Below, piece after piece: positions 1-50,427 of a stretch of DNA of 50,427 nt. Both the position numbers and the translations under genes were made by a program. The stretch's first letter is position 1, and each line of letters begins with the position of its first letter. Origin of the DNA: a virus; the IMG/VR virus record IMGVR_UViG_3300009553_000804, positions 1 to 50,427 of that record, one strand, 5' to 3'. The notes beneath the pieces are model-generated. The model made no database searches. It was given only the letters and a program-made list of their open reading frames with translations, and was not told the origin of the DNA.

Positions 1-2955
1 ATGTTCCTCGTCGTCTGCTCGGCAGTAGCGGCACTCGCTTGCCGCGACATCGAACGTCCGCTTGATACGCGCGGATCGAAACCGATAGCGCAAGAACAGC
101 AGGGACCGACTGTCGTGCTCTCGCTTACGTGCGCAATGACGAGCAGTTCTGCGACCATTACATGTAAAGCACCAACTACGGCCGCTCCGCGAGGAGTGAG
201 CGCAAGTGTGATTTATGGTGCGACTGCTACATACGCCATTTTCTTTCCGGTCAGTCTCGTGAAGGACACTGTCGCGCATACGTGGCAGTTCACCGCGTAC
301 GTGCAGAACCTACTCAAGCAACCGATTGGCACGCTCAATGGATCGACGGTCACCGGCGTGAAGGTGTTCATTTCCGACTTTCACGTGACGGCCGGCACGG
401 GAACCGTGAGCGTCGCGAATGCGGATGGCACCAGCACCTTCACGGCTCCGAACCAACCGTATTTCAACTACAACCAGATCGTTACGCCAAGCGGATACAC
501 AAGCAACAAGCTTTGGAAATTCAACGTGCCCAACACAGTTACAGCTGTAAGTATGAGCATTCTCATCTCGACCGATTTTCCCGCAGAGCAGAACGTGACT
601 GCGCTGCCTCCCGCAACGAAGCCGACGTGGTTCAGCAATGATTCAAGTTGGGTCGGCCCGGAGCACAACGACTTCCTCAAGCGCGTAATCACTCTCTGCT
701 TCAGGGATGCAACCACCCTTCCAGATCGGCAGTTGGCGGTTGCCTACGTGAATGGGACAGTCGTCGGCGGTGCCCCTATGTCGACAGGTGACGGATGTTA
801 CTATGTCCAGGTCGCGGATGATGGCTCTGGCACGCAGCTCGATGGCGCAGTCACCAGGCTGAAAACACTACCTCAGGTAGAGGTTGCAGCGCCTACCTAC
901 GGAGCGTCGCCCGCATCTTTAAAGCCGCGCGATGGTCCGAACTGGACTGAATGGAAGCTTTGGCCAGACTCGATAGGAGAGGAAGACAACTGGGCGCTCG
1001 AAGCGATCAACGCGCCAATGGCATGGGGGTGCAGCACTGGAAGCACTGACGCTCAGATCTCGGTGATCGACCATAATTTCCTTGATGAGGAACTTTCGTC
1101 AAACGTGGCGAGCGGCTCCTCTAACCTGAACGCGTATCCTGTAGACACTTTGCAGCATGGCGCACGAGTTAGTGCCGTCTTGGCGGCACGCGGCAACAAT
1201 TCCTCCGGCATGACAGGTGTAATGTGGCGGGCAGGTTTGCGTTTGGTCGAACTGTCGGATTATTACAAACCCACCTTTGCTGACTACGGTCAACTGATCG
1301 AACAGGAAGGGACCGCCGGCGTCAAGGTCGTCAATATTTCGTATTGGAAAAATTGGCGTCGGCGTCTGAGCACAAAGGCAGATACAGCTAAAGTCTTTGA
1401 AGCCTTCAATGCAATGATGTTTTACCTGCGCCGCTCCAGTAACAGCAAACATCTACCGCTCATTGTTACCGTTGCCGGCGACAGCAATTTCGATGCGTTT
1501 CAGTCCGTTATGCCAATTCTCCACGATTCGTTGCCGCTTCGCTCACTCATCGTTGCTGGCAGTACAAGAAAACGAACACACTCGACGAAATACTCGGGCT
1601 ATGGGCGGCTAGTAGATGTTTACGCGCCCGGAGAGGACCTAACGTCGAATTATATTCAAGCTCAAGGCGATACCGTTGTAGAAGGATCTGCAGACGGAAC
1701 ATCGTTCTCGGCTCCACTCGTAGCCGGCACCGCGGGGCTTCTTCTTTCGTTTGACAGCACAATTATGGTGGACTCGCTTCGCGCCTATATCCTCGAAGGC
1801 GCCGAGCGCGGAAACCGATCGATTACGGGACCGGACGGCACACAACATTATCTCACGAATGCGTACGAATCTCTAAAGCGCGCGGCTGAACGACCCGGTG
1901 CACCGCTCTGTGGAAACCGTGTCTGGAGCGTCAACGGACGGGTGGTCGCGATGCGAGATTCGACCGTGCGCGATACGCTCTTCTCAACGGGAGAGTCAGG
2001 CGGCTACATGACTGTGATGCATGGCGGCCACCGAATCGATTTTTTCGGCGACTCGTCTTTTAAGAGCCGCGCGTTCGTGCTGAAGGGCAACGCCTGGACT
2101 GAGGCGGCAAACCCCGACACGCTGCCGTCGGCCATCACTGGCGGCTCGGCCTACTCCGAGCTCCAACTCTCACACAACGGCGATAGCGTCGTCCTAGTCC
2201 AGGCATCTCAGAGCGCGACAGCCGAACAGTTCAACGTGTCCGTGAAGGCCGTCGCCACGGGCACAACCCACTCATTGAGCACGATCACCGTGCCGCTTGC
2301 AAACAACACTTCGCACTTTTGTAGGCAGCAGGGCGCGACGTTCCATACTGACACTTTCCCACCCTTTACTGTTCATTTTACGGGCTACGTGTGCGGCGAC
2401 ACGACTGGGGTGGATGGCAGTTTCCAGACTGCCGACGCGCGAGCGGCGTACTCCCCTCTGGGCGATCGAGTCATTGTGACGATCAATCGAAGGACAACAC
2501 AAACAACCGCCATACAGACGTGGCAGACGTGTCCTTGGTCGACTCCGGATCCGTCTACCGGCGTCCAACAGGTTCAGTGCCGGTCCTCGTCTTATCAGGA
2601 GACCGATTCGGCGGCGTTGGTCTATGGAGTTCGCACCGCCGATGGCGTCGCGACCCAATTGCCGAGCCCTGCGGCGGGCGACGTGTTTTGGAGCGCCGTC
2701 TCGGAGCCCGGCGTTGAGCTAGTGACCGGCATCGGCGCAATCACCACGACTTGGCAGAGTCTACCGCTGGCAAATGCAACCTGGTCTTCCACAAACACGT
2801 CCTTGCTGGTAAATAACTGTCGGCTTGAATACAGGACGCTAGCGACCGGCGCTGTCAACTTGACCGTCGCGACGAACGACCCGTGCACAGCAGGCGGCAT
2901 AGAAGGAACGGGCACGTTCAGTCCTCGTCGCGTCGCCAATAGCGGAGTGTACTAG
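1..2955 (+). CDS. S8 (subtilisin-like) serine protease, probable lipoprotein
   Basis: Host gene. A 984-residue exported protease. The N-terminus is a short hydrophobic run ending in ALAC (Cys14), which resembles a lipobox, so the protein is probably lipid-anchored outside the cytoplasm. The catalytic triad of family S8 is visible: Asp357 (VIDHN), His386 (QHGARV) and Ser568 (GTSFSAP). The usual oxyanion Asn position reads AGDSN (Asp494), an unusual substitution. About 350 residues precede the catalytic domain and about 400 beta-rich residues follow it, which may be substrate-binding or surface domains. The ATG lies at base 1 and the signal peptide is short, so the true start may be outside the window. 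A terminator follows directly. Confidence 0.85.
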   Translation: MFLVVCSAVAALACRDIERPLDTRGSKPIAQEQQGPTVVLSLTCAMTSSSATITCKAPTTAAPRGVSASVIYGATATYAIFFPVSLVKDTVAHTWQFTAYVQNLLKQPIGTLNGSTVTGVKVFISDFHVTAGTGTVSVANADGTSTFTAPNQPYFNYNQIVTPSGYTSNKLWKFNVPNTVTAVSMSILISTDFPAEQNVTALPPATKPTWFSNDSSWVGPEHNDFLKRVITLCFRDATTLPDRQLAVAYVNGTVVGGAPMSTGDGCYYVQVADDGSGTQLDGAVTRLKTLPQVEVAAPTYGASPASLKPRDGPNWTEWKLWPDSIGEEDNWALEAINAPMAWGCSTGSTDAQISVIDHNFLDEELSSNVASGSSNLNAYPVDTLQHGARVSAVLAARGNNSSGMTGVMWRAGLRLVELSDYYKPTFADYGQLIEQEGTAGVKVVNISYWKNWRRRLSTKADTAKVFEAFNAMMFYLRRSSNSKHLPLIVTVAGDSNFDAFQSVMPILHDSLPLRSLIVAGSTRKRTHSTKYSGYGRLVDVYAPGEDLTSNYIQAQGDTVVEGSADGTSFSAPLVAGTAGLLLSFDSTIMVDSLRAYILEGAERGNRSITGPDGTQHYLTNAYESLKRAAERPGAPLCGNRVWSVNGRVVAMRDSTVRDTLFSTGESGGYMTVMHGGHRIDFFGDSSFKSRAFVLKGNAWTEAANPDTLPSAITGGSAYSELQLSHNGDSVVLVQASQSATAEQFNVSVKAVATGTTHSLSTITVPLANNTSHFCRQQGATFHTDTFPPFTVHFTGYVCGDTTGVDGSFQTADARAAYSPLGDRVIVTINRRTTQTTAIQTWQTCPWSTPDPSTGVQQVQCRSSSYQETDSAALVYGVRTADGVATQLPSPAAGDVFWSAVSEPGVELVTGIGAITTTWQSLPLANATWSSTNTSLLVNNCRLEYRTLATGAVNLTVATNDPCTAGGIEGTGTFSPRRVANSGVY

Positions 2956-2968
2956 CGGCAAGACAAAG

Positions 2969-2999
2969 CAGGCCCGTGCGTTCTGCGCGGGCCTGTTTT
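2969..2999. terminator. Rho-independent terminator after the S8 protease gene
   Basis: Inverted repeat CAGGCCCG (2969-2976) and CGGGCCTG (2988-2995) followed by TTTT. AAAG upstream of the stem gives a T-rich tail on the other strand as well, so it may work in both directions. It starts 14 bases after the protease stop codon. Confidence 0.8.
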
Positions 3000-3000
3000 G

Positions 3001-3242
3001 CTTCTAAGTATCTCGGCGATGTACGCGATTTCCGCGGCCGAATCTCTGCGGCAACGAAGCTGACCATCCCATCACGCGCACGATCCAATCGGTACGAGGC
3101 GTGCGCTCGTAAGCAGGAACGAAGCACGCTCAAGTGCCCGACGGGAGCGAGTTCGCTCACCGAGTTCACTCACTGCAAAGCCGGCATCATTCACGGCTCA
3201 CAAGAGGCTACCACGTGCGTTGCTCAACACAAAGCGCTACAA
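3001..3242. other. Host intergenic spacer without a supported gene
   Basis: The 240 bases between the protease terminator and tRNA-Ser(GGA) carry short open frames only, none with a ribosome binding site or family resemblance. It probably holds the 3' end of the seryl-tRNA transcription unit. Confidence 0.4.
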
Positions 3243-3330
3243 CGGACGAGGTGGGATTCGAACCCACGGTACGCTATTAACGTACACACACTTTCCAGGC
3301 GTGCGCCTTAAACCACTCGGCCACTCGTCC
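3243..3330 (-). tRNA. tRNA-Ser(GGA)
   Basis: Complete 88-nt class II tRNA on the minus strand. The acceptor stem pairs GGACGAG with CTCGTCC, the discriminator base is G as expected for serine, the variable arm is long, and GGTTCGAATCC forms the T arm. The anticodon GGA is encoded by TCC at 3294-3296. No CCA is encoded. In the unoccupied chromosome it would follow tRNA-Ser(CGA) in the same direction. The prophage now separates the pair by almost 44 kb. Confidence 0.95.
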
Positions 3331-3413
3331 CTACACACTCGCTTCCACTTGCACCTCGGCGCTCAACCCCGCGCAGGTCGTCGAGACCCACGGAAGCCAA
3401 GCGCCGAGTCGTC

Positions 3414-3469
3414 ACGGACAGGGTGAGATTCGAACTCACGAAACGGTTGCCCGTTCTCCGGTTTTCGAG
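3414..3469. other. attL: displaced 3' half of tRNA-Ser(CGA)
   Basis: These 56 bases are identical to 47167-47222. They run from the 3' end of the tRNA-Ser(CGA) gene through the T arm and variable arm to the anticodon loop, and then the sequence departs into phage DNA (CTCTG instead of ACCGG). This is the original host 3' half, left as a pseudogene fragment after integration. The strand-exchange point should lie within the repeat, probably at the anticodon stem-loop, as in many tRNA-targeting integrases. Confidence 0.92.
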
Positions 3470-3575
3470 CTCTGAGATAAGCCTCACAGACAACATCTCA
3501 AGCCTTACGGGCTTCAATTTCAGGCCCGCGAGGCGACACTCTACGGCATAGGGCGACAGCACCCGACAGCCTACC

Positions 3576-3594
3576 GTGACCAATTCCGTGACCA
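3576..3594 (+). repeat. Left integrase arm-type repeat pair
   Basis: Two GTGACCA copies 12 bp apart form a 19-bp unit that matches 47112-47130 at 18 of 19 bases. The two units lie just inside the two ends of the prophage and come together around attP after excision. That is the expected place for arm-type sites of a tyrosine integrase. Confidence 0.65.
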
Positions 3595-3632
3595 GTAAAG
3601 CGCCATGGTGCGCGCTATGTTCGCGGCAAAAA

Positions 3633-3682
3633 TGTTGTCCCACAGGCTTGCTTTGCTACTATAACAGTGCTATTGTTGTCCC
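3633..3682 (+). promoter_or_regulatory. Rightward early promoter flanked by TGTTGTCCC repeats
   Basis: TTGCTT (3648-3653), a 17-bp spacer and TATTGT (3671-3676) form a plausible sigma-70 promoter before the replication genes. It has the same build as the promoters near 20.4 and 42.15 kb: GGCTTG, N17-18, TATT, then TTGTC. The 9-bp direct repeat TGTTGTCCC at 3633 and 3674 brackets it at a 41-bp distance, about four helical turns. The repeats contain half of the GACAAT/ATTGTC-like operator and suggest repressor control. Confidence 0.6.
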
Positions 3683-3745
3683 GCGGGCGGAATACAGCGC
3701 TATGGCGGCGCTCCCCCGCGTCACACAACCCAAGAAAAGGCTACC

Positions 3746-4057
3746 ATGAGAACCCCAACCATGGAAGCCGCGGGCTCTACCCCCCGGCTTCTCCCGCACC
3801 ATCCGCACATTGCGACCTCGCGGCGCAATGCCGAGCGGCTCACAAAGTTATACCCAACGCACCGCGAGCGCATCCTCGCGCACCTCCGCATCCACGGCGC
3901 CTACGGTTCGACTCGCGCGGAGCTCGCATTCGACCTCGGCCTCAAGATTCAGTCCGTGTGTCCGATTGTGTTCAGGCTCCGCGAACAGCGGGAGCTCATC
4001 GAGACGGATCGCCAGCGCGATGGCGGCTACGTGCTCGTGGCGGTGGACAATGCGTAG
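3746..4057 (+). CDS. Winged-helix-like DNA-binding protein
   Basis: A 103-residue basic protein. The segment RERILAHLRIHGAYGSTRAE (about 42-61) followed by LAFDLGLKIQSVCPIVFRL resembles a winged helix that recognises DNA by helix 3, and is followed by an EL-I wing. It is the first gene of the left early operon and is preceded by AACCCAAG plus AAAAGG, a form of the leader motif seen before many genes here. It overlaps the next gene by eight bases. It could be an early regulator or a replication accessory factor; the exact role is unknown. Confidence 0.7.
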   Translation: MRTPTMEAAGSTPRLLPHHPHIATSRRNAERLTKLYPTHRERILAHLRIHGAYGSTRAELAFDLGLKIQSVCPIVFRLREQRELIETDRQRDGGYVLVAVDNA

Positions 4058-4325
4058 GCCCACCCCGCTGGACGGCCCTGAGATTGTCGCCGCGATTGCC
4101 GAAGGCCACACGCTTCGCGGGCGCCGCAATGGCTCGGCGCTCACCTTCACCTTCGACATGCTGGATAAGGACTCCGGGCGCACGATGCCCGTGGAGCATA
4201 CCGCCGTGGTGCTGTTGCAAACGCGGCGCCTCGTGCGACTCGTGACCGCGGACGGGTGGCAGACCGTTACCGGCACGCTCACAGATGAGGGGAAGGCGAT
4301 GGTGGCGGAGGTGCTCAATGCCTAA
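4050..4325 (+). CDS. Hypothetical phage early protein
   Basis: A 91-residue protein starting at the ATG that overlaps the end of the previous gene (ATGCGTAG), a sign of translational coupling. It begins MRRPTPLDGPEIVAAI. It has alternating strand-like segments (TFTFDML, TAVVLL, VRLVTADGW) and no recognised motif. It overlaps its downstream neighbour in the same way. Family unknown. Confidence 0.6.
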   Translation: MRRPTPLDGPEIVAAIAEGHTLRGRRNGSALTFTFDMLDKDSGRTMPVEHTAVVLLQTRRLVRLVTADGWQTVTGTLTDEGKAMVAEVLNA

Positions 4326-4563
4326 GTCATCCGGCTTCGAGCTCACGGCGGAAGGCCGCGCGGCCCTCGCGAACGGAACGAGCATCCCCGAGCGCCTCGA
4401 TGCGCTCGCCCGTGCCTTCTCGGAGCTCTCCGCGCGCACGATCCGCTACTACTCCAACGGCCAACACGCTGTAGCGATGCAGCTCATGGCCGAGCTCCGC
4501 GATGAGCTCGTGGAAATCACGTGCGACGTGCGAACGGTGCTCGGGGTGAGTATCGATGACTGA
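4318..4563 (+). CDS. Hypothetical phage early protein
   Basis: An 81-residue, mostly helical protein starting MPKSSGFELTAEG at the ATG that overlaps the previous stop. The helical run IPERLDALARAFSELSART followed by AVAMQLMAELRDELVEI suggests a small helical bundle or a dimer. It overlaps the DUF1376 gene by eight bases (ATGACTGA). Function unknown; coupling to the replication genes is the only clue. Confidence 0.6.
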   Translation: MPKSSGFELTAEGRAALANGTSIPERLDALARAFSELSARTIRYYSNGQHAVAMQLMAELRDELVEITCDVRTVLGVSIDD

Positions 4564-5464
4564 GCGGAGCCAACCCGAGCTCCCCTTCCCCGCCATGCCG
4601 CTCTACGTCCGTGATTGGATGGCGGGTCGTGCGGTTCGGTTGATGACGCCCGAGCAGCGCGGCGCCTTCATCCAGCTCCTGTGTGATGCGTGGGCGGACC
4701 CCTCCGAGCCGTGCACGCTCCCCGATGACGATGCGGAACTCGCCATCCTCTCCGGGCTGGGGGAGCGATGGGAGACCGCGGGCGCCAAGGTGCGCGCGCA
4801 ATTCGAGCCCACCGAGTCCGGGCGCCTTCGCAACCCGAAGCAATGGACCGTTTACACGGGGCTCGTGGAGTATCGCTCCAAGCAGAGTGAGGCCGGAAAG
4901 GCCGGGATGCGCGCCCGTTGGGGCGCAAAGGACAATGGAGAGCCAGCGCCAGAGGCCAATGACCACTCGGCGGACTTTCTCCGTGCGTGGGAGCTCTACC
5001 CCAAGCGCTTTGGCGGCAACGCGAAGAAGCCCGCCCACAAGGCGTGGGTGGCACGTCTCCGCGAGGGCGTGAGCGAGGATGAGCTCATCATCGCCACCAC
5101 CAACTACGCGGCGCACATCCGCGCGACGGGCAAGGACTCCACCGAGTACGTAATGCAAGCCGCCACCTTCTACGGGCCTAACGAGCGGTGGCGTGACTAC
5201 CTCGAAGCACCAGCGCACGGCGGCGGAACATCGCCATCCGTGGAGCGGTGGGAGCTCTACAAAAAGCACGAGCTCACCACGCTTGAGGGTGGAGACTACA
5301 CCGCGCGCATCGCGGAGGCCGTAAAGGCCGGGGTGTGGCCAACCGAGGAGGACGCCAAGCGAGAGCTCCAAGCGGTTCGACCATGGGACATCGCGGCGAA
5401 GGCTCGCTCAACCCAATGGGCCGCTGAGGAAGTGGCCAAGCGTCTCCGGGCGGTGGCCTCGTGA
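4556..5464 (+). CDS. DUF1376-type replication protein
   Basis: A 302-residue protein. The first 110 residues match the DUF1376 (YdaU-like) pattern: MPLYVRDWMAG, then LMTPEQRGAFIQLLCDAW, then an R-NPKQW segment and a YRSKQSEAGKAGMRARWG tail. Proteins of this kind in phages are usually replication initiators or helicase loaders and lie before dnaB or dnaC homologues, as here. The C-terminal half carries a second helical domain (AHKAWVARLREGV). It overlaps both neighbours by a few bases, so it is part of one translationally coupled operon with the helicase. Confidence 0.75.
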   Translation: MTERSQPELPFPAMPLYVRDWMAGRAVRLMTPEQRGAFIQLLCDAWADPSEPCTLPDDDAELAILSGLGERWETAGAKVRAQFEPTESGRLRNPKQWTVYTGLVEYRSKQSEAGKAGMRARWGAKDNGEPAPEANDHSADFLRAWELYPKRFGGNAKKPAHKAWVARLREGVSEDELIIATTNYAAHIRATGKDSTEYVMQAATFYGPNERWRDYLEAPAHGGGTSPSVERWELYKKHELTTLEGGDYTARIAEAVKAGVWPTEEDAKRELQAVRPWDIAAKARSTQWAAEEVAKRLRAVAS

Positions 5465-6117
5465 GCCTCCGCCTTCTAGACCTCTATTGCAAGGCGGGTG
5501 GCGCGGGCCGCGGATACGCAGATGCGGGCTTCGAGGTGGTTGGCGTAGACCTTGAGCCACAACCCAACTACCCCTTTCGATTTATTCAGGGTGACGCGCT
5601 GGCCTACCTCGATGAGGTGCTCGCCAGCGGTCACGACTTCGACGCCATCCACGCGAGTCCGCCATGTCAGGCGTTCACCGCCTACAAGCGGCGCCCGGGC
5701 CACGTTCGCCCGCGACTCGACCTTATCGCCCCAACCCGCGAGCGTCTCCGCGCTACCGGCGCCCCCTACATCATCGAAAACGTCGAAGGGGCGCCACTCC
5801 TCAACGCGGTGCGTGTGTGTGGCTCCGCCTTCGGGCTCGATGTGCGGCGGCATCGCTATTTCGAGTCCAACATCCCGCTCGTGGGCACGCCGTGTAACCA
5901 CGGGTGGCAGACCGCGCGCTTTCCGCAAGCCACCAACCGCGCCAATAAGAGGCGCACCGTGGAAGTGGGCGCGTGGCGCACCTCGCACCTCGCGGCGGAC
6001 GCTATGGGGATAGACTGGATGACCCTCGATGAAATCACCGAGGCAATCCCGCCCCTCTATACGCAATGGCTCGGGCGCCAGCTCCACGCCTACATCCGCG
6101 CGCGGAGGGCAGCGTGA
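5461..6117 (+). CDS. Phage cytosine-C5 DNA methyltransferase-like protein
   Basis: A 218-residue SAM-dependent methylase of the Dcm fold. Motif I is LDLYCKAGGAGRGY (about 5-18), motif IV with the catalytic Cys is SPPCQAF (about 66-72), motif VI is ENVEGA, and the motif VIII region is RRHRYFES. The protein is shorter than restriction-type C5 methylases (over 300) and has little room for a target recognition domain, as in a common group of short phage methylases. The start is GTG overlapping the previous stop (GTGA). It would modify phage DNA or protect it from host enzymes; its target is not readable from sequence. Confidence 0.8.
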   Translation: MSLRLLDLYCKAGGAGRGYADAGFEVVGVDLEPQPNYPFRFIQGDALAYLDEVLASGHDFDAIHASPPCQAFTAYKRRPGHVRPRLDLIAPTRERLRATGAPYIIENVEGAPLLNAVRVCGSAFGLDVRRHRYFESNIPLVGTPCNHGWQTARFPQATNRANKRRTVEVGAWRTSHLAADAMGIDWMTLDEITEAIPPLYTQWLGRQLHAYIRARRAA

Positions 6118-7445
6118 GCCGCGAGCTAGACCTCCCCTATTCCCTTGAGACCGAGACGGCGGTGCTTGCCGCGTGTCTCATGGAGGAGGACGCCTTTACG
6201 GTGGCCTCGGCCATCCTCCACGAGGAGCATTTCCACATCGAGCGCCACCGCGCGGTGTGGCGCGCCTACACGGCGCTCCGCTCCACGGGCGAAGTGTTGG
6301 ACCCGCTCACGCTCCACGATGCGGCCAAGCGGGCGGGCGAGGCGGAGAAGATACCAAAGGAGTACATCGGGGAGCTCCTCGATGCTGTCCCCACCGCCGT
6401 CAATGTCGGGTACCACTCCAAGATTGTCCGCGAGTACGCGGAGCGCCGCGCGCTCATTGCCGCCGCGCGCCAGCTCGAAGCCGCGGCGCGCGAAGGGAAG
6501 GAGAAGGCCGTGGCCATCGCCGCGACTGTCGCCGGGGAGCTCACGCGCGTGGCCGCGGTCACCTCCAAGCGAGGCTTCCGCGCGGCGGGTGAGCACGTGT
6601 GGAAAGTGATGGCGGACATCGAGGCCCGCGCGAACGGGAAAGCGCCTCCGGGTATCCGCACGGGCTACGCGGCCATCGATGAGCACGTGGGCGGCTTCCG
6701 CGGAGGAGACCTCATCATCCTCGCGGGCGTCCCCGGCTCGGGCAAGACGGCGCTCGGCGTCTGCGTCCTCCTTAACGCCGCGCTCGACTACGGCGTAGAG
6801 GGCGCGATGGTGAGCGCTGAGATGACCTCCACCGCGCTCGTGGAGCGGTGCCTTTCCAATTTGGCCTTCATCGAGTCCGGCGCGCTCCGCAAGGGGCGCT
6901 TGGATAATGACGAGTGGCGGCGCCTCACCGAGGCGGGCGCCACGCTCGCCAAGCTCCCCTTCCACATCGATGACACGCCGCGCCCGGACGTGGGCGAAGT
7001 GTGCGCGCGGCTCCGACACCTCAAGTCAAAACACCCCGCGCTCAAGGTGGCGGTGGTGGACTTCATCCAGCTTATCCGCTCGAAGGACGATGAGATGATC
7101 GCGCTCGCACTTACGAACATCTCCTATGAGCTCAAGGGCGTAGCCAAGGAGCTAGACATCGCAGTTATCGCCACGTGCCAAGTGGACGCCTCGGCGGTGG
7201 AGAAGAGCGAGACGCCGCGCCCGCAGCTCCACCACCTCCGGTGGAGTCAGGGGATGCGCGAGGCCGCGGACTTCGTTGGGCTCGTGTATCGCCCGAAGGT
7301 CTACAACCCGATGGCGGAGGACAACATCGAGGTGTCTTTCCCGAAGGCGCGAGACCTCCCGACGTTCACCGCAACCCTTCGGTGGGTGGGTAAGTACATG
7401 CGCGCCGAGGACCACCCGGACCATCTCACCGGGAGGGCCGCGTAA
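6114..7445 (+). CDS. dnaB: Replicative DNA helicase, DnaB-like
   Basis: A 443-residue hexameric helicase that unwinds the fork for phage replication. The N-terminal DnaB domain (ETETAVLAACLMEEDAF) is followed by the RecA-like core with Walker A GVPGSGKT at about 204-211 and Walker B VAVVDFIQLI at about 312-321. The C-terminal GMREAADFVGLVYRP segment matches DnaB motif 4. The GTG at 6114 is chosen because it overlaps the upstream TGA (GTGA) and gives the standard N-terminus SRELDLPYSLETE. The DUF1376 protein upstream is the likely loader or initiator. Confidence 0.93.
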   Translation: MSRELDLPYSLETETAVLAACLMEEDAFTVASAILHEEHFHIERHRAVWRAYTALRSTGEVLDPLTLHDAAKRAGEAEKIPKEYIGELLDAVPTAVNVGYHSKIVREYAERRALIAAARQLEAAAREGKEKAVAIAATVAGELTRVAAVTSKRGFRAAGEHVWKVMADIEARANGKAPPGIRTGYAAIDEHVGGFRGGDLIILAGVPGSGKTALGVCVLLNAALDYGVEGAMVSAEMTSTALVERCLSNLAFIESGALRKGRLDNDEWRRLTEAGATLAKLPFHIDDTPRPDVGEVCARLRHLKSKHPALKVAVVDFIQLIRSKDDEMIALALTNISYELKGVAKELDIAVIATCQVDASAVEKSETPRPQLHHLRWSQGMREAADFVGLVYRPKVYNPMAEDNIEVSFPKARDLPTFTATLRWVGKYMRAEDHPDHLTGRAA

Positions 7446-7588
7446 TGGACACTCCCAAGCATTTCCGTAACTGCACGTGGCCCGCGTGCCTCGAAGGGAG
7501 CGCGTGCCATGCCGCGTGTGACCGCCCCATCGTCCCCGCGGAGGCGCCCACCTCGGCGCCCGCCGCGCCCGCGATGGTGGCTCGATGA
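7445..7588 (+). CDS. Small cysteine-rich protein
   Basis: A 47-residue frame that starts with an ATG overlapping the helicase stop (TAATG) and ends in an ATGA overlap with the nuclease gene, so it fits the operon without gaps. CTWPACLEGSACHAACD holds four Cys with a metal-binding spacing, followed by an Ala/Pro-rich tail. Function unknown; it may be a small zinc-binding adapter. Confidence 0.55.
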   Translation: MDTPKHFRNCTWPACLEGSACHAACDRPIVPAEAPTSAPAAPAMVAR

Positions 7589-8088
7589 ACGGGTGCCCGA
7601 TGAAGTGCGGCCCCGCCTCGGTGTGCGCGCAGCTCGCGAAGTGCCGCATTGTGAAGATGGAGAAGCCCGCGCGCTCGGAGCGCATCGCGAAGGTGGCGCG
7701 CGTGCCGCTGGAACACCACGAGCAACGCGCCCTCTTCTCGTGGGCGAGAGTCACCAAGAAAGCGCTCCCCGAGCTCGGAGAGATGTTTGCCGTGCCGAAC
7801 GGCGCACGGACGGCGATGAGCGTAGCCAAGCGCCTCAAGGCCGAAGGACTCAAGAAGGGAGTGGAGGATGTGATGCTCCTCGTGGCTCGCGGTGGATACC
7901 ACGGGCTTCTTATCGAGATGAAGCGTGTAAACGGCGTGGATTCCGATGTGAGCGATGAGCAACGCGAGTGGCACGACATCCACCGCGCGCGCGGCTTCTT
8001 GGTGGTGGTGTGCAACGGCGCGGAGGAAGCCAAGGCCGTGCTCCTCTCCTACCTCTCGCAAGAGCCAACGCGGGTGGTGCGCCGATGA
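7585..8088 (+). CDS. VRR-NUC domain nuclease
   Basis: A 167-residue protein with the VRR-NUC fold of the PD-(D/E)XK superfamily: EHHEQRALFSWAR (about 46-58), FAVPNGARTA, GLKKGVEDVMLLVARGGYHGL, the catalytic IEMKR, then EQREWHDIHRARGF. Stand-alone phage versions are regarded as Holliday-junction or other structure-specific endonucleases and would resolve recombination or replication intermediates before packaging. The Cys-rich start (MNGCPMKCGP...CAQLAKC) resembles a small zinc knuckle. ATGA overlaps couple it to both neighbours. Confidence 0.88.
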   Translation: MNGCPMKCGPASVCAQLAKCRIVKMEKPARSERIAKVARVPLEHHEQRALFSWARVTKKALPELGEMFAVPNGARTAMSVAKRLKAEGLKKGVEDVMLLVARGGYHGLLIEMKRVNGVDSDVSDEQREWHDIHRARGFLVVVCNGAEEAKAVLLSYLSQEPTRVVRR

Positions 8089-8426
8089 GCCTTGTGGCCA
8101 GTGGCGGACACCGCAAGCTCACGGTGCGGCGCGTCCACGATGTCCCGGCGCGCGCGCTCGTGTGTCCCGCGGGACACAAGCACAAGGCGCAACCTCACCT
8201 CCTCGGCCCCGTGGGCGTGTGTTGCTCATTTCGACCACCTCCGGGGGACGCGGGCGTGTGCGGAGTGTGCGCCGCCTACCTCCCCCTCACAGATGGAAAG
8301 GTGCGCGTGGTGGAGTGCACCTCCGCGGAGCTCATCGAGATGGGTGAGCTCAGGATGGATGCCGAGGCCATGGCTCAATACCTCGGCGTGGCGTTACCTC
8401 TTGCGGGCCAGCCCGCGCGAACATAA
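8085..8426 (+). CDS. Cys/His-rich hypothetical protein
   Basis: A 113-residue protein beginning MSLVASGGHRKLT at the ATG overlapping the previous stop. Cys and His pairs (CPAGHKHK, CC, CGVCAAY) suggest a zinc ribbon, followed by a helical C-terminus (ELIEMGELRMDAEAMAQYLG). Last gene of the coupled run that starts at 3746; a perfect hairpin follows at once. Function unknown. Confidence 0.55.
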   Translation: MSLVASGGHRKLTVRRVHDVPARALVCPAGHKHKAQPHLLGPVGVCCSFRPPPGDAGVCGVCAAYLPLTDGKVRVVECTSAELIEMGELRMDAEAMAQYLGVALPLAGQPART

Positions 8427-8431
8427 AATGT

Positions 8432-8463
8432 GTCTCACGGGCTCATACCGGAACCCGTGAGAC
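8432..8463. terminator. Perfect 10-bp hairpin between early gene blocks
   Basis: GTCTCACGGG (8432-8441) and CCCGTGAGAC (8454-8463) enclose a 12-nt loop. There is no T tract, so it may attenuate transcription, mark an RNA processing site or act as a DNA operator. The 3' arm CCCGTGAGACAA is also found at the leftward promoter near 20.35 kb, which favours a regulatory role. Confidence 0.5.
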
Positions 8464-8487
8464 AACAACCCAAGGAGAGAAACAACT

Positions 8488-8859
8488 ATGTTGGGCTCAC
8501 CAAGAAGTCTAAGGAAGCGGATGGCCCGCTTCCTCGCTCCCGCGGTCTCCGCGGCGGGTGCAGCAGTAGGCGCGGGGCTCGCCAAGCTCCCGGCATCAAA
8601 GAGGGCCGCAGCGAAAGAGCACGAGAAGGTTCGCCGCCTCAGCGCGTTGGCGCGATTCCTCCGCCTCCCGCGATGGTACCAAGACGCGCTTCGCCCCAAC
8701 TTCCGCAGACGCCGCAGTAACATCGGCCTTCACGGCAACCGGCCCACCAACCCCGTAGTAGTCGCTCGCGTGATTCAGCGCGCGAAGGACAAGCGCGCGC
8801 GCCGCGCCGCTCGCAACCTCCGCCTGTTTGGACTTCCAGCCAAGGCGGTGGCCGCTTGA
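8488..8859 (+). CDS. Very basic hypothetical protein
   Basis: A 123-residue protein, rich in Arg and Lys, preceded by the full leader AACCCAAGGAG (8467-8477). An early Ala/Gly-rich hydrophobic stretch (FLAPAVSAAGAAVGAGLA) is followed by repeated basic runs (RFLRLPRWYQDALRPNFRRR, RAKDKRARRAARNLR). It could bind nucleic acid or a membrane surface. Its stop overlaps the next start. No family recognised. Confidence 0.6.
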   Translation: MLGSPRSLRKRMARFLAPAVSAAGAAVGAGLAKLPASKRAAAKEHEKVRRLSALARFLRLPRWYQDALRPNFRRRRSNIGLHGNRPTNPVVVARVIQRAKDKRARRAARNLRLFGLPAKAVAA

Positions 8860-9071
8860 CCACCATCATCGCCATCCTCCTCCTCCTCGTGCTCGTGGCG
8901 CTCGGGGGAGTGGGAGGCAAGCTCAAGGAGCTCCTCGGAGAGCTCCTTCGCATCCGCATCGCCGCGGAGCGCCTCGCCATCAACAGCAACAAAGCCACCC
9001 CGCTCGTGGAGGAGCTCACGAACCTCGCCGCCCGCGCCTCGTACCGCACCAGCAAAGGAGCCACGCGATGA
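8856..9071 (+). CDS. Small single-span membrane protein
   Basis: A 71-residue protein with TTG start overlapping the previous stop (TTGA). Residues 3-19 (TIIAILLLLVLVALGGV) form one membrane span, followed by an amphipathic helix (LKELLGELLRIRIAAERLA). It ends in ATGA overlap with the next membrane-anchored protein, so the two are probably made together. Role unknown. Confidence 0.55.
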   Translation: MTTIIAILLLLVLVALGGVGGKLKELLGELLRIRIAAERLAINSNKATPLVEELTNLAARASYRTSKGATR

Positions 9072-9571
9072 TTTCCACCGCTATCTACATCTCGGGCGGT
9101 CTCCTCGCCGCGGGATTCTTTGCTGTCGCCGCGGCCTTTGTCTACTCTGCCGTGACGTTTAACCGCCGCATGTCCGAGTCCGGGGAGCGCGAGGAGCACA
9201 CCGCCACGTGGCTCATGGGGCTCGCACGTGGAGCAGGAAGCGCGGGACTCAACGCGCTCGCGGATGAAGCGTTCCGCATCGCGGAGCTCGCGGGGTGGCA
9301 CGATACGCCGCGCGACCCGGGGCTCATCATCGCCCTCATCCACTCCGAGCTCTCGGAAGCGCTCGAAGAGTGGCGGAAGGGCATGCCACTCACCACTACG
9401 TACTTCGGTGAGAACGGCAAGCCCGAGGGATACGCCATCGAGCTCGCGGACGCGCTCATCCGCATCTTCGACCACGCCGCGACGGAAGGCATCGACCTTC
9501 ACGAGGCCGTCCTCACCAAGATGGCCTTCAACGCCTCGCGCCCGTACCGTCATGGCGGTAAGGTCGCATGA
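9068..9571 (+). CDS. Membrane-anchored MazG-like nucleotide pyrophosphohydrolase
   Basis: A 167-residue protein. Residues 5-31 form an N-terminal membrane span (AIYISGGLLAAGFFAVAAAF). The rest resembles the all-alpha NTP pyrophosphohydrolases (MazG/dUTPase-2-like): LIHSELSEALEEWRKG supplies the acidic metal-binding helix and IELADALIRIFDHA the second one. Such phage enzymes hydrolyse nucleotides and may change dNTP or alarmone levels. The fusion to a membrane span is unusual. The ATG at 9068 overlaps the previous TGA. Confidence 0.7.
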   Translation: MISTAIYISGGLLAAGFFAVAAAFVYSAVTFNRRMSESGEREEHTATWLMGLARGAGSAGLNALADEAFRIAELAGWHDTPRDPGLIIALIHSELSEALEEWRKGMPLTTTYFGENGKPEGYAIELADALIRIFDHAATEGIDLHEAVLTKMAFNASRPYRHGGKVA

Positions 9572-9747
9572 CGCGTTCCGAGAAGTTTCTCGCGTGGCTC
9601 GTGCGGCTCCTCCCTCGATACCTCGTGTATTGGTGCGGGGTTCGTATGATCGCAGAGACCGCAATGGACATGCCCGAGCGCGATGTGCACTCACTCGGCG
9701 CCGTTGAGGCGCTCAAGCACTACCACAAGAAGGCGGGTGCACTTTGA
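9568..9747 (+). CDS. Small hypothetical protein
   Basis: A 59-residue protein starting MTRSEKFLAWLVRLLPRYLV. Its first half is an amphipathic or weakly hydrophobic helix containing YWCGVRMI, which may lie on the membrane. It is linked by ATGA and TTGA overlaps to both neighbours, which is the main evidence that it is real. Function unknown. Confidence 0.5.
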   Translation: MTRSEKFLAWLVRLLPRYLVYWCGVRMIAETAMDMPERDVHSLGAVEALKHYHKKAGAL

Positions 9748-10130
9748 GCGACACCAAGCGCACGGCGCCAACAGCCGCAGCCACCGAGTACGAGACTGAT
9801 GCGCGCGTGTTTTTCATCGAGGAGGGCGGTGAGTGTTTCCACTACGCCGCCACCTCGGCATCGGGCGCACTCCATGAGCACGAGGGGTGCGGCCTCTATG
9901 AGGATGGCTTCGAGGAAGTCACTATCCGGGAGCTCAAGGCCGATGCCGTACTAACCATCAAGCTCGTGGATGGCGAAGAAGGCGCGGAGGACATGGGCCC
10001 TGAGTACGCCGTGGGAATGACGGGCAGCACGCCCATCCTCACCACCACGTGCGCGCAATGGGCGAAAGACTCAAATGCGGAGAACCTTGTGGATGGAGGC
10101 GCAATCCAGCTTGGGAGCAGCGTCTACTAG
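9744..10130 (+). CDS. Acidic hypothetical protein
   Basis: A 128-residue acidic protein with TTG start overlapping the previous stop. EYETDARVFFIEEGGECFHYA and EHEGCGLYEDGFEEV suggest a beta-rich domain. Last gene before the structured intergenic region and the terminase genes. No family recognised. Confidence 0.55.
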   Translation: MSDTKRTAPTAAATEYETDARVFFIEEGGECFHYAATSASGALHEHEGCGLYEDGFEEVTIRELKADAVLTIKLVDGEEGAEDMGPEYAVGMTGSTPILTTTCAQWAKDSNAENLVDGGAIQLGSSVY

Positions 10131-10173
10131 CGTGCAAACGCTCTACCGCCAACAGCTAAATCCCGCCGCATTA

Positions 10174-10223
10174 TTAGCTCGTGGTGTAAATTGTCGCTAA
10201 GACAATTCATACCGCCGAGCTAA
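10174..10223 (+). promoter_or_regulatory. Long hairpin with wobble pairs upstream of terS
   Basis: TTAGCTCG (10174-10181) pairs with CGAGCTAA (10216-10223) and AATTGTC (10189-10195) with GACAATT (10201-10207). The sequence between the arms also pairs, with G-U wobbles, one mismatch and one bulge. The loop is GCTAA. Wobble pairs suggest selection at the RNA level, such as an attenuator or mRNA leader, although its place before terS also fits a cos or pac region. The core TTGTC/GACAA is an inverted form of the phage operator half-sites. Confidence 0.55.
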
Positions 10224-10297
10224 AAGCCCCGGCTCTCTTAGTCTCCCCCCGGCCAACACCCACGGCCAGCGAGACAACCCCGAGAGCCGGGGCTTTT
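10222..10297. terminator. Long-loop 16-bp hairpin before terS
   Basis: AAAAGCCCCGGCTCTC (10222-10237) and GAGAGCCGGGGCTTTT (10282-10297) are perfectly complementary with a 44-nt loop that has a small GGCC/GGCC stem. The CTTTT end gives rightward termination of the early operon, and the AAAAG start gives the same leftward. The same long-loop design is found at 22930-22997. It ends 17 bases before terS. Confidence 0.65.
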
Positions 10298-10314
10298 CAC
10301 ATCCTCCCGCCCCA

Positions 10315-10908
10315 ATGCCAGCGCTCGAAAGCGAGAAGCGAGAAGCGTTTGCGCGCCACTACATCGTCACGCTCAATGGCACCGATGCCGCGAAGCAAGC
10401 GGGATTCGGTGTGAAGAGCGCGCACGTGACCGCATCGCGCTTGCTACGTGACCCTAAAGTGGCCGCGCGCATAGCGGAGCTACAGGCTGAGGCCATGGGC
10501 TCCGCTGAGGGTCTCGCTAAGACGGCGGAGAAGGCTGAGGTGGTGCGTGCGCTCGAAGGGCAAGCGGCGGAAGTCATCCGTGAGCTCACGAGCATTGGCA
10601 ACAGCGACCTCGGGGAAATCATCGAAATCACCCCGTTCGGTGGCGTGCGAGTAAAAGACCTCACCACGCTTCCGCCCGCGGTCCGTCGCCTCATCAAGAA
10701 GGTCAAGGTGAAAACGCGCTCGTGGGAGGAAGATGGTGAGCGCCATGAAGAGGTGGAGTACGATGTGGAGTTGTGGGACAAGGTGGCGGCGCTCCGCATG
10801 CTGTCACAGCACCACGCGCTCCTTGAGCCCGCGAAGGTAGACTCTGAGAAGGACAAGGAGCCAGCCGAGTACCACATCACGATGGCCATACCGAAGGCCG
10901 CGGGATGA
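10315..10908 (+). CDS. terS: Terminase small subunit
   Basis: A 197-residue DNA-recognition subunit of the packaging motor, similar to the Terminase_2 type: EKREAFARHYIVTLNGTDAAKQAGF is the helix-turn-helix, followed by SRLLRDPKVAARIAELQ. A central oligomerisation region and an acidic C-terminus (ITMAIPKAAG end) follow. It lies directly before terL with a TGA/ATG overlap, the standard order. It would choose the packaging start, probably in the structured region just upstream. Confidence 0.9.
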   Translation: MPALESEKREAFARHYIVTLNGTDAAKQAGFGVKSAHVTASRLLRDPKVAARIAELQAEAMGSAEGLAKTAEKAEVVRALEGQAAEVIRELTSIGNSDLGEIIEITPFGGVRVKDLTTLPPAVRRLIKKVKVKTRSWEEDGERHEEVEYDVELWDKVAALRMLSQHHALLEPAKVDSEKDKEPAEYHITMAIPKAAG

Positions 10909-12233
10909 CGCACGCGCCCGAGCTGATAGGCGCCTCGCGTGGCTATCGGCGCCAGCACCGCATCCACTACACGCGGCCTCCGGTTACGCCGTACCAAGAG
11001 CGCGTCATCTTCGGAGACGCGCGCACGGCCATCATCGAGGCGTCCACCAAGACGGGTAAGACGGTTGGTTGCATCATCTGGCTCCACGAGGAGGCGCTCC
11101 TCCATGGACGCGCGGGTGACAACTATTGGTGGGTGGCGCCGGTCTACGGACAGGCGCGCATCGCCTTCGAGCGCATGCTCCGGTTCCTCTCGCTCGCGGA
11201 GAAAGCCGAGGATGGCTCGCTCGTGCGGCTCGGCACGCGCACGCTCTACAAGTGGACCGAAAGCCCGATGGTCATCACGCTCCCCAACGGGGCGCGTGTG
11301 TGGTTCAAGACGGCGGAGAAGCCGGACAACCTCTATGGCGAAGATGTCCGCGCGGTGGTGCTCGATGAAGCGAGCCGCATGCGTGAGGCGTCGTGGCACG
11401 CCATCCGGTCCGTGCTCACCGCCACCAAGGGAAAGCTCCGCGTCATCGGGAACGTCAAAGGGCGCCGCAATTTCCACTACCTCCTCGCTCGCCGTGCCGA
11501 AGCGGGAGAGGATGGCATGCTCTACGAGCTATGGACCGCCTACCACGCGGTTGAGGCGGGCGTGCTCGACCTCGCGGAAGTGGAGAGCGCCAAGCGCGAC
11601 CTTCCCGAGGATGTGTTCAAGGAGCTCTACCTCGGCATCCCGTCCGACGATGGCGGCAACCCGTTCGGTCTCGCACACATCGACGCGGCCAAGATGGCGC
11701 TCGCGACTACTGAGCCGTTCGTGTGGGGATGGGACTTGGCGAAGAGTACGGACTACACCGTGGGCATCGCGCTCGATGAGAGTGGTGCACCGTGCCGCTT
11801 CGAGCGATGGAAGGGCGTGCAATGGGCCACGACGAGCCAACGCATCTTGGACAAGGCGAAGGTCTACGCGCTCATCGACTCCACGGGCGTAGGTGACCCC
11901 ATCGTGGAAGGCCTCAACGCCAAGGCCTCGCACCTCCACGGCTACCACTTCTCAAGCTCTTCCAAGCAACAGCTCATGGAGGGGCTCGCGTGGTGTGTGC
12001 AGACGCCGCATCCGAGCATCGACGGGCGCCGCATGGTGGGCATCCCGGACCGAAAGGAGATGCTCGCGGAGATGGACGTGTTCGAGTGGCAGCACACGCG
12101 CACGGGCACGCGCTACTCCGCGCCCGAGGGCTACCACGATGACACCGTGTGTGCGCTCGCACTCGCCGCGGCGGCGTGGCGTGTTCGGATGCGTGGTCGC
12201 ATCGCCAACCTCCCGCCGCTCCACTTTGCCTAG
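10905..12233 (+). CDS. terL: Terminase large subunit (ATPase and nuclease)
   Basis: A 442-residue packaging motor. The ATPase domain holds the Walker A-like EASTKTGKT (about 45-53) and Walker B AVVLDEAS (about 149-156). The C-terminal RNase H-like nuclease starts with WGWDLAKSTDYTVGIALDE (about 273) and continues with IDSTGVGDPIVEGL and YHDDTVCALALAAAAW (about 408-423), which provide the acidic metal ligands. It pumps DNA into the prohead and cuts concatemers. Length is typical. Coupled to terS by a four-base overlap. Confidence 0.95.
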   Translation: MTHAPELIGASRGYRRQHRIHYTRPPVTPYQERVIFGDARTAIIEASTKTGKTVGCIIWLHEEALLHGRAGDNYWWVAPVYGQARIAFERMLRFLSLAEKAEDGSLVRLGTRTLYKWTESPMVITLPNGARVWFKTAEKPDNLYGEDVRAVVLDEASRMREASWHAIRSVLTATKGKLRVIGNVKGRRNFHYLLARRAEAGEDGMLYELWTAYHAVEAGVLDLAEVESAKRDLPEDVFKELYLGIPSDDGGNPFGLAHIDAAKMALATTEPFVWGWDLAKSTDYTVGIALDESGAPCRFERWKGVQWATTSQRILDKAKVYALIDSTGVGDPIVEGLNAKASHLHGYHFSSSSKQQLMEGLAWCVQTPHPSIDGRRMVGIPDRKEMLAEMDVFEWQHTRTGTRYSAPEGYHDDTVCALALAAAAWRVRMRGRIANLPPLHFA

Positions 12234-12236
12234 GCA

Positions 12237-12320
12237 ATGCCTATTTTGTGGCTGTTTATCTCCCTCCTCGCGCTCTCCCTCCTAGCGCGTAGCACCGAGC
12301 CTCCCGCGGCTCACCCGTAA
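12237..12320 (+). CDS. Possible membrane micropeptide
   Basis: A 27-residue frame four bases after terL, MPILWLFISLLALSLLAR followed by a polar Pro-rich tail. It would be a single-span membrane peptide. There is no clear ribosome binding site, so it could be chance; the position inside a compact head operon is the only support. Confidence 0.25.
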   Translation: MPILWLFISLLALSLLARSTEPPAAHP

Positions 12321-12341
12321 ACCCCTCCCCTTCTCGCATCC

Positions 12342-14069
12342 ATGCCACCACGCACCACGCTTGCCAACCCCGGGCGCCAGCACACGAGCCGCGCGCGGTG
12401 GGTGGAAGATGAGCGCCGCCTCCGCGCCTCCTACCTCGCTACGCGCCGCCACCTCTCGCCGTTCCTCGTGGTCCATCGCTTCGAGGGGAACAGCAACCCC
12501 GAGGACTTGCGCCGTGCGAGCTACGGCTACGGCATCCAGCTCAATAGCTCCTACCTCAAGGAGATACTCGGGCACATCCGCGGAACCACGGTCAAGTACG
12601 AATGGGGACCGCTGGCCACGGGCACGGTGGACACGGACGGCACGCCATCGGGCGGCGTAGCGCGCGACCTCCACGCGGACGCCACCAAGACGGGCGTGAC
12701 ACTCAGCAATTTCATCGGGGGCGAGGTGTTGGAATGGATGCTCTCCTCGGTGGGCGGCTTCATCGTGGTTGATGCACCGCAAGGCAACGGGGAGCTCACC
12801 AAGGCCGATGAGCAAGCCACGGGCAAGCGCCCCTTCTTCCGTTTCGTGCCATGGAGCGCCGTGGAGGACATGGGGCGCTCACCCAACGGCTTCCGCTATG
12901 TGAAGTTCCGCGAGTGGGTGGACCTTCGCTCTCCCGAGGGTGAGGACAAGGGCGAGACCGTCCACCACATCCTCTATGAGCTGGACACCGCGGGCAGCAC
13001 CAACATCACGCGGCTCGATAGCGACGGCGTGAGCGTAGACAGGAACGGCAACCCGGCGCCCGCGGTGGCCCTCGGGAATCTCGTCTCACCGAATGGCGAG
13101 CCGATGCTCCCGCTCATCCCGGTCAAGTACGGCACGCACCCGGACCTCGCCTTCATGGGCACGGGGCTCCTCTACGGGCTCGATGACATCATCATCGACC
13201 TCTTCAACGTCACCTCTGAAATGCGCGAGGCTTATCGCGATGCCGCGTTTGGCCTTCTCGTGCACACGGGCGCGGACGGCGCGGAAGTGGACAACCAGCT
13301 CCGCAACGGTACGCGCCTCGTGCGCTTGGGCGATGGGGACCGCGCGAAATTGGAGCGCCTCGCAGCGGACTCCAATGAGGTGGCCGCTGGCATCACGCTC
13401 ATTGAGCTCGGAGTGAAGAATTGGGCGCTTGGTGCGAAGCGTCAGGCCGCGGAGGCGATGAGCCAGAGTGGCGGCGCCGATAGCTCATCGGGCACGGCCC
13501 TCTCCGCGGAGTTTCAGCTCGATCTAAAGCCGCTCTTGGTGTCCGTGTGTTGCGAGCTCGATTCCGTGGAGACTAACGCGCTCTACATCGCCGCACAGAT
13601 GGCGGGCGAAGCGCCCGCGGGTGCGGACAAGCTCTATGTGAAGCGCGGGACCGAGTTTCGGTTGGAAGATGAGGCCTCACGCATCGCGCGTATCGCGAAG
13701 GACTACATCCTCTCGCTCCCGCTCACGCCAGAGATGAAGGTGCAGCTCGCGATGGCGTGGCTCGAAGGCGCGGACGTTATCGACCTCACCAAGAAGGTGG
13801 AGGTGTCGGACCTCCCGCCCGCGGACCCCAACGCGGACCCGCTGGACCCCAACGCGCCGAAGCCCGAGCCGGTGACCACCACCATGACGGTGGGCGAGCG
13901 CATCGAGCAAGAGCTCCGCGAGCTCACCGATGCACAGCACCAAGGCGCGGTCAACATGGCGAACATGCCCCCGATGATGGGCGGCAACCTTCCACCGCTC
14001 AAGCTCCACAAGGGAGGGAAAGGTGGTGCTCCCGCCGCACCACCGCCGAACCCCGACGCGGAAGAGTAG
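12342..14069 (+). CDS. Portal protein
   Basis: A 575-residue protein in the portal position between terL and the MuF gene. The pattern resembles the DUF4055-type portal group: RRASYGYGIQLNSSYLKEILG, WMLSSVGGFIVVDAPQG, RPFFRFVPW, then YGLDDIIIDLFNVTSEMREAYRDAAFGLL. The latter parts form the stem and helices, and AEAMSQSGGADSSSGTAL precedes a helical crown. The C-terminus is a Pro/Gly-rich flexible tail. Portals form the dodecameric ring at one capsid vertex through which DNA passes. Terminator follows at 14118. Confidence 0.87.
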   Translation: MPPRTTLANPGRQHTSRARWVEDERRLRASYLATRRHLSPFLVVHRFEGNSNPEDLRRASYGYGIQLNSSYLKEILGHIRGTTVKYEWGPLATGTVDTDGTPSGGVARDLHADATKTGVTLSNFIGGEVLEWMLSSVGGFIVVDAPQGNGELTKADEQATGKRPFFRFVPWSAVEDMGRSPNGFRYVKFREWVDLRSPEGEDKGETVHHILYELDTAGSTNITRLDSDGVSVDRNGNPAPAVALGNLVSPNGEPMLPLIPVKYGTHPDLAFMGTGLLYGLDDIIIDLFNVTSEMREAYRDAAFGLLVHTGADGAEVDNQLRNGTRLVRLGDGDRAKLERLAADSNEVAAGITLIELGVKNWALGAKRQAAEAMSQSGGADSSSGTALSAEFQLDLKPLLVSVCCELDSVETNALYIAAQMAGEAPAGADKLYVKRGTEFRLEDEASRIARIAKDYILSLPLTPEMKVQLAMAWLEGADVIDLTKKVEVSDLPPADPNADPLDPNAPKPEPVTTTMTVGERIEQELRELTDAQHQGAVNMANMPPMMGGNLPPLKLHKGGKGGAPAAPPPNPDAEE

Positions 14070-14105
14070 CCGCCAACTACGCACGGATGGCGTAACTGCC
14101 TAAAA

Positions 14106-14120
14106 GACAATAACATTGCC
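14106..14120. promoter_or_regulatory. Operator-like palindrome GACAAT-AAC-ATTGCC
   Basis: This 15-mer matches the palindrome at the repressor promoter (GACAAT-N3-ATTGTC, 42157-42171) with one half-site mismatch. It lies between portal and methylase genes and touches the terminator hairpin that follows. It may let the repressor silence the methylase or block transcription in the lysogen. Confidence 0.5.
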
Positions 14121-14151
14121 CCTCGGACTTCTAACCGAGGGGCTTTGTTTT
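14118..14151 (+). terminator. Terminator between portal and DNA methylase
   Basis: GCCCCTCGG (14118-14126), loop of 8 and CCGAGGGGC (14135-14143), then TTTGTTTT. A strong rightward terminator. The stem sequence is shared with the hairpin at 20387-20423. The methylase start codon overlaps its T tract, so the methylase needs read-through or its own start of transcription. Confidence 0.75.
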
Positions 14152-14881
14152 GTCCATCCGCATCGAGCACGGGGACTGCTTTGACATCATGCGCGCGCTT
14201 CCGGCCAACGCCGTGGAGCTCGTGCTCACTGACATCCCCTATGACGAGGTAAATGATCGCGCCGAGGATCAGGGCGGGCTCCGCGAGCTCGATAAGGGCT
14301 ATGCCGACGTGGCCACCTTCGAGCTCGCGCCGTTCGTGGAGGAGCTCGTGCGCGTGTGTTCGGGCACCTTCGCTGTGTGGTGCGGCACGATGCAAGTCTC
14401 GGAGCTCATGCGCCTCTTCCGCGCGCACGGACTCATCCTCCCGCGCGTGGGCGTATGGGAGAAAACAAACCCCTCCCCCGTCAACGCCCAGCACTTCTAC
14501 GTCAGCGGCTTGGAGTTTTGCGTGCTCGCGAAAAAGCGCCGCTGCTACTACAGCCGCGGATACGCCAAGGCGAAGTGGACGGGCCCCGTGGTGCCGAGCT
14601 CTCGCCGTCGCCACGTGACAGAAAAGCCCGTATGGCTCTTCGAGGAGCAGCTCATCGCTTCCACGCTTCCGGGGATGACGGTGTTGGACCCGTGTGCGGG
14701 TGCAGGGCCCGCCGCCGAGGCTGCACTCCGCACCGGACGCAATGCCATCGTGTGCGACATCGTGGAGGCCAACTTCCACAACATCCGTAGGCGTGTAAGC
14801 GCTACGCGCGGAGCGATGTGGGAGGCGGAGTTTGCCGCGAACCCGCCGCGCGATGTCACCGCCTCTTTCGTTATCGACTAG
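14150..14881 (+). CDS. DNA N4-cytosine/N6-adenine methyltransferase
   Basis: A 243-residue amino-methyltransferase of the beta-like class. The catalytic motif IV reads LVLTDIPYDEV (about 24-34), with Ile in place of the usual second residue of DPPY. The SAM-binding motif I follows near the C-terminus as VLDPCAGAGPAAEAAL. Central GVWEKTNPSPVNAQHF and YVSGLEFCVLAKK are family-typical. The start is TTG within a terminator tail; IRIEHGDCFDIMRALP is the normal N-terminus. Insertion between portal and MuF genes behind a terminator suggests an added gene (moron). Confidence 0.85.
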   Translation: MSIRIEHGDCFDIMRALPANAVELVLTDIPYDEVNDRAEDQGGLRELDKGYADVATFELAPFVEELVRVCSGTFAVWCGTMQVSELMRLFRAHGLILPRVGVWEKTNPSPVNAQHFYVSGLEFCVLAKKRRCYYSRGYAKAKWTGPVVPSSRRRHVTEKPVWLFEEQLIASTLPGMTVLDPCAGAGPAAEAALRTGRNAIVCDIVEANFHNIRRRVSATRGAMWEAEFAANPPRDVTASFVID

Positions 14882-14883
14882 GC

Positions 14884-16680
14884 GTGACGCCCTCCGCGTA
14901 CCTCGAAGCGATGCGTGCGTCTCGTGCGCGCGCATACGCGATTGACGTAGCCACCGCTCAACAGATTGACGCGGCGCTCCGACGCTTCGGGGACGAGCTC
15001 GGGGCGCTCATCGGCCAGCTCCCCGCAGATGCGGAGCTCGCCGCGCATGCGTCACTGTCCAACGTAGACTTTGCCGCAACACGCCTCGAAGCGCGCATCG
15101 CCACCGCGGTGAGAACCGGCACCGACGTGGCTTTCGATGACACGCTCGCGGTGTGGGATGCCGCTATGCAGCGTGTGGCGCGGAGCACGGTGAAGGATGC
15201 GACCGTGGGCGCGGTGGTGGTCCCGCAGCTCACCATCGCGCAATCGTTCGGTGGCGAGCGCACCACGAGCACCTTCTCCACGCTCCTCCACGGCCACACG
15301 CTGAACGCCTCCGCCGAGGTAGCGGCGATCACGAGGCGCGCACTTCTCCAAGGGATGAGCCCCGAGGAGCTTGCGCTCTTGCTCAAGCCTTACGTCATGG
15401 GGCGAGACAGCACCCCGGGTGCGCTCTACCCCATCATCGCCACGCTCCCCGTAGGCACGAGAGGCGCGGCGTACTCGATGGAGCACAACGCCAAGCGCAT
15501 CGCCTTTTCGGAGACGCACAACGCGCGGCGAGAGGCGGAGGTGCAGCACTTCCAGCGTGACCCGCACATCGCGCTCGGGCGGTGGACACTCTCACCCAAC
15601 CGCGGCACGCAACGAGTCCCGGACGTGTGCGATGCCCTCGCCAAGCTCGATTGGTACGGGCTCGGGGCCGGGGTGTTCCCTCTCACGCGCATTCCCGGCT
15701 CGCCGCATCCATGGGACCGTTGCGAAGTCATGCCGCTCACGTGGACGCCTGAGCTCAAAGCACTCCTCGGTACGCGCCGCGAGCTCACGCTCCTCCTCAA
15801 CCCCGCCACGGTGGAGCTCCCCGGCGAAGAGCGGCTCACGCCTCGCGCGGTGGAGCGCATCCGCATCCAGCTCGCGCTACTGCTCAACACGGATGCGGTA
15901 ACCCTCGTGGACGCGCGGCCGAAAGCGAAGCCTCCCGAGCCCACGCCCGTGTCTCCGAAGCTCGCTGTAGTGCCTCCGACGCCAGCGGCAGAGCCCAAGA
16001 AGGCAGATGCCAACCCGTTCGCGGACCGCAAAGTGTTCGCCACCGAAGCCGAGGCCCGGGAGTACGCCAACAATGTTCTCGGGGCCGAAGTGGCCGACAA
16101 GGCTCCGCCCGGGAAAGCGCGCGTATGGGGGAAGGCAGCTCCCAGCGCAAAGGCCCGCCTCGCGCAGCTCAACGTCATCGTGTCGGAGCTCGATGCGCTC
16201 TACGCGAAATTCCCCAGCGCGCCCAAGGCCACCAAGAAGATTTTTACCACGCACCCCACGCGCGGGCGCGCGCATCTCGCGGGCCCGGGATGGCTCGCGG
16301 TCAACGAGCCGAGAGGCGAGGCGTCCGCCGCCGCCGCGCGTAACTTCGAGGCGGCTACCGGGAAGCGGTGGGGCATCGGCTCCGACAAAGGCGGCGAGTG
16401 GCAGCAGCGCACCGTTACGCGCCACGAGTACTCGCACAACCTTTCCACTCCGCAAGCGCTGGCCGAGTGGGAGCGCGTTGTCTCGGAGCTCCAACGTCGT
16501 GGAATCGCGGTCCCGCGTAAGGAATGGTTCAAGCGCAACGTGAGCGAGTACAGTGGGACCAACCGCTATGAAGAAATCGCGGAAAGCTTCGCCCTCGTGA
16601 CGGAACCCAACTACGCCAACGGCTCGCTCCCCATCGAAATTGAGCAGTACGTTATTAAGTACCTCCTCGGAGGAGCCTAG
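14884..16680 (+). CDS. MuF-like head protein with C-terminal zincin metallopeptidase domain
   Basis: A 598-residue minor head protein. The first 320 residues resemble SPP1 gp7/Mu F head morphogenesis proteins, with an Ala-rich helical start and the conserved AFSETHNARREAEV and RVPDVCDALA...HPWDRC. A Pro/Lys-rich linker (about 343-380) follows. The C-terminal part carries HEYSH (His514, Glu515, His518) and EEIAESFA (Glu563-Glu567), the zinc site of a zincin peptidase. The domain may be an injected effector, as described for MuF polymorphic toxins, or a capsid maturation protease; no other prohead protease is visible. GTG start three bases after the previous stop. Confidence 0.85.
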   Translation: MTPSAYLEAMRASRARAYAIDVATAQQIDAALRRFGDELGALIGQLPADAELAAHASLSNVDFAATRLEARIATAVRTGTDVAFDDTLAVWDAAMQRVARSTVKDATVGAVVVPQLTIAQSFGGERTTSTFSTLLHGHTLNASAEVAAITRRALLQGMSPEELALLLKPYVMGRDSTPGALYPIIATLPVGTRGAAYSMEHNAKRIAFSETHNARREAEVQHFQRDPHIALGRWTLSPNRGTQRVPDVCDALAKLDWYGLGAGVFPLTRIPGSPHPWDRCEVMPLTWTPELKALLGTRRELTLLLNPATVELPGEERLTPRAVERIRIQLALLLNTDAVTLVDARPKAKPPEPTPVSPKLAVVPPTPAAEPKKADANPFADRKVFATEAEAREYANNVLGAEVADKAPPGKARVWGKAAPSAKARLAQLNVIVSELDALYAKFPSAPKATKKIFTTHPTRGRAHLAGPGWLAVNEPRGEASAAAARNFEAATGKRWGIGSDKGGEWQQRTVTRHEYSHNLSTPQALAEWERVVSELQRRGIAVPRKEWFKRNVSEYSGTNRYEEIAESFALVTEPNYANGSLPIEIEQYVIKYLLGGA

Positions 16681-16682
16681 CC

Positions 16683-16913
16683 ATGAGCGTGCCGGACGTA
16701 AGCAAGCAATGTTTCGCGTGTAAACACTTCCTCGGCATGCGTGAAGTGCCGGGAGATGAGGACGGTCTCCCGCCTGACACCGTAGCGTGTTGCGAGGCGT
16801 TCCCGAACGGCATCCCGGACGCCATCGCCCGGGGCTTCGACCATACAAAACCGTACAAGGGTGACCACGGCATCCGCTTCGAGCCGCGGCGCCCGATGGA
16901 GCTCGTAAAATGA
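16683..16913 (+). CDS. Small Cys-rich protein downstream of MuF
   Basis: A 76-residue protein starting two bases after the MuF stop codon. CFACKHF (about 10-16), then CCEAFPNGIPDAIARG and FDH, then GDHGIRFE give a pattern of four Cys plus His that suggests a small zinc site. Similar small proteins are often found after MuF genes in phages. It may be a partner or protective protein for the metallopeptidase domain, which is inference from position only. Confidence 0.65.
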   Translation: MSVPDVSKQCFACKHFLGMREVPGDEDGLPPDTVACCEAFPNGIPDAIARGFDHTKPYKGDHGIRFEPRRPMELVK

Positions 16914-16915
16914 GA

Positions 16916-16940
16916 AAGGGCCCCGATTGTCGGGGCCCTT
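16916..16940. terminator. Bidirectional terminator between convergent genes
   Basis: AAGGGCCCCGA (16916-16926), loop TTG, TCGGGGCCCTT (16930-16940). It separates the rightward head genes from the leftward island, so both transcripts can stop here. Confidence 0.75.
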
Positions 16941-16947
16941 CGCTCAT

Positions 16948-17763
16948 CTACGCCGCGTCATCCTGCATCACCGGCTCCGCGTCCGGGAGCTCCAACCCGT
17001 AGCGCTTGGCCTCTCTCTCCATCTCGCGCCTATCGTCCACCTTCGGCACGACGACAGGCTTGAGGTGGCGCGCCCATCGAATCTTGCGGCACGTGGGAGC
17101 CTTGTCTGTGCGCTTGCGCGCGCCTCGATTCCAGCTTTGCGCGCGTGTGGTGTGCTCGGGTTTCCAGCGCGCGTAACGGAGCGACGTGCCCGCTTCCGTC
17201 TCAAGGGTGTACGTGATGACCTTCTCGAAGCCGCGGCGCTCGGCTTCCTTGGCGGCGGCGGTGTAGAGCATGGAGCACGCTTTCCACGTGAGCTCAGAAT
17301 CAAGCTCGTGGTTGACGCAAAGGCGATTCACCTCCACCACCTTAGAGGCGTCAATCATGCGTGCGACGGGGCGCCCAACCATAGCCACCGCGATGAGCTC
17401 GTGGCCGTTGTAGACCGCGTGACCCCACCGCCACGAGACGGGCGGCGCGTTGTGTCGATGGTGCTCACCGATGAACGCCTTTGCCTCCACAAGAGAGATG
17501 TCTCTCAGCTCCAAGCCGAAGTCCACGCGGAGCGCCATCTCGCTCTCGCTCGCGTAGACGCGGCGGATGGGATAGCCGTAGTCCGCGAAGAGCTCACGGA
17601 CCCACTCACGGGCGCCTTCGAGGTCGCGCGCAAGCATCTCGCAAAGCTCCTCGTGCGCCGCCTCGCAGCACGCATCGAACATCCACGCGCGCTCCTCGGT
17701 CCAAAATTCCAAGAGGTCCACGATGTACTCGTCGCCACAAAACGCGCACAGTTCGCCAGACAC
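16948..17763 (-). CDS. GNAT-fold protein of the XF1762/Mom-like group
   Basis: A 271-residue protein. The last 180 residues match the XF1762-like GNAT group found in phages: AKAFIGEHHRHNAPPVSWRWGHAV, then VGRPVARMID, VVEVNRLCVN, ACSMLYTAAAKEAERRGFEKVITYTL and GTSLRYARW. The fold is related to Mom, which modifies adenine in phage DNA. The first 80 residues are extra, with a possible zinc site (CAFCGDEY, FDACCEAAHEELC). The GTG at 17763 is preferred because GGGAGG lies six bases upstream; an ATG at 17808 overlaps the operator. Possible role in DNA hypermodification. Confidence 0.72.
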   Translation of the reverse strand: MSGELCAFCGDEYIVDLLEFWTEERAWMFDACCEAAHEELCEMLARDLEGAREWVRELFADYGYPIRRVYASESEMALRVDFGLELRDISLVEAKAFIGEHHRHNAPPVSWRWGHAVYNGHELIAVAMVGRPVARMIDASKVVEVNRLCVNHELDSELTWKACSMLYTAAAKEAERRGFEKVITYTLETEAGTSLRYARWKPEHTTRAQSWNRGARKRTDKAPTCRKIRWARHLKPVVVPKVDDRREMEREAKRYGLELPDAEPVMQDDAA

Positions 17764-17790
17764 GATAGCCTCCCAAGTGATTGGCCTAAA

Positions 17791-17805
17791 GACACAAATT
17801 GTGTC
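17791..17805. promoter_or_regulatory. Operator palindrome GACACA-AAT-TGTGTC
   Basis: A perfect 6+3+6 palindrome in the leader of the GNAT gene, 28 bases before its start codon. It belongs to the GACAAT-N3-ATTGTC series, with two bases changed in each half symmetrically, which keeps the palindrome. Probable repressor site. Confidence 0.55.
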
Positions 17806-17820
17806 CATAAGGCACCAAGG

Positions 17821-17849
17821 AAGCTAGACAAATGACATGTAAACGGCAA
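17821..17849 (-). promoter_or_regulatory. Leftward promoter for the GNAT gene
   Basis: On the minus strand TTGCCG (17849-17844), a 17-bp spacer and TAGCTT (17826-17821). The -35 overlaps the end of a hairpin, and GGGGCTTGNCGTTTACA is shared with the promoter at 20389. The -10 is a weak match. Confidence 0.45.
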
Positions 17850-17883
17850 GCCCCATAGACATTAAGATTGTCTACGGGGCTTG
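17847..17883. terminator. 15-bp hairpin with an operator at its tip
   Basis: CAAGCCCCATAGACA (17847-17861) pairs with TGTCTACGGGGCTTG (17869-17883), with one wobble position. The apical part forms GACATT-AAG-ATTGTC (17858-17872), one mismatch from the operator consensus. It follows the zinc-ribbon gene on the leftward strand and runs into the next leftward -35. The TGTCTACGGGGCT part is repeated at 22439-22451. Confidence 0.65.
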
Positions 17884-17908
17884 TATCATTTCGTTCCTGG
17901 CAAAGCGC

Positions 17909-18079
17909 CTAGAACACGCCGAGCGCCACGCACATCGCCAGCGCCACGGCTATGCCCATGAGCACCATCCCGCGGACTCGCGCGCGCTCCGTTGCGGCGT
18001 TGGGCTCGCCGCACTTCGGACACGCCACCGCGGCATCGGACACGAGCTCGCGGCACGCGGAGCATCGGGTGAGCGGCAT
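17909..18079 (-). CDS. Zinc-ribbon membrane protein
   Basis: A 56-residue protein starting MPLTRCSACRELVSDAAVACPKCGEP. Two CxxC pairs make a zinc ribbon, and the C-terminal 20 residues (GMVLMGIAVALAMCVALGVF) form a membrane span. The start is chosen because it gives the ribbon at the very N-terminus and follows the lipoprotein stop by two bases. Probably cotranscribed with that lipoprotein. The role is unknown; surface location of both suggests a membrane-associated lysogen function. Confidence 0.65.
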   Translation of the reverse strand: MPLTRCSACRELVSDAAVACPKCGEPNAATERARVRGMVLMGIAVALAMCVALGVF

Positions 18080-18081
18080 GG

Positions 18082-18924
18082 CTACGGCTCGGCTTCCAGC
18101 GTCACCGCGCCGCGCGCTGTCCTCCACTCCACATCGCACCACGTCCCGCCCGTATACGTGAGCGGCGACTCCGAGGCCTTCACCGCGGGCCACTCATCGA
18201 TACCTGTGGCCGGATTGTTCGACCCCACCGAGAGGATGAGCGAGTCCGGCGCTTGACGCGCCACCACTTGGTGGTTCGTGATGGTCACAGTGTCAACGGT
18301 CCCATTGCGGAGGAAGCGCACCTCCGGCCCTGTCCACCACACTTGGGCTACGCCCCCGAAGTTCGGCACGAAGCTCTCATCGCCCGGGTACACCACGGAA
18401 TCCACCGCCACGTGGTCAAACGTCGCGGAGTCAATCGGGATGTTCTCCGTCGTGATGAACGTTCCGCCCGCACAGCTCCACGAGGCACGCCACGCGAAGC
18501 CGCGAAGGTCTACGCCCGCGGTGGCCGTAAGCGAGTCCGTGGGCGCGAGTGAGTCCGCTGCCACGATTGAGGCATCCGCACTCACGAGCGAGCCTGACGC
18601 GCCCGTGCTCGCGGCAAAGCGGATGATACCGCGCTTCTCCGCACTCGGGGCGATGATCGTGTCGCCCGAGACCGTCCACCCGCTCGGCACCGTGACCGCG
18701 AGGTGTGCGCCCGTCACCACGTTTCCATGGTCATCGAGCACGCGCGACACGAGCGCCGACGCGGGCACCTTCGAGCCCGTGAAGAGCAGCGCATCGCCCG
18801 CCTTGAGCTCCACATGGAGCGCGCCAGCCGGGGGCGGCGGGGGCGGCGGCGGCGCAACGATGCCGTGGTCACCACCACACGCCGAAAGGACCATCGCGGT
18901 AAGGAGAATCATCGAGCGCTTCAT
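18082..18924 (-). CDS. Prophage-encoded lipoprotein with Ig-like domain
   Basis: A 280-residue exported protein. MKRSMILLTAMVLSAC is a lipoprotein signal with lipobox Cys16. A run of Pro (about 25-32) acts as a spacer, followed by an Ig-like/invasin-type domain (VPASALVSRVLDDHGNVVTGAHLAVTVPSG) and a beta-rich C-terminus. TTGGAGG precedes the ATG by eight bases. It has its own promoter and a terminator just before it, so it can be expressed from the silent prophage. Candidate lysogenic conversion or superinfection exclusion factor; its style resembles lipoproteins of the presumed host group. Confidence 0.7.
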   Translation of the reverse strand: MKRSMILLTAMVLSACGGDHGIVAPPPPPPPPAGALHVELKAGDALLFTGSKVPASALVSRVLDDHGNVVTGAHLAVTVPSGWTVSGDTIIAPSAEKRGIIRFAASTGASGSLVSADASIVAADSLAPTDSLTATAGVDLRGFAWRASWSCAGGTFITTENIPIDSATFDHVAVDSVVYPGDESFVPNFGGVAQVWWTGPEVRFLRNGTVDTVTITNHQVVARQAPDSLILSVGSNNPATGIDEWPAVKASESPLTYTGGTWCDVEWRTARGAVTLEAEP

Positions 18925-18956
18925 TTCGTGCCCTCCAAGGGCGTAGGGGAGTCCAT

Positions 18957-18993
18957 CGTATCGAACGATACGCTACGAGAAAAACGATTGCAA
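18957..18993 (-). promoter_or_regulatory. Lipoprotein promoter with a second type of palindrome
   Basis: Minus strand: TTGCAA (18993-18988), a 17-bp spacer and TATCGT (18970-18965). The palindrome CGTATCG-AA-CGATACG (18957-18972) covers the -10. It is unrelated to the GACAAT operator, so a different regulator, perhaps of host origin, may control the gene. Confidence 0.55.
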
Positions 18994-19025
18994 GCCCCGG
19001 AGGCAACTTTTCACGCCTCCGGGGC
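18994..19025 (-). terminator. Terminator of the SprT operon
   Basis: GCCCCGGAGGC (18994-19004) and GCCTCCGGGGC (19015-19025) form a perfect 11-bp stem with a 10-nt loop. It lies 21 bases after the leftward gene ending at 19047 and leads straight into the lipoprotein -35 region, as in other hairpin-promoter units of this phage. Confidence 0.65.
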
Positions 19026-19046
19026 CTTAGAGCGTGTTAATGTGTG

Positions 19047-19466
19047 TTAATCTGTGCCAGCTACGAAACGCTCATAAACGACGCGGTACACGCTGGGGCC
19101 GTGGGAGACCGAGGAGCGTATGCTGTTGTGCCAGTTGAGCGCATCCTCCCATCGGGCTAGCCACCCGTCCACCTCGTGCATCGCGCACGCGGCGCGGGCG
19201 CGCAGCTCGCGCGACTCCCAATTGCCAGCCGCCACCTCCACCTCCACCACCTTGTGCTCGCGCACCTTCCCCACGAGCTCCATCCCTCGGAGCGTGAAGG
19301 CCACAGGTAAGTCCCCCTGCCCCGTGATGGCGAGGGCAAAGTCCTTCATGCTCAGGCTCGCATCGAGGAAGTGAACGCCCGAGTTCTCATCTACGAGCTC
19401 GATGCGGATGTGCGCGTGTTCACCGCCGCCGCTCACGCGGCTAATGCTCAATCTCCCATTACGCAC
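19047..19466 (-). CDS. Hypothetical protein
   Basis: A 139-residue protein with GTG start overlapping the stop of the SprT-like gene. First half beta-rich (GRLSISRV, AHIRIELVDENSGVHFLDASLSMKDFALAITGQG), second half helical with many aromatic residues (MHEVDGWLARWEDALNWHNSI). Last gene of the leftward operon starting at 20309. No family recognised. Confidence 0.6.
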   Translation of the reverse strand: MRNGRLSISRVSGGGEHAHIRIELVDENSGVHFLDASLSMKDFALAITGQGDLPVAFTLRGMELVGKVREHKVVEVEVAAGNWESRELRARAACAMHEVDGWLARWEDALNWHNSIRSSVSHGPSVYRVVYERFVAGTD

Positions 19467-20064
19467 CTTTCACCTCCTCCTCCATCGGCTCCGAATTGCA
19501 CGGGCACAACGGCGCGCCCGTCTCATCGAGCCACTTGCGCGTGGTACGCGCGGTGTAGCCACACGCGGGACAGACCACCTTGAGCTGTCGCGTGGCTTGC
19601 TTCTTCACCGGCCCTTTGGTGACATCGAGCGCCGCGTGCGGGTACGGCCCGAGCGCTTCCACCACCGGCTTGGCCCACGCCATGAAGGCCTCGCCCGCCA
19701 CGGTGGCCGTGGCTTTCCCTTCGAGCCCGAGCGCGTGAGCAGCGCGCGCGAACGGCGCCTTGTGTCCGTGCTCGGTGCCTACTGCCGCGTGAGCCAGCTC
19801 GTGCGCGAGCACGTCCGCCACGCGCATCGGGTCCGCGAGAACCGGCGAGATGAAGAGCTCCGTAGCACCATCCGCGGAACACACGGGCGCGAAACACTGG
19901 CCAATGGCGCGGTTGCCCTTCGCGTCTGACAGCGCGTTGCGACACGGCCATCCCGCGCTCACGCGGAGCTTCTCGGGAATCGCGTAGCCCAACGCGGTGA
20001 AGGTTGGGCGCATCGCGTCCGCGAGTGCCGCGAGCCATGACTCGCGGGTGGTGTGGGTGGCCAT
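19459..20064 (-). CDS. SprT-like zinc metallopeptidase
   Basis: A 201-residue protein with the SprT/Spartan pattern. The active site is HELAH (His88, Glu89, His92) followed by EHGHKAPFARAAHALGLEGK, where His101 is the likely third ligand. The C-terminus carries a zinc ribbon (CPACGYTARTTRKW...CPC). Eukaryotic Spartan digests proteins crosslinked to DNA; phage SprT-like proteins may clear such blocks during replication, which is inference. The start MATHTTRESW at 20064 is preferred over longer options, which lack family-like sequence. Confidence 0.85.
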   Translation of the reverse strand: MATHTTRESWLAALADAMRPTFTALGYAIPEKLRVSAGWPCRNALSDAKGNRAIGQCFAPVCSADGATELFISPVLADPMRVADVLAHELAHAAVGTEHGHKAPFARAAHALGLEGKATATVAGEAFMAWAKPVVEALGPYPHAALDVTKGPVKKQATRQLKVVCPACGYTARTTRKWLDETGAPLCPCNSEPMEEEVKGA

Positions 20065-20066
20065 AG

Positions 20067-20309
20067 TTAGAGCGCCTCCGCGGGCACGAGGGGCGCGCCG
20101 ATGACCGCGCGAAACGGGACATCGTATTCCGCCATGGCATTGGAGCGCGCACGCTCCACGGCCTCCGCTTGGTCTGTATGGAACCCGTGCGCCATCGGCA
20201 ACGCGCCCTCTTCGGCGGTCACATCGTAGACCGTAGCGTGCCAGAGGCGCGCATCCCGAGCCCGCTTCACCCCCACCTTCACCTCTCCCCAAAACATCGG
20301 CTTTGGCAT
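20067..20309 (-). CDS. Hypothetical protein
   Basis: An 80-residue protein, MPKPMFWGEVKVGVKRARD at the start, with an AAGGAG site nine bases upstream. It looks like a small alpha/beta fold: WHATVYDVTAEEG, HGFHTDQAEAVERARSNAMAEYD, then FRAVIGAPLV. First gene after the promoter at 20361-20389. Function unknown. Confidence 0.65.
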   Translation of the reverse strand: MPKPMFWGEVKVGVKRARDARLWHATVYDVTAEEGALPMAHGFHTDQAEAVERARSNAMAEYDVPFRAVIGAPLVPAEAL

Positions 20310-20360
20310 CTCCCACTCCTTGCTTATTGTCCAATGAGCCGCGGTATCGGCCCGTGAGAC

Positions 20361-20389
20361 AATAATAGGGCGCTCGCGTGTAAACGTCA
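20361..20389 (-). promoter_or_regulatory. Leftward promoter of the SprT operon
   Basis: Minus strand: TTGACG (20389-20384), a 17-bp spacer and TATTAT (20366-20361), then TGTCTC. This is the best leftward sigma-70 match in the island. The half operator GACAAT (20357-20362) overlaps the -10. The start codon lies about 50 bases downstream. Confidence 0.7.
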
Positions 20390-20423
20390 AGCCCCTCGGC
20401 CACATGAGGTGACCGAGGGGCTT
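20387..20423. terminator. 12-bp hairpin overlapping the -35 element
   Basis: CAAGCCCCTCGG (20387-20398) and CCGAGGGGCTTG (20412-20423) with a 13-nt loop. It lies between the Gp157-like gene and the SprT operon, and its left edge is part of the TTGACG of the next promoter. Confidence 0.65.
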
Positions 20424-20442
20424 GAGCGTGAGCAATGCCGCG

Positions 20443-21123
20443 TTAGACGATGCGGAGGTGCTCCTTTTGCTCCACGGTGACGCCGCGGGGGACGCCATAC
20501 TCCTCCACGAGCGCTACGCGCACCGTCGCCAACCACTCCGCGAGGCGCTCATCGAAGTCCTCCTCTCCCGGCTTCGGGCGCGCGCCCACTTCCGCCACCG
20601 CGAGCTTGTAGGCATCGCGGAGCGCATCCGCGGGGAGCTCGTGCGAGACGCGCTCCACCGTGAAGATGCAGCCGTCCTTGTGGAGCGCCGCGAGTTGTTC
20701 CGGGGAAAGCTCATGCTTGACACTCGCCCCGCTCAACTGACGGCGGACATCCACGAGCTCGCCCTCCACCTTCGGGCGGTTGAGCCGCGCGAGGTTGCGG
20801 CGCATGTACTCCTTGAGTCCCGCCGCGGCGCTCTCGATGGAGCTCGCGCGCGCGGAGTGAGGAGCCGCCACCGCGTTGATGGCCTTCGCCGTCGCACGCT
20901 GCACCTCGGCGGTGGCGAGGAGCTCCCGAACGTAGAGCGCCACGCGCTCCATCTTGGTGGCGAAGTCTCCCTCCGCCTTGTCCGCGAGCTCCGCGAGCTC
21001 GGGCACCGCGTCCAAGTCACCGCCCGCGGCAATGAGCTTCTCCGCGTTCTCCGGTTCGTCCATCCACTCGCGGATAGTCAAGAGTTGGTCCGTCGCATCG
21101 TAGAGCTTCATTACTGTTGCCAT
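20443..21123 (-). CDS. Siphovirus Gp157-like protein
   Basis: A 226-residue protein of the Gp157 family. MATVMKLYDATDQLLTIREWM, then FATKMERVALYVRELLATAEV, a long coiled region ending KEYMRRNLARLNRPKVEGEL, and a C-terminal FDERLAEWL helix. Family members lie beside recombinases or replication genes in many siphoviruses, and a resistance role against other phages was suggested for a Streptococcus member. Start chosen at the ATG with AAGGGA upstream. The much longer frame reading further upstream overlaps four genes and is rejected. Confidence 0.8.
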   Translation of the reverse strand: MATVMKLYDATDQLLTIREWMDEPENAEKLIAAGGDLDAVPELAELADKAEGDFATKMERVALYVRELLATAEVQRATAKAINAVAAPHSARASSIESAAAGLKEYMRRNLARLNRPKVEGELVDVRRQLSGASVKHELSPEQLAALHKDGCIFTVERVSHELPADALRDAYKLAVAEVGARPKPGEEDFDERLAEWLATVRVALVEEYGVPRGVTVEQKEHLRIV

Positions 21124-21124
21124 G

Positions 21125-21397
21125 TTAGTAGTCCCTTGAGTTGTGATTGCGTGCTTCACGTGCGGCCAGTTTGACGAGCTCCACTTCCTCCTCATCTGTG
21201 AGCTCATGGCCCTTCGAGCAGCGCGGTCCGATGGTGCACACGTAGTAGAAGCCATCCCTCCACTCACCGCGGTTGCCATCCGCGTCCGCCCCGTACCACT
21301 CTCCTCGCTCGTAGCCCAACGCGACATCCACATCGGCCTCGCACGTATCGCCGTCCTCGCATGCGCGCGGGCACGCCAGCGTAATGGTTTCCGCCAT
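21125..21397 (-). CDS. Acidic zinc-finger-like protein
   Basis: A 90-residue protein with AAGGAGGG before the ATG. CPRACEDGDTC and CTIGPRCSKGH supply Cys/His pairs consistent with a zinc site. The C-terminal EEEVELVKLAAREA is a helix. It ends one base before the Gp157-like start. Function unknown. Confidence 0.65.
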   Translation of the reverse strand: MAETITLACPRACEDGDTCEADVDVALGYERGEWYGADADGNRGEWRDGFYYVCTIGPRCSKGHELTDEEEVELVKLAAREARNHNSRDY

Positions 21398-21398
21398 T

Positions 21399-21548
21399 TC
21401 ACCCTCCTTGGGCGAGCGACATCGCCCGAGCGATGAGGGCGCGCAACCCGCGGACGCACCGATGGCACGCGCGCACCTTCCAGCCTTTCACGGGACGCCC
21501 GCACTCGGGGCAGCGGAGCGCGTGGTGCCGGTTTGACGCGCGGCGCAT
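21399..21548 (-). CDS. Small zinc-ribbon protein
   Basis: A 49-residue basic protein, MRRASNRHHALRCPECGRPV then ACHRCVRGLRALIARAM. Two CxxC pairs form a ribbon. Its ATG overlaps the stop of the next gene upstream (ATGA), and its stop is near the start of the following gene. Probably a nucleic-acid or protein-binding adapter. Confidence 0.55.
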   Translation of the reverse strand: MRRASNRHHALRCPECGRPVKGWKVRACHRCVRGLRALIARAMSLAQGG

Positions 21549-21796
21549 CAGAGGAGCCCCCGACGCACGCGGCGCACCGGCTTCTTTTCCGCGATGAGCG
21601 CATCCGCCGCGAGCATCTCCGCCGAGCGGAGCACGCGCTCCCACGGAACAGGGCCGTACTCGGTGCGCTTCCCCTTCTCGCGGAGGTAAACGCCCTCAGA
21701 AGCAAAGCGCGCGATGTATCGCGTCACCGTATCGCGGCGGTAGTCTCGCACCAACACCTCGCGCGTGACCGCGCTCTTCTCGATGGTGGTCGCCAT
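21548..21796 (-). CDS. Basic DNA-binding-like protein
   Basis: An 82-residue protein. REVLVRDYRRDTVTRYIARFASEGVYLREKGKR looks like a helix-turn-helix with a wing (a TVTRYIARF recognition helix), followed by VLRSAEMLAADALIAEKK and an Arg-rich tail. It may be a small regulator of the leftward operon. The assignment rests on pattern only. Confidence 0.55.
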   Translation of the reverse strand: MATTIEKSAVTREVLVRDYRRDTVTRYIARFASEGVYLREKGKRTEYGPVPWERVLRSAEMLAADALIAEKKPVRRVRRGLL

Positions 21797-21797
21797 G

Positions 21798-21986
21798 TCA
21801 GGCCACCATCAAGCATGTTGGTGGCTCCGCGAGCGCGAGCGCATTGCGGACGCGCACATCAACCGCGTGGAGGCACGCCCGATACTCCTCGGGCGTTGTG
21901 GCGGTGGCCATACCCATCTCGATAATCGCCAGCGCGTTTCGGAGATGCTCCCCGATGGGCTCCTCCTCGATTGGGCGCTCACACAT
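21798..21986 (-). CDS. Small hypothetical protein
   Basis: A 62-residue helical protein, MCERPIEEEPIGEHLRNALA, with a second helix YRACLHAVDVRVRNALALA. It overlaps the upstream gene by eight bases. No family recognised. Confidence 0.5.
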   Translation of the reverse strand: MCERPIEEEPIGEHLRNALAIIEMGMATATTPEEYRACLHAVDVRVRNALALAEPPTCLMVA

Positions 21987-22254
21987 GCGCCACCTCCCCG
22001 AACGGGATAAGGCCAGCCATGCGGAGCACGCCCGCCACCTTGGTGCTCGCGAGGACGCGGCGGTTGTAGACCGTCAGCCCATCGGACGCCCGCACCACGC
22101 GCGCGGTCCAACTCACCGTCCCGCGGCTTCGCGCGAAATCGCGCACGCCTTCGTGGCGCTCCATCTCCACGCGATAGCTCTCGCCGTTTACACGCACAGC
22201 GTGAGCGTAGCCATTCGCCAATGGCTCCTTTCGTCCCACATCAACATCCGCCAT
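21979..22254 (-). CDS. Hypothetical protein, first gene of the leftward operon
   Basis: A 91-residue protein preceded by the full leader AACCCAAGGAG (minus strand, 22276-22266) and GGAGG close to the ATG. Beta-rich: YAHAVRVNGESYRVEMERHE, TVSWTARVVRASDGLTVYNRRVLAS. It stands about 175 bases downstream of the promoter at 22432-22460. Function unknown. Confidence 0.6.
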   Translation of the reverse strand: MADVDVGRKEPLANGYAHAVRVNGESYRVEMERHEGVRDFARSRGTVSWTARVVRASDGLTVYNRRVLASTKVAGVLRMAGLIPFGEVAHV

Positions 22255-22427
22255 GTATCCTCCTGCTCCTTGGGTTGCGATGAAAAGCGCGAGCTCGGTA
22301 TAGCTCGTACCACTCGGTGGGCGTCACTCTGTACGCCCACCGTCTTGGTGGCCCTCGGGCAGAGAACATCAACCTCCACGTGAACAGGGGACCGCTATGT
22401 GGCCGCGCGGTATTGCGTTGACCACGA

Positions 22428-22460
22428 GACAATAATGGTGTCTACGGGGCTAAGAAACAA
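22428..22460 (-). promoter_or_regulatory. Leftward promoter with operator palindrome
   Basis: Minus strand: TTGTTT (22460-22455), a 17-bp spacer and CATTAT (22437-22432), followed by TGTCTC as in the promoter at 20361. The operator-like GACAAT-AAT-GGTGTC (22428-22442) covers the -10. Confidence 0.6.
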
Positions 22461-22469
22461 GCCCCGTAG
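22442..22469. terminator. 10-bp hairpin overlapping the leftward -35
   Basis: CTACGGGGCT (22442-22451), an 8-nt loop and AGCCCCGTAG (22460-22469). It shares TGTCTACGGGGCT with the hairpin at 17847-17883. It would stop any leftward read-through before the promoter that it overlaps. Confidence 0.55.
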
Positions 22470-22494
22470 GCCCGAAGCGGACCCGAAAGTATTG

Positions 22495-22578
22495 TAACGA
22501 ACCTCTAACCGAGTGATAACACCGCTATAACGGACACGATAACAGGCCCGACAACGGGCGCGTAACAACCCCCATAAC
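22495..22578 (+). repeat. Eight TAAC-type boxes at 11-12 bp spacing
   Basis: TAAC begins at 22495, 22506, 22517, 22528, 22540, 22563 and 22575, with CAAC at 22552. The steps are 11, 11, 11, 12, 12, 11 and 12 bases, so all boxes lie near one face of the helix. This suggests an array of binding sites for one protein: an activator for the late genes or an iteron-like origin. Confidence 0.7.
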
Positions 22579-22590
22579 GTTTTATAGCTT

Positions 22591-22626
22591 GCATCTGCAT
22601 CTTCATTTGCATCTGCATCTCTCTCT
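22591..22626 (+). repeat. Hexamer tandem repeat GCATCT
   Basis: Six hexamers in a row: GCATCT, GCATCT, TCATTT, GCATCT, GCATCT, CTCTCT. It lies in the leader of the 22641 gene. The pyrimidine-rich end could affect translation or be a slippage-prone element. Confidence 0.55.
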
Positions 22627-22640
22627 ACAAGGGGCGCGCA

Positions 22641-22847
22641 ATGCGTGACCGTGTAAACGAGGAAGGACGCATCGAACGCGCATCGGAGGCGCCGCTCACG
22701 AGTCGCCACGTGGGGTGGTGTCTCATGTGTCGCGGAAGGCTCATCGAAGAGCTCCGTGTCACGGCGCGCCGCGGCGCGCTCGGCTTCACGACGCACACGC
22801 GCATCGCGTGCGCGTGCCGCCAACACGTTCCGCGTGGCGAGGATTAG
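22641..22847 (+). CDS. Small zinc-finger-like protein
   Basis: A 68-residue protein, ATG 11 bases after AAGGGG. CLMCRGRLIEEL and CACRQHVPRGE provide Cys pairs and a His for a possible zinc site. First rightward gene after the control region, so it could be an early-to-late switch protein. A 164-residue frame on the other strand is less likely because it crosses the repeats and the promoter. Confidence 0.5.
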   Translation: MRDRVNEEGRIERASEAPLTSRHVGWCLMCRGRLIEELRVTARRGALGFTTHTRIACACRQHVPRGED

Positions 22848-22929
22848 CGCCATCGCGTAGCTTGCGGCTCGAATCGAAGCGGCGCGCACTGTAGCGGTAG
22901 CGCCAATAATTCACTAGCTGGGACTAAAT

Positions 22930-22997
22930 CCCGGCACTCCCAACCAACGCGCCGCGTCTCTGGCGTTTACGGGTTGTAGCGAGTGCCGGGTTTTTTT
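22930..22997 (+). terminator. Long-loop terminator with T7 tail
   Basis: CCCGGCACTC (22930-22939) and GAGTGCCGGG (22981-22990), a 41-nt loop, then TTTTTTTG. The same long-loop plan as 10222-10297. It stops transcription from the 22641 gene or attenuates entry into the capsid genes. Confidence 0.75.
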
Positions 22998-23024
22998 GTC
23001 CCCAACGTTTGCGCGAGGTATGTA

Positions 23025-23714
23025 ATGCCACCGACGCCGGGAACGGGCGAGCAGGGCGAGCAAAATCCTCCGACGCCGGGAGCACCATCGGGCGAGCAGG
23101 GCAAGACGGACATCCAGCCGGTCATCGACGCCATCATCCGGCGCGAGCGCACCGATGCGGATGCCCGCGTGTTGAAGCTCGAAACGCGCATCCGCGAGCT
23201 CGAAGCCGCGCCAGCGCCGAAGCCGGGAGAGTCGAAGCCCCCGGTGGATGACGCGCACATCGAGAACATCCGCAAGCCGCTCTTGGATGAGCTCACCAAG
23301 GAGCGCGAGCGGAGCGCCGCGCGCGATGAGCGCACGAAGCGCATCGAGTTGAAGGCCGCGGCGAAGGATTCCGTGGACGCCGACGAGGTGGCGGACCGCC
23401 TCATCAAGAGCACCAAGATCACGGACGATGGAAAGATGGAGGTGGTGGACGATAAGGGCCTTCCGCGCTATGGCGCCAATGGTCCGATGACGGTCGCGGA
23501 GCTCGTGGGTGAGCTCCTCGCGGCCAAGCCGTTCCTCGCCAAGGCCGCAGTTCGCGACGGCATCAACCTCGGAGACGTGCAGAAGAGCGTACCCGGAACC
23601 GAGACCAAAGAATCGCTCAAAGCGCGCATCGCGGAGCTCGAAGCCAAGGGCCAGTTCAACACCGCGGCGCCGCTCAAGACGCAGCTCGCCAACCTCGTGG
23701 CGAGCGGCAAGTAG
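23025..23714 (+). CDS. Capsid scaffolding protein
   Basis: A 229-residue protein in the scaffold position directly before the major capsid gene. It has a Pro/Gly/Gln-rich N-terminus, a coiled-coil centre (VLKLETRIRELEAA, LLDELTKERERSAARDERTKRIELKAA) and a C-terminal helical part ending TQLANLVASGK. Scaffolds shape the prohead and leave or are degraded. The ATG at 23025 has GAGG upstream; the longer start at 22983 lies inside the terminator. Confidence 0.75.
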   Translation: MPPTPGTGEQGEQNPPTPGAPSGEQGKTDIQPVIDAIIRRERTDADARVLKLETRIRELEAAPAPKPGESKPPVDDAHIENIRKPLLDELTKERERSAARDERTKRIELKAAAKDSVDADEVADRLIKSTKITDDGKMEVVDDKGLPRYGANGPMTVAELVGELLAAKPFLAKAAVRDGINLGDVQKSVPGTETKESLKARIAELEAKGQFNTAAPLKTQLANLVASGK

Positions 23715-23790
23715 TCTCCCCGGCGCCATGGCGGCGCCACGTTCCCACCAACGGCGCGCGTAGCGCCACACCCAAGGAGTCTGCACCAGC

Positions 23791-24765
23791 ATGGTTACCG
23801 GAATGGCTACCAGCTACGACCTCCCACAGTACATCGGGGAGCTCTTCCAGAAGGGTGAGAAGCCCAACGCTTTTCTTCGCATGGTTGGCGGACTGACGGG
23901 CGGCATTCGCCTCGTCACCACGCCGACGTTTGCGATGGGCGTGGACTACTCGCTACCCGCGGCAGATGCCACGGGTAAGATCGAAGGCGCAAACCCTTCC
24001 CCGAAGGAACAGGACACGAACCAGTCCACCAACATCGTCCAGATTTTCCAAGAGGCGGTGCAGCTCACGTATTCCGCACAGGCGGCTACGGGAGTCATCG
24101 CGGGCCTCGCGGCAATTCCGGGCGTGAACCAGTCCAATGGGGAGCTCATCTCTCCGCGCAGCATCGAGTGGCAGCGTGCGCGCGCGGTAGAGCGCGTGGC
24201 TCGCAACGCCAACGTGGCGTTTCTCAAGGGCGCGTTCGTACAGCCCGGAAACAACGCGACGGCGCGCCAGACGCGCGGCGTTCGCACGGCTGTTACCACG
24301 AACGTGTTTGCGAATGGCGGCACCAACCGCGCGATTTCCAAGGTCATCCTCGAAAGCGCACTACAGGCCGCGTTGGGCAACGGCATGTTCAACCTCGGAG
24401 ATGAGCTCGTGGTGTTGTGCGATGCCTCGCAGTACGCCGCGGCCATCGGACTCTACGAGGGCGGCATCACCCAGCTCGTGAACCCGGGCCCGGGCGCCAC
24501 GGTCGCGGGCGTGGCAGTTAAGACGATCGCCACCAAGTGGGCCACGTTGCAGTTCGTGTGGGAGCCGGACATGAACCCCAACGAGCTCTTCATCTGCCAG
24601 CCGAAGTATTGCCGCGTCGTTGGGATGCCGATTGGCACCAAGGGCGTGCTCTTCTCGGAGCCGCTCTCCAAGACGGGCAGCGCCGACACCGAACAGGTGT
24701 ACGGTGAGCTCGGCATCGACTACCGCAATGAAATCTTCCACGCGGTCGTCAAAGACCTCTCGTAA
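23791..24765 (+). CDS. Major capsid protein, SU10/DUF5309-like
   Basis: A 324-residue protein that resembles the SU10-type (DUF5309) major capsid group of the HK97 fold: FLRMVGGLTGGIRLVTTPTFAMGVDY, an NQSTNIVQIFQEAVQLTYSAQAA segment, ERVARNANVAFLKG, then a C-terminal region with FVWEPDMNPNELFICQPKYCRVV. AAGGAG (CACCCAAGGAG, 23769-23779) precedes the ATG. It forms the icosahedral shell. A very stable hairpin follows the stop codon. Confidence 0.87.
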   Translation: MVTGMATSYDLPQYIGELFQKGEKPNAFLRMVGGLTGGIRLVTTPTFAMGVDYSLPAADATGKIEGANPSPKEQDTNQSTNIVQIFQEAVQLTYSAQAATGVIAGLAAIPGVNQSNGELISPRSIEWQRARAVERVARNANVAFLKGAFVQPGNNATARQTRGVRTAVTTNVFANGGTNRAISKVILESALQAALGNGMFNLGDELVVLCDASQYAAAIGLYEGGITQLVNPGPGATVAGVAVKTIATKWATLQFVWEPDMNPNELFICQPKYCRVVGMPIGTKGVLFSEPLSKTGSADTEQVYGELGIDYRNEIFHAVVKDLS

Positions 24766-24782
24766 GAGAGCGCAGTAGCACG

Positions 24783-24819
24783 GATGTGGGCGGGGCTCTT
24801 CGGAGCCCCGTTCCACATC
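24783..24819 (+). promoter_or_regulatory. C(UUCG)G tetraloop hairpin after the capsid gene
   Basis: CGGGGCTC, TTCG, GAGCCCCG (24791-24810), extended by an outer stem GATGTGG/CCACATC (24783-24789 and 24813-24819). No T tract follows, so it is more likely a 3' mRNA stabiliser or partial attenuator that lets capsid mRNA accumulate over the downstream genes. Confidence 0.65.
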
Positions 24820-24854
24820 GAACCACTCCCTCCCCCTCTACCCCTCCCTCGCGC

Positions 24855-25229
24855 ATGCCTCGCGTCACCATTCTCAATCACGACCGTTTTACCGACAAGC
24901 GGACTGGCATCACCTTCGAGCCAACCATCGTGGGCGGTGTCTATCTCGGCGTGGCCGAGGTGCCCGATGACGTCGCACGCGAGCATTACGCGAGCCACCC
25001 GTGCTTCCTCGTGGAAGGCCTCTCCATTCCGGATGAGCCACCCGCGAGTCCCGCCAACGAGGGCGAGCTCCCCGTCTCTCCCGAAGTTCCCGCCTCTACG
25101 GGTGAGCCGTCCACGTCTCCCGCCAGCGAGCCCGCACCCGTGGTGACTGAGCCCACGGGGCGCGGTTCCTCGCGTAAAAAGAAGAAAGACGCGCCCGCGG
25201 AGCCGGAAACGTCCGCCCCCGAGGCCTAA
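24855..25229 (+). CDS. Hypothetical head protein
   Basis: A 124-residue protein starting MPRVTILNHDRFTDKRTGI. The first 60 residues look folded (FEPTIVGGVYLGVAEVPDDVAREHYASHP), and the rest is a disordered Pro/Ser/Glu-rich tail ending in KKKK and an Ala/Glu stretch. Small proteins with this layout after the capsid gene are often decoration or connector-related; the function is not proven. Confidence 0.6.
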   Translation: MPRVTILNHDRFTDKRTGITFEPTIVGGVYLGVAEVPDDVAREHYASHPCFLVEGLSIPDEPPASPANEGELPVSPEVPASTGEPSTSPASEPAPVVTEPTGRGSSRKKKKDAPAEPETSAPEA

Positions 25230-25233
25230 CCAC

Positions 25234-25617
25234 ATGCCCGCCGTCACTCTCGACCTCACCATCGAACAGGGCGCGCTCTTTCAAGCGGTCTTTACGTGGA
25301 CCGAGAACGGCGTGCCGGTGAACCTCACGGGCTACACCGCGCGCATGGACCTCCGCCGCACGGTGGACGCACTTGAGGCCGCGGTGCGACTCACCACCGA
25401 GGGCGGCGGCGGCATTTTCCTCGGAGGCATCACGGGTGCCATTGGGCTCATCATCTCCGCCGATGTCACCTCGACCCTCACGCCTCGCGTCCCGAAAAAT
25501 CAAGCCGCGAGCGAGTGGGGCGTGTATGACTTGCAGCTCATCGACCCGGGAGGCGACGACGTGGAGCGCCTCGCGCAAGGGCGCATTTTCGTCTCGCCAG
25601 CGGTGACGCGCGCATGA
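25234..25617 (+). CDS. Beta-sandwich structural protein
   Basis: A 127-residue protein. LDLTIEQGALFQAVFTWTENGVPVNLTGYTARMDLRR is typical of a recurrent phage beta-domain related to baseplate/fibre N-terminal domains (BppU-like). It overlaps the next gene (ATGA), a fibre-like protein, and may be its anchor. Confidence 0.65.
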   Translation: MPAVTLDLTIEQGALFQAVFTWTENGVPVNLTGYTARMDLRRTVDALEAAVRLTTEGGGGIFLGGITGAIGLIISADVTSTLTPRVPKNQAASEWGVYDLQLIDPGGDDVERLAQGRIFVSPAVTRA

Positions 25618-26498
25618 CTCGCAAGGTGACGCTCACGACGCAAGGGGCGAGCGCGAGCCTCAACGACGGCACCATCACCGTCCAGTACACCGCGAGCCCG
25701 CGCGTCATCGAGCTCACGAGCGGCCTCACGCGCCCGTATGCCGATGCGCGCTACGCGCGTCTCGGAGTCCTCGCACTCAGTGACCTCGCGGATGTGAGCG
25801 TGCCGAGTCCCGCCGATGGCGATGCGCTCGTGTGGAGTGATGCCAACGAGCGGTGGGAGCCGGGGGCGGTGGCCGTGGACCTCACGGGCTACTACACGAA
25901 AACCGACACGGACGTGCTGCTCTCCGGCTACTACACCAAGAGCGCAACGGACACGCTCCTCACGGGCTATTACACCAAGGCCGCGGCGGATGCGCGCTAC
26001 CTCGCGCCCGCGTGGACCGCCGTGACCGGAAAGCCTACAGACCTCGCGGGATACAGTCTCACCGCCGACTTCAACGCGAAGGGCGATGCGCGTTGGGTGA
26101 AGCAAACGGGAGGCGTGATCTATGACGGCACCAACAACAGTCAAACCATCACGTTTCAAGTAGGCTCGGGTGGTAGCACGCAGAACGCCGCGAAGTTTTG
26201 GGGCCGAGTCTTTTTCGGAACCAACAACGATGTCGTTCTCAATTCCACGGGAAGCGGCTTCATGCACCTCGGCAGTTTCGCCGGGGTCACGCTCGGCCTC
26301 TCGAACGGCACGGTATTCCTCAAGGCCGTGGCGGGCGGCGTTACGCTCAGTGCTCCGCTCATCATCCCCGCGGGAGCTCCACCCGCGAGCGCAACCGCCA
26401 CGGGTGTGATAGGACAGTGGGCTTGGGACTCCGGCTTCCTCTACCTCTGCATCGCCACGAACACGTGGAAGCGTGCGGCCTTGAGCACATGGCCATGA
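25614..26498 (+). CDS. Fibre-like protein encoded among head genes
   Basis: A 294-residue protein with tail-fibre character. LADVSVPSPADGDALVWSDA is a common fibre motif. Three repeats of a GYYTK unit (about 97-130: GYYTKTDTDVLL, GYYTKSATDTLL, GYYTKAAADARYL) suggest a trimeric shaft, and the C-terminus has beta-rich receptor-binding features (FFGTNNDVVLNSTG, GQWAWDSGFLYLC). It is encoded between capsid and connector genes, not after the hub, so it could be a head fibre. Confidence 0.75.
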   Translation: MTRKVTLTTQGASASLNDGTITVQYTASPRVIELTSGLTRPYADARYARLGVLALSDLADVSVPSPADGDALVWSDANERWEPGAVAVDLTGYYTKTDTDVLLSGYYTKSATDTLLTGYYTKAAADARYLAPAWTAVTGKPTDLAGYSLTADFNAKGDARWVKQTGGVIYDGTNNSQTITFQVGSGGSTQNAAKFWGRVFFGTNNDVVLNSTGSGFMHLGSFAGVTLGLSNGTVFLKAVAGGVTLSAPLIIPAGAPPASATATGVIGQWAWDSGFLYLCIATNTWKRAALSTWP

Positions 26499-26746
26499 TA
26501 ACGCGCGCCACCATCCAACCCTCTTCGCCAGCGAGCTTCGCGAACATGCCCGAGCCAACGAACGACACGCCAGCCGCGGCGCCCGCCACGGTGCCGATGG
26601 GCGATGTCACCAAGCTCCTCCTCAGTGAGCTCACGCGGCGCCACAACGCCGAGCTCCTCGCGGCGCTCGCGGCATGCGCCAAAGGGGATGGCCTCCCCGC
26701 CGCGGCGGGCGCCGACCTCGATGCGCTCGTGTGGGTGAAGGCGTAG
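26495..26746 (+). CDS. Small hypothetical protein
   Basis: An 83-residue protein; ATG overlaps the fibre stop (ATGA). A Pro/Ala-rich N-terminal half is followed by a helix, MGDVTKLLLSELTRRHNAELLAALAAC. The start could also be six bases upstream. No family recognised. Confidence 0.55.
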   Translation: MITRATIQPSSPASFANMPEPTNDTPAAAPATVPMGDVTKLLLSELTRRHNAELLAALAACAKGDGLPAAAGADLDALVWVKA

Positions 26747-26747
26747 C

Positions 26748-27563
26748 ATGCGCCACTCTCTCATCGATGCCGCGCGGTACGACGCGCTCACTACGAGCGA
26801 TGTAATCACCGCCGCGGGGCGCACCAAGTGGGAAGCGCGCGGGCGCCTCTCGCGCGCAGACAGCGTGACCACGCCCGCCGTCCTCGTCGTGGAGTCGCAC
26901 GCCATCAACGCGAAAGTTGATGATCTCGGATGGAGCACGGTGGCCACCGTCACGCTCGACACCGCGGGGAAGGAAGCGGTGGTGGGCTTCACGCTGGCCC
27001 CCGGTGAGTCCTATCTCCGCGGACGCATCGCACGGCTCCCCGGCGATGCGCCCGCGCTCGTCTCGCTCGATACCTCCGCGGCGTTCGTGGATGCAACGGA
27101 CTCGGATGCGTCCCTCTTCTCCAAGGAGCTCCGCGGTTTTGCGGACGGATTCCTCCGCATCGTCGCGCACGCGGAGGAGGTGGTGCTCGGGGAGCTCTTC
27201 ACCTCGAAGCGCGCGCAAGCCGGACTCCCCACGCCCTACGGCATCACGCCCATCGCGGGCAACGTGGAGCCGTGGCTCCCGTCACTCGTGAGCGTTTACA
27301 CGCGCGGGTTTGCCGAGCGTTCCGCGGGCGTTCCCGCCGCGCCAGAGCTCATCGCGCGCATGGACCTTCCCGGCTTCGGGGATTGCGTGCGCGCCGCGGT
27401 CATTCTCCAAGCGGAGCATCTCTTCCGCCGTCACAAGCTCACGCAATCCGATGAACCGTCCGCGGTGGTCACGCTACGCGACTATCCGCCGCTCGCGCCG
27501 GGGCTCACGCGCGCGCTCGACAAGTACACCAACACCGCGATGAGCGTGTGGAGAGGGCGGTAG
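26748..27563 (+). CDS. Probable head-tail connector-region protein
   Basis: A 271-residue protein of unknown family in the place where connectors and adaptors are encoded. First half beta-rich (VLVVESHAINAKVDD, WSTVATVTLDTAG), second half helical with VRAAVILQAEHLFRRHKL near the end, which resembles the helical bundle of gp6-like connectors. Assignment by position. Confidence 0.6.
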   Translation: MRHSLIDAARYDALTTSDVITAAGRTKWEARGRLSRADSVTTPAVLVVESHAINAKVDDLGWSTVATVTLDTAGKEAVVGFTLAPGESYLRGRIARLPGDAPALVSLDTSAAFVDATDSDASLFSKELRGFADGFLRIVAHAEEVVLGELFTSKRAQAGLPTPYGITPIAGNVEPWLPSLVSVYTRGFAERSAGVPAAPELIARMDLPGFGDCVRAAVILQAEHLFRRHKLTQSDEPSAVVTLRDYPPLAPGLTRALDKYTNTAMSVWRGR

Positions 27564-28130
27564 GTGCAGCTCCCTCGGCTCCTTGTCACGCACGAGGTAG
27601 ACCCCTCGAAGCTCGTAGGCATCAAGGACCGCCTCGCGGACTTGCGGCCCGCGTGGATAGAGGACGTGCAGCCCATCATCACGGACTTCCTCACCAAGCG
27701 CTTCGAGACCGAGGGCGCGTACATGACGGGCGCGAAGTGGGCGCCACTCGCCCCGGCCAGTAAGGAGCTCCGCGCGCGCCCCGGTCACGGACGCGGCGGC
27801 ATCGGGCGCGATACCAACGCGATGTGGGCGTCTTTCGTGAAGAGCGCGGGGAGCACCGCCGCACCCAACGGCATCCTCCTCATCGATGAAGAGCGCTACG
27901 AGCGCGGCTCCTCGCTCAAGTGGGCGCAATGGTTCCATCGCGGCTACAACAGCACGCGGAAGCCGGTGCTCGTGCGCGACAAAGACGGAAACAAAAAATG
28001 GATTTTCGTGAAGCGCGCCGCGGCGAAACGCATCCCGGCGCGCCCCATCATCCCGGACCCACTCCCCGCGGAATTGGTGGAGCAAGTGGAGTCTGCCCTC
28101 ATGCGCTACGTCTCGGGAGGTAAAACGTGA
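27564..28130 (+). CDS. Phage virion morphogenesis (tail completion) protein
   Basis: A 188-residue protein, GTG start one base after the previous stop. It matches the virion morphogenesis/tail completion pattern: FLTKRFETEGAYMTGAKWAPLAPASKEL, WFHRGYNS, then RIPARPIIPDPLPAELVEQV. The last part, a C-terminal RPARP-like motif, is diagnostic. Such proteins join head and tail. Confidence 0.8.
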   Translation: MQLPRLLVTHEVDPSKLVGIKDRLADLRPAWIEDVQPIITDFLTKRFETEGAYMTGAKWAPLAPASKELRARPGHGRGGIGRDTNAMWASFVKSAGSTAAPNGILLIDEERYERGSSLKWAQWFHRGYNSTRKPVLVRDKDGNKKWIFVKRAAAKRIPARPIIPDPLPAELVEQVESALMRYVSGGKT

Positions 28131-28657
28131 TTGGTGTTGCAACCGTTCGCATGGTGGCCGAAACGCTCCGCGATGTTGCCACGGGTGTGGAGTGGCAGCT
28201 TGATGGCTTCACGTTCGATGAGAACGACACGCGGCCCGAACGGCTCGCGGCCATCTTGGACCCCACCGCCGATGATGCCGCGGTGTCGCACAAGGACGTA
28301 CCGGATTGGCCCGTGCTCGTGGTGACCGCCGAGCAGCCGTCCACCATCGCGCTCGCGGGAGTGCAAGGGTTCGTCATCGATGCGCCCAACCTTCTCGTGT
28401 CCGTTGCCTACGCCACGCGCGCGACCGTGGAGCCCGCGCAAGCGTGGCGCGATGCGGACTACACCATGCGCGCCGTCATCAAGGCGCTCAACGCGGGGCT
28501 CTTCGCCGCGGACAAAGGCGCCGCACGCACGCGCGGCCCCATCACCCTCGTCAAGCGGAACGCGATGACCTACGGGCCGGTGGACGTCGATGTCCCCGGT
28601 GGCAAGGTCCGCGGCGCGCTTCTCTTGGACCTCTACGTGAGAGACAACGCCACATGA
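28127..28657 (+). CDS. Tail terminator-like protein
   Basis: A 176-residue protein, GTG start with GGGAGG upstream and overlapping the previous stop. Features of tail terminator/minor tail proteins: DWPVLVVTAEQPSTI, FVIDAPNLLVSVAYATR, DADYTMRAVIKALNAG, and a final GALLLDLYVRDN strand. Position before the tail tube gene agrees. Confidence 0.7.
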   Translation: MIGVATVRMVAETLRDVATGVEWQLDGFTFDENDTRPERLAAILDPTADDAAVSHKDVPDWPVLVVTAEQPSTIALAGVQGFVIDAPNLLVSVAYATRATVEPAQAWRDADYTMRAVIKALNAGLFAADKGAARTRGPITLVKRNAMTYGPVDVDVPGGKVRGALLLDLYVRDNAT

Positions 28658-28863
28658 GCGACGCCGTTTCCACCAACACCGCCGCGGCCCTCTTCGACAA
28701 CCGCGGCGGTATTTTCTTCGAGCTCGATGGAGCTCGCATCCACGAGGCCGACCTCACCGCGCGCCAGCGCAAGCGCCTCGCCAGCTCCACCCTCCCCGCA
28801 GTTCCCTCCGCAGTTCCCGCCACCGCTCCCTCCTCCTCGGATGTGACGACCGATGCCACGTAA
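28654..28863 (+). CDS. Small hypothetical tail-region protein
   Basis: A 69-residue protein, ATG overlapping the previous stop (ATGA) and end overlapping the tail tube start. NRGGIFFELDGARIHEADLTARQRKR then a Ser/Pro-rich tail. Function unknown. Confidence 0.55.
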   Translation: MSDAVSTNTAAALFDNRGGIFFELDGARIHEADLTARQRKRLASSTLPAVPSAVPATAPSSSDVTTDAT

Positions 28864-29812
28864 TACGCTTCTCGCGCTCTACCTTGCGGCCATCGAGACC
28901 GCGGAGGGCGTGGACCAAGTGCCCACCGCCACGGCGAACGCCATCGCGCTCGCCGCGAGTCTCGACCCGGAAACAGATTTTGCGTTCCGCAATCCGCGTG
29001 ACACGCTCGTCCGCGGCGTGGACATCAATGCGTATCCGCCGCTCCCGCCCAAGGGAGAGATTTATCAGTGGGCCAAGACGGCGTGGTTCCGCGGCGTGAC
29101 CGGCGCCATCGCATCGGGCAACGCGATAGAGCTCGATCCGTGGTTGCAGTCCGCGGGCTTCGCGGTCACCTACTCGGGCGCGGCAGGCTCGGAGCAAGCG
29201 GCGTACACGCTTGCATCCACGGGCCTCAAGACGATGACCGAGTACATGTACGTGGACAGCATCCTCCGCCGCGGCGTGGGTGCGCGCTCGGAGATTGGGC
29301 TCTCCTTCGATGTGGGCGGGCCGGTCGTTGTCTCCACCACGAGCCAAGGCATCTTCGCGGGTGAGGCGGATGTAGCTGTCCCCGCAAGCCCCGTTTTCAA
29401 AACGACCGTTCCCCCGGTGGGGACGGACATGACCACCTTCACGGTGGACGGCTTCGCGACGGGCATCATCCGCAAGTTTTCCTTCGCCACGGGCAACAGC
29501 ATCACGCGCCGCGATGGCGTGAAGGCCACGGGTGGCGTGGCGGGCTTCTCTCTCGACAGCCGCAAGGCCACGTGGGAAGTGGTGCTCGAAGAGCCCACCA
29601 TCACCGCAAAGGACTTCAAGGCGCTCATTCGCACACAGGCGGATGTGGCCATCTCGTGGCTCCTCGGCGGCACGAAGTACAACATGCTCGGCTTCGATGC
29701 CTCGCAAGCCAAGGTTGACTCGGTGAAGCCGAGCAGCGACAACGGCAACGCGATCATCACCATCGGCGGTGGCCTCTACGGCGCAGCGCCTGTCACCCTC
29801 ACGGTGAAGTAG
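28853..29812 (+). CDS. Major tail tube protein
   Basis: A 319-residue protein. The start LALYLAAIETAEGVDQVPTATANAI is the usual opening of siphovirus tube proteins, followed by GVTGAIASGNAIELDPWLQSAGF and a beta-sandwich core. Position between the terminator-like gene and the tail chaperones supports it. Stacked hexamers form the tail tube. Confidence 0.85.
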   Translation: MPRNTLLALYLAAIETAEGVDQVPTATANAIALAASLDPETDFAFRNPRDTLVRGVDINAYPPLPPKGEIYQWAKTAWFRGVTGAIASGNAIELDPWLQSAGFAVTYSGAAGSEQAAYTLASTGLKTMTEYMYVDSILRRGVGARSEIGLSFDVGGPVVVSTTSQGIFAGEADVAVPASPVFKTTVPPVGTDMTTFTVDGFATGIIRKFSFATGNSITRRDGVKATGGVAGFSLDSRKATWEVVLEEPTITAKDFKALIRTQADVAISWLLGGTKYNMLGFDASQAKVDSVKPSSDNGNAIITIGGGLYGAAPVTLTVK

Positions 29813-29813
29813 C

Positions 29814-30155
29814 ATGTTCCTTCCCATCCTTCCCGAGCGGGCAAGGGCGGACCTTGGTGAGGCCGGATTCCCCGGCCTCACCGCGGTCTATCGCCCCATG
29901 GACATCGAGGACAAAGCGCGGTGGTTCGATGAGGTAGAGGGCGACATCAATTCCACTGAGGCCGCGGTGCTCGCGGTCAAGCGTCAGCTCATCACCATCG
30001 AGGGCATCACGGCAGGGACCGAGGGAAGTGAGCCAGTGGACTTCGACGGGCAGAACCTCGCGCACTTCAAGGCGCTCCCGATGACGATTCTGATTCCCAT
30101 CTACGACGCCATCATCAACCGCACCGCGCTTAACGAGGGCGAAAGAAAAAACTAA
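29814..30155 (+). CDS. Tail assembly chaperone (G protein)
   Basis: A 113-residue protein one base after the tube gene. GLTAVYRPMDIEDKARWFDEVEGD and helical C-terminus. Its last codons AGA AAA AAC TAA hold the slippery heptamer, so a fraction of ribosomes shifts -1 and makes the longer GT form. It keeps tape measure protein soluble and recruits tube subunits. Confidence 0.85.
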   Translation: MFLPILPERARADLGEAGFPGLTAVYRPMDIEDKARWFDEVEGDINSTEAAVLAVKRQLITIEGITAGTEGSEPVDFDGQNLAHFKALPMTILIPIYDAIINRTALNEGERKN

Positions 30156-30194
30156 AAATGGCCGTGCGGGCGGGACGTGACCCCCGCTTCGGCC
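30146..30194 (+). promoter_or_regulatory. Programmed -1 frameshift site A_AAA_AAC with hairpin
   Basis: The heptamer A AAA AAC (30146-30152) lies in the right phase for a -1 slip. Seven bases later a hairpin starts: GGCCG (30160-30164)/CGGCC (30190-30194) with GCGGG/CCCGC inside. After the shift the frame runs CTA AAA ATG into the next gene and gives a 232-residue fusion. All classical elements are present. Confidence 0.92.
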
Positions 30195-30511
30195 AGTTGA
30201 CGTGTGGCGGGTGCACGGAAGAACAGCGCGATGAGTTTCGTTGCGTGCTTCGCGGTCATGTGCGACCACCCGCCCTCGTCCCCGCCTACCGCGTGGAGAT
30301 GGGCCCCCACGCCCGAGCGATTCTCACCACGCAATGCCCCGTTGGGCTCTCGCTTGAAAATGACGCCATCGGACTATGGCTCACCGCGTTTGGAATGGTG
30401 AAGCGATGGAACCAGTGGCCACCCGGGCGCACTGACCCGCGCACGCTCGAAGCGCTCACGCTCGTCCAACGCGAGCACGACCTCATCGACATGGAGAAGG
30501 CTACCAAGTGA
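30158..30511 (+). CDS. Tail assembly chaperone T part (frameshift extension)
   Basis: A 117-residue frame, read mainly as the -1 frameshift extension of the previous gene. It has Cys pairs (CGGCTEEQRDEFRC) and the helical NDAIGLWLTAFGMVKRW. It has a possible own ATG but no ribosome binding site, which agrees with expression through the frameshift. GT binds the tape measure encoded next. Confidence 0.85.
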   Translation: MAVRAGRDPRFGQLTCGGCTEEQRDEFRCVLRGHVRPPALVPAYRVEMGPHARAILTTQCPVGLSLENDAIGLWLTAFGMVKRWNQWPPGRTDPRTLEALTLVQREHDLIDMEKATK

Positions 30512-32289
30512 GTGACGTAACGCTCCGCTTTTCCGCGGATGACACCGAGCTCAGAGCGGACATAGACTCGGACATCAAGGCCCTCGGGAAGATGGCGTCA
30601 ACCATCGACGCCACGAGTGCCGCCGCCGTTGCGGCGACGCGAAGCGAAATCGCGGCGCAGCGCGAGCAGCTTGTCATCCTCAACGCAAAGGCGTCTCAAG
30701 TCTCGGCGCTCGACGTTATTGAGCGCCGCTTCGAGAAGAGCGTGACCGCGGCGGCGGGCGCGACACAGCGCGAAGCCATGAGCATGGCGCAAGCGCAGGA
30801 AGCCGCCATCCGGATGGACGCGCAGATGACGAAGGCCGCGCTCAATTCGGAGGCGATGCCGCGCGCGGCGCGGCGCGGCGCCAATGCCATGTCCATGCTC
30901 GCCTACTCGGCTACCGGCATGGGTGGCTCGGTGCAGGGTGCGACCATCGCCTTGGGCTCCATGAGCTCCGCGATTCTCGCGTCAAGCCGAAGCGCGGCGC
31001 TTGCTGCCAGCGCGACGGGCATCGGCGCGCTCATCACGCTCCTCGGTGTGCTCTATGAGACCGCGAAGAGCGCAACGCAAGCGCTCCACGACCTCCCGAC
31101 CGGCGCGCTCAACGAGGCGCAGTCGGAGCACATCAAAAACCTCAAGAGCGTCACCGCGGCCACCCAAGAGCTCACGCTCGCGCGCCAGCAAGCGAACGGG
31201 TTGGCCAATGCGGTGGGCGACCGTGGCGACACCGAGGGGCTCCAAGCGCTCGTCAACGCGCAAGAGAAGGTCCACGCACTCATGGTGCGCGTCAACGAGC
31301 TCCGCGATGAGGAGAAGAAAAAAGCGGAGGAGACGGCGAAGGTAGTGGCCGAGCAGGAAGCCGCGGCAACGCAACGCTATTTGGACATGCGGCAAAAGCT
31401 CGGGGATGAGGTGTTGAAGTCGAACGAAAGCGACCTCGATGCCTACGCGAAAAAGCGCCTTGCCGCCACGCAATCCTTCAATGATGAAGTGGAGAGCATC
31501 CACAAGCTCAAGAATCTCGACGCGGACCGGCAAAACCAGCTCATCGCGCTCGCGGACAAACGGCGCAAGCTCACGGTGGACCAGCTCAACGCGGAACAGG
31601 CCGCGGCCAACGTGAAGTTCAGCTTGGAGACGAACGCGGGTTCCGATGACGTCGTGACCTCGTTTCAGGCGCGCATGGCGCTCATCGAGCTCGAAAAGAA
31701 GGCGAACATCGACGCGGGCGTCTCGAAAACCGAGGCGGAACGCAAGGCCAACGCTGAGATTCTCGCGCTCCGCACTGAGGTAACCAAAAACGCACTCTCG
31801 GACATGCAAGTGCTGGCGGATGCCGCCATCGGCTCGAAGAGTCGCGAGGCGCAAGCGGTCGGCACGGTGGTAAAAACGATGCGCCGATTGGAGATGGGTT
31901 ATGAGGGCGCGAAGAACACCGTGGAAAGCATCGAAGCAGCCGGTAAGGCACTCATGGCGCTGGCCAGCGGTGACGCGGCGGGCGCTGCACTCTACGGCGC
32001 CTCGGCTCTCAAGCACGCAGCGGCAGCGGCGATGGCGTTCAAGGAAGCCGGGGGCGGTGGAGGAGGCGGCGGTGGTGCCGGTGGCGGTGGAGGCGGCGGC
32101 GGCGGCGGGAGCAATCAGCGAGAGAGCACGGCCTTGGGTGCTTCGCTCGGCTCGGGGCAGTCCGACCAGCCCATCAAGATTGAGTTTGTCTACATCCAGA
32201 AGGACAGCACGGGCAAGGAAACCTCCCGCATGCGCCAAGACATCGAGCGCCTCAACGACCGCAACCAACCCATCCGGATGGGCGCCTAA
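30508..32289 (+). CDS. Tape measure protein
   Basis: A 593-residue mostly helical protein, GTG start overlapping the previous stop. Long Ala-rich coiled coils, a hydrophobic centre (ATIALGSMSSAILASSRSAALAASATGIGALITLLG, about 150-185), further coiled coils and a Gly-rich run near the C-terminus (about 515-535) followed by a conserved-looking basic end. It sets tail length and helps DNA entry. Confidence 0.9.
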   Translation: MSDVTLRFSADDTELRADIDSDIKALGKMASTIDATSAAAVAATRSEIAAQREQLVILNAKASQVSALDVIERRFEKSVTAAAGATQREAMSMAQAQEAAIRMDAQMTKAALNSEAMPRAARRGANAMSMLAYSATGMGGSVQGATIALGSMSSAILASSRSAALAASATGIGALITLLGVLYETAKSATQALHDLPTGALNEAQSEHIKNLKSVTAATQELTLARQQANGLANAVGDRGDTEGLQALVNAQEKVHALMVRVNELRDEEKKKAEETAKVVAEQEAAATQRYLDMRQKLGDEVLKSNESDLDAYAKKRLAATQSFNDEVESIHKLKNLDADRQNQLIALADKRRKLTVDQLNAEQAAANVKFSLETNAGSDDVVTSFQARMALIELEKKANIDAGVSKTEAERKANAEILALRTEVTKNALSDMQVLADAAIGSKSREAQAVGTVVKTMRRLEMGYEGAKNTVESIEAAGKALMALASGDAAGAALYGASALKHAAAAAMAFKEAGGGGGGGGGAGGGGGGGGGGSNQRESTALGASLGSGQSDQPIKIEFVYIQKDSTGKETSRMRQDIERLNDRNQPIRMGA

Positions 32290-33134
32290 TGGCCACGCCA
32301 CTTATTTTGTCGGACAACCTCTTCGATGATGCGGTGCTTCACCCCACGTATGTGGTGACCACGAGCGGCACCGAGGTGGCGGGCGCGGAGCTCTTCAACA
32401 TCGCGGACAACCTCCGCGATACCGTGGGCTTCACGGTACAAGAGACGAACACCGCCATCTCCATCACGGTGGATGCCGGGGCCGCGGTGAGTGCCGACAC
32501 CATCATCTTCGATGTTGGGCACAACCTCAAAGGCGCGGCGGTGCAAGTGCGCGGCTCTACGGACAACTTCGCCGCGTCCAACGTGCTCGTCTCCACCTTC
32601 ACCATCCCGAGCGCCGCGGGCGGGCTCGGCTCCGCGGGATGCCTGACGCCCAAGGGCGTGGCGTGGATGCGTTTTGCGTCCGCGTCCTACCGCTACTGGC
32701 GCGTGGTGCTCCCGGCGCTCGGCGCTGGCATCGCGCCGCGACTCGGCAATCTCCACCTCGGGCAGTCCTACCGTTTCCCCACGTACCTCGATGCGCCCGG
32801 GGCGTACGACTACCGCACGCAACAGAAGCATCTCTCCAACGAAACGAGCAAGACGGGCATCCGCGTGAAGCGCGGGACCATCAATTGGGATGAAGTCAAC
32901 CTCTCGGTGCGACTCGAAGAAGCGGACTTCCAACAGCTCCACCCGCACGTGCGGCGCTTGCTCGACTACAACCACGTGTGGTGGTTCAGTCTCGATGACT
33001 CGACCACGGAGGGCTCGGGACTCATGCGGCTCTTTCAGCTCCCCGGGGACACGACCTATGACCCCGTGTGTGACCCCGTACATCGCAAGGTGGCGTTCCT
33101 CCTCGAAGAAGTAGCCCCCACCCGGACCATCTGA
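32289..33134 (+). CDS. Distal tail / minor tail protein
   Basis: A 281-residue protein directly after the tape measure gene. Beta-rich with a discoidin-like first half (LFNIADNLRDTVGFTVQ, DTIIFDVGHNLKGAAVQVRGSTDNF, YRYWRVVLPALG) and a second half with a tube-like FQQLHPHVRRLLDYNHVWWFSLDD. Position suggests a distal tail protein that starts the tip complex. Confidence 0.75.
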   Translation: MATPLILSDNLFDDAVLHPTYVVTTSGTEVAGAELFNIADNLRDTVGFTVQETNTAISITVDAGAAVSADTIIFDVGHNLKGAAVQVRGSTDNFAASNVLVSTFTIPSAAGGLGSAGCLTPKGVAWMRFASASYRYWRVVLPALGAGIAPRLGNLHLGQSYRFPTYLDAPGAYDYRTQQKHLSNETSKTGIRVKRGTINWDEVNLSVRLEEADFQQLHPHVRRLLDYNHVWWFSLDDSTTEGSGLMRLFQLPGDTTYDPVCDPVHRKVAFLLEEVAPTRTI

Positions 33135-33135
33135 C

Positions 33136-36100
33136 ATGGTAGCCTTCGCTCCTCCTCGCTCGCTCGTGAAAGCCGCGCGGCGTCTCAACCCCGCGCTCGA
33201 TGTTGAGGTTGATGTGGTGGCCGTGCTGTCCGCCGATGGCTCTTCCACTACGGAAGAGTGGACGGCGGGGAGCACGCGCACCAACGTCACGCTCAATGAG
33301 AGCGGCGAGGTGCGCCTCGCGGAGAGCGCATCGCGCACGCTCTTCCAGAGCCCCGGCGCGAGCACGGACGCCACGAAACATTACCATTGGTTCAATGCGG
33401 GGAATCGGAATCAAAACGAAACCCTTTGGTTGGACTTTTGGCCGAACCCGTCCATCATCGGCGTCAACGGCTTTACGCTCCACTCGCTCGATGTGCGCCT
33501 CGGGCGCGCGGAAGGCGATGGCGTGTTCGGCAGCCCGTCCATCTTCGACCGAGACGGCGGCTACTACCGTTTCGTTGTCACGCGCTTCGATGAAAAGTGG
33601 AACCGCGAGGTATTGGGTGACGCCATCTTCATCAAGGCCACCGACGTTACCAACAGCGGTGGCGTGGTCACCATCGACTTCCGCGACCACGGGCGCACCG
33701 TCGCCGTCACCACGGGGCTCATCCACACCGCGACCGGCTCGGGCCGCGACAGCTCGGGGGTAGAGCGCGCGGTGGACTTCACGGTGGAGGGAGACCTCAA
33801 GGTGTCCCACCTCAACGTGGTCCGTGGCTTCTCCATCGGCATCTCGGTACAAGGCCCGAACCCCGGCGCCGCGTGGCTCGGCACGCTCCAAAACGCGAGC
33901 TTCCCGCAATTCGATAAGAGCACGTTTTGGCGGACAGACGTGGGCGCGGGTGGCGACGGGGATAATTGTTGCGGCCCGTACGCGAGCGTAGCCGATGGCT
34001 ACTCCGCGCTCGCCACCGAGAACAACCCGGGCTACGGGCTCCTCGAAACTGGCGCGGTGCCCGGGTACGGCGCGAAGGACACCACGCTGACCACGGGCGG
34101 CGTCGTCAATGGCCAGTGGGGCATCTCGCGTCAGGTGGGTACGCCGCAAACCGGACAGACCGCCGAAGAGCCATGGACGCAACCGTGGCACGTTGTCCGC
34201 GGAGTCACCTACGCCGCCACGGGAACCCTCGTCAAGACGTATGACTTGGGACACGTGCCCACCAACGAGGTGCACTTCCGCGCGGATGGCGCAATGCCCA
34301 CGGGCACCTCGCTCTCCTACTCACTTCGCGGGCGCAACCTCACCACCGATGCGTGGACGAGCATCGGCGCCGTACTCGATGGTGTGGTGCTCACGGGCGC
34401 GCAGCGCTTCCGCTACTACGAGCTCACGGCCACCTTGGGCGCGAGCGCGGACTCGCTCGCCACGCCCGTGTTGCAAGCGGCCTTCTTTACCGAGCGCACG
34501 CGCTTTGCCACCGCGCGCTACATGCAGGATGTAGACAGCACGGCGAGCATCGATCCCACCACAGCGCAAAGCGAAATCGGAGAGCTCAAGCTCCCGCTCC
34601 TTAAGCTCGGACGCGGCGGCGCGCGCGACCTCGTGACGCGCATCGCCACGGAGTACGCCCCAAGTAATGTGGAGGCGTGGGTGTACGCGACCGAGACCAT
34701 CACGGGCACGCGACACTTCCTCAACCTCTACCGTTTGGAGGACCGCGAGCCCCAGCTCGGCGCGGAGACGCTCACATTCGTGAGCGGCATGGACCGCCTC
34801 AAGGTGCTCGTGCCGCCGAAGGTGCCGGTGTGGGACTACCCCGTGGATGGCACCGATGGCGTCATTCACACCGTGAGCTACAACAGCACCACCAAGGAGC
34901 TCACGCTCACGGTGTTGGATGCCCATGCGTTCGATGGCGTCAACATTGTAACCACGCGCTACGAGGGCCGCTCGGGCGTGCTCGCCGGAACCAATTGGTT
35001 CGTTGCGAGCTCGCCCGCGCCCACGGCGAACGGCTTTACTATCGTCCTCGAAGATGACGCACAGAAGCCCGCGGTAGGAGACCTCTTCCGGCTCCACGCG
35101 GATAAGACGACGCGCGCGGAAGTGGCGTACTCGGGCGTGGATTTCGCGGCTGTATACGCGGACATCCTCGCCAACCAAGCCGCGGTCCCGCAGCGCTACC
35201 GCGGAATCCTGCCCGCGACCACGGGGCGTCTCACCTCCAACAAGCTCTCCACCGATGGCGTGGAGGCGCTCACTCCGTTGCAACACGTGGCGCTTCATTG
35301 CGGCGGCGCGCCCGCATGGCGGAAAGGGCGCATTGACTACATCGACATCTACGGCGAGAAGGACGTGGTGGCCGTGTGGAGTGAGAAGGACTACTCCGCG
35401 CTCACCACGCCCACGGGCTACTCCCAACGCATGCCGTCCATTGGCATCAAATACGGCTACGACCAAGCATCGGGAGATTTCGCGTACGAGGCGACCTTCG
35501 ATGACATCAACGCGGTCCTCGGGCTCGGGCGCGCCAACCTCTTCGATGTCACCTCGCTCCCGGATGATTTGTGCAAGTGGAACGACTACGACGAGGCGCA
35601 ACACCTCGGGCAAAAACTCCTCAAGGCGTGGAGCACGGGCGTCCGCTTGTGGAAGGCAAGCTTGGTGCACCCATGGCCGTGGGTGTTCGAAGGGGATGCG
35701 GTCTCGGTCTCGACCGACGTTTACACGGACCGCCGCTTGGACTTCTCCACCGATGGCATCAATGACACGGGCACGCCTATCCGCGGGCGCATCTCGGCGG
35801 TGGGTGTGGTGGTGGAGCGCAACCTCCTCGGCACCGAGTTTACGCTCGCCATCCGCGGGCTCGATGCTATCACGAGCGTGAGCGGCACGGACGGGACGCG
35901 CCAGCTCCCCGCGCCGCCTCCGGTGCCGCTCGTGCCGTGCCCTGCCATCACGAGCTCGGTGGTGAAGGTGGGCGGGTTGCTCACCATCTTCCGCCCGGAC
36001 ATCTACATCAATTTCACCAAGCCCACCGATGTGGCGTATGACCACATGGAGCTCACGGTGAGTGCGGACGGGGACGCCGCGGGCGCGCTGGCGAGCGGCG

Positions 36101-37095
36101 TAGACTCGCCCATCCGCTTTTCCGCGGTGACCGGCTCCACGTACGTCGTCACGCCCTACACGGTCAACACCGCGGGGCAGAAGCAAGCCGGAGACAGCAT
36201 CACGGTGGTGGTAGATGATGACCTCCGCATCCCGCGCGGCGTTCCGTTCGTGGACGCCACGGGGGCGGATGACGGCTACGCAGTCGCGGCAACGGATGCG
36301 ACTGGCACCACCGTGGACCAAGCGGTGACGCAGAGCGACGGCGTGGCGCCGCGCTCGCTCGTGAAGGGCTACACCTCGGGCACCGCGCGCAACACTGATA
36401 CGGTCTCCTTCGCGCAGCCCTTCAATAACTCACCGATGATTTTGCTCCGCGGCGGCATCTCCTACGAGCCGCGGAGCAAATGGAACAGTACGGGCGATGG
36501 CACGGGGAGCACGGCGCCCAACACCGCGCTCCCGCAGTATGACGAGCTCACGGCGCTCAACCCAACCACCACTGGCTTTACACTCCGCGCGCGGCTTCGG
36601 CAGAAGGGGACACCCGTGAGCCAAACAGATACCTTTGGCGCGGGTACGCTTGACGCGGTGGGAGAAACACTCGCGGTCACGCTCGCCCATGCGCCAGCCA
36701 GTAACGACACCTACACGGTCAACTTCAACGTCTCGCTCCAAGCACTCGGCGGCGACTTCGATCACGTTGACGTGGCGTGCACCGTGGCCATCGACACGAG
36801 CGCGGACGCGGGCGGGACATGGACGGAGCGGTGGACCAACCTCTACACCGCGAGCGACACGCACGGGGATGCCGAGGGCACCTTTACCCCTTCGGTGCCT
36901 ATCGCGGTGACAGGGCTGGACAATACCGATAAAATCCGCATCCGCATCAAGACACTCAGCGGGCACCCCACAGGCGGCTTCTCTGCGACAGTGGACCCCG
37001 GGACAGTCACCTATACCACGAGCGGCTCCGACAAGTACGCGAGCAAGACGCCGGACGCCGATGATGTGATTGAATGGGAGGCACTCGCCAAATGA
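33136..37095 (+). CDS. Tail tip / hub protein, host specificity candidate
   Basis: A 1319-residue protein, the largest of the phage. It contains many beta-sandwich modules, with a discoidin-like part (TGTSLSYSLRGRNLTTDAWTS, FRYYELTATLG), a hub-like region (YDQASGDFAYEATFDDINAVLG to VFEGDAVSVSTDVY, about 770-880) and fibronectin-like end domains (about 930 on). It probably forms the tail tip and contacts the cell surface. Precise domains need profile searches. Confidence 0.8.
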   Translation: MVAFAPPRSLVKAARRLNPALDVEVDVVAVLSADGSSTTEEWTAGSTRTNVTLNESGEVRLAESASRTLFQSPGASTDATKHYHWFNAGNRNQNETLWLDFWPNPSIIGVNGFTLHSLDVRLGRAEGDGVFGSPSIFDRDGGYYRFVVTRFDEKWNREVLGDAIFIKATDVTNSGGVVTIDFRDHGRTVAVTTGLIHTATGSGRDSSGVERAVDFTVEGDLKVSHLNVVRGFSIGISVQGPNPGAAWLGTLQNASFPQFDKSTFWRTDVGAGGDGDNCCGPYASVADGYSALATENNPGYGLLETGAVPGYGAKDTTLTTGGVVNGQWGISRQVGTPQTGQTAEEPWTQPWHVVRGVTYAATGTLVKTYDLGHVPTNEVHFRADGAMPTGTSLSYSLRGRNLTTDAWTSIGAVLDGVVLTGAQRFRYYELTATLGASADSLATPVLQAAFFTERTRFATARYMQDVDSTASIDPTTAQSEIGELKLPLLKLGRGGARDLVTRIATEYAPSNVEAWVYATETITGTRHFLNLYRLEDREPQLGAETLTFVSGMDRLKVLVPPKVPVWDYPVDGTDGVIHTVSYNSTTKELTLTVLDAHAFDGVNIVTTRYEGRSGVLAGTNWFVASSPAPTANGFTIVLEDDAQKPAVGDLFRLHADKTTRAEVAYSGVDFAAVYADILANQAAVPQRYRGILPATTGRLTSNKLSTDGVEALTPLQHVALHCGGAPAWRKGRIDYIDIYGEKDVVAVWSEKDYSALTTPTGYSQRMPSIGIKYGYDQASGDFAYEATFDDINAVLGLGRANLFDVTSLPDDLCKWNDYDEAQHLGQKLLKAWSTGVRLWKASLVHPWPWVFEGDAVSVSTDVYTDRRLDFSTDGINDTGTPIRGRISAVGVVVERNLLGTEFTLAIRGLDAITSVSGTDGTRQLPAPPPVPLVPCPAITSSVVKVGGLLTIFRPDIYINFTKPTDVAYDHMELTVSADGDAAGALASGVDSPIRFSAVTGSTYVVTPYTVNTAGQKQAGDSITVVVDDDLRIPRGVPFVDATGADDGYAVAATDATGTTVDQAVTQSDGVAPRSLVKGYTSGTARNTDTVSFAQPFNNSPMILLRGGISYEPRSKWNSTGDGTGSTAPNTALPQYDELTALNPTTTGFTLRARLRQKGTPVSQTDTFGAGTLDAVGETLAVTLAHAPASNDTYTVNFNVSLQALGGDFDHVDVACTVAIDTSADAGGTWTERWTNLYTASDTHGDAEGTFTPSVPIAVTGLDNTDKIRIRIKTLSGHPTGGFSATVDPGTVTYTTSGSDKYASKTPDADDVIEWEALAK

Positions 37096-37403
37096 CGTGG
37101 ACTGCACCAACGCTCAAAGACACGCTCGCATCGAGCGAGGGCAACCCCCTCGCGCGGTGCGGGTGCGGGCGCGTGACGAACGCGGACATGCTCGTGGATG
37201 TCCGACTGCTCCCGAAGGACACGCGCGCGCGGCTTCGCATCACGTCGGACTTCTTGTGTGACGGATGCCGCGAGCACCACTTCCGCATGGCGCACATCGC
37301 GCCCGTTGCGTTCTACGCGGCGCTCGGCGCGCCCGCCGATGCGCTCCTCCGCATCAAGGCATTTGACGCGCGCCATCGCGCTCCGCCAACGCCAGCGCAG
37401 TAA
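37092..37403 (+). CDS. Zinc-binding hypothetical protein
   Basis: A 103-residue protein, ATGA overlap with the hub gene. CGCGRVTNADMLVDVRLLP and FLCDGCREHHFRM give two Cys pairs with His, a likely zinc ribbon. Last gene of the tail operon before a terminator. Function unknown. Confidence 0.6.
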   Translation: MTWTAPTLKDTLASSEGNPLARCGCGRVTNADMLVDVRLLPKDTRARLRITSDFLCDGCREHHFRMAHIAPVAFYAALGAPADALLRIKAFDARHRAPPTPAQ

Positions 37404-37559
37404 CCGCGCACGAACAACCGTTGTATTTTCGCGATGTAGGTGGCGCGTGGGTGACTCGGCTCATCTCTCTCCGGTGCCCCGCCACGGGTAGCCTTTCTCT
37501 CCTCTCCTTGGAGCCGTAGCTCACCCCGCCCACCACTCTCTCCAATTCATCGCCGCCTC

Positions 37560-37598
37560 GCGGCACCCTCTCCGAGCTCGGAGGCGGTGCCGCGTTTT
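37560..37598 (+). terminator. Terminator of the tail operon
   Basis: GCGGCACC (37560-37567) and GGTGCCGC (37586-37593), with an inner CCGAGCTCGG, then GTTTTGC. It lies in a 223-base gap between tail and lysis genes that otherwise shows no gene. Confidence 0.65.
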
Positions 37599-37626
37599 GC
37601 ATCCCCTTCCCTTGCCCCGCCTCTCG

Positions 37627-37854
37627 ATGGAACCCATCGCCATCCTCAAGCTCTACGGCCCGCTCGCCGCACTCTTCGGCGGTGCCTACGCGATTGTCCG
37701 CACGGTGTTTTCCTATGCGTGGCGTTTCGCGCAAGTGGAGGACAAAGCAGACCGCACCGAGAAGCGCGTGGACGCGCTCGCGGAGCCGCTCAACATGGTT
37801 GTTGCGAGCGTCATTCGCATCGAGGAGCGTCTCCTCGTGGGAGCCGAGAAGTGA
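37627..37854 (+). CDS. Holin-like small membrane protein
   Basis: A 75-residue protein starting MEPIAILKLYGPLAALFGGAYAIV. One membrane span near the N-terminus and then a coiled coil (FAQVEDKADRTEKRVDALAEPL). Ends in GTGA overlap with the second holin-like gene. Member of the lysis cassette; it could be a holin partner or antiholin. Confidence 0.65.
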   Translation: MEPIAILKLYGPLAALFGGAYAIVRTVFSYAWRFAQVEDKADRTEKRVDALAEPLNMVVASVIRIEERLLVGAEK

Positions 37855-38174
37855 GGGATTATCTCCGCCTCGCGCTCGCGTGGCTCCGTGCCGCGCTCCA
37901 TGACCACGTAGCGCTCAAGCCGAGCATCGTTCGCCTCGTGGCGCTCGTGCTCACATTCGATGCGTCCGTTGTCTCGGCCACCATCTGCATCGCCGCGCTC
38001 ATGGGCAAGGACGCCTCGCTCGTGGCCGCACTCGTGGGCGCCCTCACCGCGCTCGTGGGCTCGGGCGTGGTCGCACTCTTCTCTCGCACCAAGCCATCCG
38101 AGCTCGCAGCGGGCGAGGATGAGGTGGTGAACGTGAAGGTGGGCGGCTTCAACTCGCCCGAGGTGAAGCCGTGA
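37851..38174 (+). CDS. Holin candidate
   Basis: A 107-residue protein, GTG start. Two membrane spans: IVRLVALVLTFDASVVSATIC and LVAALVGALTALVGSGVVAL, with a charged C-terminal tail. Next to the endolysin gene, with GTGA overlaps at both sides, so it is the best holin candidate. Confidence 0.72.
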   Translation: MRDYLRLALAWLRAALHDHVALKPSIVRLVALVLTFDASVVSATICIAALMGKDASLVAALVGALTALVGSGVVALFSRTKPSELAAGEDEVVNVKVGGFNSPEVKP

Positions 38175-38695
38175 CCCTCACCGCCACGCTCCCGCGTCCA
38201 CTCCGCGATGTGCCCGAGTGCGACGACATGGCGCAGCTCGCGCCCAAGCTCCGCGAGAAAGCCACGCTCCTCTTCGCACGCATGGCCGCGCGCGGGATGC
38301 CATGTCGATGTGCGGAGACACTCCGCACCGATGCGCGGCAAGTTTTCCTCTTCGGCTTCGGGCGCTTCTACGATGACGGGCGCGGCATCGTCACGCAGTC
38401 GAAAGACGCGGATGAGACGTGGCATCACTTCGGACTCGCGCTCGATGTGGTGCACGCCACACTCGGATGGAACGCGCCCGCGGAGTTTTGGGTGGCGCTC
38501 CGCGAAGAGGCGGAAGCGCTCGGCCTTACGTCCGGCGCTGATTGGGACCGCGACCCGACCACGCCCGAGCATTTTGTGGATGAGCCCCACGTGCAATGGG
38601 GCCCGCCGATGCGCCGCTCTCCGAGCCCGCGCGCCGCGCGCTTGCTCGCGGACGGTGGACTCGCCGCTGTGTGGCGCGAAGTAGGCGCCGCATGA
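38171..38695 (+). CDS. Endolysin, M15-type peptidase
   Basis: A 174-residue peptidoglycan peptidase. Motifs of M15C (L-alanyl-D-glutamate peptidase type): CAETLRTDARQ (about 47-57), WHHFGLALDVV (His85, Asp92) and EPHVQWG (His140) as zinc ligands and catalytic region. No signal peptide, so a holin is needed for release. GTG start overlapping the holin stop. Confidence 0.88.
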   Translation: MTLTATLPRPLRDVPECDDMAQLAPKLREKATLLFARMAARGMPCRCAETLRTDARQVFLFGFGRFYDDGRGIVTQSKDADETWHHFGLALDVVHATLGWNAPAEFWVALREEAEALGLTSGADWDRDPTTPEHFVDEPHVQWGPPMRRSPSPRAARLLADGGLAAVWREVGAA

Positions 38696-39246
38696 CGCGC
38701 ATCGTTGAGACGCTCGCGCGCTTCCGAATCCCGCTCATCATTGCGGTAGCTATCTGGCTCGCGGGATGGGTGTACGGTTGCGAAGTGCGGCGCCACGCCG
38801 AGCTCTCGGGCGAGCTCAAGGCGAAAGCGGTAGCCATCGACTCAGCCATCAAGACGGATGTGCGGGCGGTTGTGACGGCGGACGCGCACGCGGCGCCCAT
38901 CGTCGCGAAGCAAGTAGCCACGAGTGCGCGCTACGCGAAGTATCGCGCGGCGCTCGCGCTCAAGGTGCCGCACGTGGAAGCGCTCCCGCCCGAGCAGCTC
39001 GTGGCGGTGCCCGTCGCGTTCGTTCTGGCCGCGGATGAGGCGGTGGCCGCGGCGGACTCCGCACGCGAAGCCGATGCCACGCGCATCGCGGCGCGTGACG
39101 CATCTATCACGGACCTCAACGCCCGCCTCGTGGTTGACGCCGAGGAAGTGGCGAACGCTCGGCGCATCTCGCGCCTCAAGACGCTCAAGGTTGGCGCCGT
39201 CTGCGTCGGCGCTGGCGCTCTGCTCACTCTCATTCTCACCAAGTAG
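38692..39246 (+). CDS. Spanin-like membrane protein
   Basis: A 184-residue protein. N-terminal span (FRIPLIIAVAIWLAGWVYGC), a helical periplasmic stretch (AELSGELKAKAVAIDSAIK, AVAAADSAREADATRIAARDA), and a second hydrophobic segment at the very end (GAVCVGAGALLTLILTK). The place after the endolysin and the coiled-coil layout suggest a spanin-type disruptor of the outer membrane; the second span is unusual. Confidence 0.6.
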   Translation: MTRIVETLARFRIPLIIAVAIWLAGWVYGCEVRRHAELSGELKAKAVAIDSAIKTDVRAVVTADAHAAPIVAKQVATSARYAKYRAALALKVPHVEALPPEQLVAVPVAFVLAADEAVAAADSAREADATRIAARDASITDLNARLVVDAEEVANARRISRLKTLKVGAVCVGAGALLTLILTK

Positions 39247-39267
39247 CAACCCAAGGAGCTCGACTTC

Positions 39268-39966
39268 ATGGCGCGCGTTTACATCATGGGCCCGATGACG
39301 GGCCGCGAACACTACAACGTGGCAGCGTTTGAGGAAGCAGCGGAGCGGTGGCGAGCCGCGGGATGGGTAGTCACGACGCCCTTCGACACTAACGCCGCGG
39401 TGTGGTATCGACACTATGACCGCCCCTTCGACCCGTACAACGACGTGTGCGACTACGGCCACCCGCTCCTCGCAGAGATGGTGGCGGCAAACCTCCAGAC
39501 AGTCACACTTGCCGATGCGGTGGCCGTGCTGGATGGATGGGAGAAATCGAAAGGCTCGGGTATCGAAGCGCGGTTAGCTGTCCTCATGGGCAAGCGCTTC
39601 TACCGTGCGAGCTCGATGGGCATGATGGAAACGCCCAAGCTCGCGCTCTCCGCGGCGGATGATGTGCCAGCGGTTACGAGCCACGATTCCATCCTCCACG
39701 AAGCCTACGCGCTCGCGGGCCATGGCGGGGAGCGCAACGATTCCTACGACCACCCGTATCCCAATTTCTCGAAAATCGCGAAGGGCTGGGAGGTGCTCTT
39801 TGGCGTGCCCATCACGCCGCGCCTCGTGGCGCTCGCAATGATCTGGATGAAAACGGTTCGCGATGCTCACAAAGGAAAGCGAGACAACATCGTGGACATC
39901 TCGGGCTACGCCTACTGCATCGAGCGGCTCGATGAATGGGTGCACGTCAACTCGGAGCCATCGTAA
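39268..39966 (+). CDS. DUF4406 plus DUF6378 fusion protein
   Basis: A 232-residue protein preceded by AACCCAAGGAG (39248-39258). Residues 1-120 match DUF4406, a nucleoside deoxyribosyltransferase-like fold: VYIMGPMTGREHYNVAAFEEAAE and AVAVLDGWEKSKGSGIEARLA. Residues 140-225 match DUF6378: HDSILHEAYALAGHGGERND, YPNFSKIAKGWEVLFG, DNIVDISGYAYCIERL. Possibly acts on nucleotides; the exact reaction is unknown. Confidence 0.8.
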   Translation: MARVYIMGPMTGREHYNVAAFEEAAERWRAAGWVVTTPFDTNAAVWYRHYDRPFDPYNDVCDYGHPLLAEMVAANLQTVTLADAVAVLDGWEKSKGSGIEARLAVLMGKRFYRASSMGMMETPKLALSAADDVPAVTSHDSILHEAYALAGHGGERNDSYDHPYPNFSKIAKGWEVLFGVPITPRLVALAMIWMKTVRDAHKGKRDNIVDISGYAYCIERLDEWVHVNSEPS

Positions 39967-41294
39967 TGGCGCCGCGATGGCTCCATGGCCGAGAGGATGA
40001 GCTCCTCGCACTCGTGCGCGAGCACGGGCCGGACATCCGCCTTCTCGCGAGTCACATGGGCACCACGCCCGCCTCGCTTGAAATCGCGAAACGCCGCAAC
40101 CCGGATCTCGGGGCGAAGTGGAAGGCCGCGGCAACAGCGCACGGCAGCCGAGCGGCCTCTCCCGACGCGAGCCTTCGCGCCAAGACGGTGGCGCTCCCAC
40201 CACGCGCCCGCATCACAACACTCGATGAGCTCCTTGATGCGGCGAAGGTAGAGCGCGAAGAGTGGGCGGTGGAGCGATTCATCGTCAACAAGTGGGAGAT
40301 GGGCGCCAAACATCCGGTCACGGGAGAAATCCTCGTGGAGGCGCTCTTCCAAGTGAAGGCAACCTTGGTGCGCCCCGACACAGCCGCCATCCTCGCGCAG
40401 ATACGCGCGCACGTGGCGCGCGATGTGAAGGTGGACGCCACGCGCCGCGCGAAGCTCGCGCCCGTGCAGCTCCCGCGTGCAAGCTTCGACGAGCCGCACA
40501 CGTTGGAAGTGGTGCTCACCGATGTCCACATCGGAAAGCTCGCGTGGGCCGAGGAGACGGGAAGCGACTACGACAGCCGCATCGCGGAACGTCTCGCGCG
40601 TGAAGCGGTCCGTGACCTCGTGGCGCAAGCGCAGCTCTACCGGCTCGATGAAGTGGTGCTCGTGTTCGGCAATGACTTTTTCCACTACGACACCGCGGGC
40701 GGCACCACCACCTCCGGTACGCCGCAGGACCGAGACACGCGCCTCCACAAGATGTTTCGCCGCGGGCGTGGCTTCGCCTCGTGGGCCATTGCGGAAGCCG
40801 CGCGTGTGGCGCCCAAGGTTCGCGTCCTCATTGTTCCCGGCAATCACGATGAGCTCCTCGCGTTCATGCTCGGAGAGGTGCTTGCCGCGGAGTACGCGAA
40901 CGACGAGCGCGTGAGCGTGGACAACACGCCGCGCCTTCGGAAGTACGCGCTCTATGGGCGGAACCTCGTGGGTTACACGCATGGCAAGGATGAGCCGCAC
41001 CACAAGCTCCCGCTCATCATGGCTCACGAGGTGCCCGCGATGTGGGCCGCGAGCGTGTACCGCGAGGTGCACACGGGACACTTCCACACCTCGAAGGTGA
41101 AGGACTCCACCCCGGTGGACAGCCACAACGGAGTCCGCATCCGCACACTCCAAGCGCTCTCCGGGACGGATGCGTGGCACTACCGCAAGGGCTACATCGG
41201 GGAGCCGCAAGCCGCGGAGGCGTTCGTGTGGCGCCACGCGGGAGGCCTACGCGCCAATTTGTTCTCCATGCCCGCGCTCGGGCGCACCCCGTAG
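39966..41294 (+). CDS. Calcineurin-like metallophosphoesterase with HTH region
   Basis: A 442-residue protein. The first 60 residues look like a small DNA-binding helix-turn-helix (EDELLALVREHGPDIRLLASHMG). The catalytic part has the metal motifs DVHIGK (about 185), GNDFFHYD, GNHDE (about 291-295), GYTHGKDEPHH and GHFH. Phage enzymes of this type are phosphodiesterases of unclear substrate, possibly nucleic acid. ATG overlaps the previous stop. A terminator follows. Confidence 0.85.
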   Translation: MAPRWLHGREDELLALVREHGPDIRLLASHMGTTPASLEIAKRRNPDLGAKWKAAATAHGSRAASPDASLRAKTVALPPRARITTLDELLDAAKVEREEWAVERFIVNKWEMGAKHPVTGEILVEALFQVKATLVRPDTAAILAQIRAHVARDVKVDATRRAKLAPVQLPRASFDEPHTLEVVLTDVHIGKLAWAEETGSDYDSRIAERLAREAVRDLVAQAQLYRLDEVVLVFGNDFFHYDTAGGTTTSGTPQDRDTRLHKMFRRGRGFASWAIAEAARVAPKVRVLIVPGNHDELLAFMLGEVLAAEYANDERVSVDNTPRLRKYALYGRNLVGYTHGKDEPHHKLPLIMAHEVPAMWAASVYREVHTGHFHTSKVKDSTPVDSHNGVRIRTLQALSGTDAWHYRKGYIGEPQAAEAFVWRHAGGLRANLFSMPALGRTP

Positions 41295-41330
41295 CCGTGC
41301 GCTAAGTCACCTTCGCCCCACGAATGCAAG

Positions 41331-41367
41331 AAACACCCGCCGCGGCGTTGCCAAGGCGGGTGTTTTT
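41331..41367. terminator. Strong terminator after the metallophosphoesterase gene
   Basis: AAACACCCGCC (41331-41341) and GGCGGGTGTTT (41355-41365) plus TT. Eleven base pairs with T tail in both orientations. It ends the late rightward transcription before the immunity region. Confidence 0.85.
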
Positions 41368-41431
41368 CGTGTAATCCGAGCGCCAAGGGTTCTTTGCGCT
41401 GTACGCTAAACCCAAAGATGAGAAGGCTTTA

Positions 41432-41701
41432 ATGACAAGTCCACCGTTCATCCTCCCGCCACGTAAGAAGCCTCTCCCCGTTGGGCTTTACGCGGACCGA
41501 GACACCTTCGCGGGGGCGGTCAAGGTCATAGCAGTAGCGCCAGACGGGCGGCGCGTGATGGAGGCGTTCATCGATGAGCGGCTCTTCCATCTCTTGGAAG
41601 AGGCGGGAAACTTCGAGCGCGCGGGGCGGCTCCTCCACGAGCTCGGCCCCGACACGCGGCGTCCTAGCGGCCCTTTTTCTTTACAACTCGTGAGCGACTA
41701 G
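41432..41701 (+). CDS. Small hypothetical protein facing the repressor gene
   Basis: An 89-residue protein, ATG after GAGAAGG. LYADRDTFAGAVKVIAVAPDGRRVMEAFIDERLFHLLEEAG looks like a compact alpha/beta fold. Its 3' end overlaps the 3' end of the repressor gene on the other strand by 38 bases. Transcription from here would run against the repressor message. Confidence 0.55.
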   Translation: MTSPPFILPPRKKPLPVGLYADRDTFAGAVKVIAVAPDGRRVMEAFIDERLFHLLEEAGNFERAGRLLHELGPDTRRPSGPFSLQLVSD

Positions 41702-42101
41702 GCGCGGTAGCTCGCGGGCTCTTCGCGCCGCGCGGCGTCTCGCCCACGGCTTTCCGCCGCGGCTCAATCCGTTCGTAGGTCTCCACGGGGAGCTCTTGCA
41801 TCGGAGAGCTCCCCGTGGCGCTTTCGTCTCCGTCCCGCTCATTGAACACGAGAAAGCCGCCTCGCATCCCCGCGAGTCGTGCCAGCGCGGCCACCGCCTC
41901 GAAGCTCGGGCGCTTTTGGTCGCGCTCCCAGCGGAGCACGTTGCCCCCCGAGTACGGCATCGGCTTTCCCTTGGCGTCTTCGCGCCCCTCTTCCTTCGCG
42001 ATCATCGCCCCGAGCTCCGCGAAGCTCACCTTGCGCCCGAGGCGCCGCTCCACCGCGTTGTGGGCGAGGAACAGCCGCGCCCCGAGTGTCTCTTTTTCCA
42101 T
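41664..42101 (-). CDS. Phage repressor, XRE-family
   Basis: A 145-residue protein. KVSFAELGAMIAKEEGRED, then NVLRWERDQKRPSFEAVAALARLAG form an XRE-type helix-turn-helix with the usual WERD-KRPS end. A flexible, basic C-terminus follows (RATAPSRSRVVKKKGR) without a LexA-like protease domain. The ATG at 42101 with GAGAGGAGC upstream is preferred to a start at 42161 inside the operator. It is the only leftward gene in this region and faces the rightward promoter, so it is the likely lysogeny regulator. Confidence 0.8.
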   Translation of the reverse strand: MEKETLGARLFLAHNAVERRLGRKVSFAELGAMIAKEEGREDAKGKPMPYSGGNVLRWERDQKRPSFEAVAALARLAGMRGGFLVFNERDGDESATGSSPMQELPVETYERIEPRRKAVGETPRGAKSPRATAPSRSRVVKKKGR

Positions 42102-42138
42102 GATGCTCCTCTCGTGCGTGGAAGTCAGCCCATAGGGC

Positions 42139-42167
42139 TTGACACGTTGCCCATTAGACAATACAAT
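42139..42167 (+). promoter_or_regulatory. Main rightward early promoter
   Basis: TTGACA (42139-42144), a 17-bp spacer and TACAAT (42162-42167), the best sigma-70 match in the window. The -10 lies inside the palindrome GACAAT-ACA-ATTGTC, so repressor binding would block it. It drives recombination genes, excisionase and integrase. Confidence 0.8.
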
Positions 42168-42171
42168 TGTC
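42157..42171. promoter_or_regulatory. Primary operator GACAAT-ACA-ATTGTC
   Basis: A perfect 6+3+6 palindrome, extended to 7-bp arms (AGACAAT/ATTGTCT). It lies 55 bases from the repressor start codon and covers the -10 of the rightward promoter. It defines the consensus for the dispersed sites in this prophage. Confidence 0.75.
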
Positions 42172-42341
42172 TTTCAAGCGGGCCGCACGAGTAGCGCGGC
42201 GCCGTTTACGGTGGTGGCGTTGGTCGCATGGGCGCGAGATGTAGCCCATGGGACAACGATACGCCACCCGGAACACGTTGGCGGGTCAAAACCTACGCCT
42301 TGCCAGCGTGTTGGACAACCCCAACCCAAGGAGTACGGCAC

Positions 42342-42380
42342 GTGGTGGGCAAAATTTTACGCCCGGGGGGCCGCGGATGA
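42342..42380 (+). CDS. Possible leader micro-ORF
   Basis: A 12-residue frame (GTG start) with the full leader AACCCAAGGAG (42323-42333) eight bases before it. Its stop overlaps the ATG of the next gene (ATGA). It may couple or regulate translation of that gene. Alternatively the next gene starts further upstream in another frame. Confidence 0.3.
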   Translation: MVGKILRPGGRG

Positions 42381-42580
42381 GCCCCTCACCAGCAAGCCCA
42401 CGTAGGCCGCGATGCGGCGTGTGTGGTGGGCGATTTCTCAAGGGAGAGCCGGTGGACTCGCTCCCCGAGCTTGGCGAGGTGCACGAGGACTGTAGAGCCG
42501 ACATCGAGCGAGCCATCAAGGATGGCGGGTGTGATCCCGATGACTACCTCAAGGTGTTCGGCGCGGCGATGGGGGGCTAA
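42377..42580 (+). CDS. Small zinc-finger protein
   Basis: A 67-residue protein. CGVCGGRFLKGEP, then ELGEVHEDCRADIE supply Cys, Cys, His, Cys for one zinc site, followed by an acidic helix. First recognisable product of the rightward early transcript. An in-frame ATG at 42248 would add 43 residues, but it lacks a ribosome binding site. Confidence 0.6.
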   Translation: MSPSPASPRRPRCGVCGGRFLKGEPVDSLPELGEVHEDCRADIERAIKDGGCDPDDYLKVFGAAMGG

Positions 42581-42697
42581 AAGAAGCGCCCCCCGCGCGG
42601 ATACCGCCGCACGAGGGGCTACAACCCAAGAATGTCCGCCGCGGGGATGGCGCCCCGTGAGGACTCTCGAACCTAACGCCCGGAGAACGCGCCAGCA

Positions 42698-42985
42698 ATG
42701 CCGAACCTAGACCCCGAGGAAGTACGCCGGATGTGTGATGACCACTTCGGAGCGCCGAAGGCGCCCGCAAAGGTAGCCCCCGCCCCGTTGATGCTCCCGT
42801 TTCCGGTGAGCCTCAACGATGTCCGGGCCATCTACGAGCTCGCGTTGAATTACGGCGCCAAGGGGATGTGTGATGGCCTCTCGGCGCAGGGGGCCGAGAT
42901 GATGGCGCGGCACATCGTGAACGCCACCCGCGTGGCGGCGGGGATCGAGGCGCTCATCAACATCCACGCGCAACAGCAGCAGTAG
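42698..42985 (+). CDS. Hypothetical early protein
   Basis: A 95-residue protein, ATG after GGAG. PEEVRRMCDDHFGAPK then a helical part (VRAIYELALNYGAKGMCDGL, GAEMMARHIVNATRVAAGIEAL) and a Gln tail. It lies before the Sak4-like gene. Function unknown. Confidence 0.6.
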   Translation: MPNLDPEEVRRMCDDHFGAPKAPAKVAPAPLMLPFPVSLNDVRAIYELALNYGAKGMCDGLSAQGAEMMARHIVNATRVAAGIEALINIHAQQQQ

Positions 42986-43007
42986 ACCAACCCAAGGAGA
43001 GAGAGCT

Positions 43008-43961
43008 ATGCAATTCAAGAAGGCAACTAAGGAGCAAGTCAAGCTTAAGCTCGGCATGCAGGGCCCCGCGGGCTCGGGCAAGACGGAGGGCGCGCTCGCC
43101 CTCGCGACTCGCATCGCCGTTGCCGAAGGTGGCCGCGTGGCGGTCATCGACAGTGAGAACGGCTCCGCTTCGCTCTACGCGGACCGCTACGACTTCGACA
43201 CGCTGACGCTCGGGGCGCCCTTCACCTCGGCGCGCTACATGGAAGCCATTGACACCGCGGTGGCGGCGGGATTCAAGGTGGTAATCATCGACTCGCTCTC
43301 GCACCAATGGGCGGGCGATGGTGGCATCCTCTCGCGAAAGGAAGCGAAGGACGCGCGCGGCAACAGCAATTCGTACACGAATTGGGCCGCGTTTACTAAG
43401 GAACACGAGGCGTTTAAGGCGGCGCTCCTCGCGGCGCCCGTGCACATCATCTCCACGCTCCGCACCAAAACGGAGTACGTGCTCACAGAGAACGCTCGCG
43501 GCAAGCAGGAGCCCAAGAAGCTAGGCACCGCGCCCATTCAGCGAGACGGGATGGAGTATGAGTTTTCGGTGATGTGGGAGCTACAGATGGACCACATGGC
43601 CGCGAGCTCGAAGGACCGCACGAGCCTCTTTGATGGGCGCCTCGTGGACCTCACTAAGGCCGAGACGGCGGCGGAGCTCCTCCGCTGGCTCAAGAGCGGC
43701 GCCGAGCTCGCACCGAAGGAGGCGCCCGCCGCGAGCGAGCCCGAGATGGGACTCATGGACAAGCTCGTGACCGAGCTCCTCTCCATCGTGGATGACGCAA
43801 ACAACGGCATCACGAATGAAGAGCGCGAGAAGGTGGAGGAGTGGCTCAAGGAGGACAAGATTCTCGGCCCCGCAGACATCGAGAAGGCCATCAAGAATCT
43901 CCGCGCGAAGATCGAGCGGCGCGCGAGCAAGACCGCGGATGGCGCCGCGGCGGCAGCGTAA
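43008..43961 (+). CDS. Sak4-like RecA-fold ATPase (single-strand annealing recombinase)
   Basis: A 317-residue protein with leader AACCCAAGGAG (42989-42999). Walker A is GPAGSGKTEGAL (about 19-30), Walker B VVIIDSLSHQW (about 88-98). The core resembles the AAA_24/Sak4 group, which anneals DNA together with SSB. The C-terminal 80 residues are a charged helical extension. SSB encoded next supports this role in phage recombination. Confidence 0.82.
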   Translation: MQFKKATKEQVKLKLGMQGPAGSGKTEGALALATRIAVAEGGRVAVIDSENGSASLYADRYDFDTLTLGAPFTSARYMEAIDTAVAAGFKVVIIDSLSHQWAGDGGILSRKEAKDARGNSNSYTNWAAFTKEHEAFKAALLAAPVHIISTLRTKTEYVLTENARGKQEPKKLGTAPIQRDGMEYEFSVMWELQMDHMAASSKDRTSLFDGRLVDLTKAETAAELLRWLKSGAELAPKEAPAASEPEMGLMDKLVTELLSIVDDANNGITNEEREKVEEWLKEDKILGPADIEKAIKNLRAKIERRASKTADGAAAAA

Positions 43962-43996
43962 TACCAACCAACGACAACAACCCAAGGACAGCGACC

Positions 43997-44488
43997 ATGG
44001 CTCGCGGACTCAATAAGTGCACGTTCATCGGCAACCTCGGAAGTGACCCCGAGGTACGCTCCACGACGGGCGGCGCGCGCGTGGCAACCTTCTCCATCGG
44101 CGTGAGCGAGGAGTGGAAGGACAAGGACGGCAACAAGCAAGAGCGCACGGAATGGGTGCGCGTGGTGGTGTGGGATAAGCTCGCGGAAATCGTGGAGCAG
44201 TACGTCCACAAGGGCGACAAGCTCTATGTGGAGGGCAAGATGGCCAACCGGAAGTGGCAGGACAAAGACGGCAACGACCGCTATACCACCGAAATCGTCA
44301 TCAACGGTTTTGGTGGCACGCTTCTCATGCTCGGCTCACCGAGCGGGAACGGCAACGGCGGCGGAGCCCCGCGCGCACGTGACACCAAGGGCCTCACCGA
44401 AGGCATCCGTAGGAACATGAGCAAGGACACGGATTTCGAGGACTTCCGCGGCGCGCTGGATGACGAGGACGATGACCTCCCCTTCTAA
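43997..44488 (+). CDS. ssb: Single-stranded DNA-binding protein
   Basis: A 163-residue SSB. OB fold: LNKCTFIGNLGSDPEVR, VATFSIGVSEEWKDK, TEWVRVVVWDKLAEIVEQYVHKGDKLYVEGK. A Gly/Asn-rich linker and the canonical acidic end DDDLPF, which binds partner proteins. Starts after AACCCAAGGAC (43979-43989). Works with the Sak4-like protein and DnaB. Confidence 0.95.
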   Translation: MARGLNKCTFIGNLGSDPEVRSTTGGARVATFSIGVSEEWKDKDGNKQERTEWVRVVVWDKLAEIVEQYVHKGDKLYVEGKMANRKWQDKDGNDRYTTEIVINGFGGTLLMLGSPSGNGNGGGAPRARDTKGLTEGIRRNMSKDTDFEDFRGALDDEDDDLPF

Positions 44489-44858
44489 CACGGCGCGAGC
44501 CGAGCTAGAAGCCCGTATCGGCGTGGGCTCCATCGAGGAGCTCCACGCCGAGCGGCGGCGCTTGTGGAACCTCAACGCCACGCTCTACGCGCGCGTGCAA
44601 ACGTGGGACGCGAAAAGAAAGAAGCTCAAGAGCCTCATCCTCGTGGAGCTTCACAACAACGCCAAGCCGCCGCGCCCCGCGGTGCCGGTGCTCGAAGCGA
44701 TGGCCTACAGTGATGCGCGCTACGAGGCGTTCCTCGGCGGCGCCGAGCGCGACATCGCCGCGTGGGCAGACGTGGAGCGCCAGCTTCGGGACATCGATGA
44801 GCTCATCAACCGAGACCAACGCCTCATCGGGTTCGCCACGGCAGAGGTTCGCCAGTGA
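44472..44858 (+). CDS. Coiled-coil hypothetical protein
   Basis: A 128-residue helical protein, overlapping the end of ssb in another frame. SIEELHAERRRLWNLNATLYARVQTW and DVERQLRDIDELINRDQRLI predict coiled coils. The start is uncertain: ATG at 44472 or 44460. Function unknown. Confidence 0.55.
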   Translation: MTSPSNTARAELEARIGVGSIEELHAERRRLWNLNATLYARVQTWDAKRKKLKSLILVELHNNAKPPRPAVPVLEAMAYSDARYEAFLGGAERDIAAWADVERQLRDIDELINRDQRLIGFATAEVRQ

Positions 44859-45445
44859 TCGAGACGCGCGTATGCGCCGGACCGCTCCATCCCGGTGGCG
44901 TGGAGCTCACCGTGGACGACTTCTCGCCGGACGGCTACGGCGGACTCCGCACCTCGTGTAAACGGTGCCGCGTGGAAGAGGAGCTCGCGAGGCGCCGCGC
45001 GCTCCGCGATGGCGGCGTGCGGCGGTGCCGGGAGTGCAAGGAAAAGCGCAAGCTCGCGGACTTCGAGGCGCACGAGTGCGCCGATGGCATCCGCTACTCC
45101 ACGACGTGCCGCGCGTGCGTGGAGCGGGAAGCGGTGGACGCACTCGCGGAGAGCGAGGCGGACCTTGCCGATGGACTCAGGCGCAACCTCCGATGGGCGG
45201 TCTCGCTCAAGAAGGTGTTGGATGCCGCGGGCTTCGACCTCCGCGCCTACAAAGCGCTCCATGGTGAGGACCGCAAAGTATTTGAGGCCGTGTGGAGCGA
45301 AGTGATGCGAGACATGGCGCGCAAGGCTGGCGAGTGGCCCGCGGAGTACGATGCGGCGCGCGGTGGGCTCGCGGAACGCGAGCGGATGGCGGAGCTCGCG
45401 TGCACGCCGCTGGCCGGTGTCCTCCCCGAGGAGGCCGCAGCATGA
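44855..45445 (+). CDS. Protein with two zinc-ribbon modules
   Basis: A 196-residue protein, GTG start overlapping the previous stop. Two similar modules lie in tandem: one ends TSCKRCRVEEELARR, the second is CRECKEKRKLADFEAHECAD ending TTCRACVEREAV. Each has the form C...F...C-x2-C. A helical C-terminal half follows. The next gene holds a third copy of this module. Confidence 0.65.
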   Translation: MIETRVCAGPLHPGGVELTVDDFSPDGYGGLRTSCKRCRVEEELARRRALRDGGVRRCRECKEKRKLADFEAHECADGIRYSTTCRACVEREAVDALAESEADLADGLRRNLRWAVSLKKVLDAAGFDLRAYKALHGEDRKVFEAVWSEVMRDMARKAGEWPAEYDAARGGLAERERMAELACTPLAGVLPEEAAA

Positions 45446-45741
45446 TGAAGGTGTGCAACGGTTCGGGGTGTCCATCCAAGGGCGCCCCGCAACCGCAAAA
45501 CCGCTTCTCGAAGAGCGGCGGCGGTTATTCCAAGCGGTGCGCCCGATGCCGAGAGATGCAGCGACAGGCCGCGCAGAGATGGCGCAGTCAGACGGACCGC
45601 GTGCGCGAGGCGCGCGTGCGGAACCATACAACCAAGGCGGAGGCCAAGGCGCGCGTGCTCACGCGCCAGCTCCGCATCGAGCGCGCGGCGCGGCTGGCGC
45701 TCGCCCGCGAGCTCGATGAGCTCAAGAGGAGAGTAGCCTAG
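45442..45741 (+). CDS. Zinc-finger protein with coiled coil
   Basis: A 99-residue basic protein, ATGA overlap. CNGSGCPSKGAPQPQNRFSK then KRCARCREMQRQAAQRW is the zinc module shared with the previous gene. A long basic helix follows (AKARVLTRQLRIERAARLALARELDEL). DNA or RNA binding is likely. It ends next to the excisionase. Confidence 0.65.
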   Translation: MMKVCNGSGCPSKGAPQPQNRFSKSGGGYSKRCARCREMQRQAAQRWRSQTDRVREARVRNHTTKAEAKARVLTRQLRIERAARLALARELDELKRRVA

Positions 45742-45930
45742 ATGGCCGCATGGCGACCGGGAGACGCGCTCCCGGATGACACACTATGGACGACGGCGAT
45801 GGTGGCGCAGTACATCCGCAAGAGCGAGCGAACGGTGCAGCGCTCGGGGTGTCCGCAATCGGGAGTCATCGGACGGTATGAGCCCGCGGTAGTGCGGGCT
45901 TTCTTTTCGCGCTCGGTGCAGCGCATCTAG
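45742..45930 (+). CDS. Excisionase-like (MerR/HTH_17) protein
   Basis: A 62-residue protein right before the integrase gene. LWTTAMVAQYIRKSERTVQRSGCPQSG is a MerR-like excisionase helix-turn-helix. Phage recombination directionality factors have this size, fold and position. Confidence 0.75.
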   Translation: MAAWRPGDALPDDTLWTTAMVAQYIRKSERTVQRSGCPQSGVIGRYEPAVVRAFFSRSVQRI

Positions 45931-45939
45931 GAGGAAGGC

Positions 45940-47115
45940 ATGAAACCGTTTCGGAAGGCGGGCGCCAAGACATGGCAAGTGCGCCTCTACGGCGCCGATG
46001 GCAAGCCGGTGGACCGTTCCACCGAGACGCGCGACAAAGGGAGCGCTAACGCTGTTGCGCGCACCGTGGAGAAGGTGCGCGAGCAGCTCAAGTATCGTGA
46101 GCTCTACACCGCGATGGCGGAAAAGCGCCTCTCCCCCTTGGAGGTGTGGGAGGCGGATACGCGAGACACACTCGCGGAGCTCCTCGCCTCACTCTCGGAT
46201 GTGAACGTGGAGCCGCTCGTGGACGAGTGGCGGCGGCGACTCACGATGGGAGAGGGCGATGAAGAGCGACGGAAGAAAGTGGCACCCACCACCGCGAAGG
46301 GCTACCTCAGCTCGGTGAGGCTTCTTATTCCCGAGGGTGAGCCGTTCCCGAGCTCGCGCCTTACCACGGACTACATCCAAGAGTGGTTGGATGGCATGGA
46401 GGAAGACGAGCCCAACACCGTTCGCAATCGCGCTATCGGCGCGCATCGGTTCATCTCATGGCTCGTGCGTCCCAAGCGCATCCTCGCGACGGACCCTTTC
46501 CACGCCGTGGAGGCGCCCTCACCCGGGAAGCCGCGCGACCATCACATCGAGACCGATGAGGCCATCGCGCTCGCGGAGGCGCAACCCGGATCATACCGGA
46601 ACTTTTCCGCGCTCCTGCCGGGGAGCGGGATCGAGGTGAGCACGGCGCTTACCATCACGGTGCGCGATGTGTTCCGGGATACACGAGAAATTCGCGCGCG
46701 GGGAACCAAGACGCAAACCCCGCGGGACCGCGTGGTGCGCGTGACGGATTGGGCGTGGCCGTATGTGGAAGCGCAGCTCCGCCGCCGCCTCCCCGGGGCG
46801 CGCCTCTTCGATGACATCCCGGACCGCTTCCGCGCGCTCACGGCGCACAACGCCGCAGTGGAGAAGCTCGTGGGCACCTACCCCATCCTTCGCGGCTACA
46901 CGATGCGCGATGCTCGCCACACGTGGGCGGTGCGCGCAGTGCGCTCGGGGTGGCCCATCGAGGCGGTGGCCCGACAGCTCGGCCACGTCAACGGCATCCT
47001 CGCGCTCAAGGTCTACGGGCGATTCATCCCGCAAAGTCAGGAACGCGACCGATGGGAGGGTATGTCCACCAAGCGAGACGCCGAGCGAAAAGCGGCTAGA
47101 AAGACAGAGCGGTGA
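45940..47115 (+). CDS. int: Tyrosine integrase
   Basis: A 391-residue site-specific recombinase with a strong AGGAGGAAGG ribosome site. An arm-binding and core-binding N-terminal half is followed by the catalytic domain: Lys257 (RGTKTQ), Arg326 in RDARHTW, His349 in LGH and nucleophile Tyr359 (KVYGRF). The expected first Arg (usual GLRxSE) is Glu232 (SGIEVSTAL), and the HxxR box is RxxR. It ends 51 bases before attR. Confidence 0.92.
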   Translation: MKPFRKAGAKTWQVRLYGADGKPVDRSTETRDKGSANAVARTVEKVREQLKYRELYTAMAEKRLSPLEVWEADTRDTLAELLASLSDVNVEPLVDEWRRRLTMGEGDEERRKKVAPTTAKGYLSSVRLLIPEGEPFPSSRLTTDYIQEWLDGMEEDEPNTVRNRAIGAHRFISWLVRPKRILATDPFHAVEAPSPGKPRDHHIETDEAIALAEAQPGSYRNFSALLPGSGIEVSTALTITVRDVFRDTREIRARGTKTQTPRDRVVRVTDWAWPYVEAQLRRRLPGARLFDDIPDRFRALTAHNAAVEKLVGTYPILRGYTMRDARHTWAVRAVRSGWPIEAVARQLGHVNGILALKVYGRFIPQSQERDRWEGMSTKRDAERKAARKTER

Positions 47116-47130
47116 CCACTTCCGTGACCA
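47112..47130 (+). repeat. Right integrase arm-type repeat pair
   Basis: Two GTGACCA copies 12 bp apart, 18/19 identical to 3576-3594. The unit starts within the last codons of int and lies 36 bases from the attR core. It also forms part of a 7-bp hairpin AGCGGTG/CACCGCT (47108-47135). Confidence 0.65.
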
Positions 47131-47166
47131 CCGCTCAAGTATTACATGAGGTGAAGCGAGCTAAGT

Positions 47167-47222
47167 ACGGACAGGGTGAGATTCGAACTCACGAAACGGT
47201 TGCCCGTTCTCCGGTTTTCGAG
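47167..47222. other. attR core
   Basis: The 56-bp phage-supplied copy of the 3' half of tRNA-Ser(CGA), identical to 3414-3469. It completes the tRNA gene, so integration does not destroy it. Confidence 0.92.
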
Positions 47223-47254
47223 ACCGGTGCCTTCAGCCACTCGGCCACCTGTCC
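47168..47254 (-). tRNA. tRNA-Ser(CGA), reconstituted by the prophage
   Basis: 87-nt class II tRNA. Acceptor GGACAGG/CCTGTCC, discriminator G, D arm GGCCGAGTGGCTGAAGG, long variable arm, T loop TTCGAAT. Anticodon CGA is encoded by TCG at 47218-47220. Its 3' half is phage DNA and its 5' half host DNA. It lies downstream of clpB and tadA on the same strand. Confidence 0.95.
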
Positions 47255-47269
47255 AGGCAGCCGTAAAAA

Positions 47270-47683
47270 CTATTGGTCCGCGAGAGTCGAGTCAACGGAA
47301 GTCGCCCGCCGCGTCGAGAACATTTCGCGCAAGAGCGCGCCGCACTGCTCGGCGCACACGCCACCCCGCACCTGCGGCCGGTGATTGAGCGCAGGATGTC
47401 GCAGCAAATCCTCCACCGATCCCGCCATCCCCGCCTTGTCGTCCCACGCGCCGAACACCACGCCCTTCACGCGCGCGAGCACGCTCGCTCCCGCGCACAT
47501 CGCGCACGGCTCGAGCGTCACGTAGAGCACGCAGTCGGTGAGGCGCCACGTGCCAAGCGCTGCCGCAGCCTCGCGAAGCGCGAGCACCTCGGCGTGCGCA
47601 GTTGGATCCTGATCGCGCACTGTTCTATTACCGGTGCGCGCGATCGCCACGCCCTCGCGCACGACGATCGCGCCGACGGGCAC
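47270..47683 (-). CDS. tadA: tRNA-specific adenosine deaminase TadA
   Basis: Host enzyme that converts adenosine 34 of tRNA-Arg(ACG) to inosine. Zinc site: HAEVLAL (His-Ala-Glu) and PCAMCAGA (PCxxC). The given GTG start yields 137 residues, but upstream codons in frame continue the family N-terminus (ERWIAEALVVAREAASAGEVPVGA). The real start is probably the CTG at 47767 that overlaps the clpB stop, for about 165 residues. Likely cotranscribed with clpB. Confidence 0.88.
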   Translation of the reverse strand: MPVGAIVVREGVAIARTGNRTVRDQDPTAHAEVLALREAAAALGTWRLTDCVLYVTLEPCAMCAGASVLARVKGVVFGAWDDKAGMAGSVEDLLRHPALNHRPQVRGGVCAEQCGALLREMFSTRRATSVDSTLADQ

Positions 47684-47763
47684 CTCACCGGCGCTCGCCG
47701 CTTCGCGCGCGACGACGAGCGCCTCCGCGATCCAGCGCTCGTCGTCGGCCAGGCTCGGAGCGC

Positions 47764-50427
<2,664 letters not shown>

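Follow-up and report, generated by a model that had tools for sequence, protein, structure and literature searches.

The window analysed here, i.e. the whole stretch of 50,427 nucleotides, is an IMG/VR provirus record (IMGVR_UViG_3300009553_000804) and contains a prophage of a Gemmatimonadota soil bacterium, with attL at 3414 and attR at 47222. The two att sites are identical direct repeats (3414-3469 and 47167-47222) located at the 3' end of tRNA-Ser(CGA), and the prophage that they delimit measures 43.8 kb. A tyrosine integrase is encoded at 45940-47115, beside the att repeat, and a Clp ATPase gene on the host side is 76% identical to its counterpart in a Gemmatimonadaceae genome. Replication genes occupy positions 3761-10130 and are followed by terminase, portal and a MuF-like gene up to 16680, a leftward block (16948-22254), an array of short boxes, a gene of 68 amino acids and the scaffold (23025) and capsid (23791) genes. 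The location of the array between a leftward island and rightward capsid genes, as given in a preliminary description of this DNA, thus holds. The leftward block also includes a Mom-like DNA modification gene (16948-17808). The features of interest are as follows:

4556-5464, plus strand: predicted replication initiator/helicase loader with a DUF1376 N-terminus, a DnaD-like C-terminus and an 18-aa linker between them
6114-7445, plus strand: DnaB-like replicative helicase, whose loading is expected at the origin
21979-22254, minus strand: first gene of the leftward operon, which ends at 16948 and also comprises Sipho_Gp157, SprT-like and Mom-like genes
22441-22469, no strand assigned: strong hairpin CTACGGGGC-loop-GCCCCGTAG to the left of the array, with a T run on neither side
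22491-22519, minus strand: promoter-like site facing left, TTATCA-N17-TACAAT, which shares bases with boxes 1-3
22495-22578, plus strand: iteron-like array, with TAAC at 22495, 22506, 22517, 22528, 22540, 22563 and 22575 and CAAC at 22552
22579-22630, plus strand: candidate unwinding tract of period 6, pyrimidine-rich on the given strand (GCATCT GCATCT TCATTT GCATCT GCATCT CTCTCT)
22641-22847, plus strand: small gene of 68 aa with Cys motifs, to the right of the tract

The hairpin region at 22441-22469 has a folding energy of -26.7 kcal/mol (z -5.5). A second strong hairpin, followed by T7 and shaped like an intrinsic terminator, is located at 22926-22996, approximately 30 bases 5' of the scaffold gene, and the capsid genes could depend on read-through of this structure.

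All eight box coordinates proposed previously were correct on re-examination, and the steps between them are 11, 11, 11, 12, 12, 11 and 12 bases, i.e. 11 or 12 throughout as had been claimed. Conservation is confined to the core, so that the array is not a simple tandem duplication (mean identity of the spacer ends, 0.34). The boxes had also been said to stand in helical phase. The regular period was recovered, with a best period equal to the mean step of 11.43 bp (resultant 0.97 at 11.43 vs 0.32 at 10.5 bp per turn); strict phasing was not, since boxes with this mean step drift around a helix of 10.5 bp and wind around it, which makes the term too loose. TAAC is scarce in this 65% G+C window (42 + 31 copies), and the only place where three copies are found at exactly 11 bp is the array (0 expected from 100 dinucleotide shuffles). 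With one gap bridged and steps of 11-12 bases, the chain comprises seven exact boxes, compared with at most five for any of the 256 4-mers in 100 Markov-3 genomes. Without bridging, a chain of five boxes remains, which was matched in one of 150 simulated genomes, and the score of the array was equalled by no 4-mer across 100 simulated genomes. The shuffled-sequence check suggested in the preliminary description has been carried out, and such phased runs are not common in simulated versions of the window. The box array is real. An array of DnaA boxes (TTATCCACA/TGTGGATAA repeats) was ruled out, because the boxes have TAAC alone in common and the preceding bases vary. No turn of the GC skew was seen at this position, and the skew was uninformative.

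It may be asked whether the array is simply a functionless, decayed tandem repeat, as perfect 11-bp TAAC tandem repeats were found here in Gemmatimonadota chromosomes. The spacers, however, show no residual identity while the cores are intact, and we consider such a decay extremely unlikely.

The array is adjoined by a tract that the preliminary description did not mention. The period-6 repeat proper (22590-22625) begins eleven bases 3' of the last box and is the sole non-coding tract of this kind in the window: only two period-6 sites were identified, the second of which (32074) is a coding triplet repeat, and none was observed in 60 simulated genomes. Of all 60-bp windows in the prophage, one of the two richest in A+T is contained in the tract plus the last box. 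The tract is strand-asymmetric, with 70% pyrimidines on one strand, and has only four TnnT motifs on its TAAC strand. Thus, the array and the tract are each the most prominent feature of their own kind in the window, and they are neighbours.

One function previously suggested for the array was the binding of a cooperative activator of late genes, here taken to be those of the capsid operon. Its position upstream of the scaffold and capsid genes is consistent with this, as is the presence of TAAC arrays by head morphogenesis, scaffold or protease genes in a few unrelated phages (L014, L140 and L047). We aligned the capsid protein with 80 relatives, of which the nearest two have major capsid proteins 55% and 45% identical to that of this phage; neither has an array ahead of its capsid gene. 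The nearest (L316) has its MuF-like, scaffold-like and capsid frames in close succession. When whole contigs were searched, an array of at least three boxes was found in none of 47 capsid relatives (0/47), and the capsid protein had no match in 395 Gemmatimonadota genomes. The array is therefore no part of the capsid module and belongs either with the inserted leftward block or alone. In addition, the strong terminator-like hairpin separates it from the scaffold gene. The preliminary description had itself named loss in relatives as evidence against its late-gene activator, and we now regard this role as very unlikely.

For the array locus itself, a search for distant DNA similarity in phages returned nothing, the scanned collections contained no diverged relative (a contig with 100% identity is the sole further copy), and viral-contig queries with the capsid, terminase, small gene and Gp157 proteins retrieved the identical contig alone or nothing.

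On the other hand, many TAAC arrays with 11-12-bp spacing are present in IMG/VR. Some of those with unrelated spacers are embedded in genes for phage replication initiation, namely L165, L190, L156 (phrog_2509), L157 and L124, which prompted a comparison of initiator genes. Others are intergenic, part of them near head genes; in a weak test, 20 contigs whose TAAC arrays are intergenic showed no DUF1376, and these arrays call for a different explanation. Several other arrangements were observed. In the unrelated phages L014, L140 and L047, coding-strand GTAACG arrays that are long and irregular separate or flank MuF-like, scaffold and protease genes. In Gemmatimonadota chromosomes, a gene's TAA stop codon can mark the start of 11-bp TAAC repeats (L301, L302, L303 and L305). 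In three Gemmatimonadota genomes (L298, L299 and L300), a TonB-like gene is preceded by four TAAC boxes spaced 11 bp apart, the spacers of which have diverged; this is possibly a response-regulator site. The idea that the array belongs to a host regulon was rejected, as TAAC arrays in Gemmatimonadota genomes are few (13 matches in eight genomes, while the reversed pattern gave 5) and most of them are perfect tandem repeats.

The initiator of this phage (4556-5464) matches DUF1376 with 26.5 bits, below the cut-off of 30.1, and has a DnaD-like C-terminal match as well; it is 27% identical to the G257 initiator over 358 aligned positions (E 4e-21). Its predicted structure (pLDDT 47) was too poor for use, and a search for the initiator among 19 capsid relatives, which had no positive control, found none. 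For comparison, we collected seven genes: DUF1376 was present in five of the 395 Gemmatimonadota genomes (bins so labelled could include foreign contigs), to which were added L406 from the same phylum sample, with a weak DUF1376 match of 15.6 bits, and Pseudomonas phage phPA-G, placed in the set by alignment. In all seven, the densest 120-bp stretch of 4-mers phased at 10-12 bp starts at codon 96-121. Its density is significant by codon shuffling in each of them (P ≤0.026, vs 0.08-0.96 in eight control genes). The patterns followed in this analysis were picked after inspection of the data; shuffles and control genes were subsequently applied in a uniform manner.

By the same codon shuffling, a period-6 tract was significant in the initiator genes of G317, G303 and L406, and not in those of G257, G024 and G215. 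The G303 gene has TAAG, CAAG and CAAC at exactly 12 bp, followed by a tract that shares 17 identical bases (TGCATCTTCATTTGCAT) with that of the window. In the L406 gene, TAAC boxes spaced 10-11 bp apart precede CATCTT hexamers, and both order and orientation match those of the window. When the window tract was aligned to the G303 and L406 genes, the result surpassed all of 200 codon shuffles, which was not so for other genes. Box cores vary across the DUF1376 initiators (TAAC, AACC, AAACCC, AAAGC and AAGC), so the likeness lies more in layout than in sequence. Among 38 initiator genes of other phages, 14 had a significant period-6 tract, compared with none of 13 controls. Dipeptide repeats (QE, VE, TQ and DT) and serine runs, which are encoded by period-6 DNA, were noted in the linkers of several initiators (L440, L157, L406, L481 and G317).

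The phage's own initiator gene, in contrast, has no phased boxes (densest-window P 0.68 by codon shuffling), and the period-6 tract is also missing from it. Its linker comprises 18 amino acids, compared with 54-65 in six homologues. The shortfall of 36-47 codons corresponds to 108-141 bases, and the array and tract together measure 136 bases. The short linker in the protein and the presence, 17 kb away, of a segment about the size of this shortfall suggest that the origin has moved out of the initiator gene.

Based on these sequence comparisons, we consider that 22495-22630 is probably a phage replication origin of the iteron type, built like that of lambda and located outside the initiator gene. 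Of the two functions offered in the preliminary description, an origin is thus the one favoured by the comparison with seven related initiator genes, and the late activator is the one that is not. We propose that the initiator encoded at 4556-5464 is the cognate protein of the boxes. Several copies of this DUF1376/DnaD-like protein would bind the eight YAAC boxes, and the resulting complex would strain the DNA so that the neighbouring period-6 tract, which is A+T-rich and strand-asymmetric, opens. Helicase recruitment would then fall to the DnaD-like half of the initiator, which would bring in the DnaB-like protein encoded by the phage at 6114-7445. Opening may be aided by transcription that starts at the leftward promoter-like site at boxes 1-3, as in lambda. 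In the course of evolution, the origin would have been lost from the initiator gene and have survived between two operons 17 kb away. Whether it left the gene as a unit, with the protein losing the linker that encoded it, is a proposition for which we see the chances as evenly balanced.

The same promoter-like site raises the question of an operator array, in which a repressor or activator bound cooperatively to the boxes would control the leftward operon; such a role could hold alongside that of an origin. The array lies in the divergent intergenic region before this operon and contains TTATCA-N17-TACAAT, whose -10 hexamer TACAAT also occurs at the promoter on the CI side. However, the only regulator recognized by Pfam among 41 scanned window proteins is the CI-like protein (HTH_31), neither TAAC nor GTTA occurs in the CI promoter region (42102-42451), and an operator accounts neither for the period-6 tract nor for the 17 bases that the tract shares with an initiator gene. 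We therefore consider an operator array unlikely on balance, and a role of the boxes as CI operators was rejected given the absence of TAAC from 42102-42451. On the side of the CI-like gene, 42139-42175 contains a TTGACA-N17-TACAAT promoter and the palindrome AGACAAT-ACA-ATTGTCT, which is likely a lysogeny operator.

A centromere-like partition site was also considered. The parC site of R1-type ParMRC also has 11-bp direct repeats, and both the repeat period and the overlap with a promoter resemble parC. No ParM, ParR, ParA or ParB family was named among the scanned window proteins, and the prophage sits integrated in the chromosome at a tRNA gene, which makes partition unnecessary. Such a site is hardly credible here.

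If the origin assignment is correct, it provides a rule for finding origins in uncultured phages, namely boxes phased at 10-12 bp followed by a period-6 tract, most often concealed as dipeptide repeats within the initiator linker. This phage would then be a natural experiment that separates the role of the linker for DNA from its role for the protein. If the origin left as a unit, the repeat-rich linkers of many phage initiators would be explained by their DNA sequence rather than by a role in the protein. The assignment would also offer a testable origin for Gemmatimonadota phages, for which no origin was found described in the literature searched.

Among known systems, the closest is the lambda origin, in which iterons and an A+T-rich strand-asymmetric tract lie within gene O (PMC4488673, PMC7466680) and which requires transcription in or near the origin (PMC5043065). 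The window resembles lambda and lambdoid phages in having repeated sites, here presumed to be those of the initiator, beside an A+T-rich asymmetric tract, and a predicted phage-coded initiator that would recruit the helicase (PMC4488673, PMC7466680). Where a lambda-type origin has at least four repeated sites in a close array, the window has eight boxes whose use by the initiator is putative, and the adjoining tract is present; location inside the initiator gene is a trait that it lacks. The differences are that lambda has four to six 19-bp iterons instead of eight 4-base cores at 11-12 bp, that its origin lies in gene O and not 17 kb from the initiator gene, and that the initiator family is another. 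The putative origins in DUF1376 initiator genes of Gemmatimonadota prophages (G303, L406, G257, G317, G024 and G215) share boxes phased at 10-12 bp and homologous initiator N-termini with this phage, and the hexamer tract of G303 and L406 is also closely similar to that of the window and runs in the same orientation; these origins lie in the linker-coding stretch, whereas the one described here is intergenic, and their box cores are mostly different. Initiation genes of the phrog_2509 type and related ones (L165, L190, L156, L032, L157 and L124) likewise have a TAAC core at 11-12 bp, but inside the gene and with other N-terminal domain families. The unwinding region of Bacillus subtilis oriC (DnaA-trios/DnaD recognition element, PMC10201434) also has a short-period tract beside initiator boxes, although its boxes and initiator are different and the window tract has so few TnnT motifs; by analogy with it, the DnaD-like domain of the phage initiator may read single-stranded DNA. 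Taken together, the array and tract are best read as a variant of the lambda-type origin rather than as a new type of system.
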